A stretch of DNA of 64,000 bases from Methylobacterium aquaticum (GTDB lineage Bacteria > Pseudomonadota > Alphaproteobacteria > Rhizobiales > Beijerinckiaceae). Position 1 is the first letter of the stretch. Each line of letters begins with the position of its first letter. The notes beneath the pieces are model-generated. The model saw only the letters and a list, made by a program, of their open reading frames with translations. It did no database searches and was not told where the DNA came from. This document shows positions 1 to 64,000 of this stretch, piece by piece. A program made the translations under genes and the position numbers. The stretch is from contig NZ_CP043627.1 in NCBI RefSeq assembly GCF_016804325.1, positions 5,911,501 through 5,975,500 of the forward strand, read 5' to 3'.

Positions 1-1370
1 TAGATGCAGTGGCGCTGTCGGCCCCCGGCCTTAGCCGCATAAAGGGCGAGGTCGGCGGCCGAGAGCAGGTCGTCGGTTTGCTTCCCATGCGAAGGATAGT
101 GGGCGACGCCGACGCTGGCGCTCAGATTGAAAGCTAGACCATCCACCGTGAAGGGGGCGGAGAGGAGTTGGATGAGACGTTCGGCTACGGTGCCTGCCCC
201 CTGATCTACGTCGTGCTCGGAGAGGATGACTGCGAACTCATCGCCTCCAAGGCGGGCCACCGTATCCAGCGGACCAGTTGCGCTCAACAGGCGGCCTGCA
301 ACGTCCTGAAGCAAGCGATCGCCTGCCGAATGTCCCAGCGTATCGTTGACCTGTTTGAATCCATCGAGATCGAGAACTAATAAGGTCGCATCGACCTGCG
401 CCCTAGTCACTTCATCGAGACGCTGGCGGAGGACTAAACGATTAGGTAGGGCGGTGAGATGGTCACGATGCGCCAGCCGATCTAGGCGTTCCTCGTTCGC
501 GCGCCGACCGGAGAGATCGCGGATGATGGCGCCGAAGCTTGCGCCCCCCTCATCCTGCCACATCGATAAGGCCAGCTCGATCGGAAGCTCCGAGCCGTCC
601 TTGCACAGAGCCCACAGTTCCACCGACTGGCCGACAAGCTTCGGTTTCCCGCCGGCGGCAACGTGTTTGAGCCCACCGCCGTGGCTGCCGCGGAGTCGAT
701 GAGGAACGATGAAGTCAATCGATTGACCCTCGGCCTCGGCGGCCGAGAACCCGAGCATGGCCTCAGCGCCCTGGTTCCAGAAGCAAATGATACCCTCGTG
801 GTCGGCGCAGATGATGCCGGCCGGCGAAGTATCCGACATCTGACGGAAGCGGTTATCGCTGGCTTGCTGAGCGCGCGCGAGCCGCCGCAGCTCCATCTTG
901 TCGAGGGCGAGCGTGGCCAAAAGCTTCAGGTTAGCGACATCTTCTGGCGTGAACGCCTTACGCGGGCGGGTGTCGAGAAGACAGAAGGACCCGATCGCCG
1001 CACCGGATGGGCCGATCAGCGGCGCACCGGCGTAGAAGCGGACATGCGCCGGCCCGGTCACCAGTGGGTTGTCATAGAAATTCGAGTCCTGGCTGGCGTC
1101 GAGGATAACCAGCGGCTCGTCCCGAGCGATCGTAGAATGGCAGAATGAAATGTGTCGATCGACCTCGCAGACTGAGATACCGACTCGGCTAGCGAAAAAC
1201 GTATGATGGTGCGAAACAACTGACACCATCGAAGTTGGTACGCCGAACAGCGCGCGTGCTAGTAGGTTCAGCGGCTCCAGGTCTCCCTGCATGACGTCGG
1301 AGCTGAGGCCGTAGGCGGCCACTGCGCGCAGTCGCCAATCTTCACTCGGTGGTATTTGATCAACACTCAC
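1..1370 (-). CDS. GAF-PAS-GGDEF diguanylate cyclase, 3' part beyond the window
   Basis: Translating the complement gives an open frame with no stop before the window edge, so the C-terminus is missing. An N-terminal GAF domain (motifs VRFYAGAPL and IGSFCLLD) is followed by a PAS domain (WNQGAEAMLGFS) and a GGDEF domain with an intact signature (ARLGGDEFAVIL), the catalytic loop of cyclic-di-GMP synthases. The inhibitory-site RxxD usually found five residues before GGDEF reads GPLD here, so product inhibition may be lost. No membrane segment is seen. I chose the GTG at 1370 because GGGAGAA lies about six bases upstream; an in-frame ATG at 1409 has no clear ribosome-binding site. An EAL domain could follow outside the window. 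It is co-directional with the chemoreceptor gene upstream. Confidence 0.85.
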   Translation of the reverse strand, partial: MSVDQIPPSEDWRLRAVAAYGLSSDVMQGDLEPLNLLARALFGVPTSMVSVVSHHHTFFASRVGISVCEVDRHISFCHSTIARDEPLVILDASQDSNFYDNPLVTGPAHVRFYAGAPLIGPSGAAIGSFCLLDTRPRKAFTPEDVANLKLLATLALDKMELRRLARAQQASDNRFRQMSDTSPAGIICADHEGIICFWNQGAEAMLGFSAAEAEGQSIDFIVPHRLRGSHGGGLKHVAAGGKPKLVGQSVELWALCKDGSELPIELALSMWQDEGGASFGAIIRDLSGRRANEERLDRLAHRDHLTALPNRLVLRQRLDEVTRAQVDATLLVLDLDGFKQVNDTLGHSAGDRLLQDVAGRLLSATGPLDTVARLGGDEFAVILSEHDVDQGAGTVAERLIQLLSAPFTVDGLAFNLSASVGVAHYPSHGKQTDDLLSAADLALYAAKAGGRQRHCI

Positions 1371-1453
1371 AATGTGTTCTCCCAAACGGCTGATTGCGTC
1401 TGGTTTCATCAGTGGTGCACGGGAATGATTAGACGATCCAGGTCTAGAGAGTT

Positions 1454-2926
1454 TTACGCCGCCTCGGAGGCCTCACGAACCTTCGTAGTCGATTGATCGA
1501 CCTGCTCGGCCGCTTGGGCAATCGCTTCCATGCTGCTGGCAAGGCTGTTAGCGCCGTGCGAGGCCGTTTGCATTGATGCCGAGATTTCGTGGGTCACCGC
1601 CGACTGCTCCTCCACCGCCGCCGCGATGGCGGTTGCGACCTGATCGAGCGTCCGGATCGTGCCCTGGATCGCGCCGATAGCTTCCACCGCCTGCTGGGTT
1701 GCCCCTTGCGTCGCACCGATCTGCTGGCGGATCTGATCGGTGGCCTTGCTTGTTTGTTCGGCGAGTTGTTTGACCTCCTGCGCCACAACGGCGAAACCCC
1801 GCCCCGCTTCGCCTGCGCGAGCCGCTTCAATGGTCGCGTTGAGCGCAAGCAGATTCGTCTGACTGGCGATCGCCTGGATGAGGGCGACGACCTCGCCGAT
1901 ACGGGTAGCCTGTTCGCTTAAGCCCGCGACGATGCCACCGGTATGCTCGGCCTGGGTAACCGCCCGCCCGGCGATCTGAGAGGCGTGCTGCACCTGGCTG
2001 CTGATCTCCGCCACCGAGACAGACAGCTCCTCGGCTCCGGATGCGACGGCCTGGATGTCGCTCGAGACTTGATGCACCGTGCCCGCTGCTGCGACCGTCT
2101 GGGTCGTCACCCCATGCACCGCTTGACTGATGGCATTGAGGTCGAGGCTGATGGTTTGAGCTTTTTCGGCCCGGCGCCGGCGCTCGTGCACCTGAGCGGT
2201 CACATCGACGGCGAACTTCACGACCTTGACCAGACGCCCATCATCGTCACGAATTGGGTTGTAGGTCGCCTGGATGAAAATTTCCCGCCCGCCCTTGGCA
2301 AAGCGGCGATACTCTGCCGCTTGGTGCTCGCCGCGGCCGAGGGCAGCCCAGAACTCGCGGTAGGCGACGCTTTCACGTTCGGACGGATCGATGAAGATGC
2401 GGTGATGCTGACCCTGGATTTCGTTCAGCTCGTAGCCCAGCGTATCAAGAAAATTGGTATTGGCATCGAGGATGGTACCGTCTGGCGTGAAGGCGATCAC
2501 GGCCTGCGATCGGTGCAAGGCGGCGACCTGACCATTTGTGTCAATGCTCCGCGCCTTTTGCGCCGTGATGTCAGAGGCAAAGACGACGATGCGTACGGGC
2601 TTGCCGGAGCGGCTCAGCACGGGGTTGTATGATGCCAGGATCCAGACCTCGCTCCGCGCCTTGGTGATCCGTTTGAACTCGCAGGTCTGGGGCTTGCCCT
2701 CGCGCAGGCTGGCCCAGAAATCCACGCCCTCCGCGCTATCCCGCTCGTTCGGGGGGAGCAGAAGGCTATGGGGTTGGCCGATCAGTTCTTCGCGGCGGTA
2801 ACCCATCAGATCGAGGAAGTTAGCATTTGCGTTGCGAATGGTGCCGTCGAGATCAAGATCGAGGCAGCCCCGCGAGCGGTTGATAGCCTCCGTGAGGGCA
2901 CGCAGCCTGGACCGAAACAACGACAT
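1454..2926 (-). CDS. Cytoplasmic methyl-accepting chemotaxis protein with two PAS domains
   Basis: This 490-residue protein has two tandem PAS domains (about residues 15-125 and 135-245), each ending in the typical DITAQK/DVTAQ coiled linker, followed by an MCP signalling domain. The MCP hairpin tip is canonical ([20 protein letters not shown]), the CheA/CheW contact region. No transmembrane helix is present, so it should be a soluble receptor sensing an intracellular ligand or redox state through the PAS pockets. An upstream in-frame ATG at 2977 exists, but the Met at 2926 follows a GGGGGA ribosome-binding site at good spacing and removes a non-homologous extension. The neighbouring genes are other signal-transduction proteins; no che genes are in the window, so it must use a chemotaxis system encoded elsewhere. 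Confidence 0.93.
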
Positions 2927-3307
2927 CGACGCGTCCCCCGGCAACGGCGACAGCAGCGCCGCTTGATGCAAACACATAGCCGCTCATCATTAAATCAAGA
3001 GTTAAGATGCCGTGCGGGGAAAAATTGCGCGCGCTTCGAAGGTCGTTTGGCGCACAAATCCGGCAGTGAGCATCGATGTCCGATTTAGAATATACACGAC
3101 TCGATCGGTGTTGTTCTTGCGCGATCTTGAGAAATGCCGATTTCATGCCGTTGCGGCAACCTATTAGAGGCGGCAATCTTAACCGGGGAATCGACCGAGG
3201 CGCGTTGGATGATCGCAAAAGCGCGGCCCTCTCCGCCGACCCCTTTTTGATCGGCGGAAAGAAAATTGCCCTACATACAATCGACCACAGCGCAGCTAGG
3301 GTATAAT
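2927..3307. other. Intergenic region between divergent genes
   Basis: About 380 bases between the chemoreceptor start and a small rightward ORF. It should hold the chemoreceptor promoter. The only notable element is a TATAAT hexamer at 3302-3307 directly abutting the ATG of the small ORF, with no good -35 partner at normal spacing. Nothing else recognised. Confidence 0.4.
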
Positions 3308-3538
3308 ATGATCGCCCCCAACCCACTCTTTTGTGCTCTCCCACTTGTCGCCGCGCTGGCGGAGGAGCTTGCATTTGCCCTCACCTCAGATCTCATGGCG
3401 GAGCAATATAGCAAGCCAAGCCCAGCCCTCGATCAGATCGCCGCAGCCAAGGCCTTTCTTGAAAAAAATCGGTACCCGGTCGGGCCGCACGCTCAGGAGG
3501 TTATCGAAATTGCGAAAGCTCAGGGAGGCTTAGCTTAA
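3308..3538 (+). CDS. Small hypothetical protein (76 aa)
   Basis: A short ORF whose C-terminal half reads like real protein (amphipathic helix with ALDQIAAAKAFLEKNRYP, then PHAQEVIEIAKAQGG). The N-terminus contains a short hydrophobic stretch (CALPLVAALAEELAFAL). I do not recognise a family. The start is uncertain: ATG at 3266, 3308 or the internal ATG at 3395 (MAEQYSKP) are all possible and none has a strong ribosome-binding site. Flanked by non-coding DNA on both sides. Confidence 0.4.
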   Translation: MIAPNPLFCALPLVAALAEELAFALTSDLMAEQYSKPSPALDQIAAAKAFLEKNRYPVGPHAQEVIEIAKAQGGLA

Positions 3539-4036
3539 GCGCCGGGCAGGGGACCGTGCTTGGCACCTATTGCCATAATCGCAACCTCCGTCCACTCAGT
3601 TAAATATTTCTGGTGTCGCGGACAAAGCGAGATTCGTATAATCTGGTCCGCGACACTGATGGGCCTTGATCAAAATGCTCAAAATATCTTACAGGCGAAT
3701 AGGGTCGGAGATTGTACGGGATCAGTATTGCAGCCAAATCCCATTAATCGATGACATTCCGCTTGTCACTAGGCAGGCGCGAGTTCGCCAATCGGGCTCG
3801 TAATCTATATCTGTACACTCGCTACACATTCATGTTCAGCAATTAAAGCCTGATCATCCGGCATGATACGCTTGTGGAAGGCGAGCATCTCATTTTATCG
3901 ATTTATGTCCTAAAGTAATGCGTTCAGAATGGCGACGACGTTCAATGAGTTGCCAAAGGAATGGCTCCCGAGACCGCGAACGTGGGTGCCCTGGCGCCTG
4001 AGCGATGGCACAGGGCCGTGACGCCACAGGAGACTT
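3539..4036. other. Non-coding stretch with one long inverted repeat
   Basis: About 500 bases, AT-richer than its surroundings, without a credible gene. It contains the inverted repeat at 3613-3656, listed separately; otherwise I see nothing in it. Confidence 0.45.
3613..3656. repeat. Perfect 11-bp inverted repeat with 22-nt spacer
   Basis: GTGTCGCGGAC at 3613-3623 is repeated in exact reverse complement at 3646-3656. The spacer carries TATAAT-like sequence. The long spacer and lack of a T-run make a Rho-independent terminator unlikely. It could be an operator pair or the remains of a small mobile element. Confidence 0.6.
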
Positions 4037-4177
4037 TTAACGCCGGTTGATCGGGCTAGGGAGCTGGGGCGCCGGTGGCTCGCTGGGTGGGTCGCCCTCG
4101 GGCGGGGCTGGGTCCGGCGGCGGGTCGCCGATGGGCGGCAATGGATCGTCTCCCGGCCGCGGCGTGTCCGATTGCAT
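4037..4177 (-). CDS. Small proline-rich protein (46 aa)
   Basis: This short ORF starts at an ATG with a strong ribosome-binding site (GAGGGG six bases upstream). It encodes a Pro/Asp-rich repetitive peptide with recurring GDPPP, GDPPS and PAPP units. No signal sequence and no known domain. The good initiation site is the main support; low-complexity composition weakens it. It lies divergently upstream of the LOV kinase gene. Confidence 0.4.
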   Translation of the reverse strand: MQSDTPRPGDDPLPPIGDPPPDPAPPEGDPPSEPPAPQLPSPINRR

Positions 4178-4341
4178 GTCGTTCCCCTCGGAGACGCCCT
4201 TTGGTAAGGGCCGGCGACAACGCGCGATGCCGATGAACGTCACGGCCGATTCGACGCCAACCTGCGCCGTGGTGCCGCGTTGTCCACCTTGCGATCGTCG
4301 TTCTACGCCGAGTCGGAAGCTGCTCGCGCTCAGAGGGGGGC

Positions 4342-6756
4342 ATGGACGCAGAGATCGAGAGGCTGCGGCAGCGCGAGCGCGAGCGCGAGCTCGAAGCCCG
4401 CGTCGCGAGGCTTGAGGCCGAGCGCGGGGATGGCCTGCGCCGGCCGGATCGCGGTCAGCGGACTTCCGCGGCCTCCACCGACCTTCTGTTCACGGCAGCG
4501 GAGAAGACCCGTATGCCGGAGATCATCACCGACCCCAACTTGCCCGACAACCCCATCGTATTCGCCAATCGGGCCTTCCAGAACCTGTGCGGCTACGATG
4601 CTGCCGAGCTGATCGGGCGCAACTGCCGATTCCTTCAGGGCCCTGGGACCGACCCGGCCGATGTCGCCAAGGTCCGTGACGCCATCGCTGCCCGGCGCGA
4701 CGTGGTGGTCGAGATCCTGAACTACCACCGCGACGGCACGCCGTTCCGCAACGAGCTCTACGTCAGCCCCGTCTTCGATCCGGATGGGGGCCAACTCCGC
4801 TACTTCTTCGCGAGCCAGCTCGACGTCACCCGCTTCCGCACCAAAGAAGGGGTCTTGGCCGAGAGCGAAGCCCGGTACCGGGCGCTCTTCAACGCGGTCG
4901 ACAGCGGGTTCTGCGTCATCGAGATGCGTTTCGACGCACAGGGGCGCGCGATCGATTACAGGTTCATGGAAGTGAACCCCGCCTTCGCGGCGCAGACGGG
5001 CCTGTGCGACGCGGCCGGGCGCTGGGCGAGCGAACTCGTGCCCGGGCTCGAACGCTCCTGGTTCGACACCTACGGCGAGGTTGCGCGGACCGGCCAGCCC
5101 GTACGGTTCGAGAGCGGGTCGATCGCGATGGGGCGCTGGTACGACGTCCACGCCCTGCGGATCGGCGAGCCCGAGCAGCACCGGGTTGCCATCCTGTTCA
5201 ACGACATCACCGACCGCCGCCGTCTTGAGAGCCACCTGGAGGCCACTGCTCAGGAGCGAGCCGACGAGCGCGACATGGTGTGGCGCGCCAGCCGCGACCT
5301 CTTCGTGATCTGCGGATTCGATGGTGTCTTTCGCAAGGCGAACGCCGCCTGGACCGAAACGCTCGGATGGGATGTCGCCGAGGTCGTGGGCACCCGCTTC
5401 GACGCGTTCGTGCATCCCGACGACTATGCGCGGGCCGCTGCGGCCTTCGAGCGCATCAGCGCCGGGTTTCCGCTGCATGACATCGACGTGCGCGTCCGGA
5501 CGAAGGACGGCGGGTACCGGTGGCTCTCATGGAATGCTATCCCGCGGGACGACCATTATTACGCCGCTGGCCGCGACATCACGGAACGTCGGGCGCTCGA
5601 AGAGCAATTGCGCCAATCCCAGAAGCTGGAGGCCGTCGGTCAGTTGACCGGTGGCGTGGCTCATGACTTCAACAACCTGCTCACGGTTATCAAGTCCTCG
5701 ACCGACCTGCTGAAGCGACCTTACCTCGCAGAGGAGCGCCGGCTTCGCTACGTCGGTGCCATCTCCGACACGGTCGACCGTGCCGCCAAGCTCACAGGTC
5801 AGCTTCTCGCCTTCGCTCGTCGACAGGCGCTGCGGCCGGAAACCTTCGCAGCAGACCGCGCCGTGGCGGCGCTCGCCGACATGGTCGGCACGCTCACGGG
5901 GGCACGTATCCAGGTCGAGCTCGGCCTACCCGATGGCGAGCGGCGGGACCTCCACGTCAACGCCGACCCGAGCCAGTTCGATACGGCGTTGGTGAACCTT
6001 GTCGTCAACGCCCGCGACGCGATGGACCGCGAGGGCCGCCTGCGAATCGGGCTTCGCCGCGCCGGCCGCATTCCTGCCGTCCGGGCGCACCCGCCGCAGC
6101 GTGGCGATTTCATCGCGATATCGATCTCCGACACCGGCGCGGGCATCGCACCCGAGAACCTGGAGCGCATCTTCGAGCCATTCTTCACCACCAAGGTCGT
6201 CGGCCAGGGCACCGGGCTCGGACTGAGCCAGGTGTTCGGCTTCGCCAAGCAATCCGGCGGCGAGATCATCGTTGAGAGCGCGGTCGGCGAGGGCACGACC
6301 TTCACCCTCTACCTCCCACGCGTCGCTGCGGTCGAAGCTAGCGACCCCGTTGCGGAGCCGGAGGCACTTGCCGACGGACACGGCACCTGCGTCCTCGTCG
6401 TAGAGGACAATCTGGACGTCGGGGCCTTCGCTCAGCAGGCCCTGCGCGAGCTCGGCTACTCGACGGTCTGGGCAACGGATGCGTCAAAGGCGCTGGCCGA
6501 GCTTGAGCGCATTCCATTCCGCTTCGAGGTGGTGTTCTCGGACGTGGTGATGCCGGGCATGAACGGCGTCGAACTCGCGGCCGAGATCCGCCGGCGCCGG
6601 CCCGACCTGCCGGTCGTTCTGACCTCCGGCTACAGCGACGTGCTCGCGGCCGAGGGGACGCACGGCTTCGACCTGCTGCGAAAGCCGTATTCCGTAACGG
6701 ACCTGTCGCGGGTGCTGCGACGCGCCGTGCAGGAGGCAAGGGCGCGCGGGCGCTGA
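4342..6756 (+). CDS. LOV-PAS-PAS hybrid histidine kinase with C-terminal receiver (blue-light sensor)
   Basis: This 804-residue soluble hybrid kinase starts with a short Arg/Glu-rich coiled coil (1-30), then a LOV domain (about 55-165). The LOV domain has the flavin-adduct motif GRNCRFLQ with Cys95, and the flavin-contacting Asn127, Asn137 and Gln159 positions (NYHRDG, FRNELY, ASQLDV), so all photochemically essential residues are present. Two PAS domains follow (about 175-295 and 310-420). HisKA has the phospho-acceptor His441 in GGVAHDFNNLL. HATPase has an N box (VVNARDA), G1 (SDTGAGI) and G2 (GTGLGLSQ). The receiver domain (about 683-800) carries phospho-acceptor Asp734 (FSDVVMPG) and a conserved KPY. 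LOV kinases autophosphorylate on blue light; here the phosphate would pass first to the attached receiver. The output partner is unknown. Confidence 0.93.
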   Translation: MDAEIERLRQRERERELEARVARLEAERGDGLRRPDRGQRTSAASTDLLFTAAEKTRMPEIITDPNLPDNPIVFANRAFQNLCGYDAAELIGRNCRFLQGPGTDPADVAKVRDAIAARRDVVVEILNYHRDGTPFRNELYVSPVFDPDGGQLRYFFASQLDVTRFRTKEGVLAESEARYRALFNAVDSGFCVIEMRFDAQGRAIDYRFMEVNPAFAAQTGLCDAAGRWASELVPGLERSWFDTYGEVARTGQPVRFESGSIAMGRWYDVHALRIGEPEQHRVAILFNDITDRRRLESHLEATAQERADERDMVWRASRDLFVICGFDGVFRKANAAWTETLGWDVAEVVGTRFDAFVHPDDYARAAAAFERISAGFPLHDIDVRVRTKDGGYRWLSWNAIPRDDHYYAAGRDITERRALEEQLRQSQKLEAVGQLTGGVAHDFNNLLTVIKSSTDLLKRPYLAEERRLRYVGAISDTVDRAAKLTGQLLAFARRQALRPETFAADRAVAALADMVGTLTGARIQVELGLPDGERRDLHVNADPSQFDTALVNLVVNARDAMDREGRLRIGLRRAGRIPAVRAHPPQRGDFIAISISDTGAGIAPENLERIFEPFFTTKVVGQGTGLGLSQVFGFAKQSGGEIIVESAVGEGTTFTLYLPRVAAVEASDPVAEPEALADGHGTCVLVVEDNLDVGAFAQQALRELGYSTVWATDASKALAELERIPFRFEVVFSDVVMPGMNGVELAAEIRRRRPDLPVVLTSGYSDVLAAEGTHGFDLLRKPYSVTDLSRVLRRAVQEARARGR

Positions 6757-6946
6757 CGGCCGAAACGCGCCGTGGCCTGACCATGAGCAGCGGGAAGATG
6801 CGCTTGGTGCCGCCGGTTCCGAACCTCATTCACCTGACCGAGCAAGCGGCTTGGATGCGCGACCAGCCTCTCGCATGAATTCGCTGATGAGTTTGGGACA
6901 CTAGCGGCAGGATGGTGAGTCTGCGAAAAGGTGCAGGCGGGGCGCG

Positions 6947-9900
6947 ATGTGGCCCTATCGGCCACTCGTAATGCAGAACGACACACCCGGCACGACCGTC
7001 AGCGACCCCGCCCGCCTCGCAGCCCTTGATGCGTTGGCCATCCTCGATACGACACCTGAGCAAGGGTTCGACGACATCGTTCGTCTGGCAACCCGTCTCT
7101 GCGCGACACCGGTCGCCCTCGTCAGCTTGGTGGCCGCGGATCGGCAATGGTTTAAGGCCCGCGTGGGCTTTCCGCCCTGCGAGACCGCGCTCAATGCGTC
7201 GGTCTGCGCTCACGCCCTCGTCGAACCCGATCTCCTCGTCATCCCCGATCTGACGGCAGACCCGCGCACAGCCGCGAACCCGCTCGTCACCAGCGAGCCC
7301 AACATCCGGTTCTATGCCGGCGCACCGCTGCGCCTGGCAGGCGGACAGGTCGTCGGCTCCTTATGCGTGATTGATACCGCACCCCGACCTAAAGGCTTGA
7401 CGCCTGAGCAAGCCGACGACCTGCGCGCTCTTGCACGCCAGGTCTCGGCTCTCCTGGACATGCGCCGTGACGTCGCGCGTCGCGACGAGATCCTCGACAA
7501 TCAACGCGCCGAACTGCAGCAGGCGCGACGCCTCGACCTCCTCGCCAAAGCCTCTTCCGCACTCGTCTCTGCGACTGATCCGGCGGCCGTGCTCGAACCG
7601 ATCCTGGCCATGGGCACGCAGGCCTTGGGCTTCGATCTATGCTTCATCTACGATGTCGACCCCGAAGGCCGACACTTGCGGCTGATCCAGTCGGTTGGGA
7701 CCACCGACGAACAGCGCGCCGTCTTGAGCTGCGTCGATCTCGATTTGCCATTATGCGGGATCGTCGTCCGAACACGGCGGCCCCTCGTGCTGGAGGCCGT
7801 GCAGGCGAGCACCGAGCCGCGCTATGCCCTTGCGCGCGAGGCAGGCTTCGACGCTTTCGCGGGCTACCCGATCATGAGCCGCGGCCAACTCGTCGGCGTG
7901 GTGTCGTTCGTCTCGACCCGCGAGCCCGCCTTCGACGCTGGAGCTCTGACCTCCTTCGCCGCCCTCGCCCGCCTGATGTCAGGCGTTCGGGAGCGCCTTG
8001 ATGTGGATGCGGTGCTGCGGGCCAGCGACACCCGTTCGCGGCTCGCCCAGGAAGCCGCCAACATCGGCACCTTCGAGGTCGACGTCGCGAGCGGCCTTGC
8101 GCGCGTGTCGGCCGAGCATTGTCGGATCTACGGCGTGCCGGAGGCCGGGGTCTATTCGCTCGAGACGCTTACGGCCCTGGCCGTGCCCGAAGATCGCGGA
8201 ATTCTGTCGACCCAGGCCACGATCCGGGACGGCACAGCCTCGACCGAGGTGGAGTACCGCATTCGGCGCGCGAATGACGGTGCCTTGCGCTGGATCTCGC
8301 GGATTGGACGCTTCGTGCGGGACGACGCCGGCGTCGTGCTGCGCATGGTCGGCACGGTGCAGGACATCACCGCCCGCAAGGAGGCTGAGGCGGAACTGCG
8401 GGCCAGCGAAGCCTTGGCTCGCGAGAACATCCAACGTGTTCAACTGGCCCTCGCGGCCGGTGCGATCATCGGCACGTGGCACTGGGACATACCGTCCGAC
8501 CGGTTCACGATCGACGACGCCTTCGCCCACTCCTTCGGCCTCGATCCGGCACTTGGTCGAGATGGCATCCCGCTGGATCAAATCGTCGCCACCGTGCACC
8601 CGGACGACCAAGCGGGTCTGGCGGGGGCAATCAACGATGCCATCGCGCGAGGCGGGGCCTATGCGCACCAGTACCGGGTCCGGCGTGCGGACGGGCGCTA
8701 CTACTGGATCGAGGCCAACGGGCGCGTCGAGCAGGGGCCGGACGGGACCCCGTTGAGCTTCCCCGGCGTCCTTCTGGACGTGGAGGAGCGGCGCGCGGCC
8801 CAGGAGGCGTTGCGGGCGAGCGAGGCGCATTGGCGGGGCCTTTTCGAGCGCCTGAGCGAAGGATTTCAGCTCGCCGAAGCGATCCGCGATAGCGCCGGCG
8901 ACGTCGCCGACTTCCGAATCATCGACATCAACCCGGCTTGGACGACCCAGATTGGCATCCCGGCGGACCAGGTCGTCGGACACACCGCGCGCCAGCTGTT
9001 CGGCGAAGCCGCGCAGGACTGGATCACCGCGTTTGCCCAGGTGGTCGAGACCGGCGAATCATGGGGGTTCACCAAGCAGTTTGCCCCTAACGGTCGCTGG
9101 TACGACGGCAATGCGTTCAAGCTCGAAGGCGACCGCTTCGGAGTCATCTTCTTGGACGCGACCGCACGGGTCAGTGCGGAAAACCGCCGCATCGCGCTCC
9201 TGGCTCTCGGCGATGACCTGCGAGACCTGACCACGGTCGGCGCGATGACACAGGCCGCCGCCGAGATCGTCGGCCGCACATTGGGTGCGACCCGCGCAGG
9301 GTTCGGGCGCATCGTCGGCGAGGTCGAGTTCATCGACATCGAGCAGGACTGGACCGCGCCGGGCCAGGTCAGCATCGCCGGACGACACCGCTTCGACGAT
9401 TACGGCGACCTGCGGGCCCACCTCGCTCGAGGCGAGCCGCTGGTCATCGACGACGTCACGACCGATCTACGCACCAGGAACGCCCCCGGCCCGATGCAGG
9501 CGATCGGCATCGGTGCCCTGATCAACATGCCGGTGCGCGAGCGCGGGCGTGCGGTTGCCGTGTTCATCGTCCACGACGTACAGCCGCGGGTCTGGACGGC
9601 CGAGGAACTGGCGTTCCTACGCAACGTCGCCGACCGGGTCGAAGTCGGTGTGGCGCGCGTGCGTGCCGAGGAACTGCAGGCGGTCCTGAATAAGGAGCTG
9701 GCGCACCGGCTGAAGAACACCCTCGCCATCGTGCAGTCGATCGCCACGCAGACCTTGCGCGGCGTGAGCGAGCGAGACCTGGTCGAGGCGTTCGAGCGCC
9801 GCGTGCTGGCCCTGTCCCGCGCTCACGATGTCCTAATTCTGAAGAGTTGGTCGGCCGCCAAGCTCCGCGCCGTGATGGAGAGCGTGCTGAGTATGCAGAC

Positions 9901-10267
9901 GGACCTGGATCGGTTCGCGCTCGAGGGGCCGGACATGGACATCAGCCCGCAGGCGGCGCTGTCCCTGTCGCTGCTGCTGCATGAGCTCGCAACCAACGCC
10001 CTCAAGTACGGCGCGCTGTCCGTCCAGAGCGGAATGGTGCGCGTGAGTTGGCGGACCGGCGGCGGAGCGGCTCCGACGCTGGTCCTCGACTGGACCGAGA
10101 CGGGCGGGCCGGTCGTGATGCCTCCGCGCAACAAAGGCGGCTTCGGGTCGCGCCTGATCCGCATGGGATTGCTCGGAACCCGTGAGGCCGACCTCGATTT
10201 TAAGCCCACGGGCCTCAGAGCTGAGTTCCGCGCGCCGCTCGCCGAAGTTCAAGTTCAGGTCCACTAG
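6947..10267 (+). CDS. HWE-family sensor histidine kinase with GAF-GAF-PAS-PAS-PAS-GAF input
   Basis: This is a very large soluble sensor kinase (1106 aa). In order: GAF (about 25-175, RFYAGAPLRL), GAF (about 195-355), three PAS domains (about 365-490, 500-620, 625-745), a third GAF (about 750-905) and a C-terminal HWE/HisKA_2 kinase (about 905-1100). The kinase has the HRLKNTL phospho-acceptor box with His near 920, the HELATNALKYGALS N box and the WxE motif (LDWTETGG) that defines the HWE class. A response-regulator gene starts four bases after its stop, so the two form an operon. The first GAF is nearly the same as in the kinase at 11227-13143. An internal ATG at 6971 is an alternative start. 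The ligand is unknown. Confidence 0.92.
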   Translation: MWPYRPLVMQNDTPGTTVSDPARLAALDALAILDTTPEQGFDDIVRLATRLCATPVALVSLVAADRQWFKARVGFPPCETALNASVCAHALVEPDLLVIPDLTADPRTAANPLVTSEPNIRFYAGAPLRLAGGQVVGSLCVIDTAPRPKGLTPEQADDLRALARQVSALLDMRRDVARRDEILDNQRAELQQARRLDLLAKASSALVSATDPAAVLEPILAMGTQALGFDLCFIYDVDPEGRHLRLIQSVGTTDEQRAVLSCVDLDLPLCGIVVRTRRPLVLEAVQASTEPRYALAREAGFDAFAGYPIMSRGQLVGVVSFVSTREPAFDAGALTSFAALARLMSGVRERLDVDAVLRASDTRSRLAQEAANIGTFEVDVASGLARVSAEHCRIYGVPEAGVYSLETLTALAVPEDRGILSTQATIRDGTASTEVEYRIRRANDGALRWISRIGRFVRDDAGVVLRMVGTVQDITARKEAEAELRASEALARENIQRVQLALAAGAIIGTWHWDIPSDRFTIDDAFAHSFGLDPALGRDGIPLDQIVATVHPDDQAGLAGAINDAIARGGAYAHQYRVRRADGRYYWIEANGRVEQGPDGTPLSFPGVLLDVEERRAAQEALRASEAHWRGLFERLSEGFQLAEAIRDSAGDVADFRIIDINPAWTTQIGIPADQVVGHTARQLFGEAAQDWITAFAQVVETGESWGFTKQFAPNGRWYDGNAFKLEGDRFGVIFLDATARVSAENRRIALLALGDDLRDLTTVGAMTQAAAEIVGRTLGATRAGFGRIVGEVEFIDIEQDWTAPGQVSIAGRHRFDDYGDLRAHLARGEPLVIDDVTTDLRTRNAPGPMQAIGIGALINMPVRERGRAVAVFIVHDVQPRVWTAEELAFLRNVADRVEVGVARVRAEELQAVLNKELAHRLKNTLAIVQSIATQTLRGVSERDLVEAFERRVLALSRAHDVLILKSWSAAKLRAVMESVLSMQTDLDRFALEGPDMDISPQAALSLSLLLHELATNALKYGALSVQSGMVRVSWRTGGGAAPTLVLDWTETGGPVVMPPRNKGGFGSRLIRMGLLGTREADLDFKPTGLRAEFRAPLAEVQVQVH

Positions 10268-10271
10268 TCCG

Positions 10272-10646
10272 ATGGGTCAGTCTCACCCCCCGACCTTGCC
10301 ACGGGTTCTCGTCGTCGAAGACGACCCGATCCTGATGATGGCGCTGACCGAGTTCGTCGAGAACGCCGGCTGCGAAGCCGTCGAGGCCAGCAGCATCATC
10401 GAGGCCATCCAAATCCTAGAGGCCCGGACCGACATCCGTACGGTGTTCACCGACCTCGACATGCGCGGCTCGACGGCCGGAATGGAACTGGCGCTGCTCA
10501 TCCGCGATCGTTGGCCACCGATCGAACTCCTGATGGTCTCCTCGCAACCGTGGGACCCTGCTCAGATCCCCTCGCGCGGGATTGTGCTCGGCAAGCCGTT
10601 CGACCGACGCAAGATCGAGGCGACGCTTCGACGGTTTGCCGAATAG
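10272..10646 (+). CDS. Single-domain response regulator paired with the upstream HWE kinase
   Basis: A 124-residue receiver with no output domain. It has the acidic pair (VVEDDP), phospho-acceptor Asp in VFTDLDM, and the switch Lys in GKPF. The ATG at 10272 lies four bases after the kinase stop codon, so the pair is almost certainly co-transcribed; longer in-frame starts would run back into the kinase gene. Stand-alone receivers next to HWE kinases usually pass phosphate on or act as phosphate sinks in general stress-response or light pathways; which applies here cannot be told. Confidence 0.9.
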   Translation: MGQSHPPTLPRVLVVEDDPILMMALTEFVENAGCEAVEASSIIEAIQILEARTDIRTVFTDLDMRGSTAGMELALLIRDRWPPIELLMVSSQPWDPAQIPSRGIVLGKPFDRRKIEATLRRFAE

Positions 10647-10806
10647 TCTCTCTCAGGGTCGACGGTCGCGCGGAGCGACAAGGCTGCATCATCGGTCGTG
10701 CGTGCATCGATGCCGATGAGTGCTGTTCCACGCTCCTGCCGGATTCGGGAACTTAGGACGAAAGTCGTGCGCCGGCATCACGGCACCACGTATCGTAGCT
10801 TCAACC

Positions 10807-11190
10807 TCATTCGGTTGCCAAACGCAGACCCAACTCGCGGACTACCCGAGCAAGGCCGTTGGCAGAGTACGGCTTCTCCAGGAAACGCGCTCCGTCCGGC
10901 AGTTGCGCGGGATCGGGTGTGATCCGACCCGAAGCGATGATGATCTTTACCCCGGGCCACCGCCGCCCAACCTCGTGAGCCAGCGCCAGCCCATCGATCG
11001 GGCCCGGCATCACCACGTCGGTGAATAGCAGCGTGATCTCCGGGTGCATCTCGAGATAGGCGAGCGCCGCCGGGGTCGTGCTGGCTTCGAGCACGTCGAA
11101 CCCAGCATCCCCGAACACGTCGGCGGCCTCCATTCGCACCAGCGGCTCGTCCTCGGCCACGAGGGCCACTGCGCCGGGCTTCAGGGTCAT
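10807..11190 (-). CDS. Single-domain response regulator (FixJ/CheY-like receiver)
   Basis: A 127-residue receiver with the acidic pair in VAEDEP, phospho-acceptor Asp in LFTDVVMPG and the conserved Lys in LEKPYS. No DNA-binding domain. It lies 36 bases downstream of the HWE kinase at 11227-13143 on the same strand and should be its partner. The gene faces the other kinase-linked regulator (10272-10646) tail to tail across a 160-base gap in which I see no strong terminator. Confidence 0.9.
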   Translation of the reverse strand: MTLKPGAVALVAEDEPLVRMEAADVFGDAGFDVLEASTTPAALAYLEMHPEITLLFTDVVMPGPIDGLALAHEVGRRWPGVKIIIASGRITPDPAQLPDGARFLEKPYSANGLARVVRELGLRLATE

Positions 11191-11226
11191 CAGACGTCCT
11201 TCTCACAAAATCCGCGGCCGTGTGGA

Positions 11227-13143
11227 TCAAACGTCGACGCGCAATCCCGCGAGCGGGGCGCTCAAGGTGCATTGCACCCCCTCGACGGCGTAGTGCAGGG
11301 CCACGTCTCCTCCGGCGAGGCCACGCTGGATCAGCCGCGAGCCGAACCCCCGGCGGGTCGGTGGCGTCACAGGCGGGCCGCCCTGCTCGCGCCAATCCAG
11401 CCGGAACTCGGCTGCCGCGCCCGTGCCGTCCACCGTCCAGTCGACGGTCACGCAGCCGGTCGGCACTGAGAGCGCCCCGTATTTCACGGCGTTGGTCGCC
11501 AGTTCGTGCAGCATCAGCCCGAGCGAGAGCGCCGCCGAGGGACCGACGAACAGGCTCGGGCCGCAGACCCGGAAGCGTCGGCCGGTGTCGTCGTGCAGGC
11601 TCAACGCCTCCTGCACCACCCGGTCGACGCTGGCGCTGTCGGTCTGCCCAGCCAGCAGGATGTCGTGCGCCTTGCCGAGCACGATCAGCCGCGCGGCGAG
11701 GGCATCGCGGGCTGCATCGAGGCCGGGGGCGTTGCGCAGGGTCTGCGAGGCGATCGACTGGACCAGCGTCAGGGTGTTCTTCAGCCGGTGCGACAGCTCG
11801 CGGTTGAGGATGTCCTGCTGCGCTTCCGCTGCCTTTCGGTCGCCGATGTCGCTGACGGCGACGACTGCGCCGACCGTCCCGCCCTGCTCGTCCTCGATCG
11901 CCTCGCCGGAGATCGCGATCCAGCGCCGCTCGCCGTCCGGACGCTGGTACAGCACCTCGATGGCGGCCCGCTTGCACTGGCCTCCGCAGATCTGCGCCAG
12001 CGGGTACTCCTGCGCTTCCACCAGCCTGCCATCATCGTGGTAGGCGACGAACTCACCGTAGGCGTTGCTGGACGAGGCGTAGAGGGTGGTGTGGCCGAGG
12101 ATCTCGGCCAGCCGCCGGTTTCCCATGAGAATGCGCCCGGAGGGGGCTTCGGCCAGCAGGATTCCGACTGGCACGGTCTCCATGATCGACTTCAGCCGCG
12201 CCTCGCCGGCGAAGCGTGCGGCATCCGCGGCTTTGCGGGCGGTGATATCGACGACGACGCCGGGGAAGCGCAGCGGTTTGTCATCGCCATCGTGGAAGCA
12301 TCGTCCCCTGGCGAGGACCCACGTCACACTGCCATCGGCGTGGCGCAGGCGATACTCCTCGCTGAACTCGCCTGCCGTCGCGACGACCTGCTGGATGCGC
12401 TCGCCGACCCACGAGCGGTCGTCCGGGTGGATGCCCTCGACGAAGGCGGTCAGCGGCGCACCCTGCGCGGCGAGGGCAGGGTCGATCCCGTACATGTCGG
12501 CGAACCGCTCCCCGGCATAGACGCAGTCGGCGGGGATGTCCCAATCCCACCAGCCGAGGCTGCCCGCCGCCGCGAACGCCAACGCCAGCCGCTCCTCGGA
12601 CACCCGCAGAGCGTCACGGGCGGCCCGCATCTCCACGTTGAGCTGACGTTCACGAAGCACGGTCGTCACCTGCCGGGCCAGCCGCCGCAGCCCGTCGGCC
12701 TGCCGGCTCGACAGGCCCTTCGGCCGCGGCATGTGGTCGATCACGCAGAGGCTGCCGAGCACTTGCCCGTCGGGTGCGCGCAAGGGGGTACCAGCATAGA
12801 AGCGGATGAACGGCTCCCCCGTGACCAGCGGGTTGTCGCGCGTGCGCGGATCCGCCGTCAGGTCGGGGATCGTGAGCAGGTCCGGCTCAGCCAGCGTGTA
12901 GGCGCAGACCGAGGCGTTGAGGGCGGTCTCGCAGGGCGGAAAGCCGACCCGAGCCTTGAACCACTGGCGATCTCCCGCCACGAGGCTGACCAGCGCCACC
13001 GGCGTCTCGCACACGGTCGAGGCCAGATGCACGATATCCTCGAACTCCGTTTCGGGCGGCGTGTCGAGCAGGTTGAGGCCTGCGAGCGAACCGAGGCGGG
13101 CGGCGTCTCGCACGAGGGCGGACGGGAACAGGTCAGATATCAT
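11227..13143 (-). CDS. HWE-family sensor histidine kinase, GAF-PAS-PAS
   Basis: A 638-residue soluble kinase: GAF (about 20-170), PAS (185-305), PAS (315-440) and an HWE kinase core (445-635). The phospho-acceptor is His452 in SHRLKNTL; the N box is HELATNAVKYGALS and the WxE motif is LDWREQGG. The GAF shares long identical runs (for example WFKARVGFPPCETALNASVC) with the first GAF of the kinase at 6947-10267, indicating duplication and domain shuffling. It heads an operon with the response regulator at 10807-11190. The cytoplasmic location and lack of membrane anchors suggest a diffusible or photo/redox signal. Confidence 0.92.
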   Translation of the reverse strand: MISDLFPSALVRDAARLGSLAGLNLLDTPPETEFEDIVHLASTVCETPVALVSLVAGDRQWFKARVGFPPCETALNASVCAYTLAEPDLLTIPDLTADPRTRDNPLVTGEPFIRFYAGTPLRAPDGQVLGSLCVIDHMPRPKGLSSRQADGLRRLARQVTTVLRERQLNVEMRAARDALRVSEERLALAFAAAGSLGWWDWDIPADCVYAGERFADMYGIDPALAAQGAPLTAFVEGIHPDDRSWVGERIQQVVATAGEFSEEYRLRHADGSVTWVLARGRCFHDGDDKPLRFPGVVVDITARKAADAARFAGEARLKSIMETVPVGILLAEAPSGRILMGNRRLAEILGHTTLYASSSNAYGEFVAYHDDGRLVEAQEYPLAQICGGQCKRAAIEVLYQRPDGERRWIAISGEAIEDEQGGTVGAVVAVSDIGDRKAAEAQQDILNRELSHRLKNTLTLVQSIASQTLRNAPGLDAARDALAARLIVLGKAHDILLAGQTDSASVDRVVQEALSLHDDTGRRFRVCGPSLFVGPSAALSLGLMLHELATNAVKYGALSVPTGCVTVDWTVDGTGAAAEFRLDWREQGGPPVTPPTRRGFGSRLIQRGLAGGDVALHYAVEGVQCTLSAPLAGLRVDV

Positions 13144-13274
13144 GCAGGGCGCTTCTCACCCCTGCCTTGTAGCCCAGAGCAGGGATGGTCGTCTCGCAAT
13201 TTTATCACGCACAATGCATAGAGATGCTCTGGCCCTCAAGAGGGCATCTCCTTCGCCAGTTCCAGCCCTCTGTT

Positions 13275-13493
13275 TCAAGCAGCCGAGAGAACATCCTGCA
13301 TCGAGCGAAAGTTCCACTGACGATCACGCAGGAGCGTGAGACGATCGAGTTCGAGATAGAGCGCCTGCTCTGCCTCGATGCTACTTTCATCAACGGCGAG
13401 AAGGGCTCGCACTGTCTGAGCGTGAATCTCCGTGCGATGCTCCGCGGCGGCGATTTCCGCGTTGATCGTCTGGAGCCGTGTATTCCGGGGCAT
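13275..13493 (-). CDS. Small helical hypothetical protein (72 aa)
   Basis: An unrecognised ORF with a strongly helical, charged sequence (INAEIAAAEHRTEIHAQTV, then IEAEQALYLELDRLTLLRDR) with heptad-like spacing, suggesting a short coiled coil. I chose the ATG at 13493; an in-frame start at 13541 would add 16 Arg-rich residues unlike the rest. It lies upstream of, and co-directional with, the HWE kinase at 11227-13143, separated by about 130 bases. It might be an accessory of that signalling operon, but there is no direct evidence. Confidence 0.45.
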   Translation of the reverse strand: MPRNTRLQTINAEIAAAEHRTEIHAQTVRALLAVDESSIEAEQALYLELDRLTLLRDRQWNFRSMQDVLSAA

Positions 13494-14080
13494 CGGTCTC
13501 GTCGTCGCTCGACCGTCCCACGCACGAACGGCGATCATCAACGCACCACAACGGCCAAGGTTCGCTGCAGCCGTCGCCTGTCGGCCATTCGGTCACGACA
13601 ACGCGGGGCGATCGGACCCATCGCAGACGGGTGAAAGGTACGCGCGTCGAGCGTTACGCTTCGTGACACTCAAGATCCTTCAATATGACTGAGGGCACGC
13701 GCGCACCGGCCATGCGCCATACGAGAATCGTACGAGTTTTGATCTCACGGTCACAGTCGATAGATCTACTTAATTGCAGAAATATTACTCGACGACACCT
13801 CTGAATGCCGGCCCTGCGCCATCCATCAATGCGGATCAGATCTATAGTAAATGGCCTTGCTGTGGCGGACGAGCCATTTTCAACGATCCGTGCATCCGAA
13901 CTCAAGCGCGCTTCGGTGCCAGTCCCGAAGCGTGGAGGCGAGGACTCACGACTCGCAAGTTTGTGGCATAACGCATACGATTCGGTTGCACACCAATCAA
14001 TTCAGGCCTGATTGGAGCGGTCGAGAGCGGCACTGATTTCTCCGTTCTCGCAGTAACTTAGGTTCGAGGAAGGGTGTGGC
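13494..14080. other. Intergenic region, no gene recognised
   Basis: Nearly 600 bases before the PAS/GAF kinase. Short ORFs occur in several frames but none has a ribosome-binding site with protein-like sequence. A short palindrome (TCAGGCCTGA) lies at 14002-14011, about 70 bases before the next start. Nothing else seen. Confidence 0.4.
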
Positions 14081-16570
14081 GTGCCGGAACGTGAGGTGAG
14101 CCTCCTCTCGCGAGAGGAACTGGAAGCCGAGGTGCGGCAACTGCGCGAACGGGCTCGCAGCGGCAGCATGGATGCAGCTCGGCAGAACGCGGTGTTCGAG
14201 AGCACCTTGGATTTCGCGATTGTCGTCACGGACCGCCAAGGGACCATCACCGGCTGGAACAGCGGCTCCGAGCACGTCATGGGCTGGACCGCCGAGGAGA
14301 TGCGTGGGCAGGACGCTGCGCGCTTCTTCACGCCCGAAGACCGTGCCAACGGCCGGGTCACCTACGAGATGGAAACCGCCCTCAAGAACGGGCGCGCCCA
14401 GGACGAACGCTGGCACCTCAAACAGGATGAGGAGCGGTTCTGGGCTTCCGGCGAGATGATGCCGCTGCGGGACGAGGACGACCGGCACATCGGCTTCGTC
14501 AAGATCATGCGCGACCGCACCACCGAACACCTGGCTGGTGTGGCCCTCCGCGCAGGCGAACAGCGTCGCCAGGCGCTGCTCGAGCTGAGCGACCAACTCG
14601 CCAAGTACAACCACGACACCGCCAGCCTCGCCGACGTGGCGAGCGGCATCCTCGGGCGGGCGCTCGGCGTTCAGCTCGTTGGCTACGGGTTGGTGGATCG
14701 CGAGGCCGAAACCATTGACGTCGAGCGTGATTGGACCAGCGGCGGTGCTCGCTCCCTCGCGGGCACACGCAGGTTCCGGGATTTCGGCTCCTATATTGAG
14801 GACATCAAGCGCGGCGAAACGGTTGTTGTCGGCGATGCCCGAACCGACCCGCGCACCAGCGCCCATGCCGAGGCGCTGGAAGGGATCAGCGCCCGGGCCT
14901 TCGTCAACACGCCGGTGGTCGAGCACGGCCACCTCGTGTCGCTGTTGTTCGTCTGTAGCGCCACACCGCGCCAGTGGACCAACGAAGAACTACTGTTCAT
15001 CCGCGAGGTCGCTGCATGGACCCGCACGGCAACCGCTCGCAAGCAGGCCGAACGTACCCTGCAGGCTCGAGAGGAGGAGTTAAGGCTGGTCGCCGATGCC
15101 CAGCCAGTGCTGATCGCATTCGTCGATCGATCCCTGACATACAGGTTCGTCAATGCCGCGGGCGAGTCGTGGTTTGGGCGTGCCCCGGACACGGTGGTGG
15201 GCCGGAACATGCATGACCTTTTCGGCGAGGGCGGCGTGGCCAAGCGTCGAGCGGGGATCCAGCAGGCCCTGGCCGGTGAAACGGTGCAGATGGACCTGGA
15301 CTGGCCATGGTCGGATGGGGGGCGACGCATCGCAGCCATCCGCTACACGCCCCGCCGCGACGCAAGCGGCAGCGTCGATGGGTTCTACGTGTTCGCGCAG
15401 GATGTGACCGACCTGCGCGATGCGACCGCCTTGCTGGCAGCCCGTGCCGATACGCTGGCGCACGAGGTGGCGGAGCGGACCGTCGAACGCGACCGGATGT
15501 GGGAGACCTCTCCGGACCTGATGCTGGTGATCGACTTCGACGGGGTGTTCCAGCGAGTCAATCCGGCGTGGACACGCCTGCTCGGCTACGCACCGGACGA
15601 GCTCATCGGCCACCACGTCAACGAGTTCGTTGTGCCGGCAGACCATGTCGGGACGACCGAAGCCTATACGCAGGCAGCCGCGGGCGGGCAGCCCCGAGTC
15701 GTGAACCGCTACCGCCACAAGGACGGCTCGGTGCGCTGGATATCCTGGTCGGCAGCCCCGGCGGGCCAGATGACCTACGCCACCGGCCGCGACATCACGG
15801 CGGAGAAGGAGCAGGCTCAGGCGCTGGAAGCGACCGCGGAGGCCCTGCGCCAGTCGCAGAAGATGGAAGCCGTGGGCCAGCTCACGGGAGGCGTCGCGCA
15901 CGACTTCAACAACCTGCTGACCATCATCCGCTCGTCGGTGGACTTCCTGCGTCGGCCGAACCTCCCTGAGGAGCGGCGCAAGCGGTACATGGATGCGGTC
16001 TCCGACACGGTCGAGCGCGCCGCCAAGCTGACCGGACAGTTGCTGGCGTTCGCCCGCCGTCAGGCGCTCAAGCCGGAGGTGGTGAGCGTCGGAGATCGCC
16101 TGCGTGGTGTTGCCGACATGCTCGACACCGTGACCGGTGCCCGCGTGCGGGTGGTGACCGAACTGCCAGAACACCCCTGCTTCATCGAAGCCGACGTGAG
16201 CCAGTTCGAGACCGCGCTGGTCAACATGGCGGTCAACGCCCGCGATGCCATGGAGGGCGAGGGCACGCTGACCCTGCGGCTGACATGCGGCCTGCCGATG
16301 CCGCCGATCCGCGGCCACGGGGGTGGTCCAGGCCCATTCGCCAAGATCGAGTTGAGCGACACCGGCACTGGGATCACCGAGGAGGACCTGACCAGGATCT
16401 TCGAGCCATTCTTCACGACCAAGGAGGTGGGCAAGGGTACGGGTCTTGGGCTCTCGCAGGTGTTCGGGTTCGCCAAGCAGTCGGGCGGCGACGTGAGCGT
16501 CCAGAGCGTGGTCGGCGAAGGCCACTGTCTGGTGACAGCGCAGAGTGCCTTTGGCGACGTCCAAGCGTAG
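14081..16570 (+). CDS. PAS-GAF-PAS-PAS histidine kinase with damaged C-terminus
   Basis: An 829-residue soluble kinase: N-terminal coiled coil, PAS (about 35-150), GAF (170-330), PAS (335-450), PAS (475-580), HisKA with His607 (GGVAHDFNNLL), and HATPase with intact N, G1 and G2 boxes (VNARDAM, SDTGTGI, GTGLGLSQ). Its kinase core is plainly paralogous to that of the LOV kinase at 4342-6756. The paralogue continues after VGEG with the last ATPase strand (FTLYLPR) and a receiver domain. Here the frame runs instead into about 17 unrelated residues and a stop. The last strand and any receiver are therefore missing, probably through deletion or rearrangement. It may still phosphorylate poorly or be a decaying gene. 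The start is a GTG at 14081. Confidence 0.85.
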   Translation: MPEREVSLLSREELEAEVRQLRERARSGSMDAARQNAVFESTLDFAIVVTDRQGTITGWNSGSEHVMGWTAEEMRGQDAARFFTPEDRANGRVTYEMETALKNGRAQDERWHLKQDEERFWASGEMMPLRDEDDRHIGFVKIMRDRTTEHLAGVALRAGEQRRQALLELSDQLAKYNHDTASLADVASGILGRALGVQLVGYGLVDREAETIDVERDWTSGGARSLAGTRRFRDFGSYIEDIKRGETVVVGDARTDPRTSAHAEALEGISARAFVNTPVVEHGHLVSLLFVCSATPRQWTNEELLFIREVAAWTRTATARKQAERTLQAREEELRLVADAQPVLIAFVDRSLTYRFVNAAGESWFGRAPDTVVGRNMHDLFGEGGVAKRRAGIQQALAGETVQMDLDWPWSDGGRRIAAIRYTPRRDASGSVDGFYVFAQDVTDLRDATALLAARADTLAHEVAERTVERDRMWETSPDLMLVIDFDGVFQRVNPAWTRLLGYAPDELIGHHVNEFVVPADHVGTTEAYTQAAAGGQPRVVNRYRHKDGSVRWISWSAAPAGQMTYATGRDITAEKEQAQALEATAEALRQSQKMEAVGQLTGGVAHDFNNLLTIIRSSVDFLRRPNLPEERRKRYMDAVSDTVERAAKLTGQLLAFARRQALKPEVVSVGDRLRGVADMLDTVTGARVRVVTELPEHPCFIEADVSQFETALVNMAVNARDAMEGEGTLTLRLTCGLPMPPIRGHGGGPGPFAKIELSDTGTGITEEDLTRIFEPFFTTKEVGKGTGLGLSQVFGFAKQSGGDVSVQSVVGEGHCLVTAQSAFGDVQA

Positions 16571-16680
16571 GAACGGACCGAGCGCCAGCTCCAGGCTGAA
16601 GCTCTCAATAGTGGCCGCCGCATCCCGCGGCCGGGCGGCTCGTCGCAGAAGGCCAACTCAGCTTCCTCGTCGCTGGTTAG

Positions 16681-17169
16681 ATGTTTGGTCCCGGAATGGT
16701 CCGCTGCTGGCCTTGGATCGCCCTCGCCTTCGTGATTTCTCCACGTACTGCCGGAGCTGAGACAATATTGGCAAGATGCGGGCCGTCATACGGTCAGAGT
16801 TATTATTTTGAAACTGGCCTTGTAGGCCCTGGCCAAGGCGGCTTGCGCAAAGACGGATTTGATGGAGGGAGGATATTTGCGTATATAAATAACTCAAACC
16901 GAATCGATTTGATTATTAAAGATACAACTGACATACATAGCTATCTCAAAGAAGGTTATAAAGTAGAATTAATAAATCTTAGCGAGACAGATAAATCATT
17001 CCTGATCACTGCTCGCGGTGCATATTTCGTAGAGTCTTACGTATTCAGGTTGAACAGCTATGGAGTAGGAACCGTATCTTGGAAAGCAAGCAAGCTAACC
17101 AAGAACATTACCAAGACTAGCATGATGAGCGCTGAATGCGGTCCCAAGTATGGGTTGGACCGCCAATGA
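16681..17169 (+). CDS. Secreted hypothetical protein, AT-rich
   Basis: A 162-residue ORF with a credible Sec signal peptide when read from the ATG at 16696 (basic n-region, WPWIALAFVI core, cleavage after TAGA). The mature part has two Cys near the ends (ARCGPSYGQSYYFE and AECGPKYG) in similar CGPxYG contexts, suggesting an internal repeat or a disulfide. No family recognised. From about 16780 to 17130 the DNA is clearly AT-richer than its neighbours with many AAT/ATA codons, a sign of recent transfer. Its TGA overlaps the ATG of the next ORF (ATGA). There is no strong ribosome-binding site. Confidence 0.5.
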   Translation: MFGPGMVRCWPWIALAFVISPRTAGAETILARCGPSYGQSYYFETGLVGPGQGGLRKDGFDGGRIFAYINNSNRIDLIIKDTTDIHSYLKEGYKVELINLSETDKSFLITARGAYFVESYVFRLNSYGVGTVSWKASKLTKNITKTSMMSAECGPKYGLDRQ

Positions 17170-17570
17170 ACCGCCCCCGCCTCGTCCTGACCGAGCTGCG
17201 CGAGTACCGGTCCGACCGCACCGGCGCGACCTACTTCGCCGGGTACCTCGGCAAGACCCGGGTGGTAATGCTGCGCGACGATCGCGCCGAGCTCACCGGC
17301 CGCGAGGTGGCGCGGTGGAGCGTATTCCTCGAGGAACCGCAGCCGCGGGAGGAGCGCCAGGCGCCGACCGGCAGCGACGATGATGAGCGGCAGGTGCAGC
17401 CTGCCCGTGAGGAGCGCCGAGCCGCGCCGCCGGCCTCAACCCGCAGCACCGGTGGCCGGCGCCAAAAGGCCCCGGAGAAAACGGCCGCGAACCGGCGCGC
17501 CGCCGAATCGCTGCGGAGCCGCGGCATCGATCCCCGATCGGAGATCCGGCAGGACGATCTCGGGTTCTGA
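17166..17570 (+). CDS. Hypothetical protein with C-terminal charged tail
   Basis: A 134-residue ORF starting at the ATG that overlaps the preceding stop by four bases. The first 60 residues look like a small beta-rich domain (LVLTELREYRSD, TYFAGYLGKTRVVMLRDD). The rest is a low-complexity Arg/Pro/Glu-rich tail ending in a short ordered segment (AAESLRSRGIDPRSEIRQD). Codon use is GC-rich, unlike the preceding ORF, so the coupling may be accidental. Similar short proteins often accompany single-strand-binding or mobile-element functions, but no function can be assigned. Confidence 0.5.
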   Translation: MNRPRLVLTELREYRSDRTGATYFAGYLGKTRVVMLRDDRAELTGREVARWSVFLEEPQPREERQAPTGSDDDERQVQPAREERRAAPPASTRSTGGRRQKAPEKTAANRRAAESLRSRGIDPRSEIRQDDLGF

Positions 17571-17597
17571 GATCGGGCCGCTTGGACGGCTTCCGAC

Positions 17598-18650
17598 TCA
17601 CCGTGGCAACACCTTCGCCTCCTGCAGGCGCCGGATCGCCGTGATCAGCGCCTCGACGCTGTCGACGGTTTCCGTGAAGCCGCTGCGGCGGATCTTGCCC
17701 ATATCGGAGACGAGATCGAAGTCGCTGTGGAACACGAAATCGCCGAAGGCCCAGCCGACGGCGCGCTCGTACGGTGTATCGATGAGCCCCTGCTCGGCGA
17801 CGAGGCGCTCCCAGGCCGATGCCTTGTCGGCCATGTGGCTCGCGAGGCGCAGCGGCAGGGGCGGGCCGGGCGGCAGATCCAGGACGGCGGTGAGCTTCTC
17901 CCAGACGCGGCGCCAGCGGAACGGCTCGTGGACGTAGTTGAACGCCTCCCCCCGCGCTGCCTCGGCGGTGGCGGCCCACAGGCTTGCCCGGGCCAGCGCC
18001 CCGGCCTCGGTCACCTGGGCGAAGACCCCGTCATAGACGTGGGCTGGCCCGGGGAAGCGGAAGGCCGCGCCCTCAGCCCGGCATAGAGCCGCATAGGCGC
18101 CGATCACCATGGCGATGTTCATGGCGTTGCCCGCCGCGTCCCCCACCACCACGTCCGGCCGCAGGATCGCGAAGTCCGCACCACCGCGGGCGGCGCGGGC
18201 GCGCAGCTCGTCCTCCTGCGTGAAGTAGAAGTTCGGCCCGATGTGGCGCGGGTTCTCGTCCTCATAGAACGGCGACGGCACCGGCCCAAGATGGACGCCG
18301 TAGACCTTCGCCCCCTGGTACAGCACGACCCGCTCGAGCGGCGCGCCGGCGGCCTCCAACCCGTCGAGGAGGTGGCGGAGCATCGCGCCGTTCACCTTGT
18401 CCTCCTCGGCGAGGTCCGGCTGCGGCGCGAGGGCGGCATAGAACAGATGCGTGACGTCGCGGGTCTCAGCGAGGGCGGCGCGAGTCGCGGCCGCGTCGGT
18501 GAGGTCGACTGCCACCGCCCCAGGCGACCCGTGCGGGCGCTGGGACAAGGCACGGGCTTGCCAGCCGGGCGCTGCGGCGAGCGTTTCCTTCAGCGCCTTG
18601 CCGATGATGCCGTTGGCGCCGGCGACCAGGGCAATACAGGTGTCCGACAT
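17598..18650 (-). CDS. NAD(P)-dependent PRISE-type reductase (SDR superfamily)
   Basis: A 350-residue Rossmann protein with the nucleotide-binding glycines in VAGANGIIGKAL near the N-terminus, a YxxxK-type pair in LYQGAKVYG and the FYFTQEDEL segment typical of progesterone-5-beta-reductase/iridoid-synthase-like (PRISE) enzymes. These reduce activated C=C bonds of enones or act on related carbonyls; the substrate here is unknown. The ATG at 18650 follows GGGAGG at good spacing. Longer in-frame starts would overlap the divergent YjbR-like gene and have no homologous sequence. It is probably monocistronic, sharing an 80-base divergent promoter region with 18730-19119. Confidence 0.85.
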   Translation of the reverse strand: MSDTCIALVAGANGIIGKALKETLAAAPGWQARALSQRPHGSPGAVAVDLTDAAATRAALAETRDVTHLFYAALAPQPDLAEEDKVNGAMLRHLLDGLEAAGAPLERVVLYQGAKVYGVHLGPVPSPFYEDENPRHIGPNFYFTQEDELRARAARGGADFAILRPDVVVGDAAGNAMNIAMVIGAYAALCRAEGAAFRFPGPAHVYDGVFAQVTEAGALARASLWAATAEAARGEAFNYVHEPFRWRRVWEKLTAVLDLPPGPPLPLRLASHMADKASAWERLVAEQGLIDTPYERAVGWAFGDFVFHSDFDLVSDMGKIRRSGFTETVDSVEALITAIRRLQEAKVLPR

Positions 18651-18729
18651 CGTGTGCGCGCCTCCCTGCAGGATCGAGGGGCAACATCCTCCGGCTGGCC
18701 CAGATCCCATCGGCCGGCGTTGAGTGGGG

Positions 18730-19119
18730 ATGAGGAGACGCGACCGCCCGCGCCGTGAAGCGCCACCCCGCAAACCCTCTGTCTGGTTCGAGATTGCCCG
18801 CCGGGCAGCCGGCACTCTGCTGGGCGTCACCGAGCATGCGAGTGCCGCCGGGCCGGTCTTCCGGATTGGCCGGCGGCGGCTTGCCTGGCTGGCGGAGGAT
18901 GGGGTGTCGCTGGTGGTGCCGATCGAGGAGGACGAGCGGGACATGCTGGTCGCGGCCGAACCCCGGACTTTCTCGGTGGAGCCAGCCGCGGGCGGGCGCC
19001 CGCTTGTGCGCATCCACCTCGCCTACGCCGATCCCGGCACCGTGGCGCGCCTCCTCGCGCAGGCCGCCCTCACTCTCACCGGAGCGACCCCGACACCAAG
19101 AGCGAACAGCGCGACGTGA
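18730..19119 (+). CDS. MmcQ/YjbR family protein
   Basis: A 129-residue protein matching the small MmcQ/YjbR (cyanophage-MotA-like fold) pattern: a helix ending in LLGVTEH, then FRIGRRRLAWLAEDG, VPIEEDERDMLVAAEP, PLVRIHLAYADPGTVARLL. Members are presumed to bind DNA or small ligands; no enzymatic role is established. A GTG six bases upstream (18724) is an equal alternative start. It is divergent from the PRISE reductase. The last ten residues (GATPTPRANSAT) are disordered. Confidence 0.75.
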   Translation: MRRRDRPRREAPPRKPSVWFEIARRAAGTLLGVTEHASAAGPVFRIGRRRLAWLAEDGVSLVVPIEEDERDMLVAAEPRTFSVEPAAGGRPLVRIHLAYADPGTVARLLAQAALTLTGATPTPRANSAT

Positions 19120-19429
19120 CCACCCCGGACGGCACCGCCTGGACCTGCATCGAGGCGCTCACCGAAATGCCGGAGGCGGTGAGGGAGAGCTCGCCGCCGC
19201 GATCGAGGCGAGACTGATGCGGGACCAACGCTGAGTACCGCCCGAAACAGCTGACGGCAGAGACCGATCGGCTGCGGAGCGTCGACCGGAAGCAGGTTCG
19301 CCACCACGGTCACGACTGACCGGCGGGAACCCGCCCTGCCGTTAAGCGGTTGCCTCACCGGATTTCCAGACCCGAGACCCCACCTTCAGCCCCGCCGGCA
19401 GCCGCCCGCGGGGCTTTTTCGTCTCCGCG

Positions 19430-20863
19430 CTACGCCGCCCAATTCGCCGGACGGGCGACTTGTTCAGCCGGCGCAACCCACGCCTCCACGCGGCCGAGGT
19501 CGGGAGCAGTCTCGACCATGAGGTCAAAGATACCGTCGCAGCCGGCCCACAGTGTTGCCGGGATCACCGCGGCACCGGTGGTCCAGCGGCACGCGCCGGC
19601 CGGGCCGAGTTGCAAGTGCGAGAACCCAGATGCGCGCAGCGCCGTGGTCCCGACCGGAAGAGCGCGGGTGACGCTGTAGCGGCCCTTCGCCGACCGTCCC
19701 CGCACGACGACGCTGCGCACGGGCACGCCGAGACGCCGACCGTCGCCAGCGCCCACCCGCACCCGCTCCGGCACGAAGGTGCGCGACACGAGCCTTACCT
19801 CGCGCGCATCGGCCGGAAGGCTGAACCAGGCCAACGCCCCATCCCGCTCGGGGCGGATCGCCACGCCGTCGGCCACGACATGCAAGTCGTCCTCGTCCGT
19901 CAGGCTCCAGCCGAGCGCCTTAGCCTGGGCGAGGAGACGTATGCGCACTGCATCCACGATTGGCCCCGCCTGCACCAGGGGTCTGCAAAAATCGTCGAGC
20001 GTCAGGGGCGTGAAGTCCGGGTGCAGCATCATGTGCTCTGCCCCGTTCTCGAAGCCGGCGCGCACGCCGGTGTCGAGGAAGCTTTCCGTCGGCAGCCCCT
20101 CGGAGATGAGGATGTCGTGGCTCTCCAGCTCGACGTGCCAGTAGGTGACCTCGTCTCGGTCGACGTAGGCGATTGTGGCGTCGTTGACGAGATGCTTGAC
20201 GGGGATCAGCACCTCGGCAGGCTTGCTGACACAGACTGCGTGGTCCGGCGAGAGGAAGAGGTCGCGCCGCGGCAGCCCATCACCGAACGCGTTGGCAAGG
20301 ATGCGGACCGGGCGCACGGCTTCAGCGCGCGGATGACGGATGAGGTCGAGATGGCGCCGCCCGATCCAGACGATCTCGCGGGCCTTACCCGAGGCAGTGA
20401 TTACGCAGTCGCCGACCGCAAGGATCTCGACCGGGACGTCGCCCGTCGTCGTGGCGATTAATGTGCCAGTCACGAAACAGGGTGTGAAAGTACCTTGGCT
20501 TTGGTCAGAGGCGAGTGTAAAACTCGCACTTGGAGTGCCAGGAAGCATTCTTTGTTGAGACAAGAATGCATAGTTAAAACCTGTGCCTACATCACTTCTA
20601 AGTAAAACCCCTGTCGAAGCTTCATAGCTTGTCTGGAAATAATTAGCACTGGTTACAAATGTTCCGTCCGCGTTATATTCTTTTATGTTTACAGTTCCAG
20701 TGTTATCAATGCTTTGGATTACAACGTATTTCCCGGTGTCTGCGGTATCAAATGGGATGGCATCACCCCGTATTTGTCTTCCGTCTACTGAGTTGAATCT
20801 GAAAGTTGCGGACCCAATCTGAGTAAGTTTCGCTATATAGTTTTGAAAATTCACGTAAGCCAT
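19430..20863 (-). CDS. Hint (hedgehog/intein) domain protein with AT-rich N-terminal module
   Basis: A 477-residue protein. Residues about 1-128 form an Asn/Thr/Ser-rich beta module (repeating FRFNSVDG, YNADGTFVTSANYF). From CFVTGTLIATT onward it is a Hint_2 domain: N-terminal Cys of the splicing/autoprocessing fold, VEILAVGDCVIT, and the SPDHAV histidine motif. This domain is common in alphaproteobacterial surface or secreted proteins and can cleave or esterify the preceding peptide bond. No C-terminal His-Asn intein end is seen, so protein splicing is unlikely. The base composition changes sharply near 20470: the N-terminal coding part is AT-richer, the Hint part GC-rich, as if an exchangeable passenger had been joined to a conserved processing domain. 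Confidence 0.85.
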   Translation of the reverse strand: MAYVNFQNYIAKLTQIGSATFRFNSVDGRQIRGDAIPFDTADTGKYVVIQSIDNTGTVNIKEYNADGTFVTSANYFQTSYEASTGVLLRSDVGTGFNYAFLSQQRMLPGTPSASFTLASDQSQGTFTPCFVTGTLIATTTGDVPVEILAVGDCVITASGKAREIVWIGRRHLDLIRHPRAEAVRPVRILANAFGDGLPRRDLFLSPDHAVCVSKPAEVLIPVKHLVNDATIAYVDRDEVTYWHVELESHDILISEGLPTESFLDTGVRAGFENGAEHMMLHPDFTPLTLDDFCRPLVQAGPIVDAVRIRLLAQAKALGWSLTDEDDLHVVADGVAIRPERDGALAWFSLPADAREVRLVSRTFVPERVRVGAGDGRRLGVPVRSVVVRGRSAKGRYSVTRALPVGTTALRASGFSHLQLGPAGACRWTTGAAVIPATLWAGCDGIFDLMVETAPDLGRVEAWVAPAEQVARPANWAA

Positions 20864-21159
20864 TGACGTCTCCTTATTAAAGCGAGATCTAATAGGATAT
20901 ACTTAGAGTTTGCAATCTGATCTGAGTTTTTTCATGTCAGAGTTGCGAACAAACAACGAAAATCAGATCCGGAACGAGACTTCAGCTTTTGTCCCGGCCG
21001 GCTACGGCACATCCCGCTCGACGACGATCCTCACCCACCGCTGACCTGCTCAGCGAAGTCCTCCGGCACCTCACCGAACTGCTCGAGGATCGTCGCGCTC
21101 TCGAGCTCGCCCGTTTCGTCATCCGCGACGATCCGCAGGGCCGCCGTCCCCGGCATACG
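20864..21159. other. Intergenic region left of the umuC remnant
   Basis: About 300 bases, AT-rich at the left (20870-20960) and GC-rich at the right. A minus-strand ORF of 41 codons (21156 to 21031, with VADDETGELESATILEQFG) is protein-like but unrecognised and has no clear ribosome-binding site. Otherwise nothing. Confidence 0.35.
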
Positions 21160-21451
21160 GCCGGCGCGCCAATCTCTGACGGTGGTGGGCGAGCACATCA
21201 TCCACGAGCTGCGCGGCCGGGCCTGCCTGCCGCTCGAGATCGTGCCGGCCCGGCGGAAAGGCTGTGCCGTCACCAGCTCGTTCTCCTCGAGGATCACCGA
21301 TCGGACGGTGCTCGAACCGGCCGTGGCAGCGCACGCGACGCGCCTCGGCGAGAAGTTACGGCGGGATGGTCTCGCCGTCTCGGCCGTGACGGTCTTCTAT
21401 CACACCAGCGAGCACGACCGCGGCGATCCCATGCGCTCGGTCTGTGATTAG
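21160..21451 (+). pseudogene. umuC: umuC remnant (translesion DNA polymerase V, internal fragment)
   Basis: The frame reads VVGEHIIHELRG, then CLPLEIVPARRKGCAVTSSF, TRLGEKLRRDGL and FYHTSEHDRGDP. This is the region after the polymerase palm and fingers of UmuC/DinB-type Y-family polymerases. The catalytic N-terminus and the C-terminal end are both absent; the frame ends in a stop just where the IS21-type element begins. It is therefore a doubly truncated fragment, cut on its right side by the transposon. It cannot encode a polymerase. Confidence 0.75.
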
Positions 21452-23620
21452 GCGTGGAATAAGGACCCCGTTTCCGGGGTGATCGGCGTCCAAACGGGAC
21501 CCCCAGGATACTTCATCCAGACTGCCTCCCGCATTCGGAACGGGAGGCTCGCGGAGGATGTTGGTCGTGGAGACGGTCGCGAAGATCCGCCGCGCGTACT
21601 TCGTGCAGCATAAGCCGATCAAGCAGATCTGCCGGGAGCTGAAGCTCTCCCGCAAGGTCGTCAGGAAGGTGATCCGCTCGGAGGCAACTGCCTTCCGCTA
21701 CACCCGCAGCGTCCAGCCTGCACCCAAGCTCGGGCCCTGGCGCGACGAGCTCGACCGGATGCTGGCGGCCAATACGGGGAAGCCGGCGCGGGAGCGGCTG
21801 ACGCTGACCCGTATCTTCGAGGCGCTGCGGGGGCTCGGCTACGAGGGCGGCTATGATGCCGTCCGCCGCTACGCCAAGACGTGGAAGCGCCAGCAGGCCA
21901 GCGTGACGGCTCCCGCCTTCGTGCCACTCGCCTTCGCCCCGGGTGAGGCCTACCAGTTCGACTGGAGCCACGAGATCGTGCTGATCGCCGGCGTCACCAC
22001 GACGGTCAAGGTCGCCCACGTCCGGCTCTGCCACTCGCGCATGCTGTTCGTGCGGGCCTATCCGCGCGAGAGCCAGGAGATGGTCTTCGACGCCCACGAC
22101 CGGGCGTTCGCCTTCTTCCGCGGCACCTGCCAGCGGGGCATCTACGACAACATGAAGACCGCGGTCGAGACGATCTTCGTCGGGCGCGAGCGCGCCTACA
22201 ACCGCCGCTTCCTGCAGATGTGCTCGCACTACCTCGTCGAGCCCGTGGCCTGCACGCCCGCGTCAGGCTGGGAGAAGGGGCAGGTCGAGAACCAGGTCGG
22301 GCTGGTGCGCGAGCGCCTGTTCACCCCGCGCGTCCGGGTGAGAAGCTACGACGAGCTCAACGCCCTGCTGCTCGACGGGGTCGTCGCCTACGCCAAGGCC
22401 CACCCGCATCCCGAGCAGCGCGAACTGACGATCTGGCAGGCCTTCGAAGCCGAACGGGGAGCCCTGGTCCCCTACGCCGGACGCTTCGACGGCTTCCACG
22501 CCGTCCCGGCGGCCGTGTCCTCGACCTGCCTGGTGCGCTTCGACAACAACAAGTACTCGGTCATGGCCTCGGCCATCGGTCGCCCGGTCGAGGTGCGCGC
22601 CTATGCCGAGCGCATCGAGATCCGCCAGGACGGACGCGTCGTCGCCGAGCACCCGCGGGCCTTCGGACGCGGCCAGACGGTGTTCGACCCCTGGCACTAC
22701 GTCCCCGTGCTCGCCCGCAAGCCCGGCGCGCTGCGCAACGGCGCACCGTTCAAGGACTGGGTCCTGCCCGCCGCCCTCGAACGGATCCGCCGCAAGCTCG
22801 CCGGCAGCGCCGACGGCGACCGCCAGATGGTCGAGATCCTCACCGCCGTGCTCGGCGACGGCCTCTCCGCGGTCGAAGCGGCCAGCGCCGAGGCACTGCG
22901 CGAGGGCGTGCACTCGGCCGACGTGGTGCTCAACATCCTGGCCCGCCAGCGGGAGCCGCCCGCGCCCGTCTCGCTGCTGACGCCCGAGAGCCTGCGGCTG
23001 CGCCACGAGCCGGTCGCCGACTGTGCCCGCTACGACAGCCTGAGGAGAGCCCCATGATGGAACGTCAGCAGATCCTCGCCACCATGGGCGAGCTGAAGCT
23101 GTTCGGGATGAAGGCGGCCTACGACGAGATCATCAAGGTCGCCCTCAAGCGCAGCCACGAACCGCAGCAGATCGTCGGCGACCTGTTGCAGGCCGAGATC
23201 AGCGAGAAGCAGGCGCGCTCGATCCGCTACCAGATGACGATTGCCAAGCTGCCCCTGGCCAAGGACCTCGCCGAGTTCGCCTTTGCCGGGACGCCGATCA
23301 ACGAAGGTCTGGTGCGCGACCTCTGCGGCGGCGAGTTCCTGGCCCACCAGCGCAACGTCGTGCTGGTGGGCGGCACCGGCACGGGCAAGACGCACCTGGC
23401 CATCGCGGTCGCCCGGTCGTGCATCCGGGACGGGGCGCGGGCCCGGTTCTACAACGTGGTCGACCTCGTCAACCGGCTCGAGGCCGAGGCGCGAGCCGGC
23501 CGGCAGGGCCGCATCGCCGACCACCTCGCCCGGCTCGACCTGGTGGTGCTGGACGAACTCGGCTACCTGCCGTTCGCGCAGTCGGGCGGTCAGCTGCTGT
23601 TCCACCTGATCAGCCGGCTC
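21452..23620 (+). mobile_element. IS21-family insertion sequence, right end deleted
   Basis: The element consists of a left end (short GC-rich repeats of the type GGACCCCGTTTCCGGGG and AAACGGGACCCCC between about 21460 and 21510), istA, and istB overlapping by four bases. It interrupts umuC on the left. On the right, istB breaks off around 23620 and the sequence passes straight into the 3' end of an SDR gene, so the right terminal repeat is gone. The left boundary is placed where umuC homology ends and is approximate. The element should be immobile in its present form. Confidence 0.8.
21558..23057 (+). CDS. istA: IS21-family transposase IstA
   Basis: A full-length 499-residue IstA. The N-terminal helix-turn-helix (KQICRELKLSRKVVRKVIRS) binds the element ends. 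The DDE integrase core has acidic residues in QFDWSHE (about 135), GIYDNMKTAV (about 196) and KGQVENQVG (about 243). A C-terminal beta domain (VRFDNNKYSVMASAIGRP) follows. It carries out cut-and-paste joining and needs IstB. Its TGA overlaps the istB ATG (ATGA), the usual coupling in this family. The gene looks intact, but istB and the right end are not. Confidence 0.93.
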   Translation: MLVVETVAKIRRAYFVQHKPIKQICRELKLSRKVVRKVIRSEATAFRYTRSVQPAPKLGPWRDELDRMLAANTGKPARERLTLTRIFEALRGLGYEGGYDAVRRYAKTWKRQQASVTAPAFVPLAFAPGEAYQFDWSHEIVLIAGVTTTVKVAHVRLCHSRMLFVRAYPRESQEMVFDAHDRAFAFFRGTCQRGIYDNMKTAVETIFVGRERAYNRRFLQMCSHYLVEPVACTPASGWEKGQVENQVGLVRERLFTPRVRVRSYDELNALLLDGVVAYAKAHPHPEQRELTIWQAFEAERGALVPYAGRFDGFHAVPAAVSSTCLVRFDNNKYSVMASAIGRPVEVRAYAERIEIRQDGRVVAEHPRAFGRGQTVFDPWHYVPVLARKPGALRNGAPFKDWVLPAALERIRRKLAGSADGDRQMVEILTAVLGDGLSAVEAASAEALREGVHSADVVLNILARQREPPAPVSLLTPESLRLRHEPVADCARYDSLRRAP

Positions 23621-23755
23621 CCGCCTTCATCGCCTCGTAGCCCTCCTGGGCGACCTTGGTCGGGGCGGCCTTCTCGCCCAGGCCGAGCTTGGTCGTGTCC
23701 ATGCCGGCGCGGTGCCAGAACGGGGTGTCGACCTCACCCGGCAGCAGCAGCGTGA
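23054..23755 (+). pseudogene. istB: IS21-family helper ATPase IstB, 3'-truncated
   Basis: The start and AAA+ core are normal: Walker A GGTGTGKTH and Walker B LVVLDELGYLP. After LLFHLISRL (about 23618) homology stops. The expected C-terminal part with sensor and Arg-finger region is missing and the frame continues for about 45 meaningless residues across the junction with the neighbouring SDR gene. About a quarter of the protein is lost, so helper function is unlikely. The break point is shared with the truncated SDR gene on the other strand. Confidence 0.85.
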
Positions 23756-24299
23756 AGCTGACGCCACTATCCTTCACCTCCTCCTTCACCGCCTCGACGA
23801 AGCTGATCAGGAAGGCCTTCGTGCCGCCGTAGACGGCCTCGTAGGGGGTCGGCATCGTGCCGGAGATCGAGGCCGTGTAGAGCAGCCGGCCCGCGCCGCG
23901 CTCCACCATCGCCGGCAGCAGCCGCTTGGTCAGGTGGACCTGCGAGACGACGTTGAGCTGGATCATCTTGAGCTCGGCCGCGAGGTCGGTTCCGCCGACG
24001 AAGTAGCCGCCGACATCGACGCCGGCGTTCAGGGCCGCCGCCGCCAGGGGGCGACCCGTCCCGGCCAAGGCCTGGGCGAGGGCCTCGACGCCGTCGTACT
24101 CGGTGAGGTCGGCCTTCACGACGATGGCCTCGACGCCGGTCGCACGGACCGCATCGGCGGTGCGCTCCAGACCATCGTTCTGCCCGCTCGCCGTGATGAG
24201 GACGTCGTGGCCGTCGGCCGCGAACAGTCGGGCGAGCTCGTAGCCGATGCCGCTGGACGCGCCGGTGACGAGCGCCAGGGGGCGATGGGGGTCGGTCAT
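23610..24299 (-). CDS. Short-chain dehydrogenase/reductase, 3' end lost
   Basis: A 229-residue SDR with the NAD(P) glycine motif TGASSGIG at the N-terminus, the AALNAGVDVGG segment, and the catalytic Ser (TASISG) and YxxxK (VYGGTKAF). The fold is complete through the substrate loop (GEVDTPFWHRAG) but ends after EGYEAMKAG, where the sequence becomes istB DNA on the complement. Relatives of this type run about 30 residues further. It is the last gene of a leftward operon with the HAD hydrolase and epimerase; only 16 bases separate it from the former. It may retain activity because the catalytic core is present. Confidence 0.75.
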   Translation of the reverse strand: MTDPHRPLALVTGASSGIGYELARLFAADGHDVLITASGQNDGLERTADAVRATGVEAIVVKADLTEYDGVEALAQALAGTGRPLAAAALNAGVDVGGYFVGGTDLAAELKMIQLNVVSQVHLTKRLLPAMVERGAGRLLYTASISGTMPTPYEAVYGGTKAFLISFVEAVKEEVKDSGVSFTLLLPGEVDTPFWHRAGMDTTKLGLGEKAAPTKVAQEGYEAMKAGAG

Positions 24300-24315
24300 G
24301 GCTTGGTTCTCCGGT

Positions 24316-25041
24316 TCAGGGGCAGCCGAGCGCGTTGGCGGCCTCGGTGAGGCTGTCGACGACGACGTCCCAGCGTTCGGCGGGGGCGAGGTCGGTGGTT
24401 TGGGCCGGGCCGTGCTCGTGCGGTCGGCGGACGAACACGGTGCGCAGGCCGCAGGCCCGGGCGGCCTTGAGGTCGTCGTTGTGGGCGGCGACCATGCCGA
24501 CGCGTTCCGGCGGCAGGCCGACCGCCTCGGCCGAGCGCAGGTAGGTCTCGGGCGTCGGCTTGTAGGATCGGGCGATCTCGGCCCCGACGATGACGTCCCA
24601 GGGCAGCCCGCCGAACCGGGCGAGCCGCATCATGCCGGCGAGGTGGCCGTTGGAGAGCGGGCCGATGGCGAACCGACGTTTGAGGCGGGTCAGTCCCTCG
24701 ACGCTGTCGGGCCAGGGGTCGAGCCGTTCCCAGGCCTGGTTGAGATCGGCGAGTTCCCTGTCCGGGAGTTCGTCGACCGCTACCCCGTGCCGCGCCAGCA
24801 CGGTCCTCAGGTTCTCACCGTTGAGGACGTCGAGGCGGACCCAGGGGCGACGGCCCGAGCGCACCTCCTCCATCGCCGGCTGATAGAGGGCGCGCCACTC
24901 GTCGGCGAAGGCGAACGGATCGACGCCGATGCCATGGCGGTCGAGGAAGGGCGCGGCCGAACGGGCGACGCCCGAGCGCCAATCGACCACCGTTCCGAAG
25001 GTGTCGAAGCCGAGGAATCCCAGGTGATCGAAACCGGTCAT
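24316..25041 (-). CDS. HAD-superfamily hydrolase, haloacid dehalogenase type II-like
   Basis: A 241-residue protein with HAD motif I in GFDTFGTVVD (nucleophilic Asp), motif II Ser in GPLSNGH, motif III Lys in ARSYKPTPE and motif IV acidic residues in VAAHNDDLKAA. The sequence is closest to type II 2-haloacid dehalogenases; phosphatase activity is possible. The ATG at 25041 lies four bases after the epimerase stop with GAGGTC just before it, so the genes are co-transcribed. Longer starts run into the epimerase gene. Confidence 0.83.
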   Translation of the reverse strand: MTGFDHLGFLGFDTFGTVVDWRSGVARSAAPFLDRHGIGVDPFAFADEWRALYQPAMEEVRSGRRPWVRLDVLNGENLRTVLARHGVAVDELPDRELADLNQAWERLDPWPDSVEGLTRLKRRFAIGPLSNGHLAGMMRLARFGGLPWDVIVGAEIARSYKPTPETYLRSAEAVGLPPERVGMVAAHNDDLKAARACGLRTVFVRRPHEHGPAQTTDLAPAERWDVVVDSLTEAANALGCP

Positions 25042-25045
25042 GACC

Positions 25046-25933
25046 TCAGACCTCGTCGGTCCAATGGTGGACGGGCCTGAAGCCAAGGACGCGCTTGGCC
25101 TTCTCGTTCGAGAGGATGACCTCGTTGCCGGTGAACGCCTTGCGCCGCTCCGCCTTCGGGAAGTGGCGGTCGAGAAGCTCCGCCGTCGGCGTGCGCATCA
25201 CCGTTTCGTCGTTGGTGATCAGGAACGCGTCCTTGCCGCGGGCCTCGTACCGGATCGCGCACTCGATGGCCTGGGCGGCGTCGCGGTTGTCGATGTAGGT
25301 CCACATGTTCCAGAGGCGCCGGGTCGGGTCGTCCTGCCAACCCTCGAACTTGGCGTATTCCTGCGGATCCATGACGTTAGACAGCCGCAGGCAGGTGATG
25401 CGCATCTCCGGGTCGTTGAGGCAGAACTGGCGCGCCATCTCCTCGCCCAGCACCTTGGTCAGCGCGTAGACGTTGTAGCCGCGCATTGGGTAGTCCTCGT
25501 CCACCGGGACGTAGGGAGCGTCGGTCTTGTCGAACGGCACGCCGATGCCGACCTCGGAGGCCGCCCAGACGATGTCCTTGATGGCGAGCCGGCGGGCCGC
25601 CTCGAAGACGTTGTAGGTCGCCATCATGTTGAGCCGGAATTCGTCGCTGTCCGGCAGCATGCGCGGGTGCGGGATGCTGGCGAGGTGAACGACGACGTCG
25701 AACGCCTTGGGTTCGGCGTGGGCGTAGGTGTCCTCGCCGGCGGACGACAGGGCGTCGAGTGCCTGGCCGAAGTCGGTCAGGTCGGCGACCATCGCCAACT
25801 CGTTCGGATCGGTGGGCGCGTCGCGGTCGATAATGAAGACCTCGTAGCCCTTGTCCTTGAGGTACGGCACGAGGGTCGTGCCGACCTTGCCATGGCCTCC
25901 GGTCACGGCGATGCGCTTGCTGTTTTCAGCCAT
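25046..25933 (-). CDS. NAD-dependent epimerase/dehydratase, uronate-dehydrogenase-like
   Basis: A 295-residue extended SDR: glycine motif VTGGHGKVGTTL, Asp for NAD selection in IIDRDAP, VVHLASIPHP, and the YxxxK pair in YNVYALTKVLGEE. Similar enzymes oxidise or epimerise sugar acids or nucleotide sugars. GAGGACGAG precedes the ATG. First gene of a three-gene leftward operon, divergent from a LysR-type regulator with a perfect palindrome in the shared promoter region. Confidence 0.85.
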   Translation of the reverse strand: MAENSKRIAVTGGHGKVGTTLVPYLKDKGYEVFIIDRDAPTDPNELAMVADLTDFGQALDALSSAGEDTYAHAEPKAFDVVVHLASIPHPRMLPDSDEFRLNMMATYNVFEAARRLAIKDIVWAASEVGIGVPFDKTDAPYVPVDEDYPMRGYNVYALTKVLGEEMARQFCLNDPEMRITCLRLSNVMDPQEYAKFEGWQDDPTRRLWNMWTYIDNRDAAQAIECAIRYEARGKDAFLITNDETVMRTPTAELLDRHFPKAERRKAFTGNEVILSNEKAKRVLGFRPVHHWTDEV

Positions 25934-26034
25934 GTCTCGTCCTCGATTGTCGGTGGGTGCCGGCGTCCGGCCTTGCTGACATCTAACCACGCGGCGGCTC
26001 GCTTGTGCCGCGATGGAACTCATCGTAGCGTTCA

Positions 26035-26046
26035 GTTGAGCTCAAC
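26035..26046. promoter_or_regulatory. Candidate LysR-type operator palindrome
   Basis: GTTGAGCTCAAC is a perfect 12-bp palindrome lying between the divergent epimerase and LysR genes, 22 bases before the GTG of the regulator. Its place and symmetry fit a LysR regulatory site, but no footprint-type evidence exists. Confidence 0.5.
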
Positions 26047-26067
26047 ACTGGATAGGGGGCGGCAATC

Positions 26068-27000
26068 GTGGCGGGACTGACCCGGGGCGATCTGGGTGAC
26101 CTCAACCTGTTCCGCGTGATCGCCCGGGTCGGCGGCTTTCGGCGCGCCGCCCTCGAACTCGACGTCTCGCCGTCGGCGCTGAGCCACGCCCTGCGCGGGT
26201 TGGAGACCAGGCTCGGCGTGCGGCTGTTCAACCGGACCAACCGCGCCGTCACCCTGACCGAGGCTGGCGCCGATCTGCTGGCGCGCCTGGAGGCCGGGTT
26301 CGGCGCCATCGAGGAAGGCCTGGAGGCCTTGAACCGCTACCGGGGAAAGCCGGCCGGCCGGCTCCGGCTCAACGTGCTGACCGATGCGGCCCGACTGGTG
26401 CTGGGCCCGGCCCTGTCGGGCTTCCTGGCCGAGTACCCCGAGGTGAAGCTGGAGGTCGTGGTCCAGGACGACTTCGTCGACATCGTCGGGGAGGGGTTCG
26501 ACGCGGGCATCCGCTTCGGGGGGCGCGTCCCTGAGGAGATGATCGCGGTGCCCATCGGAGGCGACATCCGGTGGGTCATGGTGGCCTCGCCGGGCTACCT
26601 CGAAGGTGCCCCACCCCTCGAACACCCCTCCGACCTCGCCGCCCACCACTGCATCGGCCTCAGGATGGGCACGGGCGCGATCTACCACTGGGAGGTGGAG
26701 CGGGGCCCGGAGCATCAAGTCGTCGACGTAGCCTGGTCCGTCGTGCTGAGCGAGACGGCGCTCGCGCTGGCGATGGCCGAGACGGACGGCGGGATCGCCT
26801 ACTGCCAGGAGGGCTTGGTCGCGCGGCAACTGGCGGCCGGGACCCTGGTGGAAATCCTGCCCGAATGGAGTTCGCCCGGCCCAGGCTTCCACGTCTATTA
26901 CTCAAGCCGCAGGCAGGTCCCTGAAGCCCTCAGGGCGCTGATCGCGTTCCTGCGCGACCGCTCGACATCGCAGGCGACCAAAACAAGCACTGCAACTTGA
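26068..27000 (+). CDS. LysR-family transcriptional regulator
   Basis: A 310-residue regulator. The N-terminal winged helix-turn-helix has FRRAALELDVSPSALSHALR and LGVRLFNRTNRAVTLTEAG. The effector-binding periplasmic-protein-like domain runs from about residue 95 (GRLRLNVLTDA) to 295. It starts with GTG at 26068. It is divergent from the epimerase-HAD-SDR operon and most likely regulates it and itself. The co-inducer is unknown. The C-terminal tail (STSQATKTSTAT) is disordered. Confidence 0.9.
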   Translation: MAGLTRGDLGDLNLFRVIARVGGFRRAALELDVSPSALSHALRGLETRLGVRLFNRTNRAVTLTEAGADLLARLEAGFGAIEEGLEALNRYRGKPAGRLRLNVLTDAARLVLGPALSGFLAEYPEVKLEVVVQDDFVDIVGEGFDAGIRFGGRVPEEMIAVPIGGDIRWVMVASPGYLEGAPPLEHPSDLAAHHCIGLRMGTGAIYHWEVERGPEHQVVDVAWSVVLSETALALAMAETDGGIAYCQEGLVARQLAAGTLVEILPEWSSPGPGFHVYYSSRRQVPEALRALIAFLRDRSTSQATKTSTAT

Positions 27001-27432
27001 ATGAGGCCGCCGCCTTGCGATGACGGCCTCAACTTACTTGAAGTTTAATTTAGCGGAACTTTGGTGCTCAAAGCGGAACTTTGAGCACGCGAACACATCC
27101 TGTAGCTCCCGATTGCGCCAACATCGGCATCATGTCCGCTTCTCAACTTGATGCAGATCTTCGATGGCACGATGTCCAAGGTCCGCAAGGGGTCACGAGT
27201 TCGCCACCAGCTTGTTCGGCTTCGCGCCACTACCGGACTTTCGGCGCGAGCTGCGTGAATGACTGCTCGTGCCCAAGGAGCAGCCTTTGCAAGGGGAAGT
27301 CCAATCCGGCGGCCCCGGAGTCCTGAACGGAGCGATCGACGTCCTGACTCCCACAATGATCTGGCGGAGGCACGACCGCTCGCAAGCACGGCCGCGCTCG
27401 GCGGAGAGCCAGGGTAACGGTTGAGCCTCCCG
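27001..27432. other. Convergent intergenic region with hairpins
   Basis: This region separates the rightward LysR gene from the leftward cytochrome b561 gene. It contains a 7-bp stem (GAGGCCG/CGGCCTC, 27004-27031), the stronger hairpin at 27064-27088 and a direct repeat AGCGGAACTTTG at 27052 and 27072. No gene recognised. Confidence 0.5.
27064..27088. terminator. Perfect 10-bp hairpin between convergent genes
   Basis: GTGCTCAAAG and CTTTGAGCAC flank a 5-base loop. A T-run is lacking, so it may be a Rho-dependent or bidirectional terminator, or an operator. The 12-base direct repeat overlapping it (20-bp period) is unusual for a simple terminator. Confidence 0.45.
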
Positions 27433-27999
27433 TCACAGGTCCGCCTGCAGCCCCGCCGCCGAGCGGCGGCGGTGCCAGGGGGCCATGCTGGCGAACACAC
27501 CGTCCCGGCGGATCAGGGCGTGGAGCAGCGCCGCTCCGAGATGAGCCAGGACGAGGCCGAACAGCACGTAGGCCAGGACGCCGTGAAGTTCGCGCAACAC
27601 GGCGTAGGCGCGCGGGCTGTGGGGCATGATCGGCGGCAGCACGAACGGCCCGACGAGGGTCACCGGATAGCATGCTGCCGACAGCATCGCCCAGCCGACG
27701 AGCGGCATGGCCAGCATGAGCCCGTAGAGGGCGACGTGCGAGGCATGCGCGGCCCGCCGCTGCCAAGCGGGCAGGTCCGCCGGAAGGGGCGGCGGCGGAT
27801 GGCGCCAGCGGTTCGCGATCCGCACGAACAGGAGGAGCAGGATCAGGAGGCCGAGCGGACGATGCACCGCGACCAGCACGTGGTAGTCGGCCAGCGAAGC
27901 CACCATCGCCACGCCGATCAGCAGCATGGCCAGGATCATCGCCGCCATGCTCCAATGGAGCAGGCGTGCGAGGAGGTTGAAGCGCGGCAGGTCGCTCAC
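27433..27999 (-). CDS. Cytochrome b561 family membrane protein
   Basis: A 188-residue protein with four hydrophobic helices and His residues placed for haem b ligation (LLHWSM, AVHRPLG, HASHVALYG, ELHGVLAY). Such proteins move electrons across the inner membrane, often to a periplasmic partner. The GTG start at 27999 overlaps the TGA of the catalase-family gene by four bases, so the two are translated together. This suggests that the cytochrome supplies or receives electrons for that periplasmic haem protein. Confidence 0.88.
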   Translation of the reverse strand: MSDLPRFNLLARLLHWSMAAMILAMLLIGVAMVASLADYHVLVAVHRPLGLLILLLLFVRIANRWRHPPPPLPADLPAWQRRAAHASHVALYGLMLAMPLVGWAMLSAACYPVTLVGPFVLPPIMPHSPRAYAVLRELHGVLAYVLFGLVLAHLGAALLHALIRRDGVFASMAPWHRRRSAAGLQADL

Positions 28000-29108
28000 A
28001 GGTCGGCTCCTCGGGCGGGTGTCGCCGCAACGGCGCTCGGGCTTTTCTCCTCGCCGGCCCGGCGGGTGAAGGAGCGGGCATAGGCGGCCGAGCGGGCGCT
28101 CAGTAGCGGGTCGTCGGAGGGCGCGATGCCGTCCGGCAAGACGAGCGGGTCGAAGTTGACGTCCCGGCAATTGCCCTCTGCTTCGGGCGCGGCGCCCGTG
28201 AGCGTGAGGGTGCCGAGATCAACGCTCTCGCGATTCGAGGGCCAGGGAAGGGTCGCGTCCGCGACCGGATCGTCCGGCCGGCCGAGCGTCGCGACGAGGT
28301 GCCAGCGCAGCGGCCCCTGGCGGAGTTGCGCGGCGACGTCGTCGAACAGGAAGTTCCTGTCGGTCCGCGCGGCCTGCGCGGCGGTCTCCGGCGCAGACGC
28401 TCGCTCCGGCACGACGGCCCAGCGCACCGGCGTCGCACGACCGTCGGCAGCCACGAACCGGAAGGCGTTCAGGCCCCAGTAGGTGCTGTCGGCAAAGCCC
28501 GAGGTGATCGTGCGCGCCTTGATCAGGGCGGCGGCCTTCGCGCTTTCCGGATGCGCGGCGAAAAAGGCTTTCAGGCGCTCCGGGTCGGGCTTGCCGGTCG
28601 CCGGATCGGGCTTGGCGGCGAGCAGCTGGTCGTAGAACGCCTCGGGCGTGCGCACGGGAAAGACGGGGATGTTGTTCATGCCGGTGCGCCACTCCTCGCC
28701 GTCCGGCAGCCGGAAGCGCAGGGCGAGGCTGCGCACAATGGCCTCGGCATCCGCCGCGTAGGGTTGCCCGCCCGCCAGCGCGACCCGTCCCTCGACGGGC
28801 GTCACCCGCCCGGCCGCGAACAGGCTCGCCTTCGAGAGCCTGGCGCCAGTGCCGTTGGCGGCAAAGCTGCCCGACACGCACAGGCCCTTGGCGTGGTTGC
28901 GCCGGAAGCCGGGATGCGGACCGTTCACCTGCTCGAAGCGGTCGACGATGCGGGCAGGCGTCAGCGCGCCCGGGGACAGCCAGCCGCCCGCATAGGCGAA
29001 GGTGCCCGCACTTGCCGCCAGCACAGCCCCGATGGCGGAGAGCCGCAGCAGCAGGGAGCGCGTGGTCGATCCGGGAGGCGCTCCGATCAGGTCGTGCAAC
29101 AGGGTCAT
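27996..29108 (-). CDS. Catalase-family (SrpA-like) peroxidase, membrane-anchored
   Basis: A 370-residue haem protein of the short catalase-related family. The distal His lies in FRRNHAKG (usual VHARG place); the proximal Arg and Tyr lie in SARSAAYARSF near the C-terminus. An N-terminal hydrophobic segment (LSAIGAVLAASAGTFAYA) should act as a signal anchor, placing the enzyme in the periplasm. Relatives act as organic-hydroperoxide peroxidases rather than true catalases. It lies in an operon with ECF sigma and anti-sigma genes upstream (7-base gap) and overlaps the b561 gene downstream. The operon context points to defence against peroxide or singlet-oxygen damage. Confidence 0.88.
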   Translation of the reverse strand: MTLLHDLIGAPPGSTTRSLLLRLSAIGAVLAASAGTFAYAGGWLSPGALTPARIVDRFEQVNGPHPGFRRNHAKGLCVSGSFAANGTGARLSKASLFAAGRVTPVEGRVALAGGQPYAADAEAIVRSLALRFRLPDGEEWRTGMNNIPVFPVRTPEAFYDQLLAAKPDPATGKPDPERLKAFFAAHPESAKAAALIKARTITSGFADSTYWGLNAFRFVAADGRATPVRWAVVPERASAPETAAQAARTDRNFLFDDVAAQLRQGPLRWHLVATLGRPDDPVADATLPWPSNRESVDLGTLTLTGAAPEAEGNCRDVNFDPLVLPDGIAPSDDPLLSARSAAYARSFTRRAGEEKSPSAVAATPARGADL

Positions 29109-29115
29109 GGCAGCC

Positions 29116-29889
29116 TCAGCTGTTCGTCGCGGTCGTGCGGCGGATCTCGTTGGCGAGGGGATGCAGGCCGGCCAGGTCGGCCGGTCCCACGAGGCTGTAG
29201 CCGAGCCCGTCCCTGGCCCAGGCGTAGCCGGTGGCCGAACCGGATTGGTGCTCGCGCATCGGCGCATCGCCCGGCTCGACCATTGGGCGCATCAGCATGA
29301 CGAGGCGCGTGCCACGGGAATCGTCGTACATCAGCAGGCCCGCAGGCCCGTGGGGCGTCGCGACGAGGCGCCCACCCATCAGGCGATAGCCGGCCGCGCT
29401 CAGATCCGGCACGCTGACCGGGCGTGCGAGCCGGGCGGAGAACCAGCGGGCGATCTCGTCGCCGTCGCCAGCCGCGAGTTCGACCGGCCTGGTCCGGTCC
29501 GGCGCGTAGACCGCGAAGCTGGCGCTCGCCTCCTGCGCCAGGGCATCGACGCCGGCCGGGACCGGCGCGAACACGCCGTGCAGAGCCCAGCCGCCGAGAC
29601 CGCCGAGGGTCAGGAACAACGCTGCGGCCGCGGCTTGCCGGATCGGAAGCCGCGGGCGCCGCCGTGCCACGGCGATGTGCGCGAGGTTGAGCCGGGCCGG
29701 GACCGGCTCGCCCAGTATGGGCGCGAAGGCGGCGCGCAGGTCTCGGGCGAGGATCCGCAGGCGCTCGACGCGCGCGCGCGCATCGGGGCTGCCGGCGAGA
29801 TAGGCCTCGACCTCGACCCGGCGGGCGGGGTCGAGCCGGTCGTCGACGAGGCCCTGGAGATCGTCCTCGTTGATTGGGCGCGCGGTCAC
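29116..29889 (-). CDS. Transmembrane anti-sigma factor
   Basis: A 257-residue protein: an N-terminal cytoplasmic domain of anti-sigma type (DDLQGLVDDRLDPARR, VEAYLAGSPD), one membrane helix near residues 85-106 (AAAAALFLTLGGLGGWALHG) and a periplasmic C-terminal domain. It contains no Cys, so it is not a zinc-binding ZAS anti-sigma and must sense by another route. The GTG start overlaps the sigma-gene TGA (GTGA) and has AGGAGG upstream. It would hold the sigma factor inactive until an envelope or oxidative signal acts on the periplasmic part. Confidence 0.85.
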   Translation of the reverse strand: MTARPINEDDLQGLVDDRLDPARRVEVEAYLAGSPDARARVERLRILARDLRAAFAPILGEPVPARLNLAHIAVARRRPRLPIRQAAAAALFLTLGGLGGWALHGVFAPVPAGVDALAQEASASFAVYAPDRTRPVELAAGDGDEIARWFSARLARPVSVPDLSAAGYRLMGGRLVATPHGPAGLLMYDDSRGTRLVMLMRPMVEPGDAPMREHQSGSATGYAWARDGLGYSLVGPADLAGLHPLANEIRRTTATNS

Positions 29890-30422
29890 TTCACCCTCCT
29901 GAGCAGCGGGCGCTTGAGCGGGGGACGTTCGACGGCATCGGCGCCGTCCATGAGCTGGACCATCTGGTCGCGGGCGCGCGACAGGCGCGACATCACGGTG
30001 CCGGTCGGGATGACGAGCACCCGCGCGGCCTCGGCGTAGGACAGCCCCTCCACGGTGACGAGCAGCAGCACGCTGCGCTGCTCCTCGGGCAGGGCGTCGA
30101 GCGCCGCCATCAGGTCGCGGTGGCGCAAGGCCTCGTCCTGGCTCGGGGTGACCGACAGGCTCGCCTCCGGCGCGTCCTCGACGGTCACATGCGCACCGCG
30201 CTGGGCGCGCCGGCGCATCTGACTGACCGCAAGGTTGTGCAGGATCGCGTAGAGCCAGGTGCGGGCGTCACCGTCGGACCGACGCTGGTGCCAGCGGCTC
30301 ACCGCCCGCTCCAGGCAGTCCTGGACGAGGTCGTCCGCGTCGACGGGGTCGCGCAGGAGCGCCCGGGCGTAGCGGCGTAGGGAAGGGATCAGTGGCTCGA
30401 CGAGCCGCATCATGTCGCTCAC
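29886..30422 (-). CDS. ECF-family RNA polymerase sigma factor
   Basis: A 178-residue sigma factor. Region 2 has DADDLVQDCLERAVSRWHQR and TWLYAILHN; region 4 has LPEEQRSVLLLVTVEGLSYA and IPTGTVMSRLSRAR as the DNA-binding helix-turn-helix. The GTG at 30422 follows GGGAGG at six bases; further in-frame upstream codons lie in the promoter region. Probably autoregulated from the promoter at 30500-30524, and controlling the anti-sigma, peroxidase and cytochrome b genes that follow. Confidence 0.92.
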   Translation of the reverse strand: MSDMMRLVEPLIPSLRRYARALLRDPVDADDLVQDCLERAVSRWHQRRSDGDARTWLYAILHNLAVSQMRRRAQRGAHVTVEDAPEASLSVTPSQDEALRHRDLMAALDALPEEQRSVLLLVTVEGLSYAEAARVLVIPTGTVMSRLSRARDQMVQLMDGADAVERPPLKRPLLRRVK

Positions 30423-30475
30423 GGCCAGCCTCCCGACATGCGCGCATCTCCTGTCGTTACGGGCGCCCTGCGCGA

Positions 30476-30514
30476 GGGCGAGGCGGCGACCCTGAGAAGG
30501 ACGCCGCCTCGCCC
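30476..30514. repeat. Perfect 13-bp inverted repeat overlapping the sigma-operon promoter
   Basis: GGGCGAGGCGGCG at 30476-30488 is matched exactly by its reverse complement at 30502-30514, with a 13-base spacer. One arm lies in the promoter spacer/-10 region and the other in the presumed 5' leader. It may be a repressor-binding palindrome or form an mRNA stem. Confidence 0.65.
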
Positions 30515-30524
30515 GAGTTATTCC
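30500..30524 (-). promoter_or_regulatory. ECF-type promoter of the sigma/anti-sigma/peroxidase operon
   Basis: On the minus strand GGAAT (30524-30520) is followed after exactly 16 bases by CGTC (30503-30500). This is the shape of many ECF promoters (GGAAC-type -35, CGT-type -10). It lies about 78 bases upstream of the sigma GTG and suggests autoregulation. Confidence 0.6.
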
Positions 30525-30618
30525 GCCGGCCGGCGAATTTTTTTCGCGATGCCGCCGAGGCTGCATCGGCGGGAGCGGATCGGCGGCCCGTGCAGGCGTG
30601 AGCGAGCGCATGCGCCGG

Positions 30619-31626
30619 TCACTCCGCTTCGATCGGAAGCGCCTCTGTCCGCCCGGGCTCCAGCCGGAGGGCAAACAGGCGCCGGACGGTCCGGGCACCC
30701 CGCACCGGCTGAATCGCCGCGACCCGCGCCTCCCCGCACGCGGCGGCCCGCATCACCGCCTCCGACACGAGGCAGTCGCAGGCGAGCGTGCGGGTCATCT
30801 GCTCGATACGGCGGGCCACGTTGACGGTGTCGCCCACCGCGGTGAACTCGACGCGCCGCACCCCGATGGCGCCGACGAAGACCGGGCCGCGGTGCAGGCC
30901 GATCCCGATCCGGACCGGCGGCAGGCCGGCCCGATCGCGCTCGCGGCTCCAGTCCTGCATCGCCGCCGCGAGGGCATGCGCCGCCGCGACGGCGCGGTCG
31001 GCATCCCCGGATGCAGGCTCCGCCACCCCGAACACCGCCATCACCTCGTCGCCGACGAACTTGTCGACGAAGCCGCCCGCCGCCTCGACGGCCCGCGCGG
31101 CGCGGACCCGGAACTCGGCGAGGAACGCGGCGACGCCGGCGGGGGCCAGGCCCTCGCAGAGGCAGGTGAAGCCGCGGATATCCGCGAAGAGCACCGTCGC
31201 CTCCTGCTCCCACCCGGTGTGCGGGGCAGCGGGATCGGAGTCGGCAACCAGCCGGGCGATCTCCGGTGCGGTCAGGCGCGCGAGGTTGCTGCGCTGGCGG
31301 GCCGCCTCCTCCCCGGCACGGTGCAGGTGCCGGACCCGCAGCGAGAGCCAGGCCAGGGCGAGCCCGGCGAGGCCGAGGGTGACGGGCTCAGGCGCGGTCG
31401 CGGCCGCGAGGCCGAGGAGCAGCGGCATCGGCGCTGCCGCGAGAAGCGCGCCGTGCCCCGTTGCCGATGCGGCAAGGGATCGGGCAAGGGAACGGGCGAG
31501 GAAGCGGGAAACGGCAAGGGCACGGCGCAGGGAGCGACGGACGGGCCGGGCCGCTCGCGCCCACCGAAGCCCGGGACGGGCGCCTGCCATCTCGGCGCAG
31601 GCCTCCGGAAGCGACACCGCCGACAT
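30619..31626 (-). CDS. Class III adenylate/guanylate cyclase, membrane-bound
   Basis: A 335-residue protein: basic N-terminus, two hydrophobic helices (about residues 60-96), short linker and a class III cyclase domain. Metal-binding Asp149 (LFADIRGF) and Asp193 (VGDEVMAVFG), base-selecting Lys189 (VDKFVGDE), and the transition-state Asn267/Arg271 pair (GDTVNVARR) are all present, so the domain should be active, most likely making cAMP. The ATG at 31626 shares its A with the stop of the small secreted protein upstream (TGATG), so translation is coupled. There is no HAMP or receiver domain. Confidence 0.87.
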   Translation of the reverse strand: MSAVSLPEACAEMAGARPGLRWARAARPVRRSLRRALAVSRFLARSLARSLAASATGHGALLAAAPMPLLLGLAAATAPEPVTLGLAGLALAWLSLRVRHLHRAGEEAARQRSNLARLTAPEIARLVADSDPAAPHTGWEQEATVLFADIRGFTCLCEGLAPAGVAAFLAEFRVRAARAVEAAGGFVDKFVGDEVMAVFGVAEPASGDADRAVAAAHALAAAMQDWSRERDRAGLPPVRIGIGLHRGPVFVGAIGVRRVEFTAVGDTVNVARRIEQMTRTLACDCLVSEAVMRAAACGEARVAAIQPVRGARTVRRLFALRLEPGRTEALPIEAE

Positions 31627-31859
31627 CAGCAGCCCGTGCAGACGCGGGCGATGATGCGCTGCGCCCTGACGTGCTCGCGCTCGACGGCGGGAGGCCGGGA
31701 CTCCCGACCCGCCGGGGACGGCAGGGCGGGCGGGATCGCACCCCCGGGCTGCGCCACGCGCGGGTCCGGCTGCGATCGCGCCGTCGTCGGCACCGCCAGG
31801 CACAGGAGAAGGGCTCCGGTCGCGGCGACAGCCGCACGTCTCGTCCGGGAAGCGATCAT
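31626..31859 (-). CDS. Small secreted protein translationally coupled to the cyclase
   Basis: A 77-residue ORF with a clear Sec signal peptide (basic start MIASRTRR, hydrophobic AAVAATGALLLCLAV, cleavage after TTARS). It is followed by a Pro-rich mature part ending in ARVCTGC. The two Cys at the very C-terminus could form a disulfide or bind metal. Its stop overlaps the cyclase start. No known family. The coupling suggests that the periplasmic peptide and the membrane cyclase work together, for example as a sensor subunit. Confidence 0.6.
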   Translation of the reverse strand: MIASRTRRAAVAATGALLLCLAVPTTARSQPDPRVAQPGGAIPPALPSPAGRESRPPAVEREHVRAQRIIARVCTGC

Positions 31860-32010
31860 GATCTGGTGCTCCTGATGATGAAGCCCCAGAATTAGATGTC
31901 CGAACTTTCATCGAGATGTCATAGCGCCGAAACTCGACTACATCGGAAATACAAATATGATTGATTTCAGCGCTCGAAAATAAAAAATTTTTAGCCGAAC
32001 ACGAACGCCG

Positions 32011-32041
32011 ACGGCACCCGGTCCAGCAGACCGGGTGCCGT
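32011..32041 (-). terminator. Strong 13-bp hairpin downstream of the glycosyltransferase gene
   Basis: ACGGCACCCGGTC and its exact reverse complement flank a 5-base loop, about 76 bases past the glycosyltransferase stop. AT-rich sequence follows on the minus strand, though not a clean T-run at the stem foot. Likely terminator of the P450/glycosyltransferase unit. Confidence 0.65.
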
Positions 32042-32116
32042 CATCTTGGCGGACGGGGCGGGTGTCGGCTGCGCGGCGCTCCACGGCCGCCTCCGGCATC
32101 GCCGAAGCGCTGCCCG

Positions 32117-33433
32117 TCAGGCGGCGCTGCGGCTGCGGCTGCCGCCGTACCGGGTCAGAACTTGCAGGATCTCGGCCTTCGCATCGTACCCCGCCAGTTC
32201 GGCGGCGAGGCGCCGCGCCCTCCGGCGATGGCCGGGCTCGTCGAGCACGGTCCGCACCGCCCGCCGGATCGCCTCCGGGGTCGGAGTATTCGTGGCGAGG
32301 TCGATCCCTGCTCCCGACCACGCGATGCGGGCGTTCACTTCGGCCTTGTCCTCGGTGAGGCCGGCGCCGACGAGCGGGATCCCGACGCTCAGGGCCTGGT
32401 TGACGCTGCCGTAGCCGCCATTAGTCACCATGGCGTCGATCCGGGGCAGCAGCCACTCGAAGGGCAGGTAGGACGCGAGCCGCGCATTGGCCGGGACCGC
32501 ACCCGCAACCGCGTCGCGGATCGCGTCGAGCCCCCGCCCTCCCCCGGTCACGACGGTCAGGATGTCGGGCTCACCGGCGAGGCCTGCGAGGGCCGGGCCG
32601 ACGAGCAGCCCGAAATCGTGGTTCGCGACCGTTCCCTGCGTGACGAGCACGACCTTCCGGCTGCCGTCGAGGTCGCCCGCCCAGGGCGGGAGCGGCGCCT
32701 GTCCGGGGACGATCGGCAGGGCCCCGACGAAGCGGACGGTCGAGGGATAGGCGAAAGGGTACTCGAAGCCCGGGGCGGTGAGCTGCAGGTAGGTGTCGGC
32801 GAGCCGCACCACCGCGTCGAAGGGCGGCCAGGGCGGGGACCTGAAGCCGAACTCGGCCAGTACGGCGGCGAGCCTCAGCCCGACTGGCCGGTCGACCGCC
32901 GCGTCGTAGGCCTCGGCCATCCGCGCGTAGACCGCCTCCTGCTCCGACGATGCCGCCGGCGGCAAGCCCAGGAAGGCCGGCGCCCCGTCGGGGCGGGTGC
33001 AGTGGAGGATCGAGGTGCCGCACAGGACGATGGCGGGCCGCTCCGCCCGCGGCCCGAGCAGGGACGGCAGGACACCGAAGAACATGTCGTCGGCGATCAC
33101 CACGGATGCCGGAAAGGCCCGCAGCTTTTCCCGCAGACCCCGGTGCTGGTCGGGGATCCGGTCGATGAAGATCTTTTCGATGGCGACGCGCAGCCAGTCC
33201 GGGCCGGGCGGAATCCGGGCCAACTCGGGCACCACGCCCCGGAGGTCGCGGCCGTCGAAATCCGCGCTGCCCGGCAGGGCCGTGAAGCGGGCGCCCGCTG
33301 CCACGATGCGGTTGCGAAAGGCCGAGCCGGACAGGACCATGACCTCGTGGCCGTCCTCGGCCAGCATGCGGGCGATGGCGAGCAGGGGGTTGAGATGGCC
33401 CGTGGCGGGCGTCGAGCAGAGGAGGACCTTCAT
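32117..33433 (-). CDS. MGT/UGT-family glycosyltransferase
   Basis: A 438-residue GT-B fold enzyme of the GT1 type. The N-terminal acceptor domain begins STPATGHLNPLLAIARML; the C-terminal donor domain has VVLVTQGTVANHD and the nucleotide-sugar signature region (VTNGGYGSVNQALSVGIP), where the usual HGG is NGG. Such enzymes glycosylate small hydrophobic products (macrolides, carotenoids, phenolics) from UDP- or dTDP-sugars. It lies about 140 bases downstream of a cytochrome P450 gene on the same strand, and the two probably act in sequence on one small molecule. Confidence 0.87.
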   Translation of the reverse strand: MKVLLCSTPATGHLNPLLAIARMLAEDGHEVMVLSGSAFRNRIVAAGARFTALPGSADFDGRDLRGVVPELARIPPGPDWLRVAIEKIFIDRIPDQHRGLREKLRAFPASVVIADDMFFGVLPSLLGPRAERPAIVLCGTSILHCTRPDGAPAFLGLPPAASSEQEAVYARMAEAYDAAVDRPVGLRLAAVLAEFGFRSPPWPPFDAVVRLADTYLQLTAPGFEYPFAYPSTVRFVGALPIVPGQAPLPPWAGDLDGSRKVVLVTQGTVANHDFGLLVGPALAGLAGEPDILTVVTGGGRGLDAIRDAVAGAVPANARLASYLPFEWLLPRIDAMVTNGGYGSVNQALSVGIPLVGAGLTEDKAEVNARIAWSGAGIDLATNTPTPEAIRRAVRTVLDEPGHRRRARRLAAELAGYDAKAEILQVLTRYGGSRSRSAA

Positions 33434-33575
33434 CGCGCGTCCTTGTCGGCAGGGGGGATGGTGGGGGCCGCACGATCCGCCGCGGCGCCCGGGAGCCAGG
33501 CTGGGGGCGGCCTGTTACGGCGCGGCTGCGGATCGCGGCCGAAACGGTGACGGCCGCAACGGGCGGGAGGCGGCG

Positions 33576-34814
33576 CTAGGCGGCGACCCGCAGCGCATCG
33601 ATGCGGCGGATGCCGCTATGGCCCCGGAGCACCGGCATCGCGCCTGCCAAGCGTAAGCCCGGAGCGAGGCGCATCAGGGCGCCTAAGGCCTCCTCCAGCT
33701 CGACCCGCGCCAGGGCCTCGCCGATGCACCGGTGCGCGCCGCCGCCGAAAACCGGATGCAGGCGTGGCAGGTCGGTGCGCCGGATGTCGAACGTGTCGGG
33801 CCGGGCGTAGACCGCCTCGTCGCGGGAGGCCGACATCGTCGAGAGCAGAACCAGGCTTCCCGCCGGCACGACGTGCCCCTCGAGAGGGATGTCGTCCCGG
33901 GCGGCCCGCGCGGCGGAACCGACGCTCGGCTCGTAGCGCAGGGATTCCGCCACTGCGGCCGGAATCAGATCGGGGTCGCGGGCGACCGCCGCCCATTGCT
34001 CCGGGTGGCGCAGCAGCAAGGCCACCTGCATCGCCCCGGCGACCCGGGTCGTGTCGGTGCCGCCGACGATCATCTGCACGATCTGGACGACCACCTCCTG
34101 CGGCGTGAGCTCGCCCGCCGCCTCGGCCTCCGCGAGGAAGCGCGACAAGAGGTCGTCCCGCGGCGCGGAACGCCGCGCCTCGAGGAGCGCGTCCACGTAG
34201 TCCTGGAGCGCGACCGCCGCCGCCTCGAGATCCGGGATGTCCTCCGGCCCGAAGGTGAAGCTCAGCACCCGGGAGACCTCGTAGGCGAGCTGCGTGAAGC
34301 GCGGGATATCCTCGCGCGGCAGGCCGAGGATGTCGGCGATGGTTCGGGCCGGGATCAGGGCGGTGTAGCGCGCGACGAGGTCGATCTCGCCCTCCGGCAT
34401 CCACTCCCGGACGAGGGTCTCCGCCGCGGCGCGGATCCGCGGCCTCACGCCCTCGATCATCCGCGCCGCGAAGGTGCGGGTGAAGGGCGAGCGGCGCCGG
34501 CGATGGGCCGGCCCGTTGGCGGTGAGCATGCCGTGCGCGAATAGATCGAACAGCGCGCCCTCGCGGATCCCGCGCGTTTCCGGGTACAGCGTCTCCGTCG
34601 CCTGGAGGCGGGGGTCGCGCATCAGCCGGTCGACATCGGCGGCGCGCAGGACGAGGGCGCCCGCGATCTCGTGGCCGACGAAGGGCAGCCGGGGCCGCCA
34701 GGCACGGAACACCCCGTGCGGATCGGCCTCCAGCTCCGCCACCGTCAGCGTCGGAATGTCCTCCGCAGGCCGGATCGGGCCGGGGTGCAGAATCGGGTCT
34801 TCGGGTCCATCCAT
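33576..34814 (-). CDS. Cytochrome P450 monooxygenase
   Basis: A 412-residue soluble bacterial P450. The haem-thiolate Cys is at about 363 in FGGGAHRCIGEALAR; the I-helix oxygen-binding segment is VGGTDTTR; the K-helix ExxR is ESLRYEP. No membrane anchor, so it is class I and needs ferredoxin partners, which are not in the window. AGGA lies upstream of the ATG. With the adjacent glycosyltransferase it suggests hydroxylation followed by glycosylation. The substrate is not predictable from sequence. Confidence 0.9.
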   Translation of the reverse strand: MDGPEDPILHPGPIRPAEDIPTLTVAELEADPHGVFRAWRPRLPFVGHEIAGALVLRAADVDRLMRDPRLQATETLYPETRGIREGALFDLFAHGMLTANGPAHRRRRSPFTRTFAARMIEGVRPRIRAAAETLVREWMPEGEIDLVARYTALIPARTIADILGLPREDIPRFTQLAYEVSRVLSFTFGPEDIPDLEAAAVALQDYVDALLEARRSAPRDDLLSRFLAEAEAAGELTPQEVVVQIVQMIVGGTDTTRVAGAMQVALLLRHPEQWAAVARDPDLIPAAVAESLRYEPSVGSAARAARDDIPLEGHVVPAGSLVLLSTMSASRDEAVYARPDTFDIRRTDLPRLHPVFGGGAHRCIGEALARVELEEALGALMRLAPGLRLAGAMPVLRGHSGIRRIDALRVAA

Positions 34815-35085
34815 CGGTCGGTCCTCGCTGCCTGACTGGCGCGAGAATGTTTCGTAATCCCAAGCTACCGGATGATGTCGGATGCCCGATCGATGATGAC
34901 GGCTGCAACAATCGGCGCACCGGACAGCTCGACAGCGAGGAAGGGTCGCTCAGAAGCTTCTATCAGCCCTGAACTGTGCGCCGAAACACGTCCCGTGCAG
35001 GGCATTTCATGCGTCATATCATCCGACATCATACGGTAACCCGGCTCATCGAGACATCGTCCGCCTGGTGGAAGGAGATGACCTC

Positions 35086-35316
35086 ATGGTTGCAGGACGT
35101 GGACAGACCGACGACGCCTTCGAGACGCAGCTGAGGCAGGCGATCACGACATCCGTGCTCGGCGGCATGCCTCACGGAACGTCGGACGATCGTGATCTCG
35201 TCGCGCGCCTGAGGCACTACGAGCAGCAGCCACGGCTGAGTTCCCAGACGCGCCAGGTCATCGCCTCGGCGCGCCGTCTTCTCGGCGACGAAGCGGGGGG
35301 CGGGGGCGAGCCGTGA
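35086..35316 (+). CDS. Small hypothetical protein (76 aa)
   Basis: A soluble, charged, helical ORF with AAGGAG about nine bases before the ATG. It contains QLRQAITTSVLGGMP and LSSQTRQVIASARRLLGD. No family recognised. Its stop overlaps a short following ORF by four bases (GTGA). It lies about 800 bases upstream of the response-regulator operon. Confidence 0.55.
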   Translation: MVAGRGQTDDAFETQLRQAITTSVLGGMPHGTSDDRDLVARLRHYEQQPRLSSQTRQVIASARRLLGDEAGGGGEP

Positions 35317-35402
35317 CGAAGGATCGCTACGGGGGCGGAGATCGCGGAACGTCGTCCGTCGATCGGAAACCCGTGCGCGAACAGAAATCGGACCGCCCGT
35401 AA
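35313..35402 (+). CDS. Very short ORF coupled to the preceding gene (29 aa)
   Basis: The GTG overlaps the stop of the 76-aa ORF (GTGA). The 29-residue product is basic and hydrophilic (VTKDRYGGGDRG, VDRKPVREQKSDRP). Too short to classify; the overlap is the only support. Confidence 0.3.
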   Translation: MTKDRYGGGDRGTSSVDRKPVREQKSDRP

Positions 35403-36115
35403 GGGCCCTCCGGTTCGAGGAGAGCACGTCACGAACGCGCTGCAAGCGTGAAGTGCTCTAGAGCTCTGGTTTTGCCGGATTTTCTGCGACGAACCGGTAT
35501 CGCCTTCGTTGGACAATGCTCTCACGCCGCCTCGCCCGGCTCAGATCGCGCAGACAGTCGAGGTAGCTCGGATGCGTATGGTGAATGCAGCCGCCATGGG
35601 CGAAGCCGAACACCAGCGCGTCGAGCAGCCATCGCTTGAAGCCGCCATGCCCCGGGCCTCGGGCGGGCTCCGCGACGCCGGCGATCCCCCGGCACTCGGG
35701 CCCGGTCTCACGGGGATGTCGGCGGCGTCGGGAATGAGAACCGTCTCTCCCGGTATCGATCATCATCGCCTCCGTGATGCGGGCGGTCGATCGTGGTTCG
35801 CGACGAATTACGGAGCGGTTTCGGGCCGCGCCGGGCTCCGTTACAACGGTAACGACGACGGCTTTTACTGGCAGACAGGACCATGTCCGGCGCGCATGCT
35901 CGCCTTGTGCTGTCGCGCACATGATGAAGGGCCCATCGTTGCAAACGGCGTGGTATCAACCCAGCCGTGTAAGACCCGACGTCCGTCAGTTCCAGGACGA
36001 GACACCGGAACGGCCCGACCGTCTGTCGGCGATCGTCCGGCCGGCCGTCCCGGTCATCGAGCCGGCGCGTCGGGATCGTGCCGTCGCGGCGTCCCGTCGC
36101 GAAGCGGAGTTCGCC
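35403..36115. other. Intergenic region without recognised gene
   Basis: About 710 bases upstream of the OmpR-type regulator. Open frames occur on both strands but look like GC-rich chance frames with mixed composition and no ribosome-binding site. A 7-bp stem (AGAGCAC/GTGCTCT) lies near 35424-35462. It must hold the promoter of the downstream operon. Confidence 0.4.
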
Positions 36116-36901
36116 ATGATCGAACCCAGTCTGGACCGGGGCCAGGGTCGGAGCGCGCGACCGGGCCCGACGCGGATCCTCCTCGTCGAGGACGATGCGG
36201 GGATGCGGCGCATCGTCTCGGAGCACTTCGCCGACCACGACGTCGACGTCACCCCGGCGGCCAACCGGGCGGAGGCGGAGAGGCGGCTTTCGGAAGGCGG
36301 CTTCGACCTCGTGGTGCTCGACCTGCGTCTCGGCTCAGAGAACGGGCTCGACCTGCTGCGTGACCTGCGCGCCAGGAGCGACCTGCCGGTGATCATCACC
36401 ACCGGCCACCGCCGCGACGAGATCGACCGGGTGATCGGCCTCGAGCTCGGCGCGGACGATTACCTCGTCAAGCCGTACGGCCTGCGCGAGCTGCTCGCGC
36501 GGGTGCGGGTCGTCCTGCGGCGGGCCGAGGTCGCGCCCGCCGCGGCGCGGGGGCAGGAATCCGGCAAGGATGCCCCTCAGGGCTCGCACCGTAGCCGCTT
36601 CGACGGCTGGGTGCTCGATCGGCGCCGCCGGCGCCTCACCAACCCCACCGGGGCGGACGTCGCCCTCAGCAAGGGCGAGTACGCGCTGCTGGTGGCCTTT
36701 CTCGATGCTCCCCAGCGCCCCTTGAGCCGCGAGCATCTCCTGCAGGCCACGCGCGTCCACGAAGACGTGTTCGACCGCAGCATCGACGTCCAGATCCTGC
36801 GGCTGCGCCGGAAACTGGAGGTCGATCCAAGCGCGCCGCGCCTGATCGTCACCGAGCGCGGCGTCGGCTACCTTTTCGCCACCACCGTCGAGAAGCTCTA
36901 G
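36116..36901 (+). CDS. OmpR-family response regulator
   Basis: A 261-residue regulator. The receiver has the acidic pair in VEDDAG, phospho-acceptor Asp69 in VVLDLRLG, and Lys in LVKPYG. The C-terminal winged helix binds DNA (LSKGEYALLVAFLDAP, DRSIDVQILRLRRKLE, TERGVGYLF). The ATG at 36116 gives a normal-length protein; longer in-frame starts add unrelated sequence. The di-haem peroxidase gene begins two bases after its stop and the sensor kinase follows, so it is the first gene of a three-gene operon. Confidence 0.92.
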   Translation: MIEPSLDRGQGRSARPGPTRILLVEDDAGMRRIVSEHFADHDVDVTPAANRAEAERRLSEGGFDLVVLDLRLGSENGLDLLRDLRARSDLPVIITTGHRRDEIDRVIGLELGADDYLVKPYGLRELLARVRVVLRRAEVAPAAARGQESGKDAPQGSHRSRFDGWVLDRRRRRLTNPTGADVALSKGEYALLVAFLDAPQRPLSREHLLQATRVHEDVFDRSIDVQILRLRRKLEVDPSAPRLIVTERGVGYLFATTVEKL

Positions 36902-36903
36902 CC

Positions 36904-37947
36904 GTGGCCGCGCTCCGCCCCGCCCGGATTCTCGCGGTCGCCCTCGCGGCTGTCCTCGCCGGGAGCGCGGTCGCCGTCCTGGCTCCCGTCGCCCGGGAGC
37001 GGCCGGCCGAGGGTCCGGCGGCAAAGGGGCCGGCGACGGATCCACTGCCCGCGGAGGCCGTGGAGGCGCTCGCCGTCATCACCCCGGTTCCCGGCAGCCT
37101 CGGGGCGGATCCTGCGAGAGCAGCCCTCGGCCGGACCTTGTTCTCCGACGCGCGGCTGTCCCGCGGGGGCGACCGGGCCTGCATCACCTGTCACGACATC
37201 CGCACCAACGGCGCGAGCGCGGTGGCGCGGGACCTGACGGCCGACCGCAGGCCCCTCGCGCGCAATACGCCGTCGGTCTTCAACGCAGCCTTGAGCTTCC
37301 GCTTAGGATGGGCCGGCGAGATCCCGACTTTGCAGGATCAGGCCGAGGCTGATCTGACGCGCCCGGAATTCCTGGGCGGGTCCTGGCCCGCCATCCTGGC
37401 GGTGATCCGCGCCGATCCGGTGCTCGCCGGCCGGTTCCGGTCGGCCTTCGGTCGGGACGCCGACCGGGCGGCGGTGATCGATGCGGTCGTCAGCTTCGAG
37501 CGCAGCCTGCTCACCCCGGACAGCCGCTTCGACCGATGGATGCGCGGCGAGACCGGCGCCGTTACTGAGGCGGAGCGGGCGGGCTACGCCCTGTTCCGGG
37601 GCATCGGCTGCGCGGCCTGCCACCAGGGCGTCAATGTCGGCGCCAACCTGTTCGAGAAGGTCGGGATCTTCGTCACAATCCCCGACAAGGCCGCCGAGGT
37701 GCTGCGGGTGCCGAGCCTGCGCAACGTCGCGGTCACGGCGCCCTACTTCGACGACGGCAGCGTCGCCACGCTCGCCGAGGCGGTCAGGCTGATGGCCCGA
37801 GTCCAGCTCGGCCGGGAGCTGACCGCCGCGCAGGCCGACGCGATCGTGGCGTTCCTCGGCACCCTGACCGGCTCCTACGAGGGACGCCCCCTGACGGCGC
37901 CGCGGGCACCCGGCCTCGGAGTGCCGCCGCCGCAGCCGAGAGGCTGA
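36904..37947 (+). CDS. Di-haem cytochrome c peroxidase (CcpA/MauG family)
   Basis: A 347-residue periplasmic protein with an N-terminal export signal (ILAVALAAVLAGSAVAVL). It has two covalent haem motifs, CITCH at 93-97 and CAACH at 236-240, and the family segments RNTPSVFNAA and RVPSLRNVAVTAPYFDDG. It reduces hydrogen peroxide in the periplasm with electrons from small cytochromes, or makes protein modifications as MauG does. The GTG start lies two bases after the response-regulator stop. Being between the two halves of a two-component system suggests that peroxide or its haem state feeds the adjacent sensor kinase. Confidence 0.9.
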   Translation: MAALRPARILAVALAAVLAGSAVAVLAPVARERPAEGPAAKGPATDPLPAEAVEALAVITPVPGSLGADPARAALGRTLFSDARLSRGGDRACITCHDIRTNGASAVARDLTADRRPLARNTPSVFNAALSFRLGWAGEIPTLQDQAEADLTRPEFLGGSWPAILAVIRADPVLAGRFRSAFGRDADRAAVIDAVVSFERSLLTPDSRFDRWMRGETGAVTEAERAGYALFRGIGCAACHQGVNVGANLFEKVGIFVTIPDKAAEVLRVPSLRNVAVTAPYFDDGSVATLAEAVRLMARVQLGRELTAAQADAIVAFLGTLTGSYEGRPLTAPRAPGLGVPPPQPRG

Positions 37948-37963
37948 CTTCCATGAGGCGCGC

Positions 37964-40510
37964 ATGAGGCTCACCGTTCAGGCGACCGTGCTCGGCGCGC
38001 TCCTGGCCGCCCTGCTCACCTGGCTGATGATCAACGGCAAGGGCGAGCTGGACGCCGATCACTTGCGGACCCAGCGCAGTGTCGACGCCCTCGCGCTCGC
38101 CGAATCCCGGCTGCAGCACGACGTGCTCCGGGCGCGGACGGGCCTCCTGCGCAACTACGACCCGATCGTGGCGCATGTTCGGGAGATGGAGGAGGCGCTG
38201 GCCGGGCTGCGCGCGGCGAGCGGCCAGGATGACCCCGCGATGCGCGCCCTGACGGAGGCGATCGCCAGGGAGGCGCAGATGGCCGAGCGCTTCAAGACCG
38301 GAAACGCCCTCGTTCAGAACTCGATCGCGTATTTCGATTCCCTGAGCGACCGCCTCTCCGACACGCATGTCGACGTCCGGCTCGCCCAGGCGGTCGCGGC
38401 CATTCAGGTTCGGGTCTCGGAACTCGCCCGGGACGCGACGCGTGAGCGGATCGATGACATCCGCGTCCGGCTCGATGCCCTTGCGTCCGCCGACTTGGCG
38501 TTCGGCAACTCGGCGTCCGGCAACTTGGCGTCCGGCGCTGCCGCGGCGGACCGGGCGGCGGATATCGCCGCCATCGTCCTGCACGGACGCCAGCTCCTCG
38601 ACCTGCTGCCGCAGGTCGACGCCGCCACCCGCTCGCTGCCGGCCTCGTCGAGCGAGGCGGCGCGGCGCGCCCTCCTCGAGGCCCGCCGCGCCCTGAAGGA
38701 TCGGCGTCAGGCCCGCGCCGATGGCTTCCGCCTCGCTCTCTACGCGGCCGCCCTCGCCCTGGTGGCCCTGGTGATCCGCGTCGGCCTGCTGATGCGGGCG
38801 GGGACCGTCAGCTTACGCCGGACGATCGCCTTCCAGTTGGTGGTCGCCCAGGCCGCGAACCGCTTCCTGGCGAGCCAGCCCGACGAGATCTCCGCCTGCA
38901 TCGGCGAGGTCCTCGCGATGATCGGCGAGGGCCTGGGCGTGGATCACGGCTACGTGCTCATGCTCGACGGGAGCGATGCGGTCCACCTCTGGGGCCGGGC
39001 CGGCCGCCCGCCTCCCCGTGGCTGGCCGCGGGCGCAGCGCGACCTGATCCCCGACATCCTCGCCGCGCCCGACGACCACCTCTTCGTCGAGGCTGCCGCG
39101 GGCGCCGGCCCGCCGGCCCTGGTGCGGGCGCTCGCCACACGCGGCGTCGTCTCGTGGACTGGCGCGCGGCTGCGCCGCGGGGAGCGGATCGTCGGCGTGA
39201 TGTGCTTCGAGCGCGGCAGCCCGCAACCGGCCTGGCTGCGGCACTCGCGCGGCCTTCTGCAGATCGGGGCCGACAGCTTCGGGGCCGCCTTGGAGCGCCA
39301 GCAGGTCTGGGCCGAGCGCCGCGAGATCGAGGCCACCTTGCGGCGCGCGCAGAGGCTGGAAGCGATCGGCATCTTCGCCAGCGGCGTGGCGCACAACATC
39401 AACAACGTTCTCAACGTCATGCTGGGCCACGCCGAGATCGCCGCCGACGCCCTGCCGGCCGACCCGCGACGGGCCGCCCGGCAGATCGATCTCCTGGTCC
39501 GGGCGGGCGGCCGGGCGCACGAGATCGCCGGACAGATCCTCGATTACGGGCGGCGGGGCGGTGCGGCTCGCGGCACGAGCGTCGTCGAGGCGGTCGTGGC
39601 CGAGACGGTGGCCCAGATCCGCACCTCGACGACCGACCCGGCGGCGATCCGCCTCGCCGGGACCGTGGATGGCGCGGTCGTCGAGGGAGAGCCGGCGCAG
39701 TTGCAGCAGGTGGTCCACAACCTGATCCGCAATGCCCTCCAGGCCTCCGATCCGGGCGGCGCGGTCGACGTGCGGCTCGAACGGATCTCTTTGCGCGAGC
39801 GCCGAACGCTCTCGCATGGAGAGCTGGGCCCCGGCGAGTACGTCTGCATCCGCGTGGCCGATCAAGGCCGCGGCATGGATACGGCCACGCTCGCGCGGAT
39901 CTTCGAACCGTTCTTCACCACCCGCCCGGCCGGGACCGGGCTCGGCCTCGCCACCGCGTTCGAGTTCGTCCAGGAGCAGGACGGTGCCTTCCATGTGCGC
40001 AGCGCTCTGGCGGCGGGCAGCGCGTTCGAGGTCTGGTTGCCGGTCCGCCCGCAGGCCGGGCCGGAGGTCGCTGCCGTCGGCGGCACCGTGATGATCGTCG
40101 GAAACGCCCGCTCCACGGTTCAGGAGGACGAGGAGACGCTCGCGGCGTTGGGCTACGAGCCCGTCGGCTACGCCGATCCGGATGCGGCGCTGGCGGCGCT
40201 CCGCGCGGAGCCGGGACGCTTCGACCTGCTGATCGTCGAGAACCAGCCATCCGGACGTTCGGGGCTCACGTTCGCTCGCCGCGCCGCCCGAATCGTCCAT
40301 CGCCCCATCGTGCTCTCGCTGTCGGCCGCGGATACGGTGAGACCGGAGGTGCTCTCGGCGATCCCCATCGTCGACGTCGCGCACCGGCCGTGGCGCTCGC
40401 ATGCCCTCGCGCTCATGCTGCGGCGGCACCTGGGTTCGGACCCGCGAAGTTCCGCCCGGCACGGGAGAACCGAGAATCGGGCGGCAACGCCGTCGCGGAG
40501 CCTCCACTGA
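37964..40510 (+). CDS. Membrane sensor histidine kinase with degenerate receiver
   Basis: An 848-residue kinase: first membrane helix at the N-terminus (GALLAALLTWLMI), helical periplasmic sensor (about 25-255, of the DAHL type by general look), second helix (about 260-282), GAF-like domain (310-450), HisKA with His477 (GVAHNINNVL) and HATPase (RNALQAS, DQGRGMD, GTGLGLA). The C-terminal 120 residues have a receiver fold, but the acidic pair reads VGNARS, the phospho-acceptor is Glu759 (LLIVENQPSG) and the Lys is Arg (AHRPW). It is thus a pseudo-receiver, perhaps locked in a phosphorylated-like state. It starts 16 bases after the peroxidase stop. The partner is the OmpR regulator at the operon head. 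Confidence 0.9.
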   Translation: MRLTVQATVLGALLAALLTWLMINGKGELDADHLRTQRSVDALALAESRLQHDVLRARTGLLRNYDPIVAHVREMEEALAGLRAASGQDDPAMRALTEAIAREAQMAERFKTGNALVQNSIAYFDSLSDRLSDTHVDVRLAQAVAAIQVRVSELARDATRERIDDIRVRLDALASADLAFGNSASGNLASGAAAADRAADIAAIVLHGRQLLDLLPQVDAATRSLPASSSEAARRALLEARRALKDRRQARADGFRLALYAAALALVALVIRVGLLMRAGTVSLRRTIAFQLVVAQAANRFLASQPDEISACIGEVLAMIGEGLGVDHGYVLMLDGSDAVHLWGRAGRPPPRGWPRAQRDLIPDILAAPDDHLFVEAAAGAGPPALVRALATRGVVSWTGARLRRGERIVGVMCFERGSPQPAWLRHSRGLLQIGADSFGAALERQQVWAERREIEATLRRAQRLEAIGIFASGVAHNINNVLNVMLGHAEIAADALPADPRRAARQIDLLVRAGGRAHEIAGQILDYGRRGGAARGTSVVEAVVAETVAQIRTSTTDPAAIRLAGTVDGAVVEGEPAQLQQVVHNLIRNALQASDPGGAVDVRLERISLRERRTLSHGELGPGEYVCIRVADQGRGMDTATLARIFEPFFTTRPAGTGLGLATAFEFVQEQDGAFHVRSALAAGSAFEVWLPVRPQAGPEVAAVGGTVMIVGNARSTVQEDEETLAALGYEPVGYADPDAALAALRAEPGRFDLLIVENQPSGRSGLTFARRAARIVHRPIVLSLSAADTVRPEVLSAIPIVDVAHRPWRSHALALMLRRHLGSDPRSSARHGRTENRAATPSRSLH
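38495..38539 (+). repeat. Three in-frame 15-bp tandem repeats in the sensor kinase
   Basis: Units beginning TTGGCGTTCGGCAAC repeat three times with few changes, encoding LAFGN-SASGN-LASGA in the periplasmic sensor domain just before its last helices. Copy number could vary between strains and change linker length. Confidence 0.7.
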
Positions 40511-40722
40511 ACGGTCGGGACTTGTCGCAGCGGCATCTCGGAGCTTCGTCGGAGGAAGGATCCGCCCTGGCCGCGTACGAGGCAGGCGCCCCGCAGCAGA
40601 CGGTTTTAGGGCGACACACCGGCCCCGATGCGGGGCCGCGCGGCATGGTGTGCGCGGCGCCGCCATGTCTCCGGGTCATTGGCTGCTGTGAGACAAAGGG
40701 TCGGTGAAAGCGACTGTCGGTA

Positions 40723-41253
40723 TCAGCCCTCGTCCTGCCACCGCCGCAGATCCGTCTGGTCATGATAGCCCATGCGGTCGGGGGTCGTGATGAACTCCAT
40801 CGTCGTACCCCAGGGCATCCGGCAGTAGCAGACCCTGTTTCCCGGACCCTTTTCGGTCGCGTAGGGAATGGCGCGCGGCGCAGTCAGGAGCGTGCCGCCA
40901 GCCCGCTCGAAGCGCTCGACCGACGCATCGATGTCGTCGGTGTAGAGCGCGAAATGCGTGATGCCGAAGTCGCTGGCCCGGATCGGTTGGGCCTGTTCGG
41001 GGCCGTGCATCTCGAACAGCTCGATGTCGGCCCCGGTTCCGATCTTGACCATCGCTTGGCCACGAACGACCGTTCCGGGGAACGCGCCGACCGCCCGCTC
41101 GAAGTCGGGCCCCTGACGCGGCGGATCCTGAGGTCCGAAGGATTGGTAGATCACCTGACCGCCGAAGGCTTCCACCAGGAACGATTTTGCCGCGTCGATA
41201 TCGGGCACCGTGATGCCGATGTGATTGACGCCGCGAATGACGGGGGCGGACAT
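40723..41253 (-). CDS. VOC-superfamily (glyoxalase/dioxygenase-fold) protein
   Basis: A 176-residue protein with two beta-alpha-beta-beta-beta modules. Metal ligands are likely His and Glu in GVNHIGITVPDI, ADIELFEMHG, ITHFALYTDD and TTMEFITTPD. A strong AAGGAG precedes the ATG at 41253. Family members include glyoxalase I, methylmalonyl-CoA epimerase and extradiol dioxygenases; the reaction here is not known. Last of four leftward genes; a gap of about 220 bases separates it from the hydrolase, so it may have its own promoter. Confidence 0.85.
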   Translation of the reverse strand: MSAPVIRGVNHIGITVPDIDAAKSFLVEAFGGQVIYQSFGPQDPPRQGPDFERAVGAFPGTVVRGQAMVKIGTGADIELFEMHGPEQAQPIRASDFGITHFALYTDDIDASVERFERAGGTLLTAPRAIPYATEKGPGNRVCYCRMPWGTTMEFITTPDRMGYHDQTDLRRWQDEG

Positions 41254-41478
41254 GACAATCTCCTTCTTTAATACCCTCGCGCCTTGGCATCGACACGTCG
41301 CTGCCAAGGCGTCCGGCGCATCAGCGCCGACGCCCGTTCGGGCTTGCCTTGCGTCATCGAACAGATCGGTTCGAGGGCGCGGCGATATAACTGGGTCGAT
41401 CAATCGCGACCCCTTGGCCAAGCTTTGCCCGCAGGGTCGCGACCGGTGTATTCCGCCCTGTCGCACGGGCGTTGGTTG

Positions 41479-42327
41479 TCACGCGGCCTCGAGGAACTCG
41501 ATCAGGGCCGCCGCGACCTCGTGCGGCCGCTCGTCGGCGACGTAATGGCCGCACCGAGCGATCGCGCCGCCCGTCACGGTGCCGGCGAACTCCTGCAGCA
41601 TCGGCACCATCTGGGCCCCGAACCGCTGGTCTCCCCCTAAGCCGAGCACAGGTATCTCGAGCGGTCGCTTCTTGTAGGCGAGGGCGGCCGCATGGTCGGC
41701 GGCGAGGGTGCGATACCATTCCATGCCGCCGCGCGTGCGGCCGGGGCGCGCCATCGCCTGCGCGTAGATCTCGATGTCCGCCGGATCGAAGGTCCCGTAA
41801 TCGTAGAACCGCTCGGCCATGAAGGTCGAGAGATAGTCGTATTCGCGGCCGTGGATCAGGCGCTCGGGCAGATCCCGGTTGCTATGGAATCCGAAGTGCC
41901 AGAGCCTCGCGGTCGTCGCCTCCCATCCGGTCCAGCCGGGAAGCGGCACGTCGAGCACGGCGAGATGCGTGACCGCCTCCCGGTAGAGCGCCGCCTGCGG
42001 CAGCGCCACCATGCCGCCGATGTCGTGCCCGCACACCGCGTAGCGCTCGTGCCCGAGGGCGACCATGATCTCGTGCGCATCGCGCGCCATCGTCGCCTTG
42101 TCGTAGCCGTCGAGCGGACAGTCGGAGAAGCCCGCGCCGCGCAGATCGATCGCCACCACGCTGAAACGTTCGGCCAGCACCGGCATCACGTGGTGCCATT
42201 CCCACCAGGTCTCGGGCCAGCCGTGAAGCAGAAGTATCGGCGGGCCGGCGCCCCCGGTGACGGCGTTGAGCCTGATGCCGTTCGCCGGCACCAGTTGCTG
42301 GGTAAATCCCTGCAAAGTCGCGATCAT
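41479..42327 (-). CDS. Alpha/beta hydrolase, epoxide-hydrolase/haloacetate-dehalogenase type
   Basis: A 282-residue alpha/beta hydrolase. The oxyanion-hole motif is HGWPETWWEW; the nucleophile elbow GHDIGG has Asp rather than Ser, typical of epoxide hydrolases and haloalkane or fluoroacetate dehalogenases. The catalytic His lies in CGHYVADERP near the end. It is followed upstream by SDR and beta-hydroxyacid-dehydrogenase genes in one direction, probably a catabolic set controlled by the divergent LysR gene. Confidence 0.87.
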   Translation of the reverse strand: MIATLQGFTQQLVPANGIRLNAVTGGAGPPILLLHGWPETWWEWHHVMPVLAERFSVVAIDLRGAGFSDCPLDGYDKATMARDAHEIMVALGHERYAVCGHDIGGMVALPQAALYREAVTHLAVLDVPLPGWTGWEATTARLWHFGFHSNRDLPERLIHGREYDYLSTFMAERFYDYGTFDPADIEIYAQAMARPGRTRGGMEWYRTLAADHAAALAYKKRPLEIPVLGLGGDQRFGAQMVPMLQEFAGTVTGGAIARCGHYVADERPHEVAAALIEFLEAA

Positions 42328-42378
42328 GATCGCACCCCGGTCAGATGGTGGTGTTGGAACGGTGCTGAAGGCCGGCGC

Positions 42379-43203
42379 TCAGGGCCGATCGAAATCCGTC
42401 GCGATCGAGATCTCGCGCCAGGCATCGAGATCGCGGCGAAACGCCGTCAGCTTCCGCTCGGCGATCGCGTGGGCGACCGGGCCGAGCGGCAGATGAAGCG
42501 GAGCGTCGTCGGCGTCGACCGCCCGCAGGATCACGGCCACGGCCTTGTCGGGGTCGCCGGCCTGGTTGCCGTCGTTGGTCTCGCGATAATGCCTGCGCGA
42601 GCTCGCCGCATAATCCGGCATCTCCTTCGCTGCCATAGTGATCGAGCGGCCGAGGAAGTCGGTGCGGAACGGCCCGGGCTCGACGATCAGCACGCGAATC
42701 CCGAAGGGTTTCAGCTCGCCCGCGAGCGCCTCGGACACGCCCTCCACGGCGAACTTGGCGGCATTGTAGTAGCCCCCTCCCCCACCGCCCGCGATGCCCG
42801 CACCCGAGGACATGTTGACGATCGTGCCGCCCTTACGCCGCAGGGCAGGCAGGGCGGCCCGGGTGGTCTCGATGAGGCCGAAGACGTTCACCTCGAACAT
42901 CGGTCGATATTCTTGCGGAGTGCCCTCCTCGATCGCGCCGTACAATCCGTAACCGGCATTGTTCACCAGTACGTCGAACCCGCCGAATATCTCGACAGCC
43001 TTCGCCACCGCCGACCTCGCGGCCGCCGCATCCGTCACGTCGAGCGGCAGCGCGATCATGCGGCCGGCGAAGGGCACCGCCATCTCGTCGATGGATGTGA
43101 CATCGCGAGCGGTCGCGATGACCCGATCGCCGCGCCGTGCCGCGGCGAGGGCCAGGCGCCGGCCAAAGCCGCTCGAGCAGCCGGTGATGAACCAGGTTTT
43201 CAT
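42379..43203 (-). CDS. Short-chain dehydrogenase/reductase
   Basis: A 274-residue classical SDR: cofactor motif ITGCSSGFG, NNAGYG, catalytic Ser in NMSSGAG and the YxxxK pair in GYYNAAKFAVEG. It has a six-glycine run (GAGIAGGGGGGYY) before the catalytic Tyr that is longer than usual. It lies between the alpha/beta hydrolase and the NAD-binding dehydrogenase on the same strand with short gaps (51 and 17 bases), so co-transcription is likely. Confidence 0.87.
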   Translation of the reverse strand: MKTWFITGCSSGFGRRLALAAARRGDRVIATARDVTSIDEMAVPFAGRMIALPLDVTDAAAARSAVAKAVEIFGGFDVLVNNAGYGLYGAIEEGTPQEYRPMFEVNVFGLIETTRAALPALRRKGGTIVNMSSGAGIAGGGGGGYYNAAKFAVEGVSEALAGELKPFGIRVLIVEPGPFRTDFLGRSITMAAKEMPDYAASSRRHYRETNDGNQAGDPDKAVAVILRAVDADDAPLHLPLGPVAHAIAERKLTAFRRDLDAWREISIATDFDRP

Positions 43204-43220
43204 CGCTGGGTCTCCTCGTT

Positions 43221-44099
43221 TCAGGCAGACGCCGCCGCGCTGTCGCTGCCGCGAACCGTCATGTCGGCCATGATCGACCAGTCCTTATCCCCGAGGCCCG
43301 CCGAGACGGCCTTGCCGAGGCCCTCGCGAACCGCGTCGAGCATCGGGAGCGTACGTCCGATCTCGCGGCCGGCCTCGGTCGCCAGGCGCATGTCCTTGAG
43401 GGCGAGCCTGGCCTTGAAGCCCGGCTCGAACACTCGTTCGGTGATCTGCACGCTGTAGCTCTCGTAGGCGCGGCCCGAGAACAGGGTGCCCAGGATGAGT
43501 TCGAAGAAATCCGCGCGGTCGAGGCCGACGCTCTCGGTCAGCACGACACCCTCGGCCATCGCTTCGATCGCCATGGCGATCATCATGTTGCAGGCGAGCT
43601 TTGCCGCATTCGCCCGAGCGGGGTTCTCCCCCAACGTCCAGACCTTCTTGCCGAGGGGGGCGAGCAACGGGTGAATCGCGGCAACGGCATCGGCCTTCCC
43701 GGCCGCCAGGATGTTGAGCTGGCTGCTCGCCGCAACGCTCGGGCGACCGAGGACCGGGGCGGACACGTAGCCGAGGCCGGCCTCGGCGTGCAGGCGCTCC
43801 AGTTCGCGCGCGAAAGCGACCGAGATCGTCGACGTGACGACATGGATCAGCCCCGGTCGCGCGCTCGCCAGCAGGCCGGCATCGAGGATCACCTCCCGAA
43901 TGGCCGCGTCGTCGGACAGCATCGTGAAGACGGCGTCAGCCCCGAATGCCTCCGCCGCGTGTTCGACCAGCGTCACCCTGGGAACGCGCTCCTGAGCAAC
44001 CTTGCTCCGGTTCCAGGCCCGCACGTCATGGCCGGCCCTCGCCAGGTTGAGCGCCATGGCCGAGCCCATGCTGCCGAGGCCGATGAATCCTATCTGCAT
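43221..44099 (-). CDS. NAD(P)-dependent beta-hydroxyacid dehydrogenase family protein
   Basis: A 292-residue protein of the 3-hydroxyisobutyrate-dehydrogenase/tartronate-semialdehyde-reductase family: N-terminal FIGLGSMGSAMALNLARAG, substrate segment APVLGRPSVA and catalytic Lys in ANAAKLACNMM. The substrate-binding signature differs from true 3-hydroxyisobutyrate dehydrogenases, so it may be an imine-reductase-like or unknown member. AGGAGA precedes the ATG. First gene of the leftward set, divergent from the LysR gene at 44273. Confidence 0.87.
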   Translation of the reverse strand: MQIGFIGLGSMGSAMALNLARAGHDVRAWNRSKVAQERVPRVTLVEHAAEAFGADAVFTMLSDDAAIREVILDAGLLASARPGLIHVVTSTISVAFARELERLHAEAGLGYVSAPVLGRPSVAASSQLNILAAGKADAVAAIHPLLAPLGKKVWTLGENPARANAAKLACNMMIAMAIEAMAEGVVLTESVGLDRADFFELILGTLFSGRAYESYSVQITERVFEPGFKARLALKDMRLATEAGREIGRTLPMLDAVREGLGKAVSAGLGDKDWSIMADMTVRGSDSAAASA

Positions 44100-44272
44100 G
44101 ATCCGTCTCCTGTCGTTCGGATCGGAGCTGGAACAGGCCGCCGGGGGATCGTCGGGCCGCAACCCGCGCCTGCGAGCTGGCCCGTGGCGATGGCGGGAAT
44201 TTAAATGCTCAGATTTGTTCGTTAACTGACAGAGTTGCACTCCAGGCGTTCAGTTTCGTACAGGTGGTCGCG

Positions 44273-45133
44273 ATGGAATGGAGCGACGTCAGAATCTTCC
44301 TCGCTGTCGCGCGATCCGGCACGCTCGGCGGTGCCGCGCGCGCGCTTCACACCAGCCATCCGACCGTCGGCAGGCGCCTCCGCGCCCTTGAGCAGGCGGT
44401 CGGTCACACGCTGTTCCAGCGCACGGCGGACGGTCTCGTTCTGACCGATGAGGGGCACGGGATCATCGCGCTGGCCGAGCAGATGGAGGAAGGCGCGCTC
44501 GCCATGGAGCGCCGGCTCGCGGGGCAGGAGCAGAACCTCAAAGGCAGCCTCCGTATCTCGTCGGCGGACTGGTTCGGGGCCTACGTCCTCCCGCCCATCC
44601 TGGCGGACTTCGCGAAGGCCTACCCCCATGTCGACGTCGAGATCCTGACCGGCACGCGCCTGTTCAACCTCGCCCAGCGGGAGGCCGACATTGCTTTTCG
44701 CATCGTTCCATTCGACACCGCCGACGTCGTTCAGCGGCGGCTGTTCAAGCTCGACTACGGCGTCTACATCGCCGAGGAAGCAGCAGATCCCCCCTACGGA
44801 GACGGGACCGGTTTCCGGCTGATCACGCACGATACCTCCACCGGCCATTTCCCCGACATCGCGTGGCTCGTCGAGAGCTTCCCCAACGCGAGACCGGTGC
44901 TCAGATCGAACAACCGCAACGTCCAGGGACGCATGTGCCGGCAAGGCGTCGGCATCGCCGTCCTGCCCCGCGTGGTCGGCGATCAGATCCCGGGCATCCG
45001 CAGGCTGGACATGCCGACGCCGCCACCGGCGCGAGACATCTGGATGGGGTATCACCGCGACCTGCGGCGTCTTCAGCGTCTTCGCGCGTTCATCGCGACC
45101 GTGTCGGCTCATCTCGTGAACGCGACCGCGTAA
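44273..45133 (+). CDS. LysR-family transcriptional regulator
   Basis: A 286-residue regulator: helix-turn-helix LGGAARALHTSHPTVGRRLR and LFQRTADGLVLTDEG at the N-terminus, then an effector domain from about residue 90 (GSLRISSADWFG). A GTG nine bases upstream (44264) is an alternative start. The divergent position suggests that it controls the dehydrogenase/SDR/hydrolase set; the 170-base spacer is AT-rich near 44195-44230 and contains GTTAAC. The inducer is unknown. Confidence 0.9.
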   Translation: MEWSDVRIFLAVARSGTLGGAARALHTSHPTVGRRLRALEQAVGHTLFQRTADGLVLTDEGHGIIALAEQMEEGALAMERRLAGQEQNLKGSLRISSADWFGAYVLPPILADFAKAYPHVDVEILTGTRLFNLAQREADIAFRIVPFDTADVVQRRLFKLDYGVYIAEEAADPPYGDGTGFRLITHDTSTGHFPDIAWLVESFPNARPVLRSNNRNVQGRMCRQGVGIAVLPRVVGDQIPGIRRLDMPTPPPARDIWMGYHRDLRRLQRLRAFIATVSAHLVNATA

Positions 45134-45185
45134 TGCCGACATGGGACGACCCAGGTTCGAGCGTTCCGCCAGCGCCGCGCCAGGA

Positions 45186-45764
45186 TCAGACGGTCCGTTC
45201 CGCCGCGTCTTTCCGCGCCCGCACAACGGTCAGCCACACGGCCGAGACCAGGAAGTAGAAGGCGCCGAATGCGGCGTAGGGGGCGATGTCCGTGATCCCG
45301 GGTGTCGCGGCACCATTCGCCTTGACAATGAAGTGGACGCCCGCGAGGGCCGACTGGGCTCCGCTCAGCGCCATCGCCCATTGGGCCCCGGCCTGCCAGC
45401 GCCGCAGGCCAGTCGCGAGTTGCAGCAGGCCGGAGAGGACGGCCCAGGCCCCGAACACCGCCAGCACCGCGTGCGGGCCCCATCCGAGCGCGACCGCCAC
45501 CGCGGCGGCGACGACGGTGCTGGCCGCCGCGTTGAGCGCCTGGCTGGGATTGGCGGCCAAGCCGCCGCTGCGCTGCGCATCGACGACATTGGCGAGTGCG
45601 TCCCAGGCGGGATAGGCGACCAGAAGCGCCGCCGCGGCCGGCGGTATGGCCGGCCCGACGGTGAGGGCGGCCGCGACCCAAGCAACTGACACCCCGGCAC
45701 GGAGACAGTAATAGGAACGCAGCCAGCGCGACGTGTCGTGGCCCGGTTGTTCGATGGTCGTCAT
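45186..45764 (-). CDS. Multi-pass membrane protein (DUF308/HdeD-like)
   Basis: A 192-residue protein with about six hydrophobic helices in pairs (AGVSVAWVAAALTVG, PAAAALLVAYPAWDALAN, AASTVVAAAVAVAL, AVFGAWAVLSGLLQLATG, SALAGVHFIVKA, YAAFGAFYFLVSAVW). Its WAVLSGLLQLATGLR pattern resembles HdeD/DUF308 proteins of acid or general stress resistance. It lies divergently from the AraC gene at 45954, which may control it. Confidence 0.75.
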   Translation of the reverse strand: MTTIEQPGHDTSRWLRSYYCLRAGVSVAWVAAALTVGPAIPPAAAALLVAYPAWDALANVVDAQRSGGLAANPSQALNAAASTVVAAAVAVALGWGPHAVLAVFGAWAVLSGLLQLATGLRRWQAGAQWAMALSGAQSALAGVHFIVKANGAATPGITDIAPYAAFGAFYFLVSAVWLTVVRARKDAAERTV

Positions 45765-45953
45765 CGGTGGTCCTTTCGGGGGTGCGGCGCGGCGAAGGGT
45801 GCGGAGTTCGGGCAGGCCCGTGTTCCGTGGGGGATCGGGGCGACGGGCCATCACGCGGCGGACCCGGCGACGCGAACGCCAGGCTTCGTGAAAGCGGCGT
45901 CTTTTCAGTGAGATGCGCGTCGCTTCGGAAGGACTGTTTACGATCGGACGCCG

Positions 45954-46853
45954 ATGACGCCCATGACCGGATCACTGGAAAACTTGACCGTTCATCCGGA
46001 CGGCGGGCCGGACCCGGCCTCTGGCGACCTGCTCTCGCACGTGCTGGCGCAGATCCGGCTCACCGGGGACCATGTCCGGTCGCACGTCGTCGCGCAGTCG
46101 AAGGGCCTGGACCTCGAAGCCGGCGCCGCCAATGTCCTGGTGGTCGCCGACGGCTCGCTCGACGTCGTGGACGAAGCGGGGGAGCGCGTCGCGATCGACA
46201 CCGGCGATCTCGTGCTTCTGCCCCGCGGGCTCGGAGGATCGAGGCTGGTGGCCGCCGCGTCGGACGCCTCGGTGATCGTGTGCCGGTTCTGGTTCGATCC
46301 CCACTCTCTTCGCGGCATGATCTCGGCCCTGCCCGGGCGCATCCACATCCGGCATGCCGAAGGAGCCGGATGGCTCGACGGCATCGTCCCCTTCCTGATG
46401 CTCGAGGTGACCGACGACGAGCCCGGCGCGGCCTTGATGATCTCGCGGATCATCGACGTCATCGTCATCCGCACCCTGCGGACCTGGGTGCAACGCGGGC
46501 ACACCACCGGATGGCTGGGAGGGCTGTCCGACGCCCGCATCGCCCGGACGCTGAAGGTCATGCACGAGCGACCGCTGCCGCGTTGGAGCGTCGAGGCCCT
46601 GGCCGAGGTCAGCGGCATGTCCCGGTCGAGCTTCTGCGAACGGTTCGCCGCCCTCGTCGGACGCTCGCCCCTGCGCTACCAGAACGAGTGGCGGCTCACG
46701 CTCGCCCGGGACATGCTCGTCGCCCGCGAGGCCCGGGTCGGCGAGGTCGCGCTGCGCATCGGCTACGAATCCGAAGCGGCGTTCAGCCGTGCTTACAAGG
46801 CGATGTTCGGCCATCCCCCGAGGGACGAGCCTGCACCGCCGAGCGAGAAATGA
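45954..46853 (+). CDS. AraC-family transcriptional regulator with N-terminal cupin
   Basis: A 299-residue protein: a cupin_6 ligand domain (about 30-165, with VVADGSLDVVDEAGE and GDLVLLPRG) and two helix-turn-helix motifs (WSVEALAEVSGMSRSSFCE and VGEVALRIGYESEAAFSRAY) in the C-terminal 100 residues. Such cupin-AraC regulators often control a neighbouring oxidoreductase or membrane protein; the divergent DUF308-like gene is the nearest candidate. The ATG at 45963 is an alternative start. Confidence 0.9.
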   Translation: MTPMTGSLENLTVHPDGGPDPASGDLLSHVLAQIRLTGDHVRSHVVAQSKGLDLEAGAANVLVVADGSLDVVDEAGERVAIDTGDLVLLPRGLGGSRLVAAASDASVIVCRFWFDPHSLRGMISALPGRIHIRHAEGAGWLDGIVPFLMLEVTDDEPGAALMISRIIDVIVIRTLRTWVQRGHTTGWLGGLSDARIARTLKVMHERPLPRWSVEALAEVSGMSRSSFCERFAALVGRSPLRYQNEWRLTLARDMLVAREARVGEVALRIGYESEAAFSRAYKAMFGHPPRDEPAPPSEK

Positions 46854-47190
46854 TCGCAACCACGAGCCTTCGGCTTGGGATGGCAGGCACGTTGTGGGCC
46901 AGGTCATGTTGCTGTCGTGACTGTTGCACGAAGGTCCGCTTCTTCCTGCCGAGCGGACGTCTCAGCCGGCAGGCTTGAATGTCTGCAAAGGGTAATCAGC
47001 GTTGATTGGAAGCCCGCGAAAATGATGTCCAAGGGGGCTGGAAGCAGCTATTCGCAGGGTCAATCTGCTCAGTTTTCTACGCTTTGATTGGACAATATCG
47101 TCAGCCTGCGGACCCTGCACGACGGAAAGCTTTGCGCGACGGAGTGAGCGAGCGCTCAGAGAAGCGGTCCACGCATGGCGGCAACTCAGC
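46854..47190. other. Intergenic, nothing recognised
   Basis: About 340 bases after the AraC gene with only short chance frames; no repeat or RNA gene seen. Confidence 0.4.
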
Positions 47191-47421
47191 ATGCCGGTCG
47201 GCGGCGCTGCTGGGATCCGGCACCTCGGAGCCCCGCTGTCGTGGAGCGATACTGGCGGCTTGGCCTACCAGGACCACGGCTTCGTCCAGATCTCGTTAGA
47301 CGGCGGGCGGACGTGGACGAGCGCCGTGGTCTGGTCGTCCCAGTCCAACGGCTCAGCCCCGATCCGGATGAACCCCGACCTACCCGGCTTCCGATCCGCC
47401 GTGCCCCTGTTCCTCGTCTGA
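47191..47421 (+). CDS. Short ORF with BNR-like segment, possible remnant
   Basis: A 76-residue ORF with FVQISLDGGRTWTSAVVW, which resembles an Asp-box/BNR repeat, and a tidy C-terminus (FRSAVPLFLV). No ribosome-binding site or signal peptide. It could be the end fragment of a larger extracellular protein or a chance frame. Confidence 0.3.
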   Translation: MPVGGAAGIRHLGAPLSWSDTGGLAYQDHGFVQISLDGGRTWTSAVVWSSQSNGSAPIRMNPDLPGFRSAVPLFLV

Positions 47422-47442
47422 GGCCGCGTACGTGATGCGACG

Positions 47443-47679
47443 TCACGTGTCGAACACAGTCAAAGAGCCCGCTCGCTCTACGTACGAGGCCACCGCCCGG
47501 GTCAGGAACCCATAGAAATCCCATTTCGCCTCGTAATGCGTCTCATCGGCGATCACCGCGAGGACCTCCAGGCGCGTGCCGGTGAGCCTGCGCACGAGCG
47601 CGGGCGGTTGTCCCGGCTTGAGCGTTACCCACGCGACGTCAGGCTCTCGCATCGCTGCAGCGACGAAGCCGCAGGGCAT
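47443..47679 (-). CDS. Small hypothetical protein (78 aa)
   Basis: The C-terminal part of a longer open frame reads like a folded small protein: PDVAWVTLKPGQPPALVRRL, LEVLAVIADETHYEAKWDFY, LTRAVASYVERAGSLTVF. The frame extends up to 48036, but the extension is Arg/Cys-rich and not protein-like, so I start at 47679 (a further ATG at 47652 is possible). No family known. Confidence 0.45.
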   Translation of the reverse strand: MPCGFVAAAMREPDVAWVTLKPGQPPALVRRLTGTRLEVLAVIADETHYEAKWDFYGFLTRAVASYVERAGSLTVFDT

Positions 47680-48137
47680 GTCGCCAAACCGATCGCGCGG
47701 GGCCGCGGGCCTTGGCACGAGGGGCCCGAGCCCGGTCGCCGGACACCGCACCGACGCGCGAATTTTGGGATAGTCGGCACATCGTCGGCATTTTTGAAGG
47801 CCCGCTCCGGCGCCCCTCCGGACCGCCAGAGGCCTGAAATTCAAGAAGGGGCAAGCCGATGGCGAGCGGATCGCCATGCTACAGCGAGACCCGACAGCTG
47901 GCGGGCGACGGCAAACCAGATAGTCTGTTAAAGGACGCTGGCTAAAACGGGCAGCGGGCCTCCCTGCTCCCCGAAAAATACTTTCGGGGAGTGCAGGATT
48001 CTCCGCGTCGTGGACGGCCATCGTATCCAGAGGCAATGGATACAGGATCTGCCTGAGGTTTAACTGTCCCGCCCCTGACAGGCGCTCTCGCTATAGCCCT
48101 GGCGGGCGGCCGGGAAAGATGCCCAGTTGCGATGATT
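47680..48137. other. Gene-free stretch with one strong hairpin
   Basis: This region between two leftward hypothetical genes carries the hairpin at 47967-47991 and otherwise no recognised feature. Confidence 0.4.
47967..47991. terminator. Perfect 10-bp hairpin (CTCCCCGAAA/TTTCGGGGAG)
   Basis: The arms lie at 47967-47976 and 47982-47991 around a 5-base loop (AATAC), and the stem can be extended outward by CCTGC/GCAGG after a small bulge. It lies about 150 bases past the stop of the leftward gene at 48138. It probably terminates that transcript. Confidence 0.6.
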
Positions 48138-48617
48138 TTAGTCGGTCACTCGCGCTTTGAGGAATCTAGAAGCGGTCACGTCGTCATTAATCTGGACTGA
48201 TAGGTAATCGAACCACCAGCGCCCCCACGCGGTATTTTCGCGAGAACCCGACACCATGTAGATCTTATGGCCCATATGCGAGTAACGTCGAACTTCGCTC
48301 ACTCTTGGCCAGTAGAAGGTGCTCGGCAAACTGGAGTCGCCATCAATCAGATTGCGGCATTCCGGATCCAAGTATAGCCCTTTCGTGTGCCAGACGTCCT
48401 GACCCTCGTGGCAAATGCGAGCAAGCCGGAATTTGAGGTCGCGGAAGCCGCAGGGGCCGATCAGCGGGTAGCCTCCGTCTGTCGCATCCCATATCTTTGT
48501 GGACCGGTAGCGTTTGACGCGAATGGCGTTACCTGGAACGGCACGGTCAATGGCACGCATTAGTGCCACTGCGTTCGGCGCGCTGCAGATAGCAGCAACA
48601 AGATTGATTGCAGTCAT
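48138..48617 (-). CDS. Hypothetical protein (159 aa)
   Basis: An unrecognised protein with a good ribosome-binding site (AGGAG) and an ordered, aromatic-rich sequence (FYWPRVSEVRRYSHMGHKIY, GRWWFDYLSVQIND). It contains three Cys (ICSAP, GPCGF, ICHEG, plus DPECRN near the middle). The first 18 residues are mildly hydrophobic but not a clear signal. Codon use is AT-richer than the flanking core genes, suggesting recent acquisition. No neighbour gives a functional hint. Confidence 0.6.
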   Translation of the reverse strand: MTAINLVAAICSAPNAVALMRAIDRAVPGNAIRVKRYRSTKIWDATDGGYPLIGPCGFRDLKFRLARICHEGQDVWHTKGLYLDPECRNLIDGDSSLPSTFYWPRVSEVRRYSHMGHKIYMVSGSRENTAWGRWWFDYLSVQINDDVTASRFLKARVTD

Positions 48618-48777
48618 AAAGGGGGCTCCTGCGTTAGATTATTGTGTATTATCAAGATCATGACGACCTGGATGCGGGCGATGACCGACTTGAGAATTCG
48701 GTCGATTATGGCGTGATCTTCGAGGAGGGGATGACCCGATCACCCTAGGGGGGCGACCGGAGCGGGGCGCGGCAGGC

Positions 48778-48894
48778 TCAGAACTGGGCGTCGTCGTAGG
48801 ACGCCCTGCCGCGCTGTTCGACCGGCGCCGGCGACTCGGGAGGTGCGATAGCGGGCAGCGACGGCGGCTTGCGGAGGGGCTCCGCGTCCACCAT
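48778..48894 (-). CDS. Very short Pro/acidic ORF (38 aa)
   Basis: A short frame with AGGATGAG about eight bases before the ATG, encoding LRKPPSLPAIAPPE and ending GRASYDDAQF. It lies between two orphan genes on the same strand. No family; weak support. Confidence 0.3.
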   Translation of the reverse strand: MVDAEPLRKPPSLPAIAPPESPAPVEQRGRASYDDAQF

Positions 48895-48953
48895 CCGCTA
48901 CTCATCCTGAAGGGTGCGAAGCGACGCCTCAGAATCTGTTTCTCTGTTCTCAG

Positions 48954-49787
48954 TCAGCATATTGTATTTGGAAATAACATTTTACTGTCATTATAATCGA
49001 TCATTCCAAATATATGGTCTTGACGCCAATCATCACACGCTTGCCCAAAGCTTTGATACATTTTAATCTTTTGATGTCGCCCGGAAGATATGTATGCGAT
49101 TCCATTCATTAAATTTTTTTCCTGAAGGCGTGCAAACCTGACCTCGAATATCTCGAGTTCTTCTGATGCGGTATGCGCGACGCGCCTCGAGGATAAGATT
49201 AAGCAGCCTTCAACAACGCCGGTTCTAAGGCCGATACGCCGGATTTGCTGATGCCACCCCTGGCTCACAACAATTGTATGCACAGCTTCAAATGGCCGAA
49301 TATGCGAATCTGAACGACGATTAACCTCTATCGTCATCTTGTAATCTACATGGCGCCGCTTTTTTAAATCGGCACTGTAGACTAGCCAGCCTGCGCCATC
49401 GATTGCCCATCCAGGCATGATGCTCTTTGCCGCCGCTGTTACAATAGATCGGGTATGCAAACGTATGCGCTCTGTAATCGAGCATGTGAGCCGATTAGCT
49501 AATTTCGCACGCTCATTAGCTCGCGGCGATCTCAATCCGCAACCATAATTCTGTTTGTAGCGATGCTGTCGGTTAAATCGGAAAGAGCGCACCGCATTTG
49601 CCAGATCCGCAAGGTGCTTCCTCCCTTCTGCCAGAGAAAGGCCTCCGCGCTCTTCCAATGAAATACTGATAAGTGCGCTATACGCATCCTTGCGCAGAAC
49701 TGGCCTATTTTGATTGGCCAGATCAAGAACAATGCTGCGCGCCTTAGGCGACAGCGCTGCCATTTGCAGGGTTATAGATGTCGTCAT
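48954..49787 (-). CDS. Hypothetical protein (277 aa), AT-rich orphan
   Basis: A full-length ORF of AT-rich codon use, standing out from the GC-rich genes around it. The N-terminal half is helical (LSPKARSIVLDLANQNRP, RKHLADLANAVRSFRF); the C-terminal half is mixed alpha/beta (KMTIEVNRRSDSHIRPFEAV, ELEIFEVRFARLQEKN). I recognise no domain. The overall pattern (basic, early helical region, no membrane segment) could fit a mobile-element or plasmid-type DNA-binding protein, but that is guesswork. The start could also be 49802. Confidence 0.55.
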   Translation of the reverse strand: MTTSITLQMAALSPKARSIVLDLANQNRPVLRKDAYSALISISLEERGGLSLAEGRKHLADLANAVRSFRFNRQHRYKQNYGCGLRSPRANERAKLANRLTCSITERIRLHTRSIVTAAAKSIMPGWAIDGAGWLVYSADLKKRRHVDYKMTIEVNRRSDSHIRPFEAVHTIVVSQGWHQQIRRIGLRTGVVEGCLILSSRRVAHTASEELEIFEVRFARLQEKNLMNGIAYISSGRHQKIKMYQSFGQACDDWRQDHIFGMIDYNDSKMLFPNTIC

Positions 49788-51009
49788 GGTCGTGCGTCCC
49801 ACGGGTTGGCAGCGCGCGAAAGCGCTGAACGATCAAACCGTGTGGCCGCAGGGCTTGTCCTGAAAAGAACGGCCTGTCAACTTACGCATTCATCACTCAG
49901 TGCGCAATAGAGCTTTTTACTCTCATCACGCGGCGGAAATGCTTTGCGCAGCTACCACTTAGAGCCCCACGCATGGAACTCAAAGCCATGATATGTTCGT
50001 GGGATATGCCCTGCAACCGCGTAAACTACGTAGGTAGCATGCAATCTGATTAACCTTCACTGTTTGCCGAACCCTCTCGTTGCCTTCAGTCCCCTCCCCC
50101 GCCCAGGCAGCGATCCCGCCGCCGCATAAAGGGCCGGGACGATGTCGCCGCGGAGCAGGAGTTCGTATCCTACGCAGTCATTGGGAGGGAGGTAGCGATC
50201 GAACCGCCTGCATAGCGCCACTTTCCGACCTTCAATCACTTCAGCTGGAGTGGCAGCTCATCACCTGATAGCGGACCTATCGCAGGCCGGCGAGTTCCAT
50301 TATCAAAAAACCCCATTAACAGTTGGTTGCGATAGTTTTTCGTCGACAAATATAAAATAGCGGCGCATTCTTGGCGGCGACCACTAAGCTAACAATTTTA
50401 GTGGCATTCATGGCCAAGGATTAGACTGTAATGCTGCAGAATTGGGCTTGGCAGGAATCGCAGCGGAAGGATCGGGGCCTCACACTGGCATAGCGAAAGC
50501 GAGCGCACTGGCGCTCGAAGGTACGTGCGACCAAGGCCGGGTACGGCGACGCGCTCTATCCCGTTGTCAAGACTGCCCGATCCGCATGTGGAGGCGGCGT
50601 TTCCAAGGGCTGCGCAGTAGCTTGCGCTGCGGCTGCCGGCTTGCTGGGACATCAGGGTCGTTGCAGTCGATCTGCGCCAGGGCAGCGGCGCCCGCTTCCA
50701 CCGATCCCGGCTCGCCCCCTGCAGCCGGCCCGGCGGCACATGCTTGACATGTTCCCAGTCACGCAGGCGCTGCGACAGCATCCCTCTCCACTTCGATCGT
50801 CTTCGGATCAGCAACGGTTCCGCGCCCCGCCACGTATCGTCGGCCACTGACTGGTCATGTCTGGGAGGCCGGAGCCATCATGGCTGATGATCACCTATAT
50901 CATTTTTCTCTATTTGATGAACAACCGCTCTGCACGCACGATCCTTCAGACTGGGCGCATACAAGAACGCCGTCACGCGCGGTCGCCCGAAAGAACAACC
51001 GGAGGAATC
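49788..51009. other. Long gene-poor stretch
   Basis: About 1.2 kb with mixed composition, AT-rich at 49870-50050 and 50280-50410. Small frames exist (for example minus 50239-50057 and minus 50847-50398), but none is convincing. A 7-bp hairpin (CCACTAA/TTAGTGG) lies at 50381-50404. No RNA gene recognised. Confidence 0.4.
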
Positions 51010-51051
51010 ATGCCCAATCACCGCGACCTGCGCACATTCGCTGACGTCTGA
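51010..51051 (+). CDS. 13-codon leader ORF before the symporter
   Basis: ATG at 51010 with a very strong GGAGGA site six bases upstream encodes MPNHRDLRTFADV and stops 14 bases before the symporter ATG. It may be a leader peptide that couples or attenuates symporter translation, or a decayed small gene. Confidence 0.4.
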   Translation: MPNHRDLRTFADV

Positions 51052-51065
51052 CGGACAGCGGCATC

Positions 51066-52472
51066 ATGCAGCCGAACTGGGTCGTGCTGTCGCTCACGTT
51101 GGCCTACTTGGCAGCGATGGGGTTGATCAGCGTCGTCGCGCGCCGTCACGCCAGGAGCGCCGGCAGCTTCACGTCGGGAGGAGTGCGTTACCCGGCAGTC
51201 CTGATCGGCTTCCTGCTCATGTCCGAGTTCATCGGTACGGCGGCGAGCGTCGGCACGACGCAGACCGCCGTGAAGGTCGGCCTCTCGGCGGCCTGGAACA
51301 TCGTGGCCCTCGGCATCGGCTTCATGCTGTACGCCTTCTTCCTGGCCCGTCGCTTCAAGACCCTCGGCGAGAATACCATCTCGGGCGCGCTGGCCCGCGC
51401 CTATGGACGCCCGACCAAGCTCGCCACCTCGGTCATCATGATCTTCGCCCTGCAGATCGTGGCGATCTCGACCTACGCGGGCGGCGGCTCCATCCTGGCG
51501 GGGCTGCTCGGGATGGACCGCACCACGGCGATCGTCATCACCGGCGCGGTGGCGACGCTCTACGTCGGCATCGGCGGCATGCGCTCCGTGATCACCACCA
51601 ATGTGCTGCACGCCGTCGTCAAGTACGTCGGCATCCTGGTCGCAGCGGCCTTCGCCGTCTCGCAAATCGGCGGCCTCGGGTCCCTGCAGGCACAGGTTCC
51701 GGCCCGGATGTTTGCCGTCGACACCGTCGGCTGGTCCCAGATCCTGGCTTGGCTCGTGGCCGGGATCGGCGCGGTCTTCTCGACACAATACGTGATCCAG
51801 GCGATCAACACCGTGGAGGACGGTCGCACCGCCCAGGCCGCGAGCTTCTGGTGCGCAATCCTTCTCGTTCCGTTCGGCCTGCTGGCTGCCCTCGTCGGCG
51901 TGTGCGCGGGCGCCTTGATGCCGAACGTGCCGCCGATCGGGGTGCTGCCGGCGCTGATCGGCCGGATGGACGACGTCCTTGCCGCGGTCGTGGTCGCGGG
52001 CCTCGCCGGTTCGCTGTTCGGCACGATCTCGGCGCTCAGCATCGGTGCGGCGACGCTCCTCTACAAGGATTTCTACATACCCCTTCGCGGCGATGTGGAA
52101 GGACGCGGCTCGCTCGCCTTCGTGCGTGCGGCGACGATCGCGGTGGGGCTGCTGCCGATTCCGCTCGCGATCTACGCGCCGGATATCCTGAAGGTTACCT
52201 TCCTCGCCAAGTCCCTGCGCACCACTCTCGCGGTCCTGGTCCTGTTCGCCTTCTACGCGCCACACGTGGCGCGGCCGCGGGCCGCATTCGTCAGCATCGT
52301 CGCGTCCCTCGTGCTGACGATCGGCTGGTTCCTGGCGGGCGACCCATTTGGGATCGACAATGCCTACGTGGCTCTGGTCATCCCATTGGTCGTGATGGGG
52401 ACGGATCGCCTGCTGAAGCGGTCAGGCGCGGACATCCCGGCCTCTGTTCCGGTATCCCTGCGACAGAAGTAG
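51066..52472 (+). CDS. Sodium:solute symporter (SSS/SLC5 family)
   Basis: A 468-residue protein with about 13 hydrophobic helices in the LeuT-like arrangement. Family segments include SEFIGTAASVGTTQTAVKVG near helix 2, ALQIVAISTYAGGGSILAG, LYVGIGGMRSVITTNVLHAV (helix 5, sodium site) and STQYVIQAINT. SSS carriers take up organic acids, proline, sugars or vitamins with sodium. Its place directly before the AraC regulator and furan genes suggests uptake of an aromatic or furan carboxylate, but sequence alone does not prove it. The last 20 residues are cytoplasmic and disordered. Confidence 0.88.
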   Translation: MQPNWVVLSLTLAYLAAMGLISVVARRHARSAGSFTSGGVRYPAVLIGFLLMSEFIGTAASVGTTQTAVKVGLSAAWNIVALGIGFMLYAFFLARRFKTLGENTISGALARAYGRPTKLATSVIMIFALQIVAISTYAGGGSILAGLLGMDRTTAIVITGAVATLYVGIGGMRSVITTNVLHAVVKYVGILVAAAFAVSQIGGLGSLQAQVPARMFAVDTVGWSQILAWLVAGIGAVFSTQYVIQAINTVEDGRTAQAASFWCAILLVPFGLLAALVGVCAGALMPNVPPIGVLPALIGRMDDVLAAVVVAGLAGSLFGTISALSIGAATLLYKDFYIPLRGDVEGRGSLAFVRAATIAVGLLPIPLAIYAPDILKVTFLAKSLRTTLAVLVLFAFYAPHVARPRAAFVSIVASLVLTIGWFLAGDPFGIDNAYVALVIPLVVMGTDRLLKRSGADIPASVPVSLRQK

Positions 52473-52532
52473 CAGCGAGGCTGGGCATGGCGACGGCTGG
52501 CTGCGTTCGGCACCGGGTGCTAGGCTGTTCTC

Positions 52533-53390
52533 ATGTCTGATGCTCTCGAAATCACGTACGGAGATTTCGGCCGCGTTGCCCTGCTCGACATGGATCGCGG
52601 GTTGGTTCGCCACGCCCATCCGCACTGCCACGTGCTGCTGAAGGTCGAGGGTGACGACACGCAGTTCCTGGTCGGCGACCGGGTGGTCAACCTGACCGAC
52701 AGCCAGGCGGTCCTCGTCAACGCGTGGGAGACCCACGCCTACGTCCACGATCCGCGCCGCAAGCCGTCGATGATCCTCGCGCTGTACATCGAGCCGGCAT
52801 GGCTCGGCGCCTTCCGGCACAATTGGTCGGCGAGCGCCGCACCGGGCTTCTTCGACGAGCCCGCCGGGCTGATCACCGCGGTGATCCGCGGTCTCGTGCG
52901 GGATCTCGCCGCCGAGATGGTCTACACCCCCGGTTCACCGCGCATCCGGGACGAGCTGCTGCCGGGACTGATGATCGCCTTGATCGAGCGGTTCACGAAG
53001 TGGCGCGAGATCGGAACCTCCCTGCGCGAAGCAGGGCGGCGCCCGCGGGGAGACTGGCGTGTGCAGCGGGCCATGGCCCGGATGCGCGGCGAGGACGGGC
53101 TCGGCCTCAGCGCCGAAGCCCTGGCCCGCGAAGCCGGCCTGTCGCGCGCCCATTTCTACCGCCTGTTCGAGCAGACGACCGGCGCCTCGCCGCACGTCTT
53201 CCTCAACTCGATCCGGATCGAGCGCGCCGTCGAGGCGATCGTCGCGGGCGACGAGAGCCTTTCGGATCTCGGCACGAAGCTCGGCTTCGCGGCACCCGCG
53301 CATTTCTCGCGCTTCTTCCGCGACCACGTCAGCGTGCCCCCGAGCGTCTTCCGCGGCATCGTCCGCCGCTCGGCCGGCTTCGCGGCCTGA
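52533..53390 (+). CDS. AraC-family transcriptional regulator of the furan cluster
   Basis: A 285-residue protein: N-terminal cupin (HAHPHCHVLLKVEGDDTQF, LVNAWETHAY) and C-terminal paired helix-turn-helix (SAEALAREAGLSRAHFYRLF and LSDLGTKLGFAAPAHFSRFF). It lies between the symporter and the molybdenum dehydrogenase genes, all in one direction. The promoter region downstream has direct repeats of the spacing AraC proteins bind. The known hmf cluster uses a LysR regulator, so this would be a different control type. Confidence 0.9.
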   Translation: MSDALEITYGDFGRVALLDMDRGLVRHAHPHCHVLLKVEGDDTQFLVGDRVVNLTDSQAVLVNAWETHAYVHDPRRKPSMILALYIEPAWLGAFRHNWSASAAPGFFDEPAGLITAVIRGLVRDLAAEMVYTPGSPRIRDELLPGLMIALIERFTKWREIGTSLREAGRRPRGDWRVQRAMARMRGEDGLGLSAEALAREAGLSRAHFYRLFEQTTGASPHVFLNSIRIERAVEAIVAGDESLSDLGTKLGFAAPAHFSRFFRDHVSVPPSVFRGIVRRSAGFAA

Positions 53391-53550
53391 TCCCACCCGC
53401 CGCAACTCACGCGCTGCTCCCTGCCTGCACGACCGCCGCCCATTGCCGGACGGGGTGCGACGCTCGCCTGTCCCGTGCGCCGGAGAAGCAAGGGTCGCAC
53501 CCCTGCACCAGCAAGCCCGCCCGGACGTCACGATGCCGGTCCGCGGATTT

Positions 53551-53589
53551 TGAGACGTTTCGGTAAGTTGTGAGACGGGGGCGTCTCAC
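53551..53589 (+). promoter_or_regulatory. Candidate AraC operator upstream of hmfA
   Basis: TGAGACG occurs at 53551-53557 and again at 53571-53577, exactly 20 bp apart (two helical turns). The second copy is also half of the perfect inverted repeat GTGAGACG/CGTCTCAC (53570-53577, 53582-53589). It lies 70-110 bases before the hmfA start and right after the AraC gene. Confidence 0.55.
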
Positions 53590-53659
53590 GTCCCGCGGCG
53601 GGGTCGATGCAGTTTGCACTCACGAGGCCTCCCTAGAGCCTCGAACGAGGAAGCGAGCA

Positions 53660-56617
53660 TTGGGCATCGAGCACAGCCGTTTCGTCGGGCAGTCGGTCGA
53701 GCGCGTCGAGGACGCCGCTCTGCTGTCCGGACGCGGACGCTACATCGACGATCTCGGGCACAAGCCCGGTACGCTGCACGCGGCGATCCTGCGCTCCCCT
53801 CACGCGCACGCCGACATCCTCGGCCTCGACGCCGACGCGGCCCGCGCGCTCCCGGGCGTGGTCGCGGTGCTCACCGGACACGATCTCGCCGACGTCGCCG
53901 GTCCCCTCGTCCCGGCGCTCCGCGCTGCCGTGGACGCACGGGCGATCGCTGTCGACCGGGTGCGCTACGTCGGCGAGCCGGTCGCCGTGGTCGTGGCGCA
54001 GGATCGTTACGTCGCCGAGGACGGCTGCGACCTGATCGAGGTCGAGTACCGCGCCCGCCCGGCGATGGTCGATCCGCTGGCAGCGCTGGCCGAGGACGCG
54101 CCCGTCCTGCACGAGGGCGTCGGGCAGAACCTCGTCAGCGACCGCGCCTTCCGGTACGGCGACCCGGACGCCGCCTTCGCGCAGGCCCGCCACACCCTCT
54201 CGGTGACGGTCCGCTATCCCCGGAACACCGGTTCGCCGATGGAGACCTACGGGGTCGTCGCCGAGTACGACCCGAGCGACGATTCCTACGATCTCCTCGC
54301 GAACTTCCAGGGCCCCTTCAGCATCCATGCCGTGGTGGCCCGCGCCCTCAAGGTGCCGGGCAACCGCCTGCGGCTGCGCACGCCGCCGGATTCCGGCGGC
54401 AGCTTCGGCGTGAAGCAGGGCGTCGCCCCCTACGCGGTCTTGATCTGCGCCGCCGCCCGCAAGGTCGGGCGCCCGGTCAAGTGGATCGAGGACCGGATGG
54501 AGCACCTCGCCGCCTCGGTCTCGGCGACGAACCGCGTCACCACCCTGACGGCCGCCTTCGACGGCGAGGGCCGCATCGCTGCCCTCGACTGGGACCAGGT
54601 CGAGGATTGCGGCGCCACCCTGCGCGCACCGGAGCCGGCGACCCTGTACCGGATGCACGGCAACATGACCGGCGCCTACGCGATCCGGCACGTGCGCATC
54701 CGCAACCGGGTGGTGGTCACCAACAAGACGCCGACCGGCCTCGTGCGCGGCTTCGGCGGCCCGCAGGTCTACTACCCTCTCGAGCGCCTCGTGCAGCGCA
54801 TCGCCGCGACGCTCGGGCTCGACCCGCTCGACGTGATCCGCCGGAACCTGATCCCGGCGGACGCCTTCCCGTACCGCACCGCGACCGGGGCACTGTACGA
54901 CTCGGGCGACTACCAGCGCGCCCTCGACGAGGCCGTTCGCGATGGCGGTCTCGACGCTCTGCGCCGCCGTCGCGAGGCGGCGCGGGCGGAGGGCCGGCTC
55001 TACGGCATCGGCTTCACGGCCGCGGTCGAGCCCAGCGTCTCGAACATGGGCTACATCACCACGGTGCTGACGGCCGCCGAGCGCGCCAAGGCCGGCCCGA
55101 AGAACGGCGCGCAGGCCACTGCCACCGTCACTCTCGATCCGGTCGGCTCGGTGACCGTGCAGGTCGCCTCGGTGCCGCAGGGCCAGGGCCATCGCACCGT
55201 TCTCGCCCAGGTCGTGGCCGACGTCTTCGGCATCCCGCTCGATCAGGTCCGGGTGACCACGGATCTCGACACCGCCAAGGACGCGTGGTCGATCGCCTCG
55301 GGCAATTATTCGAGCCGCTTCGCCGCCGCGGTCGCCGGGGTGGCCTACCAGGCCGCCACGCGCCTGCGCGACCGGCTCGCCCAGGTGGCGGCGGCCCAGC
55401 TCAACGTGCGGGCCGACGACCTCGTCTTCGCGGGCGGCCGCGTAGCGTCGCGGACGAACCCGGACGCCGCGCTGCCCTTCGCGCGCGTCGCCGCGACGAG
55501 CCACTGGTCGCCGGGCCTCGTGCCCGACGAGGTCGGCTCCGTCATCCGCGAGACGGCGTTCTGGACGCCGCCGGAGCTGGCAGCACCCGACGAGGGCGAT
55601 GCCGTCAACTCCTCGCTGTGTCACGGCTTCATCTTCGATTTCTGCGGCGTGGAGGTGGATCGGGCGACGGGCAAGCTCGTCATCGACCGCTACGTCTCGA
55701 TGCACGATTGCGGCCGGATCCTCCACCCCGGCATGGTCGAGGGCCAGGTGCGCGGCGGCTTCGCCCAGGCGCTCGGCGCCGCCGTGTACGAGGAGCTCGC
55801 CTACGGCGAGGACGGCGCCTTCCTGTCAGGCACCTTCGCCGATTACCTCTTGCCGACCGCAACCGAGATCCCCGACCTCGTCGTCCTGCATCTCGAGAGT
55901 CCCTCTCCTTTCACACCCCTCGGAGCGAAGGGCGTGGGCGAGGGCAACTGCATGTCGACGCCGGTCTGCCTCGCCAATGCGGTGGCGGACGCGCTCGGGA
56001 TCGACGCCATCGACCTGCCGCTGACGCCCGCCAAGCTCGCCGCGCTCAGCGAGCGCAGCGACGAGCCGGCTCCCCCGCAGGGCCGCACCGTGCAGGCGCA
56101 GGCCCGCCCGGGTGACCGGACCATGCGCGGCGAGGGTGAAGCCCGGGTGGCGGCGGCCCCGGAGGCGGTCTGGGCGATGCTGCTCGACCCCGCCGTGCTG
56201 ACCTCGGTGATCCCGGGCGCGCATGGCGTGCGCAAGCTGTCGGAGACGCATTTCCGAGCCGACGTGACCCTCGGCGTCGGCCCCGTGAAGGGCCGCTACA
56301 AGGCCGACATCACGCTCTCGGATCTCGATCCGCCCCGGGCCGCGACGTTGTCGGGCACCGTGACGGGGGCGCTCGGCAACGGCGGCGGCAGCGGGCGGAT
56401 CACCCTGGCGCCGGACGCCCGGGGCGGGACGTGCATCGGCTACGCCTACGAGGCCTCCGTCGGCGGCAAGGTCGCGGCGGTGGGTGGCCGTCTCCTCGAC
56501 GGGGCGGCCCGGGTGATCATCGGCGGCTTCTTCTCCGCCCTCGCGCGCCGTGCCGGCGGCGAGTCCCGGCCCGGTCTGCTGCGCCGGCTCCTCGCGCGCC
56601 TGGGGGTCTCCGCATGA
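53660..56617 (+). CDS. hmfA: 2-Furoyl-CoA dehydrogenase large (molybdopterin) subunit fused to CoxG/SRPBCC domain
   Basis: A 985-residue protein. Residues about 1-130 are the a/b hammerhead domain of xanthine-dehydrogenase-family large subunits (VGQSVERVEDAALLSGRGRY). Residues 140-790 are the molybdopterin-binding region (DSGGSFGVKQG, LVRGFGGPQVYYPLER, VPQGQGHRTVLAQ, GAKGVGEGN). From about 820 there is an SRPBCC/CoxG domain (AAPEAVWAMLLDPAVL, ADVTLGVGPVKGRY). The TTG at 53660 follows GAGGAAG and starts the conserved part; the frame is open further upstream. Gene order large-FAD-FeS-CoA ligase-hydratase matches hmfABCDE, so the substrate is inferred as 2-furoyl-CoA (5-hydroxylation). It overlaps the next gene by four bases. 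Confidence 0.82.
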   Translation: MGIEHSRFVGQSVERVEDAALLSGRGRYIDDLGHKPGTLHAAILRSPHAHADILGLDADAARALPGVVAVLTGHDLADVAGPLVPALRAAVDARAIAVDRVRYVGEPVAVVVAQDRYVAEDGCDLIEVEYRARPAMVDPLAALAEDAPVLHEGVGQNLVSDRAFRYGDPDAAFAQARHTLSVTVRYPRNTGSPMETYGVVAEYDPSDDSYDLLANFQGPFSIHAVVARALKVPGNRLRLRTPPDSGGSFGVKQGVAPYAVLICAAARKVGRPVKWIEDRMEHLAASVSATNRVTTLTAAFDGEGRIAALDWDQVEDCGATLRAPEPATLYRMHGNMTGAYAIRHVRIRNRVVVTNKTPTGLVRGFGGPQVYYPLERLVQRIAATLGLDPLDVIRRNLIPADAFPYRTATGALYDSGDYQRALDEAVRDGGLDALRRRREAARAEGRLYGIGFTAAVEPSVSNMGYITTVLTAAERAKAGPKNGAQATATVTLDPVGSVTVQVASVPQGQGHRTVLAQVVADVFGIPLDQVRVTTDLDTAKDAWSIASGNYSSRFAAAVAGVAYQAATRLRDRLAQVAAAQLNVRADDLVFAGGRVASRTNPDAALPFARVAATSHWSPGLVPDEVGSVIRETAFWTPPELAAPDEGDAVNSSLCHGFIFDFCGVEVDRATGKLVIDRYVSMHDCGRILHPGMVEGQVRGGFAQALGAAVYEELAYGEDGAFLSGTFADYLLPTATEIPDLVVLHLESPSPFTPLGAKGVGEGNCMSTPVCLANAVADALGIDAIDLPLTPAKLAALSERSDEPAPPQGRTVQAQARPGDRTMRGEGEARVAAAPEAVWAMLLDPAVLTSVIPGAHGVRKLSETHFRADVTLGVGPVKGRYKADITLSDLDPPRAATLSGTVTGALGNGGGSGRITLAPDARGGTCIGYAYEASVGGKVAAVGGRLLDGAARVIIGGFFSALARRAGGESRPGLLRRLLARLGVSA

Positions 56618-57453
56618 AGCCCGCCCGCTTCGACTACCTGCGCGCCGCGAGCCTCGACGAGGTTCTGGAGGCGCTGACCCGCCATCGCGACGAGGCCCGC
56701 ATCGTCGCGGGCGGCCAGTCGCTCGTGCCGATGCTGAACATGCGGCTAACGAAGCCCGCGCTGATCGTCGACCTCATGCGGATCGAGACGCTGCGGTCGC
56801 CCCGCCGCGAGAACGGCGCCCTCGTCATCCCGGCGGGCGTGCGGCAGACGCTCCTGCTCGACCGGCCGGGCCTCGCTGACGAGGTGCCGCTCCTGGCCGC
56901 AGCCCTCCCCTTCGTCGGCCACGTCCAGACCCGGGCCCGGGGCACCCTGTGCGGCTCCGTCGCCCATGCCGACCCCAGCGCCGAGATCCCGCTCTGCCTC
57001 GTCGCCCTCGAGGGCGAGGTGCATCTGCGCTCCGCCAAGCGGGCGCGGCGGGTGCGGGCCGACGACTTCTTCGTCGGGATGATGGTGACCGACCGGGCCG
57101 ACGACGAGCTCGTCGAGGCGATCGCCCTGCCGGTGCGCAGGCCGGGCTCCGGCTACGCCTTCGCGGAGATGGCCCGGCGCCACGGCGATTTCGCCATCGT
57201 GGCCTGCGCGGCCGTGGTCGACGGGCAGCGGATGCGCCTCGCGGTGGGCGGCGTCGCCGACCGGCCGACCGCCCGCGACTGGCCGCTCCTAGACGGCGCC
57301 GCCCTCGACGACGCCCTCAACGCCCTCGCCTGGGACCTCAGCGCAGGGGACGACGTCCACGCCACTGCCCGCTACCGCCGCAACCTCGTGCGCCGCCTCG
57401 GCCGCCAGGTCCTCGAACAGGCCGCAGAGGAGGCCCGCCGATGCCACGGCTAG
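56614..57453 (+). CDS. hmfB: 2-Furoyl-CoA dehydrogenase FAD-binding subunit
   Basis: A 279-residue medium subunit of the xanthine-dehydrogenase/CO-dehydrogenase (CoxM) type. FAD-binding motifs are VAGGQSLVPMLNMRL near the N-terminus and RARGTLCGSVAHADPSAEIP; the C-terminal CO-dehydrogenase flavoprotein domain runs from about residue 175. It passes electrons between the iron-sulfur subunit and the acceptor. ATG overlaps the hmfA stop (ATGA) and its end overlaps hmfC by 13 bases, so the three subunits are translationally coupled. Furoyl-CoA specificity is inferred from context only. Confidence 0.82.
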   Translation: MKPARFDYLRAASLDEVLEALTRHRDEARIVAGGQSLVPMLNMRLTKPALIVDLMRIETLRSPRRENGALVIPAGVRQTLLLDRPGLADEVPLLAAALPFVGHVQTRARGTLCGSVAHADPSAEIPLCLVALEGEVHLRSAKRARRVRADDFFVGMMVTDRADDELVEAIALPVRRPGSGYAFAEMARRHGDFAIVACAAVVDGQRMRLAVGGVADRPTARDWPLLDGAALDDALNALAWDLSAGDDVHATARYRRNLVRRLGRQVLEQAAEEARRCHG

Positions 57454-57965
57454 ACGCGACGCGACGCCACGAGGTCGCCTTCACGCTGAACGGCGCCCCC
57501 GCCCGGGTCGAGGTCGAACCGCGGACGCTGCTCACCGACGCGCTCCGCCACGGCCTCGGAATGACCGGCACCCATGTCGGCTGCGAGCACGGTGTCTGCG
57601 GCGCCTGCACGATCACCATCGACGGGTTGCCCGCCCGCGCCTGCCTGACGCTCGCCGTCGCCGTGGAGGGCAGCGACGTGCGCACCGTCGAAGGGCTGGC
57701 GCCGGAACCCGGCCGGCTCGGCGTGCTCCAGGCGGCCTTCCGGCGCCACCACGCCCTGCAATGCGGCTTCTGCACCGCCGGCATCCTGATGTCGCTCGAC
57801 GCCTACCTGCGGCACCGCCCGCACGCGACGCAGGGAGAGCTCACCGAGGTGATCGGCGGGCATCTCTGCCGCTGCACCGGCTACGCCCCGATCATCGCGG
57901 CCGCCGTCGAGGCCGCCGCCCTGCTGCGCGGCGAACCGACCGAGGAGACCCCATCCGATGCTTGA
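57441..57965 (+). CDS. hmfC: 2-Furoyl-CoA dehydrogenase [2Fe-2S] subunit
   Basis: A 174-residue small subunit with a plant-type [2Fe-2S] cluster (CEHGVCGAC, Cys48/53/56, with Cys68 in RACLTL) and a second C-terminal cluster (CGFCTAG and CRCTGY). Length and order are normal for CoxS-type subunits. It carries electrons from the molybdenum site. Overlaps hmfB at its start and the CoA-ligase gene by eight bases at its end. Confidence 0.85.
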   Translation: MPRLDATRRHEVAFTLNGAPARVEVEPRTLLTDALRHGLGMTGTHVGCEHGVCGACTITIDGLPARACLTLAVAVEGSDVRTVEGLAPEPGRLGVLQAAFRRHHALQCGFCTAGILMSLDAYLRHRPHATQGELTEVIGGHLCRCTGYAPIIAAAVEAAALLRGEPTEETPSDA

Positions 57966-59508
57966 CCTTGGCACTAGCTTCCTGGCGAGCGTGTCCCGCG
58001 ACCCGCGGGGCATCGCCATCGTCGACGGGGAGATCCGCCTCACCTACGCGGAGTGGTATGGGCTGATCTCCTCCGTGGTCGCGGGCCTCGACGCGCTCGG
58101 CCTTAAGCCCGGCGACCACCTCGTCACGGTGCTGCAGAACCGCCTGGAAGCGGCGACGCTCCACTGGGCCTGCCAGTTCGCCGGCCTCGTGCTCACGCCG
58201 GTCAACTGGCGGGCGAATCCCGACGAGATCGACTTCGTGGTCGAGAACGCGGAGGCGAAGGCGGTCGCCTACGAGGGCGTCTCGGCCGCGAGCGTGCGGG
58301 CGAGTGCCGCCGCCCGCCTCTGCCCGCGCATCGTCGTCGGTGTGGAGCCCGAGCCCAGCGAGACGCGCTTTGCCGACCTCGCCGCCGTGCCGGCCGAGCC
58401 GGTCGCGCCACGGGCCGATGCCGAGGCGGTCTCGCTGATGCTCTACACGTCGGGCACCACGGCGAAACCCAAGGGCGTGCCGCGCCGCCACCGCACGGAG
58501 CGCGCCGCCGCCCTCGCCCACGTGGCCCAGAACCTCTATGGCCGCGGCGAGCGGACCCTCGGCGTCATGCCGCTCTACCACACGATGGGGGTGCGCTCGC
58601 TGCTCGCCATGTCGCTCATCGGTGGCACCTTCGTGTGCCTGCCGCGCTTCGACGTGGCGGGCGCGCTGCGTCTGATCGCGGCCGAGCGGGTGACGAACCT
58701 CTACCTCGTGCCGACGCTCTACCACGACCTCGTCCACCATCCGGACTTCGCCGCGACCGACACGTCGTCGGTGCGCAAGCTCGGCTTCGCGGGCGCGCCG
58801 ATGACGGACGGCCTCCTCGGCCGGCTGACCGAGGCGTTCCGGCCGGACCTCTTCGTCAACCATTACGGCTCGTCGGAGGTCTACACCTTCACGATCAACC
58901 AGGACGCCGCGGTGAAGCCCGGCTCGGCGGGGCGGGCCGGCCTCAACACCCTGGTGCGGATCGTCCCGCTCGCGGCCACCGATCCGCACGCGGCCGCCGC
59001 CCCAGGCGAGGAGGGCGAGATCGCCGTGATCGCGCGCGGCGACGAGGCCTTCGAGGGCTACTGGCGCCGCCCGGAGGCCGACGCGAAGGCGTTCCGCGAC
59101 GGCTGGTACTTCACGGGCGACACCGGCTTCATGGACGGCGATGGCGACGTGTTCGTGACCGGCCGGGTCGACGACATGATCATCACGGGCGGGGAGAACG
59201 TCTCTCCGGTCGAGATCGAGAGCTGCCTGTCGCTGCACCCGGCCGTCTCGGAGATCGCCGTGGTCGGCCTGCCCGACGAGCGCTGGGGGAAGGTGGTCAC
59301 CGCCTTCGTCAAGCGCCGTGCGTCCGTCGACGAAGCCGCTCTCGACGCGCATTGCCGCGCGGCCGGGCTGCCGAGCCATAAGCTCCCACGCGCCTACGTG
59401 TTCGTCGCCGCGATCCCGAAATCCCCGGTCGGCAAGCTCCTGCGCCGCCAGCTCGTCGCGGGCGCGTACGAGGCAGAGGCGGCGAGCGACCCCTCCGCCG
59501 CCGCCTGA
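57958..59508 (+). CDS. hmfD: Acyl-CoA synthetase, probable 2-furoyl-CoA synthetase
   Basis: A 516-residue ANL-superfamily ligase. P-loop LYTSGTTAKPKG lies near residue 162, the NHYGSSEVYTF adenylate-binding segment near 300, the hinge YFTGDTGFMDGDG near 384, and the catalytic Lys493 in SPVGKLLRR. It activates a carboxylic acid to its CoA thioester at the cost of ATP. In this operon the acid should be 2-furoate, giving the dehydrogenase its substrate; other heteroaromatic or aromatic acids are possible. It overlaps hmfC by eight bases. Confidence 0.82.
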   Translation: MLDLGTSFLASVSRDPRGIAIVDGEIRLTYAEWYGLISSVVAGLDALGLKPGDHLVTVLQNRLEAATLHWACQFAGLVLTPVNWRANPDEIDFVVENAEAKAVAYEGVSAASVRASAAARLCPRIVVGVEPEPSETRFADLAAVPAEPVAPRADAEAVSLMLYTSGTTAKPKGVPRRHRTERAAALAHVAQNLYGRGERTLGVMPLYHTMGVRSLLAMSLIGGTFVCLPRFDVAGALRLIAAERVTNLYLVPTLYHDLVHHPDFAATDTSSVRKLGFAGAPMTDGLLGRLTEAFRPDLFVNHYGSSEVYTFTINQDAAVKPGSAGRAGLNTLVRIVPLAATDPHAAAAPGEEGEIAVIARGDEAFEGYWRRPEADAKAFRDGWYFTGDTGFMDGDGDVFVTGRVDDMIITGGENVSPVEIESCLSLHPAVSEIAVVGLPDERWGKVVTAFVKRRASVDEAALDAHCRAAGLPSHKLPRAYVFVAAIPKSPVGKLLRRQLVAGAYEAEAASDPSAAA

Positions 59509-59566
59509 GGCAATTCCCTCCCCCCCCCAAAGGCCTTGTCTCCAAGGTCAACGAGAGAGTGACCCT

Positions 59567-60358
59567 ATGACCAGCGACCCCCGGCTTTCCAACCTCGACG
59601 GCTTCCGCGTCGAAATCGACCCCGCCCGCGAGCGCGCCGACGTCATCCTGGCCCGCCCGCCCATGAACGTGATCGAGATGCCCCAACGTGACCAGATCCG
59701 GAAGGTGTTCGAGGCCCTCGACGAAGATGACCGCGTCCGCGTGATCGTGCTGCGCGCCGAGGGCGAACACTTCTCCTCCGGCGGCTACATCAAGGGCTTC
59801 CTCGACGCCTCGCCCGAGCATGTCTCCAAGCTCGCCTGGAACATGGCGGCGCCGGCCCGCTGTGCCAAGCCCGTGATCGCGGCCAACCGCGGCTATACGT
59901 TCGGCGTTGGCTTCGAGATCTCGCTCGCCTGCGACTTCCGCATCGTCTCGGAGACCTGCCGGTACGCGTTGCCCGAGCAGAAGCTCGGCCAGATCCCAGG
60001 CTCCGGGGGCTCAGCCCGCCTGCAGAAGATCGTCGGCATCACCCGCACCAAGGATATCGTGATGCGCTCGAAGCGCATTCCCGGCCGGCAGGCGCTGGAA
60101 TGGGGGATCGCCACCGAGTGCGTGCCGGACGGCGAACTCGAAGCCGCCGTCGACGCGCTGGTGGAGGAGCTGCGCGGCTTCTCGCCCATCGCCCAGCGCA
60201 CGGCCAAGAAGCTCCTCAACGACACCGAGGACTCGACCCTCTCGATCGCCATCGAACTCGAGGGCCACTGCTACAGCCGCCTGCGCCAGTCCGACGACTT
60301 CCGCGAGGGCGTCGAGGCCTTCCACGCCAAGCGCAAGCCGAGCTTCCGCGGCTCGTAG
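59567..60358 (+). CDS. hmfE: Enoyl-CoA hydratase-family protein, probable 2-oxoglutaryl-CoA hydrolase
   Basis: A 263-residue crotonase-fold protein: oxyanion-hole segments EGEHFSSGGYIKGF and GYTFGVGFEISLACDFRI, and EQKLGQIPGSGGSARLQK near the active site. In the furoate pathway HmfE hydrolyses 2-oxoglutaryl-CoA to 2-oxoglutarate and CoA after hydroxylation and ring opening of furoyl-CoA. The assignment comes from gene order. About 58 bases and a ten-C run separate it from hmfD. It is followed by tandem repeats and a hairpin. Confidence 0.8.
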   Translation: MTSDPRLSNLDGFRVEIDPARERADVILARPPMNVIEMPQRDQIRKVFEALDEDDRVRVIVLRAEGEHFSSGGYIKGFLDASPEHVSKLAWNMAAPARCAKPVIAANRGYTFGVGFEISLACDFRIVSETCRYALPEQKLGQIPGSGGSARLQKIVGITRTKDIVMRSKRIPGRQALEWGIATECVPDGELEAAVDALVEELRGFSPIAQRTAKKLLNDTEDSTLSIAIELEGHCYSRLRQSDDFREGVEAFHAKRKPSFRGS

Positions 60359-60374
60359 CGCTGCCCCGCCCGAG

Positions 60375-60413
60375 CCGGCGCCAAGAACCAGCGCCAAGAA
60401 CCAGCGCCAAGAG
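60375..60413. repeat. Three 13-bp tandem repeats between hmfE and the MFS gene
   Basis: The units CCGGCGCCAAGAA, CCAGCGCCAAGAA and CCAGCGCCAAGAG are consecutive, starting 17 bases after the hmfE stop. Slippage could change the copy number; the function is unknown. Confidence 0.75.
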
Positions 60414-60455
60414 CCGGCCGGGCGGCCCCGAAATCGACCCTCATGACCATCGGAA

Positions 60456-60478
60456 GGCCCGGCCGCACCGGCCGGGCC
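60456..60478 (+). terminator. Perfect 10-bp GC hairpin before the MFS gene
   Basis: GGCCCGGCCG and CGGCCGGGCC around a 3-base loop form a very stable stem about 17 bases before the MFS ribosome-binding site. It has no T-run. It may end part of the hmf transcript, protect it from 3' decay, or tune expression of the carrier. Confidence 0.6.
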
Positions 60479-60510
60479 AACGATGCCGCGTGCCCAAAGG
60501 AGGAAACCCG

Positions 60511-61857
60511 ATGTCCGCCGCCACCACGATTCCCGTGTCCGAGGCCTTGCCCAAGCCGACGACCCGCCAGACCGCCACCGCCGCCATGGCCTCGCTGTTC
60601 GGATGGGGCCTCGACCTGTTCGACCTTTTCATCCTGCTCTACGTTGCTCCCGTCATCGGGACGCTGTTCTTCCCCGCCGACAAGCCGATGCTGTCGCTTG
60701 CGGGCGCCTACGCATCCTTCGCCGTCACGCTGCTGATCCGTCCCCTTGGCTCGGCCCTGTTCGGGTCCTACGCCGATCGCCTCGGCCGGCGGCGCGCGCT
60801 GATGATCGCCGTGGTCGGGGTCGGCGTCTCGACCGCGGCCTTTGGGCTCCTGCCCACGGTCGGCCAGATCGGCTGGGCCGCTACGGCGATCTTCCTCGCA
60901 TTCCGCCTGATCCAAGGCATCTTCGTCGGCGGCGTGGTCGCGGCCTCGCACACGATCGGCACCGAATCCGTCCCCGAGCGGTGGCGCGGCCTGATGTCGG
61001 GCGCAGTCGGCGGCGGCGGCGCGGCGATCGGCGGGTTACTGGCCTCGCTGGTCTTCTACGTGATCTCCCTGCTGGCACCCGGCGAGGCCTTCGCCTCCTG
61101 GGGCTGGCGGGCGATGTTCTTCTCGGGGCTCCTGACCTCGGCCGTCGGCCTGGTCCTGTTCCGCAACCTTGAGGAATCGCCGATCTTCCGACAGCTCCAG
61201 GCGGAGAAGTCGGCGCGTCGCGCCGGGGCACCCGTGGTCGCCTCGCCGGTGCGTGCCCTGTTCTCGGCCGAGTACATCAGGGCCTTCCTGGTCTCGACCC
61301 TGATCTCGTTCGGCGGTGGCGCAGCCTACTATCTCACCTCCGGCTACCTGCCGACCTACCTCAAGCTCGTGAATGGCGTTCCGAATGCGACCGCGTCGAT
61401 GATGCTCATCGCCGCCAACGTCGCCGCCGCATTCGGCGCCTGCGCGCTCGGCGAACTGAGTCAGCGCATCGGACGCCGATCGAGCTTCCTGCTCATGGGC
61501 GCAGTGCGACTGGTGGCCTTCCCGGCGCTCTTCCTCGCCATGGCCCAGACCACCGACACTGTGCTCCTCACAGTCTACGTCATGCTCCTGTCCCTCATCG
61601 CCAACGCGAGCTACGGCCCGCTGCTGATCTTTCTCAACGAGAAGTTCCCGACCGCTTTGCGCGCCACCGGCACCGGCCTGACCTGGAACGTCGGTTTCGC
61701 GCTGGGCGGCATGCTGCCGACGCTGGTGTCGCTGGCGGTCGACGGTCCCGGCCAGATCCCGATGATGCTCGCGATCTTCACGACCGCCGTCACCGCCGTC
61801 TACCTCGTTGGCGCCTTCATGACGGAGGAGACGCGGGGCAACCTCGAGCGCATCTGA
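60511..61857 (+). CDS. MFS metabolite:H+ symporter, probable furoate/aromatic acid carrier
   Basis: A 448-residue major-facilitator protein with 12 predicted helices, central loop near residue 235, and the family motif GSYADRLGRRRALM between helices 2 and 3. The sequence pattern (LFGWGLDLFDLFILLYVAP at helix 1, ESVPERWRGLMSG) is of the aromatic acid/metabolite:H+ symporter type. A perfect AAAGGAGG precedes the ATG. In known hmf clusters an MFS carrier for furoate (hmfT) is present, so this is the likely counterpart. Confidence 0.87.
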   Translation: MSAATTIPVSEALPKPTTRQTATAAMASLFGWGLDLFDLFILLYVAPVIGTLFFPADKPMLSLAGAYASFAVTLLIRPLGSALFGSYADRLGRRRALMIAVVGVGVSTAAFGLLPTVGQIGWAATAIFLAFRLIQGIFVGGVVAASHTIGTESVPERWRGLMSGAVGGGGAAIGGLLASLVFYVISLLAPGEAFASWGWRAMFFSGLLTSAVGLVLFRNLEESPIFRQLQAEKSARRAGAPVVASPVRALFSAEYIRAFLVSTLISFGGGAAYYLTSGYLPTYLKLVNGVPNATASMMLIAANVAAAFGACALGELSQRIGRRSSFLLMGAVRLVAFPALFLAMAQTTDTVLLTVYVMLLSLIANASYGPLLIFLNEKFPTALRATGTGLTWNVGFALGGMLPTLVSLAVDGPGQIPMMLAIFTTAVTAVYLVGAFMTEETRGNLERI

Positions 61858-61899
61858 GCGCTCCCTTCGCTGCAGACTTGTACCTGCCGCTGATTCCGG

Positions 61900-61926
61900 G
61901 ACCGGCCAGGGCATACCTGGCCGGTC
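61900..61926 (+). terminator. Perfect 11-bp hairpin after the MFS gene
   Basis: GACCGGCCAGG/CCTGGCCGGTC with a 5-base loop lies 43 bases past the MFS stop. No T-run follows. Probable end of the hmf-MFS transcript. Confidence 0.6.
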
Positions 61927-61951
61927 ACTCCCGTTCCCGAAGGAATGTGCG

Positions 61952-62433
61952 ATGGACGCCCACGCGCTCTGGGCCTTTGCCCTTGCTCTCTATGGCCGTC
62001 CGGGGCCGCGCCGGCCTGCCTCGCCCTCCAGGACGAAGCGGCGGCGGACGTGACACTCGTGCTCTACCTGATCTGGTGCGCGGAGACTGGCCGGCCTCTC
62101 AATGCAGAAGCGGTCCGGTCGGCCGACGCCGCCGTCGCGCCGTGGCGCGCAGCCGTGGTCGCACCGCTCAGAGCCGTGCGCAGGGCCATGAAGGCGCCCC
62201 TCCTGCCCGGCCTCGCGACAGAGTCGCTACGGGACAGGATCAAGGCCTCGGAAATCGAGGCGGAGCGCCTCGCCCTGGTAATACTCGCGGGGGGCGCGCC
62301 CGCTCCGGAGCCGTCCGCTCCCGAGCCCCTCGCAGCGGCAAACCGATACCTCGACCTTTACGCCGTTCATCTCGGCCGGCCCCTGCCGCGAGTCCCCCGC
62401 GAGGCGCTGCTCCGGGCTTTGGCAGAAGCATGA
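61952..62433 (+). pseudogene. TIGR02444 (DUF2390) family gene with a one-base frameshift
   Basis: From the ATG at 61952 (AAGGA upstream) the frame reads DAHALWAFALALYGRPG. The rest of the family sequence (APACLALQDEAAADVTLVLY, then AAVAPWRAAVVAPLRAVRR) continues in the next frame to the stop at 62433. One G is missing in the GGGG run at 62002-62005; adding it joins both halves into a normal protein of about 160 residues. The chemically odd first 20 residues of the +1 frame are therefore not real. The defect may be a true mutation or a homopolymer error in the sequence. The function of the family is unknown. Confidence 0.8.
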
Positions 62434-62435
62434 CC

Positions 62436-63008
62436 TCAAGAACTGGCGTCGCGCCAGCGCCGGACCCGCCCGGATTCGATCTCGAAGAGGTCGAGTACCC
62501 GGCCGAGCGTGTGGTCGATCATCTCGGCGAGGCTCTCGGGCCGCGCGTAGAAGGCAGGGACCGGAGGCGCGATGATCGCCCCCATCTCCGACAGGGCCGT
62601 CATGGTGCGCAGGTGGCCAGTATGCAGGGGGGTCTCTCGCACCATGAGGACGAGACGGCGCCGCTCCTTCAGCACCACGTCCGCGGCCCGGGTCAGCAGG
62701 CCAGAGGTCACGCCGGTGGCGATTTCAGCCATACTGCGCATCGAGCATGGCGCCACGACCATGCCGCGGGTGCGGAAGGAACCGGAGGAGATCGCCGCGC
62801 CAATATCGGCCTGCGCGTACGTCCGGGCGGCCAGTACGCGCACCTCTGAGACCTTGAGGTCGGTCTCGTGGGCGAGCGTCACCTCGGCCGAGCGCGACAT
62901 CACGAGATGTGCCGGAATGTCGAGGTCGCGCAGGATCTCCAGCAGGCGGATCCCATAGATCACGCCCGAGGCCCCCGAGATGCCGACCACCAGGGGCAGG
63001 TTCGTCAC
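62436..63008 (-). CDS. ubiX: UbiX-family flavin prenyltransferase (compare hmfG)
   Basis: A 190-residue flavoprotein: the N-terminal GISGASGVIYGIRLLEIL binds FMN phosphate, APCSMRSMAEIATG is the conserved Ser/aromatic region, and RRRLVLMVRETPLHTGHL is the prenyl-phosphate site. It makes prenylated FMN for UbiD-type decarboxylases. In furan catabolism UbiX and UbiD homologues (hmfG, hmfF) decarboxylate 2,5-furandicarboxylate to 2-furoate. No UbiD gene is in the window; it may lie beyond the right edge. It overlaps the aldehyde dehydrogenase gene by four bases, so they form an operon. Confidence 0.87.
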   Translation of the reverse strand: MTNLPLVVGISGASGVIYGIRLLEILRDLDIPAHLVMSRSAEVTLAHETDLKVSEVRVLAARTYAQADIGAAISSGSFRTRGMVVAPCSMRSMAEIATGVTSGLLTRAADVVLKERRRLVLMVRETPLHTGHLRTMTALSEMGAIIAPPVPAFYARPESLAEMIDHTLGRVLDLFEIESGRVRRWRDASS

Positions 63009-64000
63009 GGCACTGTACCCTCGACGAGGCCCGGCGCCTGATAGATGTGTTTCAGTTCCGTGAAGTCATGGACTGCGTCGTAGCCGTGCAAGCGCCCCAG
63101 GCCGCTCTGCCGGTAACCGCCGGTTTCGGCTTCGGCGAACAGCTTGTTGTGGTCGTTGATCCAGACCGTGCCGTTGCGCAGCGCCCGGGCCACTCGCAGC
63201 GCCCGCGCCCCGTCGCGGGTCCAGACGCTGGCGGAGAGACCGAACACGGTATCGTTCGCCCGCGCCACCGCCTCGGCCTCGGTGTCGAAGGCTTCGAGCA
63301 CTACAAAGGGCCCGAAGATCTCCTCCTGCACGAAGTCCGCATGCGGATCGTCGTGCGCGACGAGGGCCGGCGTGAGGAAGGCGCCACGCGCCCGCGCCCC
63401 GTCGGGAATCGTGGCCCGCAGCAGCACCCGGTCGGCCGCTGCGCAGGCTGCCTCCATCCGGGCCGCGACCGCGTCGCGGCTCGCCCGGTCGATCAGCGGG
63501 CCCATCTGCGTGCCAGCCTCGAGGCCCGGTCCGACCCGCAGGTCGGCCAGGGCAGCGGTCAGAGCGTCGCGCATCGCGGGCAGCCCCGCACGGTGGACGA
63601 GGACGCGCCGCGCAGCGGTACATTGCTGGCCCGAGATGACCGTCGCGGCGGCGGCAAGCTTGCGCGCGACGTCGCCGATCTCCGCGTCGGGGAAAACGAG
63701 GCAGGCGGATTTTCCCCCGAGTTCCAGCGAGAGCTTCTTCATGCTGTCGGCGGCGGCCCGCATGATCGCCTTGCCGGTCGCCGTCGAACCGGTGAAGCTC
63801 AGGACGTCGACGTCGTGCGACACCGACAGGTGCTGGGCACCTGCGTGCCCGGTCTCGACCACAACGTTGACGACGCCCGGCGGCAGCCCGGGGGCGGTCA
63901 AGAGCGGCGCCATCAGGGCCGCGTTGAACACTGCCGTCTGCGCGGCGGGCTTGACGACGGTGGTGCAGCCCGCGGCCAGCGCCGGAGCGAGCGAGCGGAC
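63005..64000 (-). CDS. Aldehyde dehydrogenase family protein, N-terminus beyond the window
   Basis: The C-terminal 330 or so residues of an NAD(P)-dependent aldehyde dehydrogenase. The frame is open to the window edge. It includes the cofactor segments GCTTVVKPA and LSFTGSTATGK, the catalytic base in LELGGKSA, the nucleophilic Cys in SGQQCTAARR, and EEIFGPFVV. The N-terminal 140 or so residues are missing. With UbiX coupled behind it and the furoate genes nearby, it may oxidise furfural, hydroxymethylfurfural or a related aldehyde. Other aldehydes are possible. Confidence 0.9.
   Translation of the reverse strand, partial: VRSLAPALAAGCTTVVKPAAQTAVFNAALMAPLLTAPGLPPGVVNVVVETGHAGAQHLSVSHDVDVLSFTGSTATGKAIMRAAADSMKKLSLELGGKSACLVFPDAEIGDVARKLAAAATVISGQQCTAARRVLVHRAGLPAMRDALTAALADLRVGPGLEAGTQMGPLIDRASRDAVAARMEAACAAADRVLLRATIPDGARARGAFLTPALVAHDDPHADFVQEEIFGPFVVLEAFDTEAEAVARANDTVFGLSASVWTRDGARALRVARALRNGTVWINDHNKLFAEAETGGYRQSGLGRLHGYDAVHDFTELKHIYQAPGLVEGTVP

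Follow-up and report, generated by a model that had tools for sequence, protein, structure and literature searches.

Results

Gene content and order of the locus

The window, that is, the whole 64,000-nucleotide stretch of Methylobacterium aquaticum DNA that was analysed, carries a furan-type gene cluster at positions 51066-64000 (Table 1). Profile and domain matches placed every gene named in the earlier note where it had been located: an SSS symporter gene upstream of an AraC-type regulator gene, hmfABCDE in the characterised order (molybdenum, FAD and 2Fe-2S subunits, AMP-binding ligase and crotonase-fold protein) and an MFS carrier gene 3' of hmfE, all on the plus strand, with abutting UbiX and aldehyde dehydrogenase genes on the minus strand. 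The cluster continues beyond position 64000 with genes for a LysR regulator, a UbiD enzyme, an HmfH-type GMC protein in two frames and a PF04116 protein. The UbiD gene, which the earlier note had suggested seeking there, is present and starts 1.7 kb beyond the window end, while the conserved region of the aldehyde dehydrogenase extends to the window equivalent of 64459. Several mechanically called reading frames have N-terminal extensions outside the domain matches, and the start sites given for hmfA (TTG), hmfB, hmfC, hmfE and the MFS gene are probable ones, lying near the listed positions. No RNA families or tRNAs were found within the window.

Table 1. Features of the locus. Positions marked L003 lie beyond the window and are given in the coordinates of that record (window position = L003 position + 58499).
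Feature	Position	Strand	Basis or remark
SSS (sodium:solute symporter family) transporter	51066..52472	+	PF00474 58.9 bits, cut-off 22.8
AraC-family regulator, probably of the lower pathway (hmfABCDE)	52533..53390	+	PF12833 73 bits
Predicted AraC operator, two tandem half-sites	53551..53590	+	Conserved repeat, 20-bp period
hmfA, furoyl-CoA dehydrogenase large (molybdenum) subunit, C-terminal CoxG domain	53660..56617	+	PF02738, PF20256, PF01315, PF06240; TTG start inferred
hmfB, FAD subunit	56614..57453	+	PF00941, PF03450; probable start
hmfC, 2Fe-2S subunit	57459..57965	+	PF01799, PF00111; probable start
hmfD, 2-furoate-CoA ligase	57958..59508	+	PF00501, PF13193; names of relatives
hmfE, crotonase-fold 2-oxoglutaryl-CoA hydrolase	59600..60358	+	PF00378; start approximate
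MFS metabolite:H+ symporter	60535..61857	+	PF07690/PF00083; TIGR00883 below cut-off; start approximate
UbiX-family flavin prenyltransferase (hmfG/psfC type)	62436..63008	-	NF004685 262.7 bits, cut-off 188
Aldehyde dehydrogenase (psfA-like), 3' part	63005..64000	-	PF00171 452.8 bits
LysR	L003 6097-7080	-	Beyond window
hmfF/UbiD	L003 7229-8617	+	Beyond window
hmfH-type GMC	L003 about 8629-10337	+	Beyond window, two frames
PF04116 gene	L003 10358-11185	-	Beyond window, adjoins hmfH
Second AraC	L003 11410-12234	+	Beyond window

Lower-pathway enzymes and transporters

We compared the locus with a sample of 80 loci from named relatives, five of which were too short for the test of gene order. Since the order hmfABCDE on one strand was kept in all 75 loci with at least 4.2 kb after hmfA, it is not a chance arrangement. 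A homologue of hmfE, 74-100% identical, lies 3' of hmfD in these 75 testable relatives, and HmfA-E share 55-82% identity with their homologues in the plasmid cluster of Cupriavidus sp. KK10. The solved protein closest to HmfA is a heteroaromatic hydroxylase, quinoline 2-oxidoreductase, which fits the proposed role of HmfABC. The name 2-furoate-CoA ligase was borne by about 55 of the 120 HmfD matches listed (JGI annotations, counted by hand); HmfD is also close to fatty-acyl and chlorobenzoyl ligases. The matches listed from NCBIfam included no furan-specific model, and HmfA-E fell below the cut-off of every listed model; thus, NCBIfam neither supports nor contradicts a furan substrate.

An SSS match was found in 14 of the 80 related loci, upstream and on the same strand in 11 of the 14, and is a trait of Methylobacterium clusters and one other locus. 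The SSS transporter probably imports a furan acid.

Regulation

The earlier note recognised the AraC regulator correctly and took it to set this cluster apart from the known one. The latter part did not stand: AraC control is not unusual, because 73 of the 78 testable named relatives carry a co-directional araC gene 5' of hmfA and the arrangement has already been published for Pseudomonas (PMC6678421, PMC12064950). In Pseudomonas pseudoalcaligenes R1D, an araC mutant lost furfural use (PMC6678421). The regulator set is also larger than had been noted, since a LysR gene lies between the aldehyde dehydrogenase gene and hmfF. LysR without AraC was seen beside hmfA only in clusters resembling the plasmid ones of Cupriavidus, Caballeronia and Burkholderia.

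The araC-hmfA gap contains a tandem repeat with a 20-bp period, TGAGAC-N5-GGTAAG followed by TGAGAC, which is exact at 53551-53576; in shuffled sequences the pattern is expected zero times, even with up to two mismatches. Its first half occurs in 67 of 74 araC-hmfA gaps and both halves in 56 of 74, and the first half gave 21 matches in 3.13 Mb elsewhere in the same loci. Both an adjacent araC gene and a conserved site 5' of hmfA are thus observed here, and we predict that the repeat is the AraC operator. A literature search, as judged from its listing, returned no description of an AraC/furoate operator or sensor. The predicted operator offers a testable furoate-responsive promoter common to dozens of alphaproteobacterial clusters. 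A perfect palindrome on the second half-site was not taken as the operator because it is restricted to the window and a few of its closest relatives.

Upper-pathway enzymes

The best solved relative of the UbiD protein was HmfF (PDB 6h6v; E 1.2e-136); the second-best type of UbiD enzyme reached E 6e-59, and the pyrrole enzyme PA0254/HudA (4ip2) E 7.8e-22. The histidine at chain position 296 of 6h6v and Arg304, the latter presumably a residue with a role in the enzyme, align with a histidine and an arginine in this UbiD. The structure 6H6V is that of HmfF (PMC8988006), and the histidine, numbered 297 in PMC7976604, is described there as key to furan specificity. By sequence, the UbiD protein is closest to the furandicarboxylate decarboxylase HmfF and keeps the furan-specificity histidine. 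UbiX scored above the curated cut-offs (NF004685, 262.7 against 188; TIGR00421, 243.7 against 108.9) and would supply the HmfF cofactor. The N-terminal piece of the GMC protein matched HMF oxidase best (6f97; E 3.8e-108). The earlier note had deduced the furan substrate from gene order; these UbiD and GMC matches, together with the names of the ligase relatives, add sequence support for it.

The PF04116 gene beside hmfH

The protein encoded next to hmfH scored 33.1 bits against PF04116 (cut-off 31). We aligned 63 PF04116 rows and removed 13 identical ones to obtain a tree of 50; ten histidines of the protein are shared with 34 of 34 other rows, and it fits a putative histidine-box membrane di-metal oxygenase. 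No solved relative was found by sequence. The nearest fold was Scs7p, but only at E 0.015 and TM 0.42 (probability 1.00).

The protein belongs to an hmf-linked clade, with membership defined by identity (at least 55%) and not by linkage. This clade was present in 5/5 Burkholderiaceae genomes with HmfF versus 0/294 without it, and its genes sit near hmfH or a psfG-like SDR gene. In Dinoroseobacter, a stretch of about 7 kb with transporter genes and insertion sequences separates the gene from the SDR gene. Although the gene often goes with hmf clusters, many of them have no member of the clade: it was missing from two of the five HmfF genomes in the phylum sample and from 18 of 27 plasmid records with HmfF of at least 52% identity, and one plasmid record had the gene without HmfF. 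Among 48 related genomes or records, 26 gave no PF04116 match and 15 gave matches of 36-44% alone. A literature search for "sterol desaturase" and HMF returned, by title, nothing on hmf clusters, and in a broader search none of the 12 papers listed out of 2,848 used that term; earlier hmf surveys may mention the gene.

Discussion

Furfural and HMF are toxic by-products of heated plant sugars. Our analysis indicates that this is a complete hmf locus of an already known kind, in Methylobacterium, and it very probably serves furfural and HMF catabolism of the hmf/psf type. In such a pathway, oxidation of HMF and of the acids formed from it by HmfH and the aldehyde dehydrogenase would yield furandicarboxylate, which HmfF, with the flavin made by UbiX, would decarboxylate to 2-furoate. 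HmfD would then activate 2-furoate, and the molybdenum enzyme HmfABC would hydroxylate C5; the ring would then open, and HmfE would release 2-oxoglutarate. The AraC protein would turn on hmfABCDE via the tandem sites about 110 bp 5' of hmfA, the divergent LysR gene is the likely upper-pathway regulator, and the acids would enter via the SSS and MFS carriers. The locus thereby adds to the complete furan pathways already known, and does so in a genus of methylotrophs of which one species, Methylobacterium radiotolerans (strain G-2), has been reported to convert HMF to FDCA (PMC6961589).

The state of hmfH leads to a different reading, in which a real frame change interrupts the gene, so that the HMF branch is broken in this strain and the locus serves furfural and furoate only. 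The N- and C-terminal parts are in different frames in L003 and in a single frame in all five relatives retrieved with both parts (L104, L105, L107, L109 and L111). However, the difference concerns a single position in a draft assembly and may be a sequencing error, the protein flanking hmfH is 100% identical to its counterparts in L104 and L105, and the genome has a further GMC gene, with 45% identity, at another site. We consider a broken HMF branch possible but rather unlikely.

Within the furfural/HMF pathway, the PF04116 gene may encode an unrecognised upper-pathway enzyme. Its clade could comprise membrane di-iron oxygenases of the furan upper pathway that make an alcohol for the neighbouring HmfH or psfG-like SDR. 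In the simplest case, they would turn the methyl group of 5-methylfurfural or 5-methyl-2-furoate into a hydroxymethyl group, and methylfurans would thereby join the substrates of the HMF pathway; we put this forward as a speculative proposal that is doubtful at present. PF04116 also includes lipid hydroxylases, and we keep a lipid-modifying role as a rival explanation. A furan or methylfuran oxygenase would represent an upper-pathway enzyme unnamed in the literature that we found, and a route from methylfurans to FDCA.

It is highly improbable that the furan label is an annotation carry-over and that the substrate of the molybdenum dehydrogenase and ligase is a different (hetero)aromatic acid, for example one derived from pyrrole, pyridine or quinoline. 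In favour of this reading, quinoline 2-oxidoreductase is the solved protein closest to HmfA (E 1.6e-122), NCBIfam listed no furan model and pyrrole-2-carboxylate is also a substrate of UbiD enzymes. Against it, the UbiD protein is far nearer to HmfF than to the pyrrole enzyme, an HMF-oxidase-type gene adjoins it, and the whole gene set matches that proven by deletions in Pseudomonas umsongensis (PMC12064950).

Comparison with known systems

The furfural/HMF locus described here shares the hmfABCDE order with Cupriavidus basilensis HMF14 (hmfABCDE / hmfFGH'H), whose upper part likewise contains UbiD, UbiX and a GMC oxidase (PMC6678421, PMC6604932, PMC6961589). The C. basilensis HmfA-E proteins have the accessions ADE20399-ADE20403 (PMC6678421). 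In the plasmid cluster of Cupriavidus NH9, LysR adjoins hmfA, and one strand carries hmfF, UbiX and hmfH together; here, in contrast, AraC precedes hmfA with the SSS symporter 5' of it, and UbiX is on the other strand behind the aldehyde dehydrogenase. In the hmf-psf clusters of P. umsongensis GO16 and P. putida, as in the layout proposed here, AraC is assigned to the lower and LysR (psfB) to the upper pathway (Table 2 of PMC12064950), and they share the aldehyde dehydrogenase (psfA), UbiX (psfC) and hmfF (PMC12064950). GO16 has psfG in place of hmfH, together with hyd and psfD (PMC12064950), none of which was seen beside our locus, whereas Table 2 of that report contains neither a PF04116 gene nor an SSS symporter under that name, both of which are present here. 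The clusters of Bosea, Bradyrhizobium and other Methylobacterium share AraC-hmfABCDE, often with UbiX, UbiD and LysR nearby; those of M. indicum and M. nonmethylotrophicum are nearly identical to the one described here. Among alphaproteobacterial hmf clusters, an SSS symporter 5' of AraC occurs mostly in Methylobacterium, and of 45 genomes searched for the hmf-linked PF04116 clade, 5 had such a gene.

Gene content and spread of the hmf cluster

The earlier note described this locus as a furan catabolic island, and that finding was right: this is a cluster of known type, and a complete one. Domain searches located the five genes in the order claimed, the MFS carrier after them, the minus-strand UbiX and aldehyde dehydrogenase, and the SSS symporter ahead of AraC; the UbiD (hmfF) gene sought beyond position 64000 is present past the window edge, and it is the only UbiD gene in the genome (E ≤ 0.001). 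Elsewhere in the window, adjacent genes at positions 35774–40510 encode a response regulator, a histidine kinase with a DAHL domain, and a MauG-like protein/di-haem cytochrome c peroxidase.

Features of the locus. The window is C1:5911501–5975500 of the 7.28-Mb genome; L003 is a fetched locus of the same genome reaching past the window end.
Feature	Position	Strand	Remark
SSS symporter	window 51066–52472	+
AraC	window 52533–53390	+
Conserved tandem repeat	window 53551–53590		20-bp period; predicted AraC operator between araC and hmfA
HmfA	inside window	+	Mo-binding subunit with C-terminal CoxG domain
HmfB	inside window	+	FAD subunit
HmfC	inside window	+	2Fe-2S subunit
HmfD	inside window	+	AMP-binding ligase
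HmfE	inside window	+	crotonase fold
MFS carrier	inside window	+	3' of HmfE
UbiX	window 62436–63008	−
Aldehyde dehydrogenase	extends beyond window end	−
LysR	beyond window edge, L003	−
UbiD	beyond window edge, L003	+
GMC oxidoreductase (hmfH)	beyond window edge, L003:8629–10337	+
PF04116 gene	L003:10358–11185 (window-equivalent 68857–69684)	−	fatty acid hydroxylase/sterol desaturase superfamily; 33.1 bits, cut-off 31
Second AraC	L003:11410–12234	+
IS3 transposase	beyond window edge		after second AraC

Among 80 named loci collected with HmfA as the query, the A-B-C-D-E order on one strand was found in all 75 with sufficient downstream sequence (five were too short). UbiD lies inside the fetched flank in 44 of the 80, 38 of these also carrying LysR, and HmfH was seen in 14, a minimum count since only flanks of up to 10 kb were covered. 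The distribution of the cluster within the genus is patchy: 8 of 37 genomes, our own counted, contain HmfA of at least 83% identity, and the other matches are paralogues of 34–38%. Methylobacterium indicum and M. nonmethylotrophicum each have a contig with an hmfA 100% identical to ours (rounded value).

In L003, the N- and C-terminal parts of hmfH are in different frames, while they share one frame in five relatives (L104, L105, L107, L109, and L111); the split may be either a genuine change or an assembly error. The hmfH of the Cupriavidus sp. KK10 plasmid (L114:11033–12290) and the hmfA of the Bosea vestrisii plasmid (L112:10012–12937) were also found in pieces.

Evidence for a furan substrate

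The furan substrate, previously taken from gene order, is backed by several comparisons. Against solved structures, the UbiD protein matched 6h6v with E 1.2e-136, compared with 6e-59 for the next different enzyme, AnInD, and 7.8e-22 for the pyrrole-carboxylate enzyme PA0254. PMC8988006 names 6H6V as HmfF, and PMC7976604 describes an HmfF histidine, numbered 297, as key for furan specificity; the sole histidine at that place of 6h6v, chain position 296, aligns with a histidine of our UbiD. The N-terminal piece of the GMC gene matched the 5-(hydroxymethyl)furfural oxidase 6f97 (E 3.8e-108), and the JGI name 2-furoate-CoA ligase was given, by hand count, to about 55 of 120 HmfD relatives among the matches listed. 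The solved structure nearest to HmfA is quinoline 2-oxidoreductase, an enzyme that hydroxylates a heteroaromatic ring in a related reaction. Among the NCBIfam matches listed, HmfA–E reached no model's cut-off.

A PF04116 gene tied to hmf clusters

The PF04116 gene, which adjoins hmfH in convergent orientation, is an optional extra that is tied tightly to hmf clusters where present, as shown by counts in genomes, plasmids and related records. HmfF (E ≤ 1e-120) occurred in 5 of 299 Burkholderiaceae genomes, and the same five carry a PF04116 homologue of 59–62% identity 3.6–5.3 kb from HmfF; the remaining 15 matches (37–44%) are all in genomes without HmfF. In the phylum sample, which shares one genome (G301) with the former, HmfF was found in 5 of 398 genomes, one of them our own. 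Three of these five, and no other genome, have the close homologue, which leaves two with HmfF but without it; eight more matches (32–44%) are in genomes without HmfF. PF04116 identity reached at least 55% in 10 of 23 matching plasmid records, nine of which have HmfF 3.5–10.7 kb away (these include the same Dinoroseobacter plasmid three times and that of P. caribensis twice), the exception being a Caballeronia zhejiangensis plasmid; HmfF was near none of the 13 matches below 45%. HmfF also occurs without the gene, which is missing from 18 of the 27 plasmid records that have HmfF of at least 52%. Of 48 related genomes or records, five Methylobacterium (94–99%) and two plasmids (56–57%) possess it, 15 have only 36–44% matches, and 26 have none.

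Twelve hmf-linked loci were compared together. Five (L003, L113, L114, L181, and L183) have HmfH and seven (L152–L157 and L180) an SDR instead; no locus combines the two at a threshold of 50% identity. We infer that the SDR is a PsfG, the type standing in place of hmfH in Pseudomonas umsongensis GO16, because the Dinoroseobacter gene is 759 bp long. The PF04116 gene adjoins HmfH or lies one gene off in all five HmfH loci, and adjoins the SDR in L152, L153, L154, L156, and L157; in L155 the two share a gene run with transporter genes between, and in L180 they are about 7 kb apart. Since the gene accompanies whichever enzyme oxidises the hydroxymethyl group, its product may be a methyl oxygenase making that group for its neighbour. 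It is also possible that the enzyme modifies lipids, protecting cells from furans. An AlphaFold model (pLDDT 84.9, pTM 0.81) was nearest in fold, weakly, to yeast Scs7p (E 0.015, TM 0.42, probability 1.00).

In the tree, a branch supported at 97/99 (94% of 200 bootstrap trees) separates the hmf-linked proteins from the other rows (31–44%), which form a branch of their own. The clade has 10 histidines in common with all 34 other aligned rows; a further one, H164 of our ORF, is conserved in 95% or more of the clade's 29 rows and absent from all of the 34. A DUF6166 gene is close to the distant homologue in 16 of 34 loci (about 1.5 kb of flank viewed) and 4 of 4 plasmid loci, and near the PF04116 gene in none of the 12 hmf-linked loci. 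These neighbours, together with the transporters and dehydrogenases around distant homologues (L184–L187 and the short loci L119–L179), suggest that the latter are another catabolic family. The novelty of the hmf-linked clade is provisional; this clade and the operator prediction are the parts of the locus that deserve a second look.

Probable AraC control and a predicted operator

AraC/XylS activators commonly use tandem half-sites ahead of a promoter, and we therefore read the tandem repeat between araC and hmfA as a predicted AraC operator. The stretch TGAGACGTTTCGGTAAGTTGTGAGAC (53551–53576) occurs once in the window, and chance does not predict it. The first-half pattern, [TC]GAGA-N6 or 7-GGTAAG, is present in 67 of 74 araC–hmfA gaps, and 56 of the 74 have the full pattern, which includes another GAGA; the consensus over the gaps repeats every 20 bp, and in the closest relatives a palindrome includes the second half of the repeat. 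Outside the gaps, 3.13 Mb of the same loci (both strands) contain 21 copies of the first half, and 446 kb of other loci contain none. Among further gaps, that of Bosea (L112) has the full pattern; those of L152, L153, and L180 were not matched, with similar-looking stretches seen by eye in L152 and L180. The pattern was not matched in L003, so the upper genes would probably lie outside the control of the first AraC. The second AraC gene, 38% identical to the first, and the PF04116 gene are divergently oriented, and the former is a possible regulator of the latter.

The earlier note took AraC for a departure from the known cluster; such control is in fact ordinary. Of 78 testable loci, 73 have a same-strand AraC immediately ahead of hmfA, the exceptions being L038, L096, L097, L099, and L101. 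P. pseudoalcaligenes reportedly requires an AraC-type regulator for growth on furfural (PMC6678421), and P. umsongensis is listed with AraC as regulator of the lower pathway and LysR of the upper (PMC12064950).
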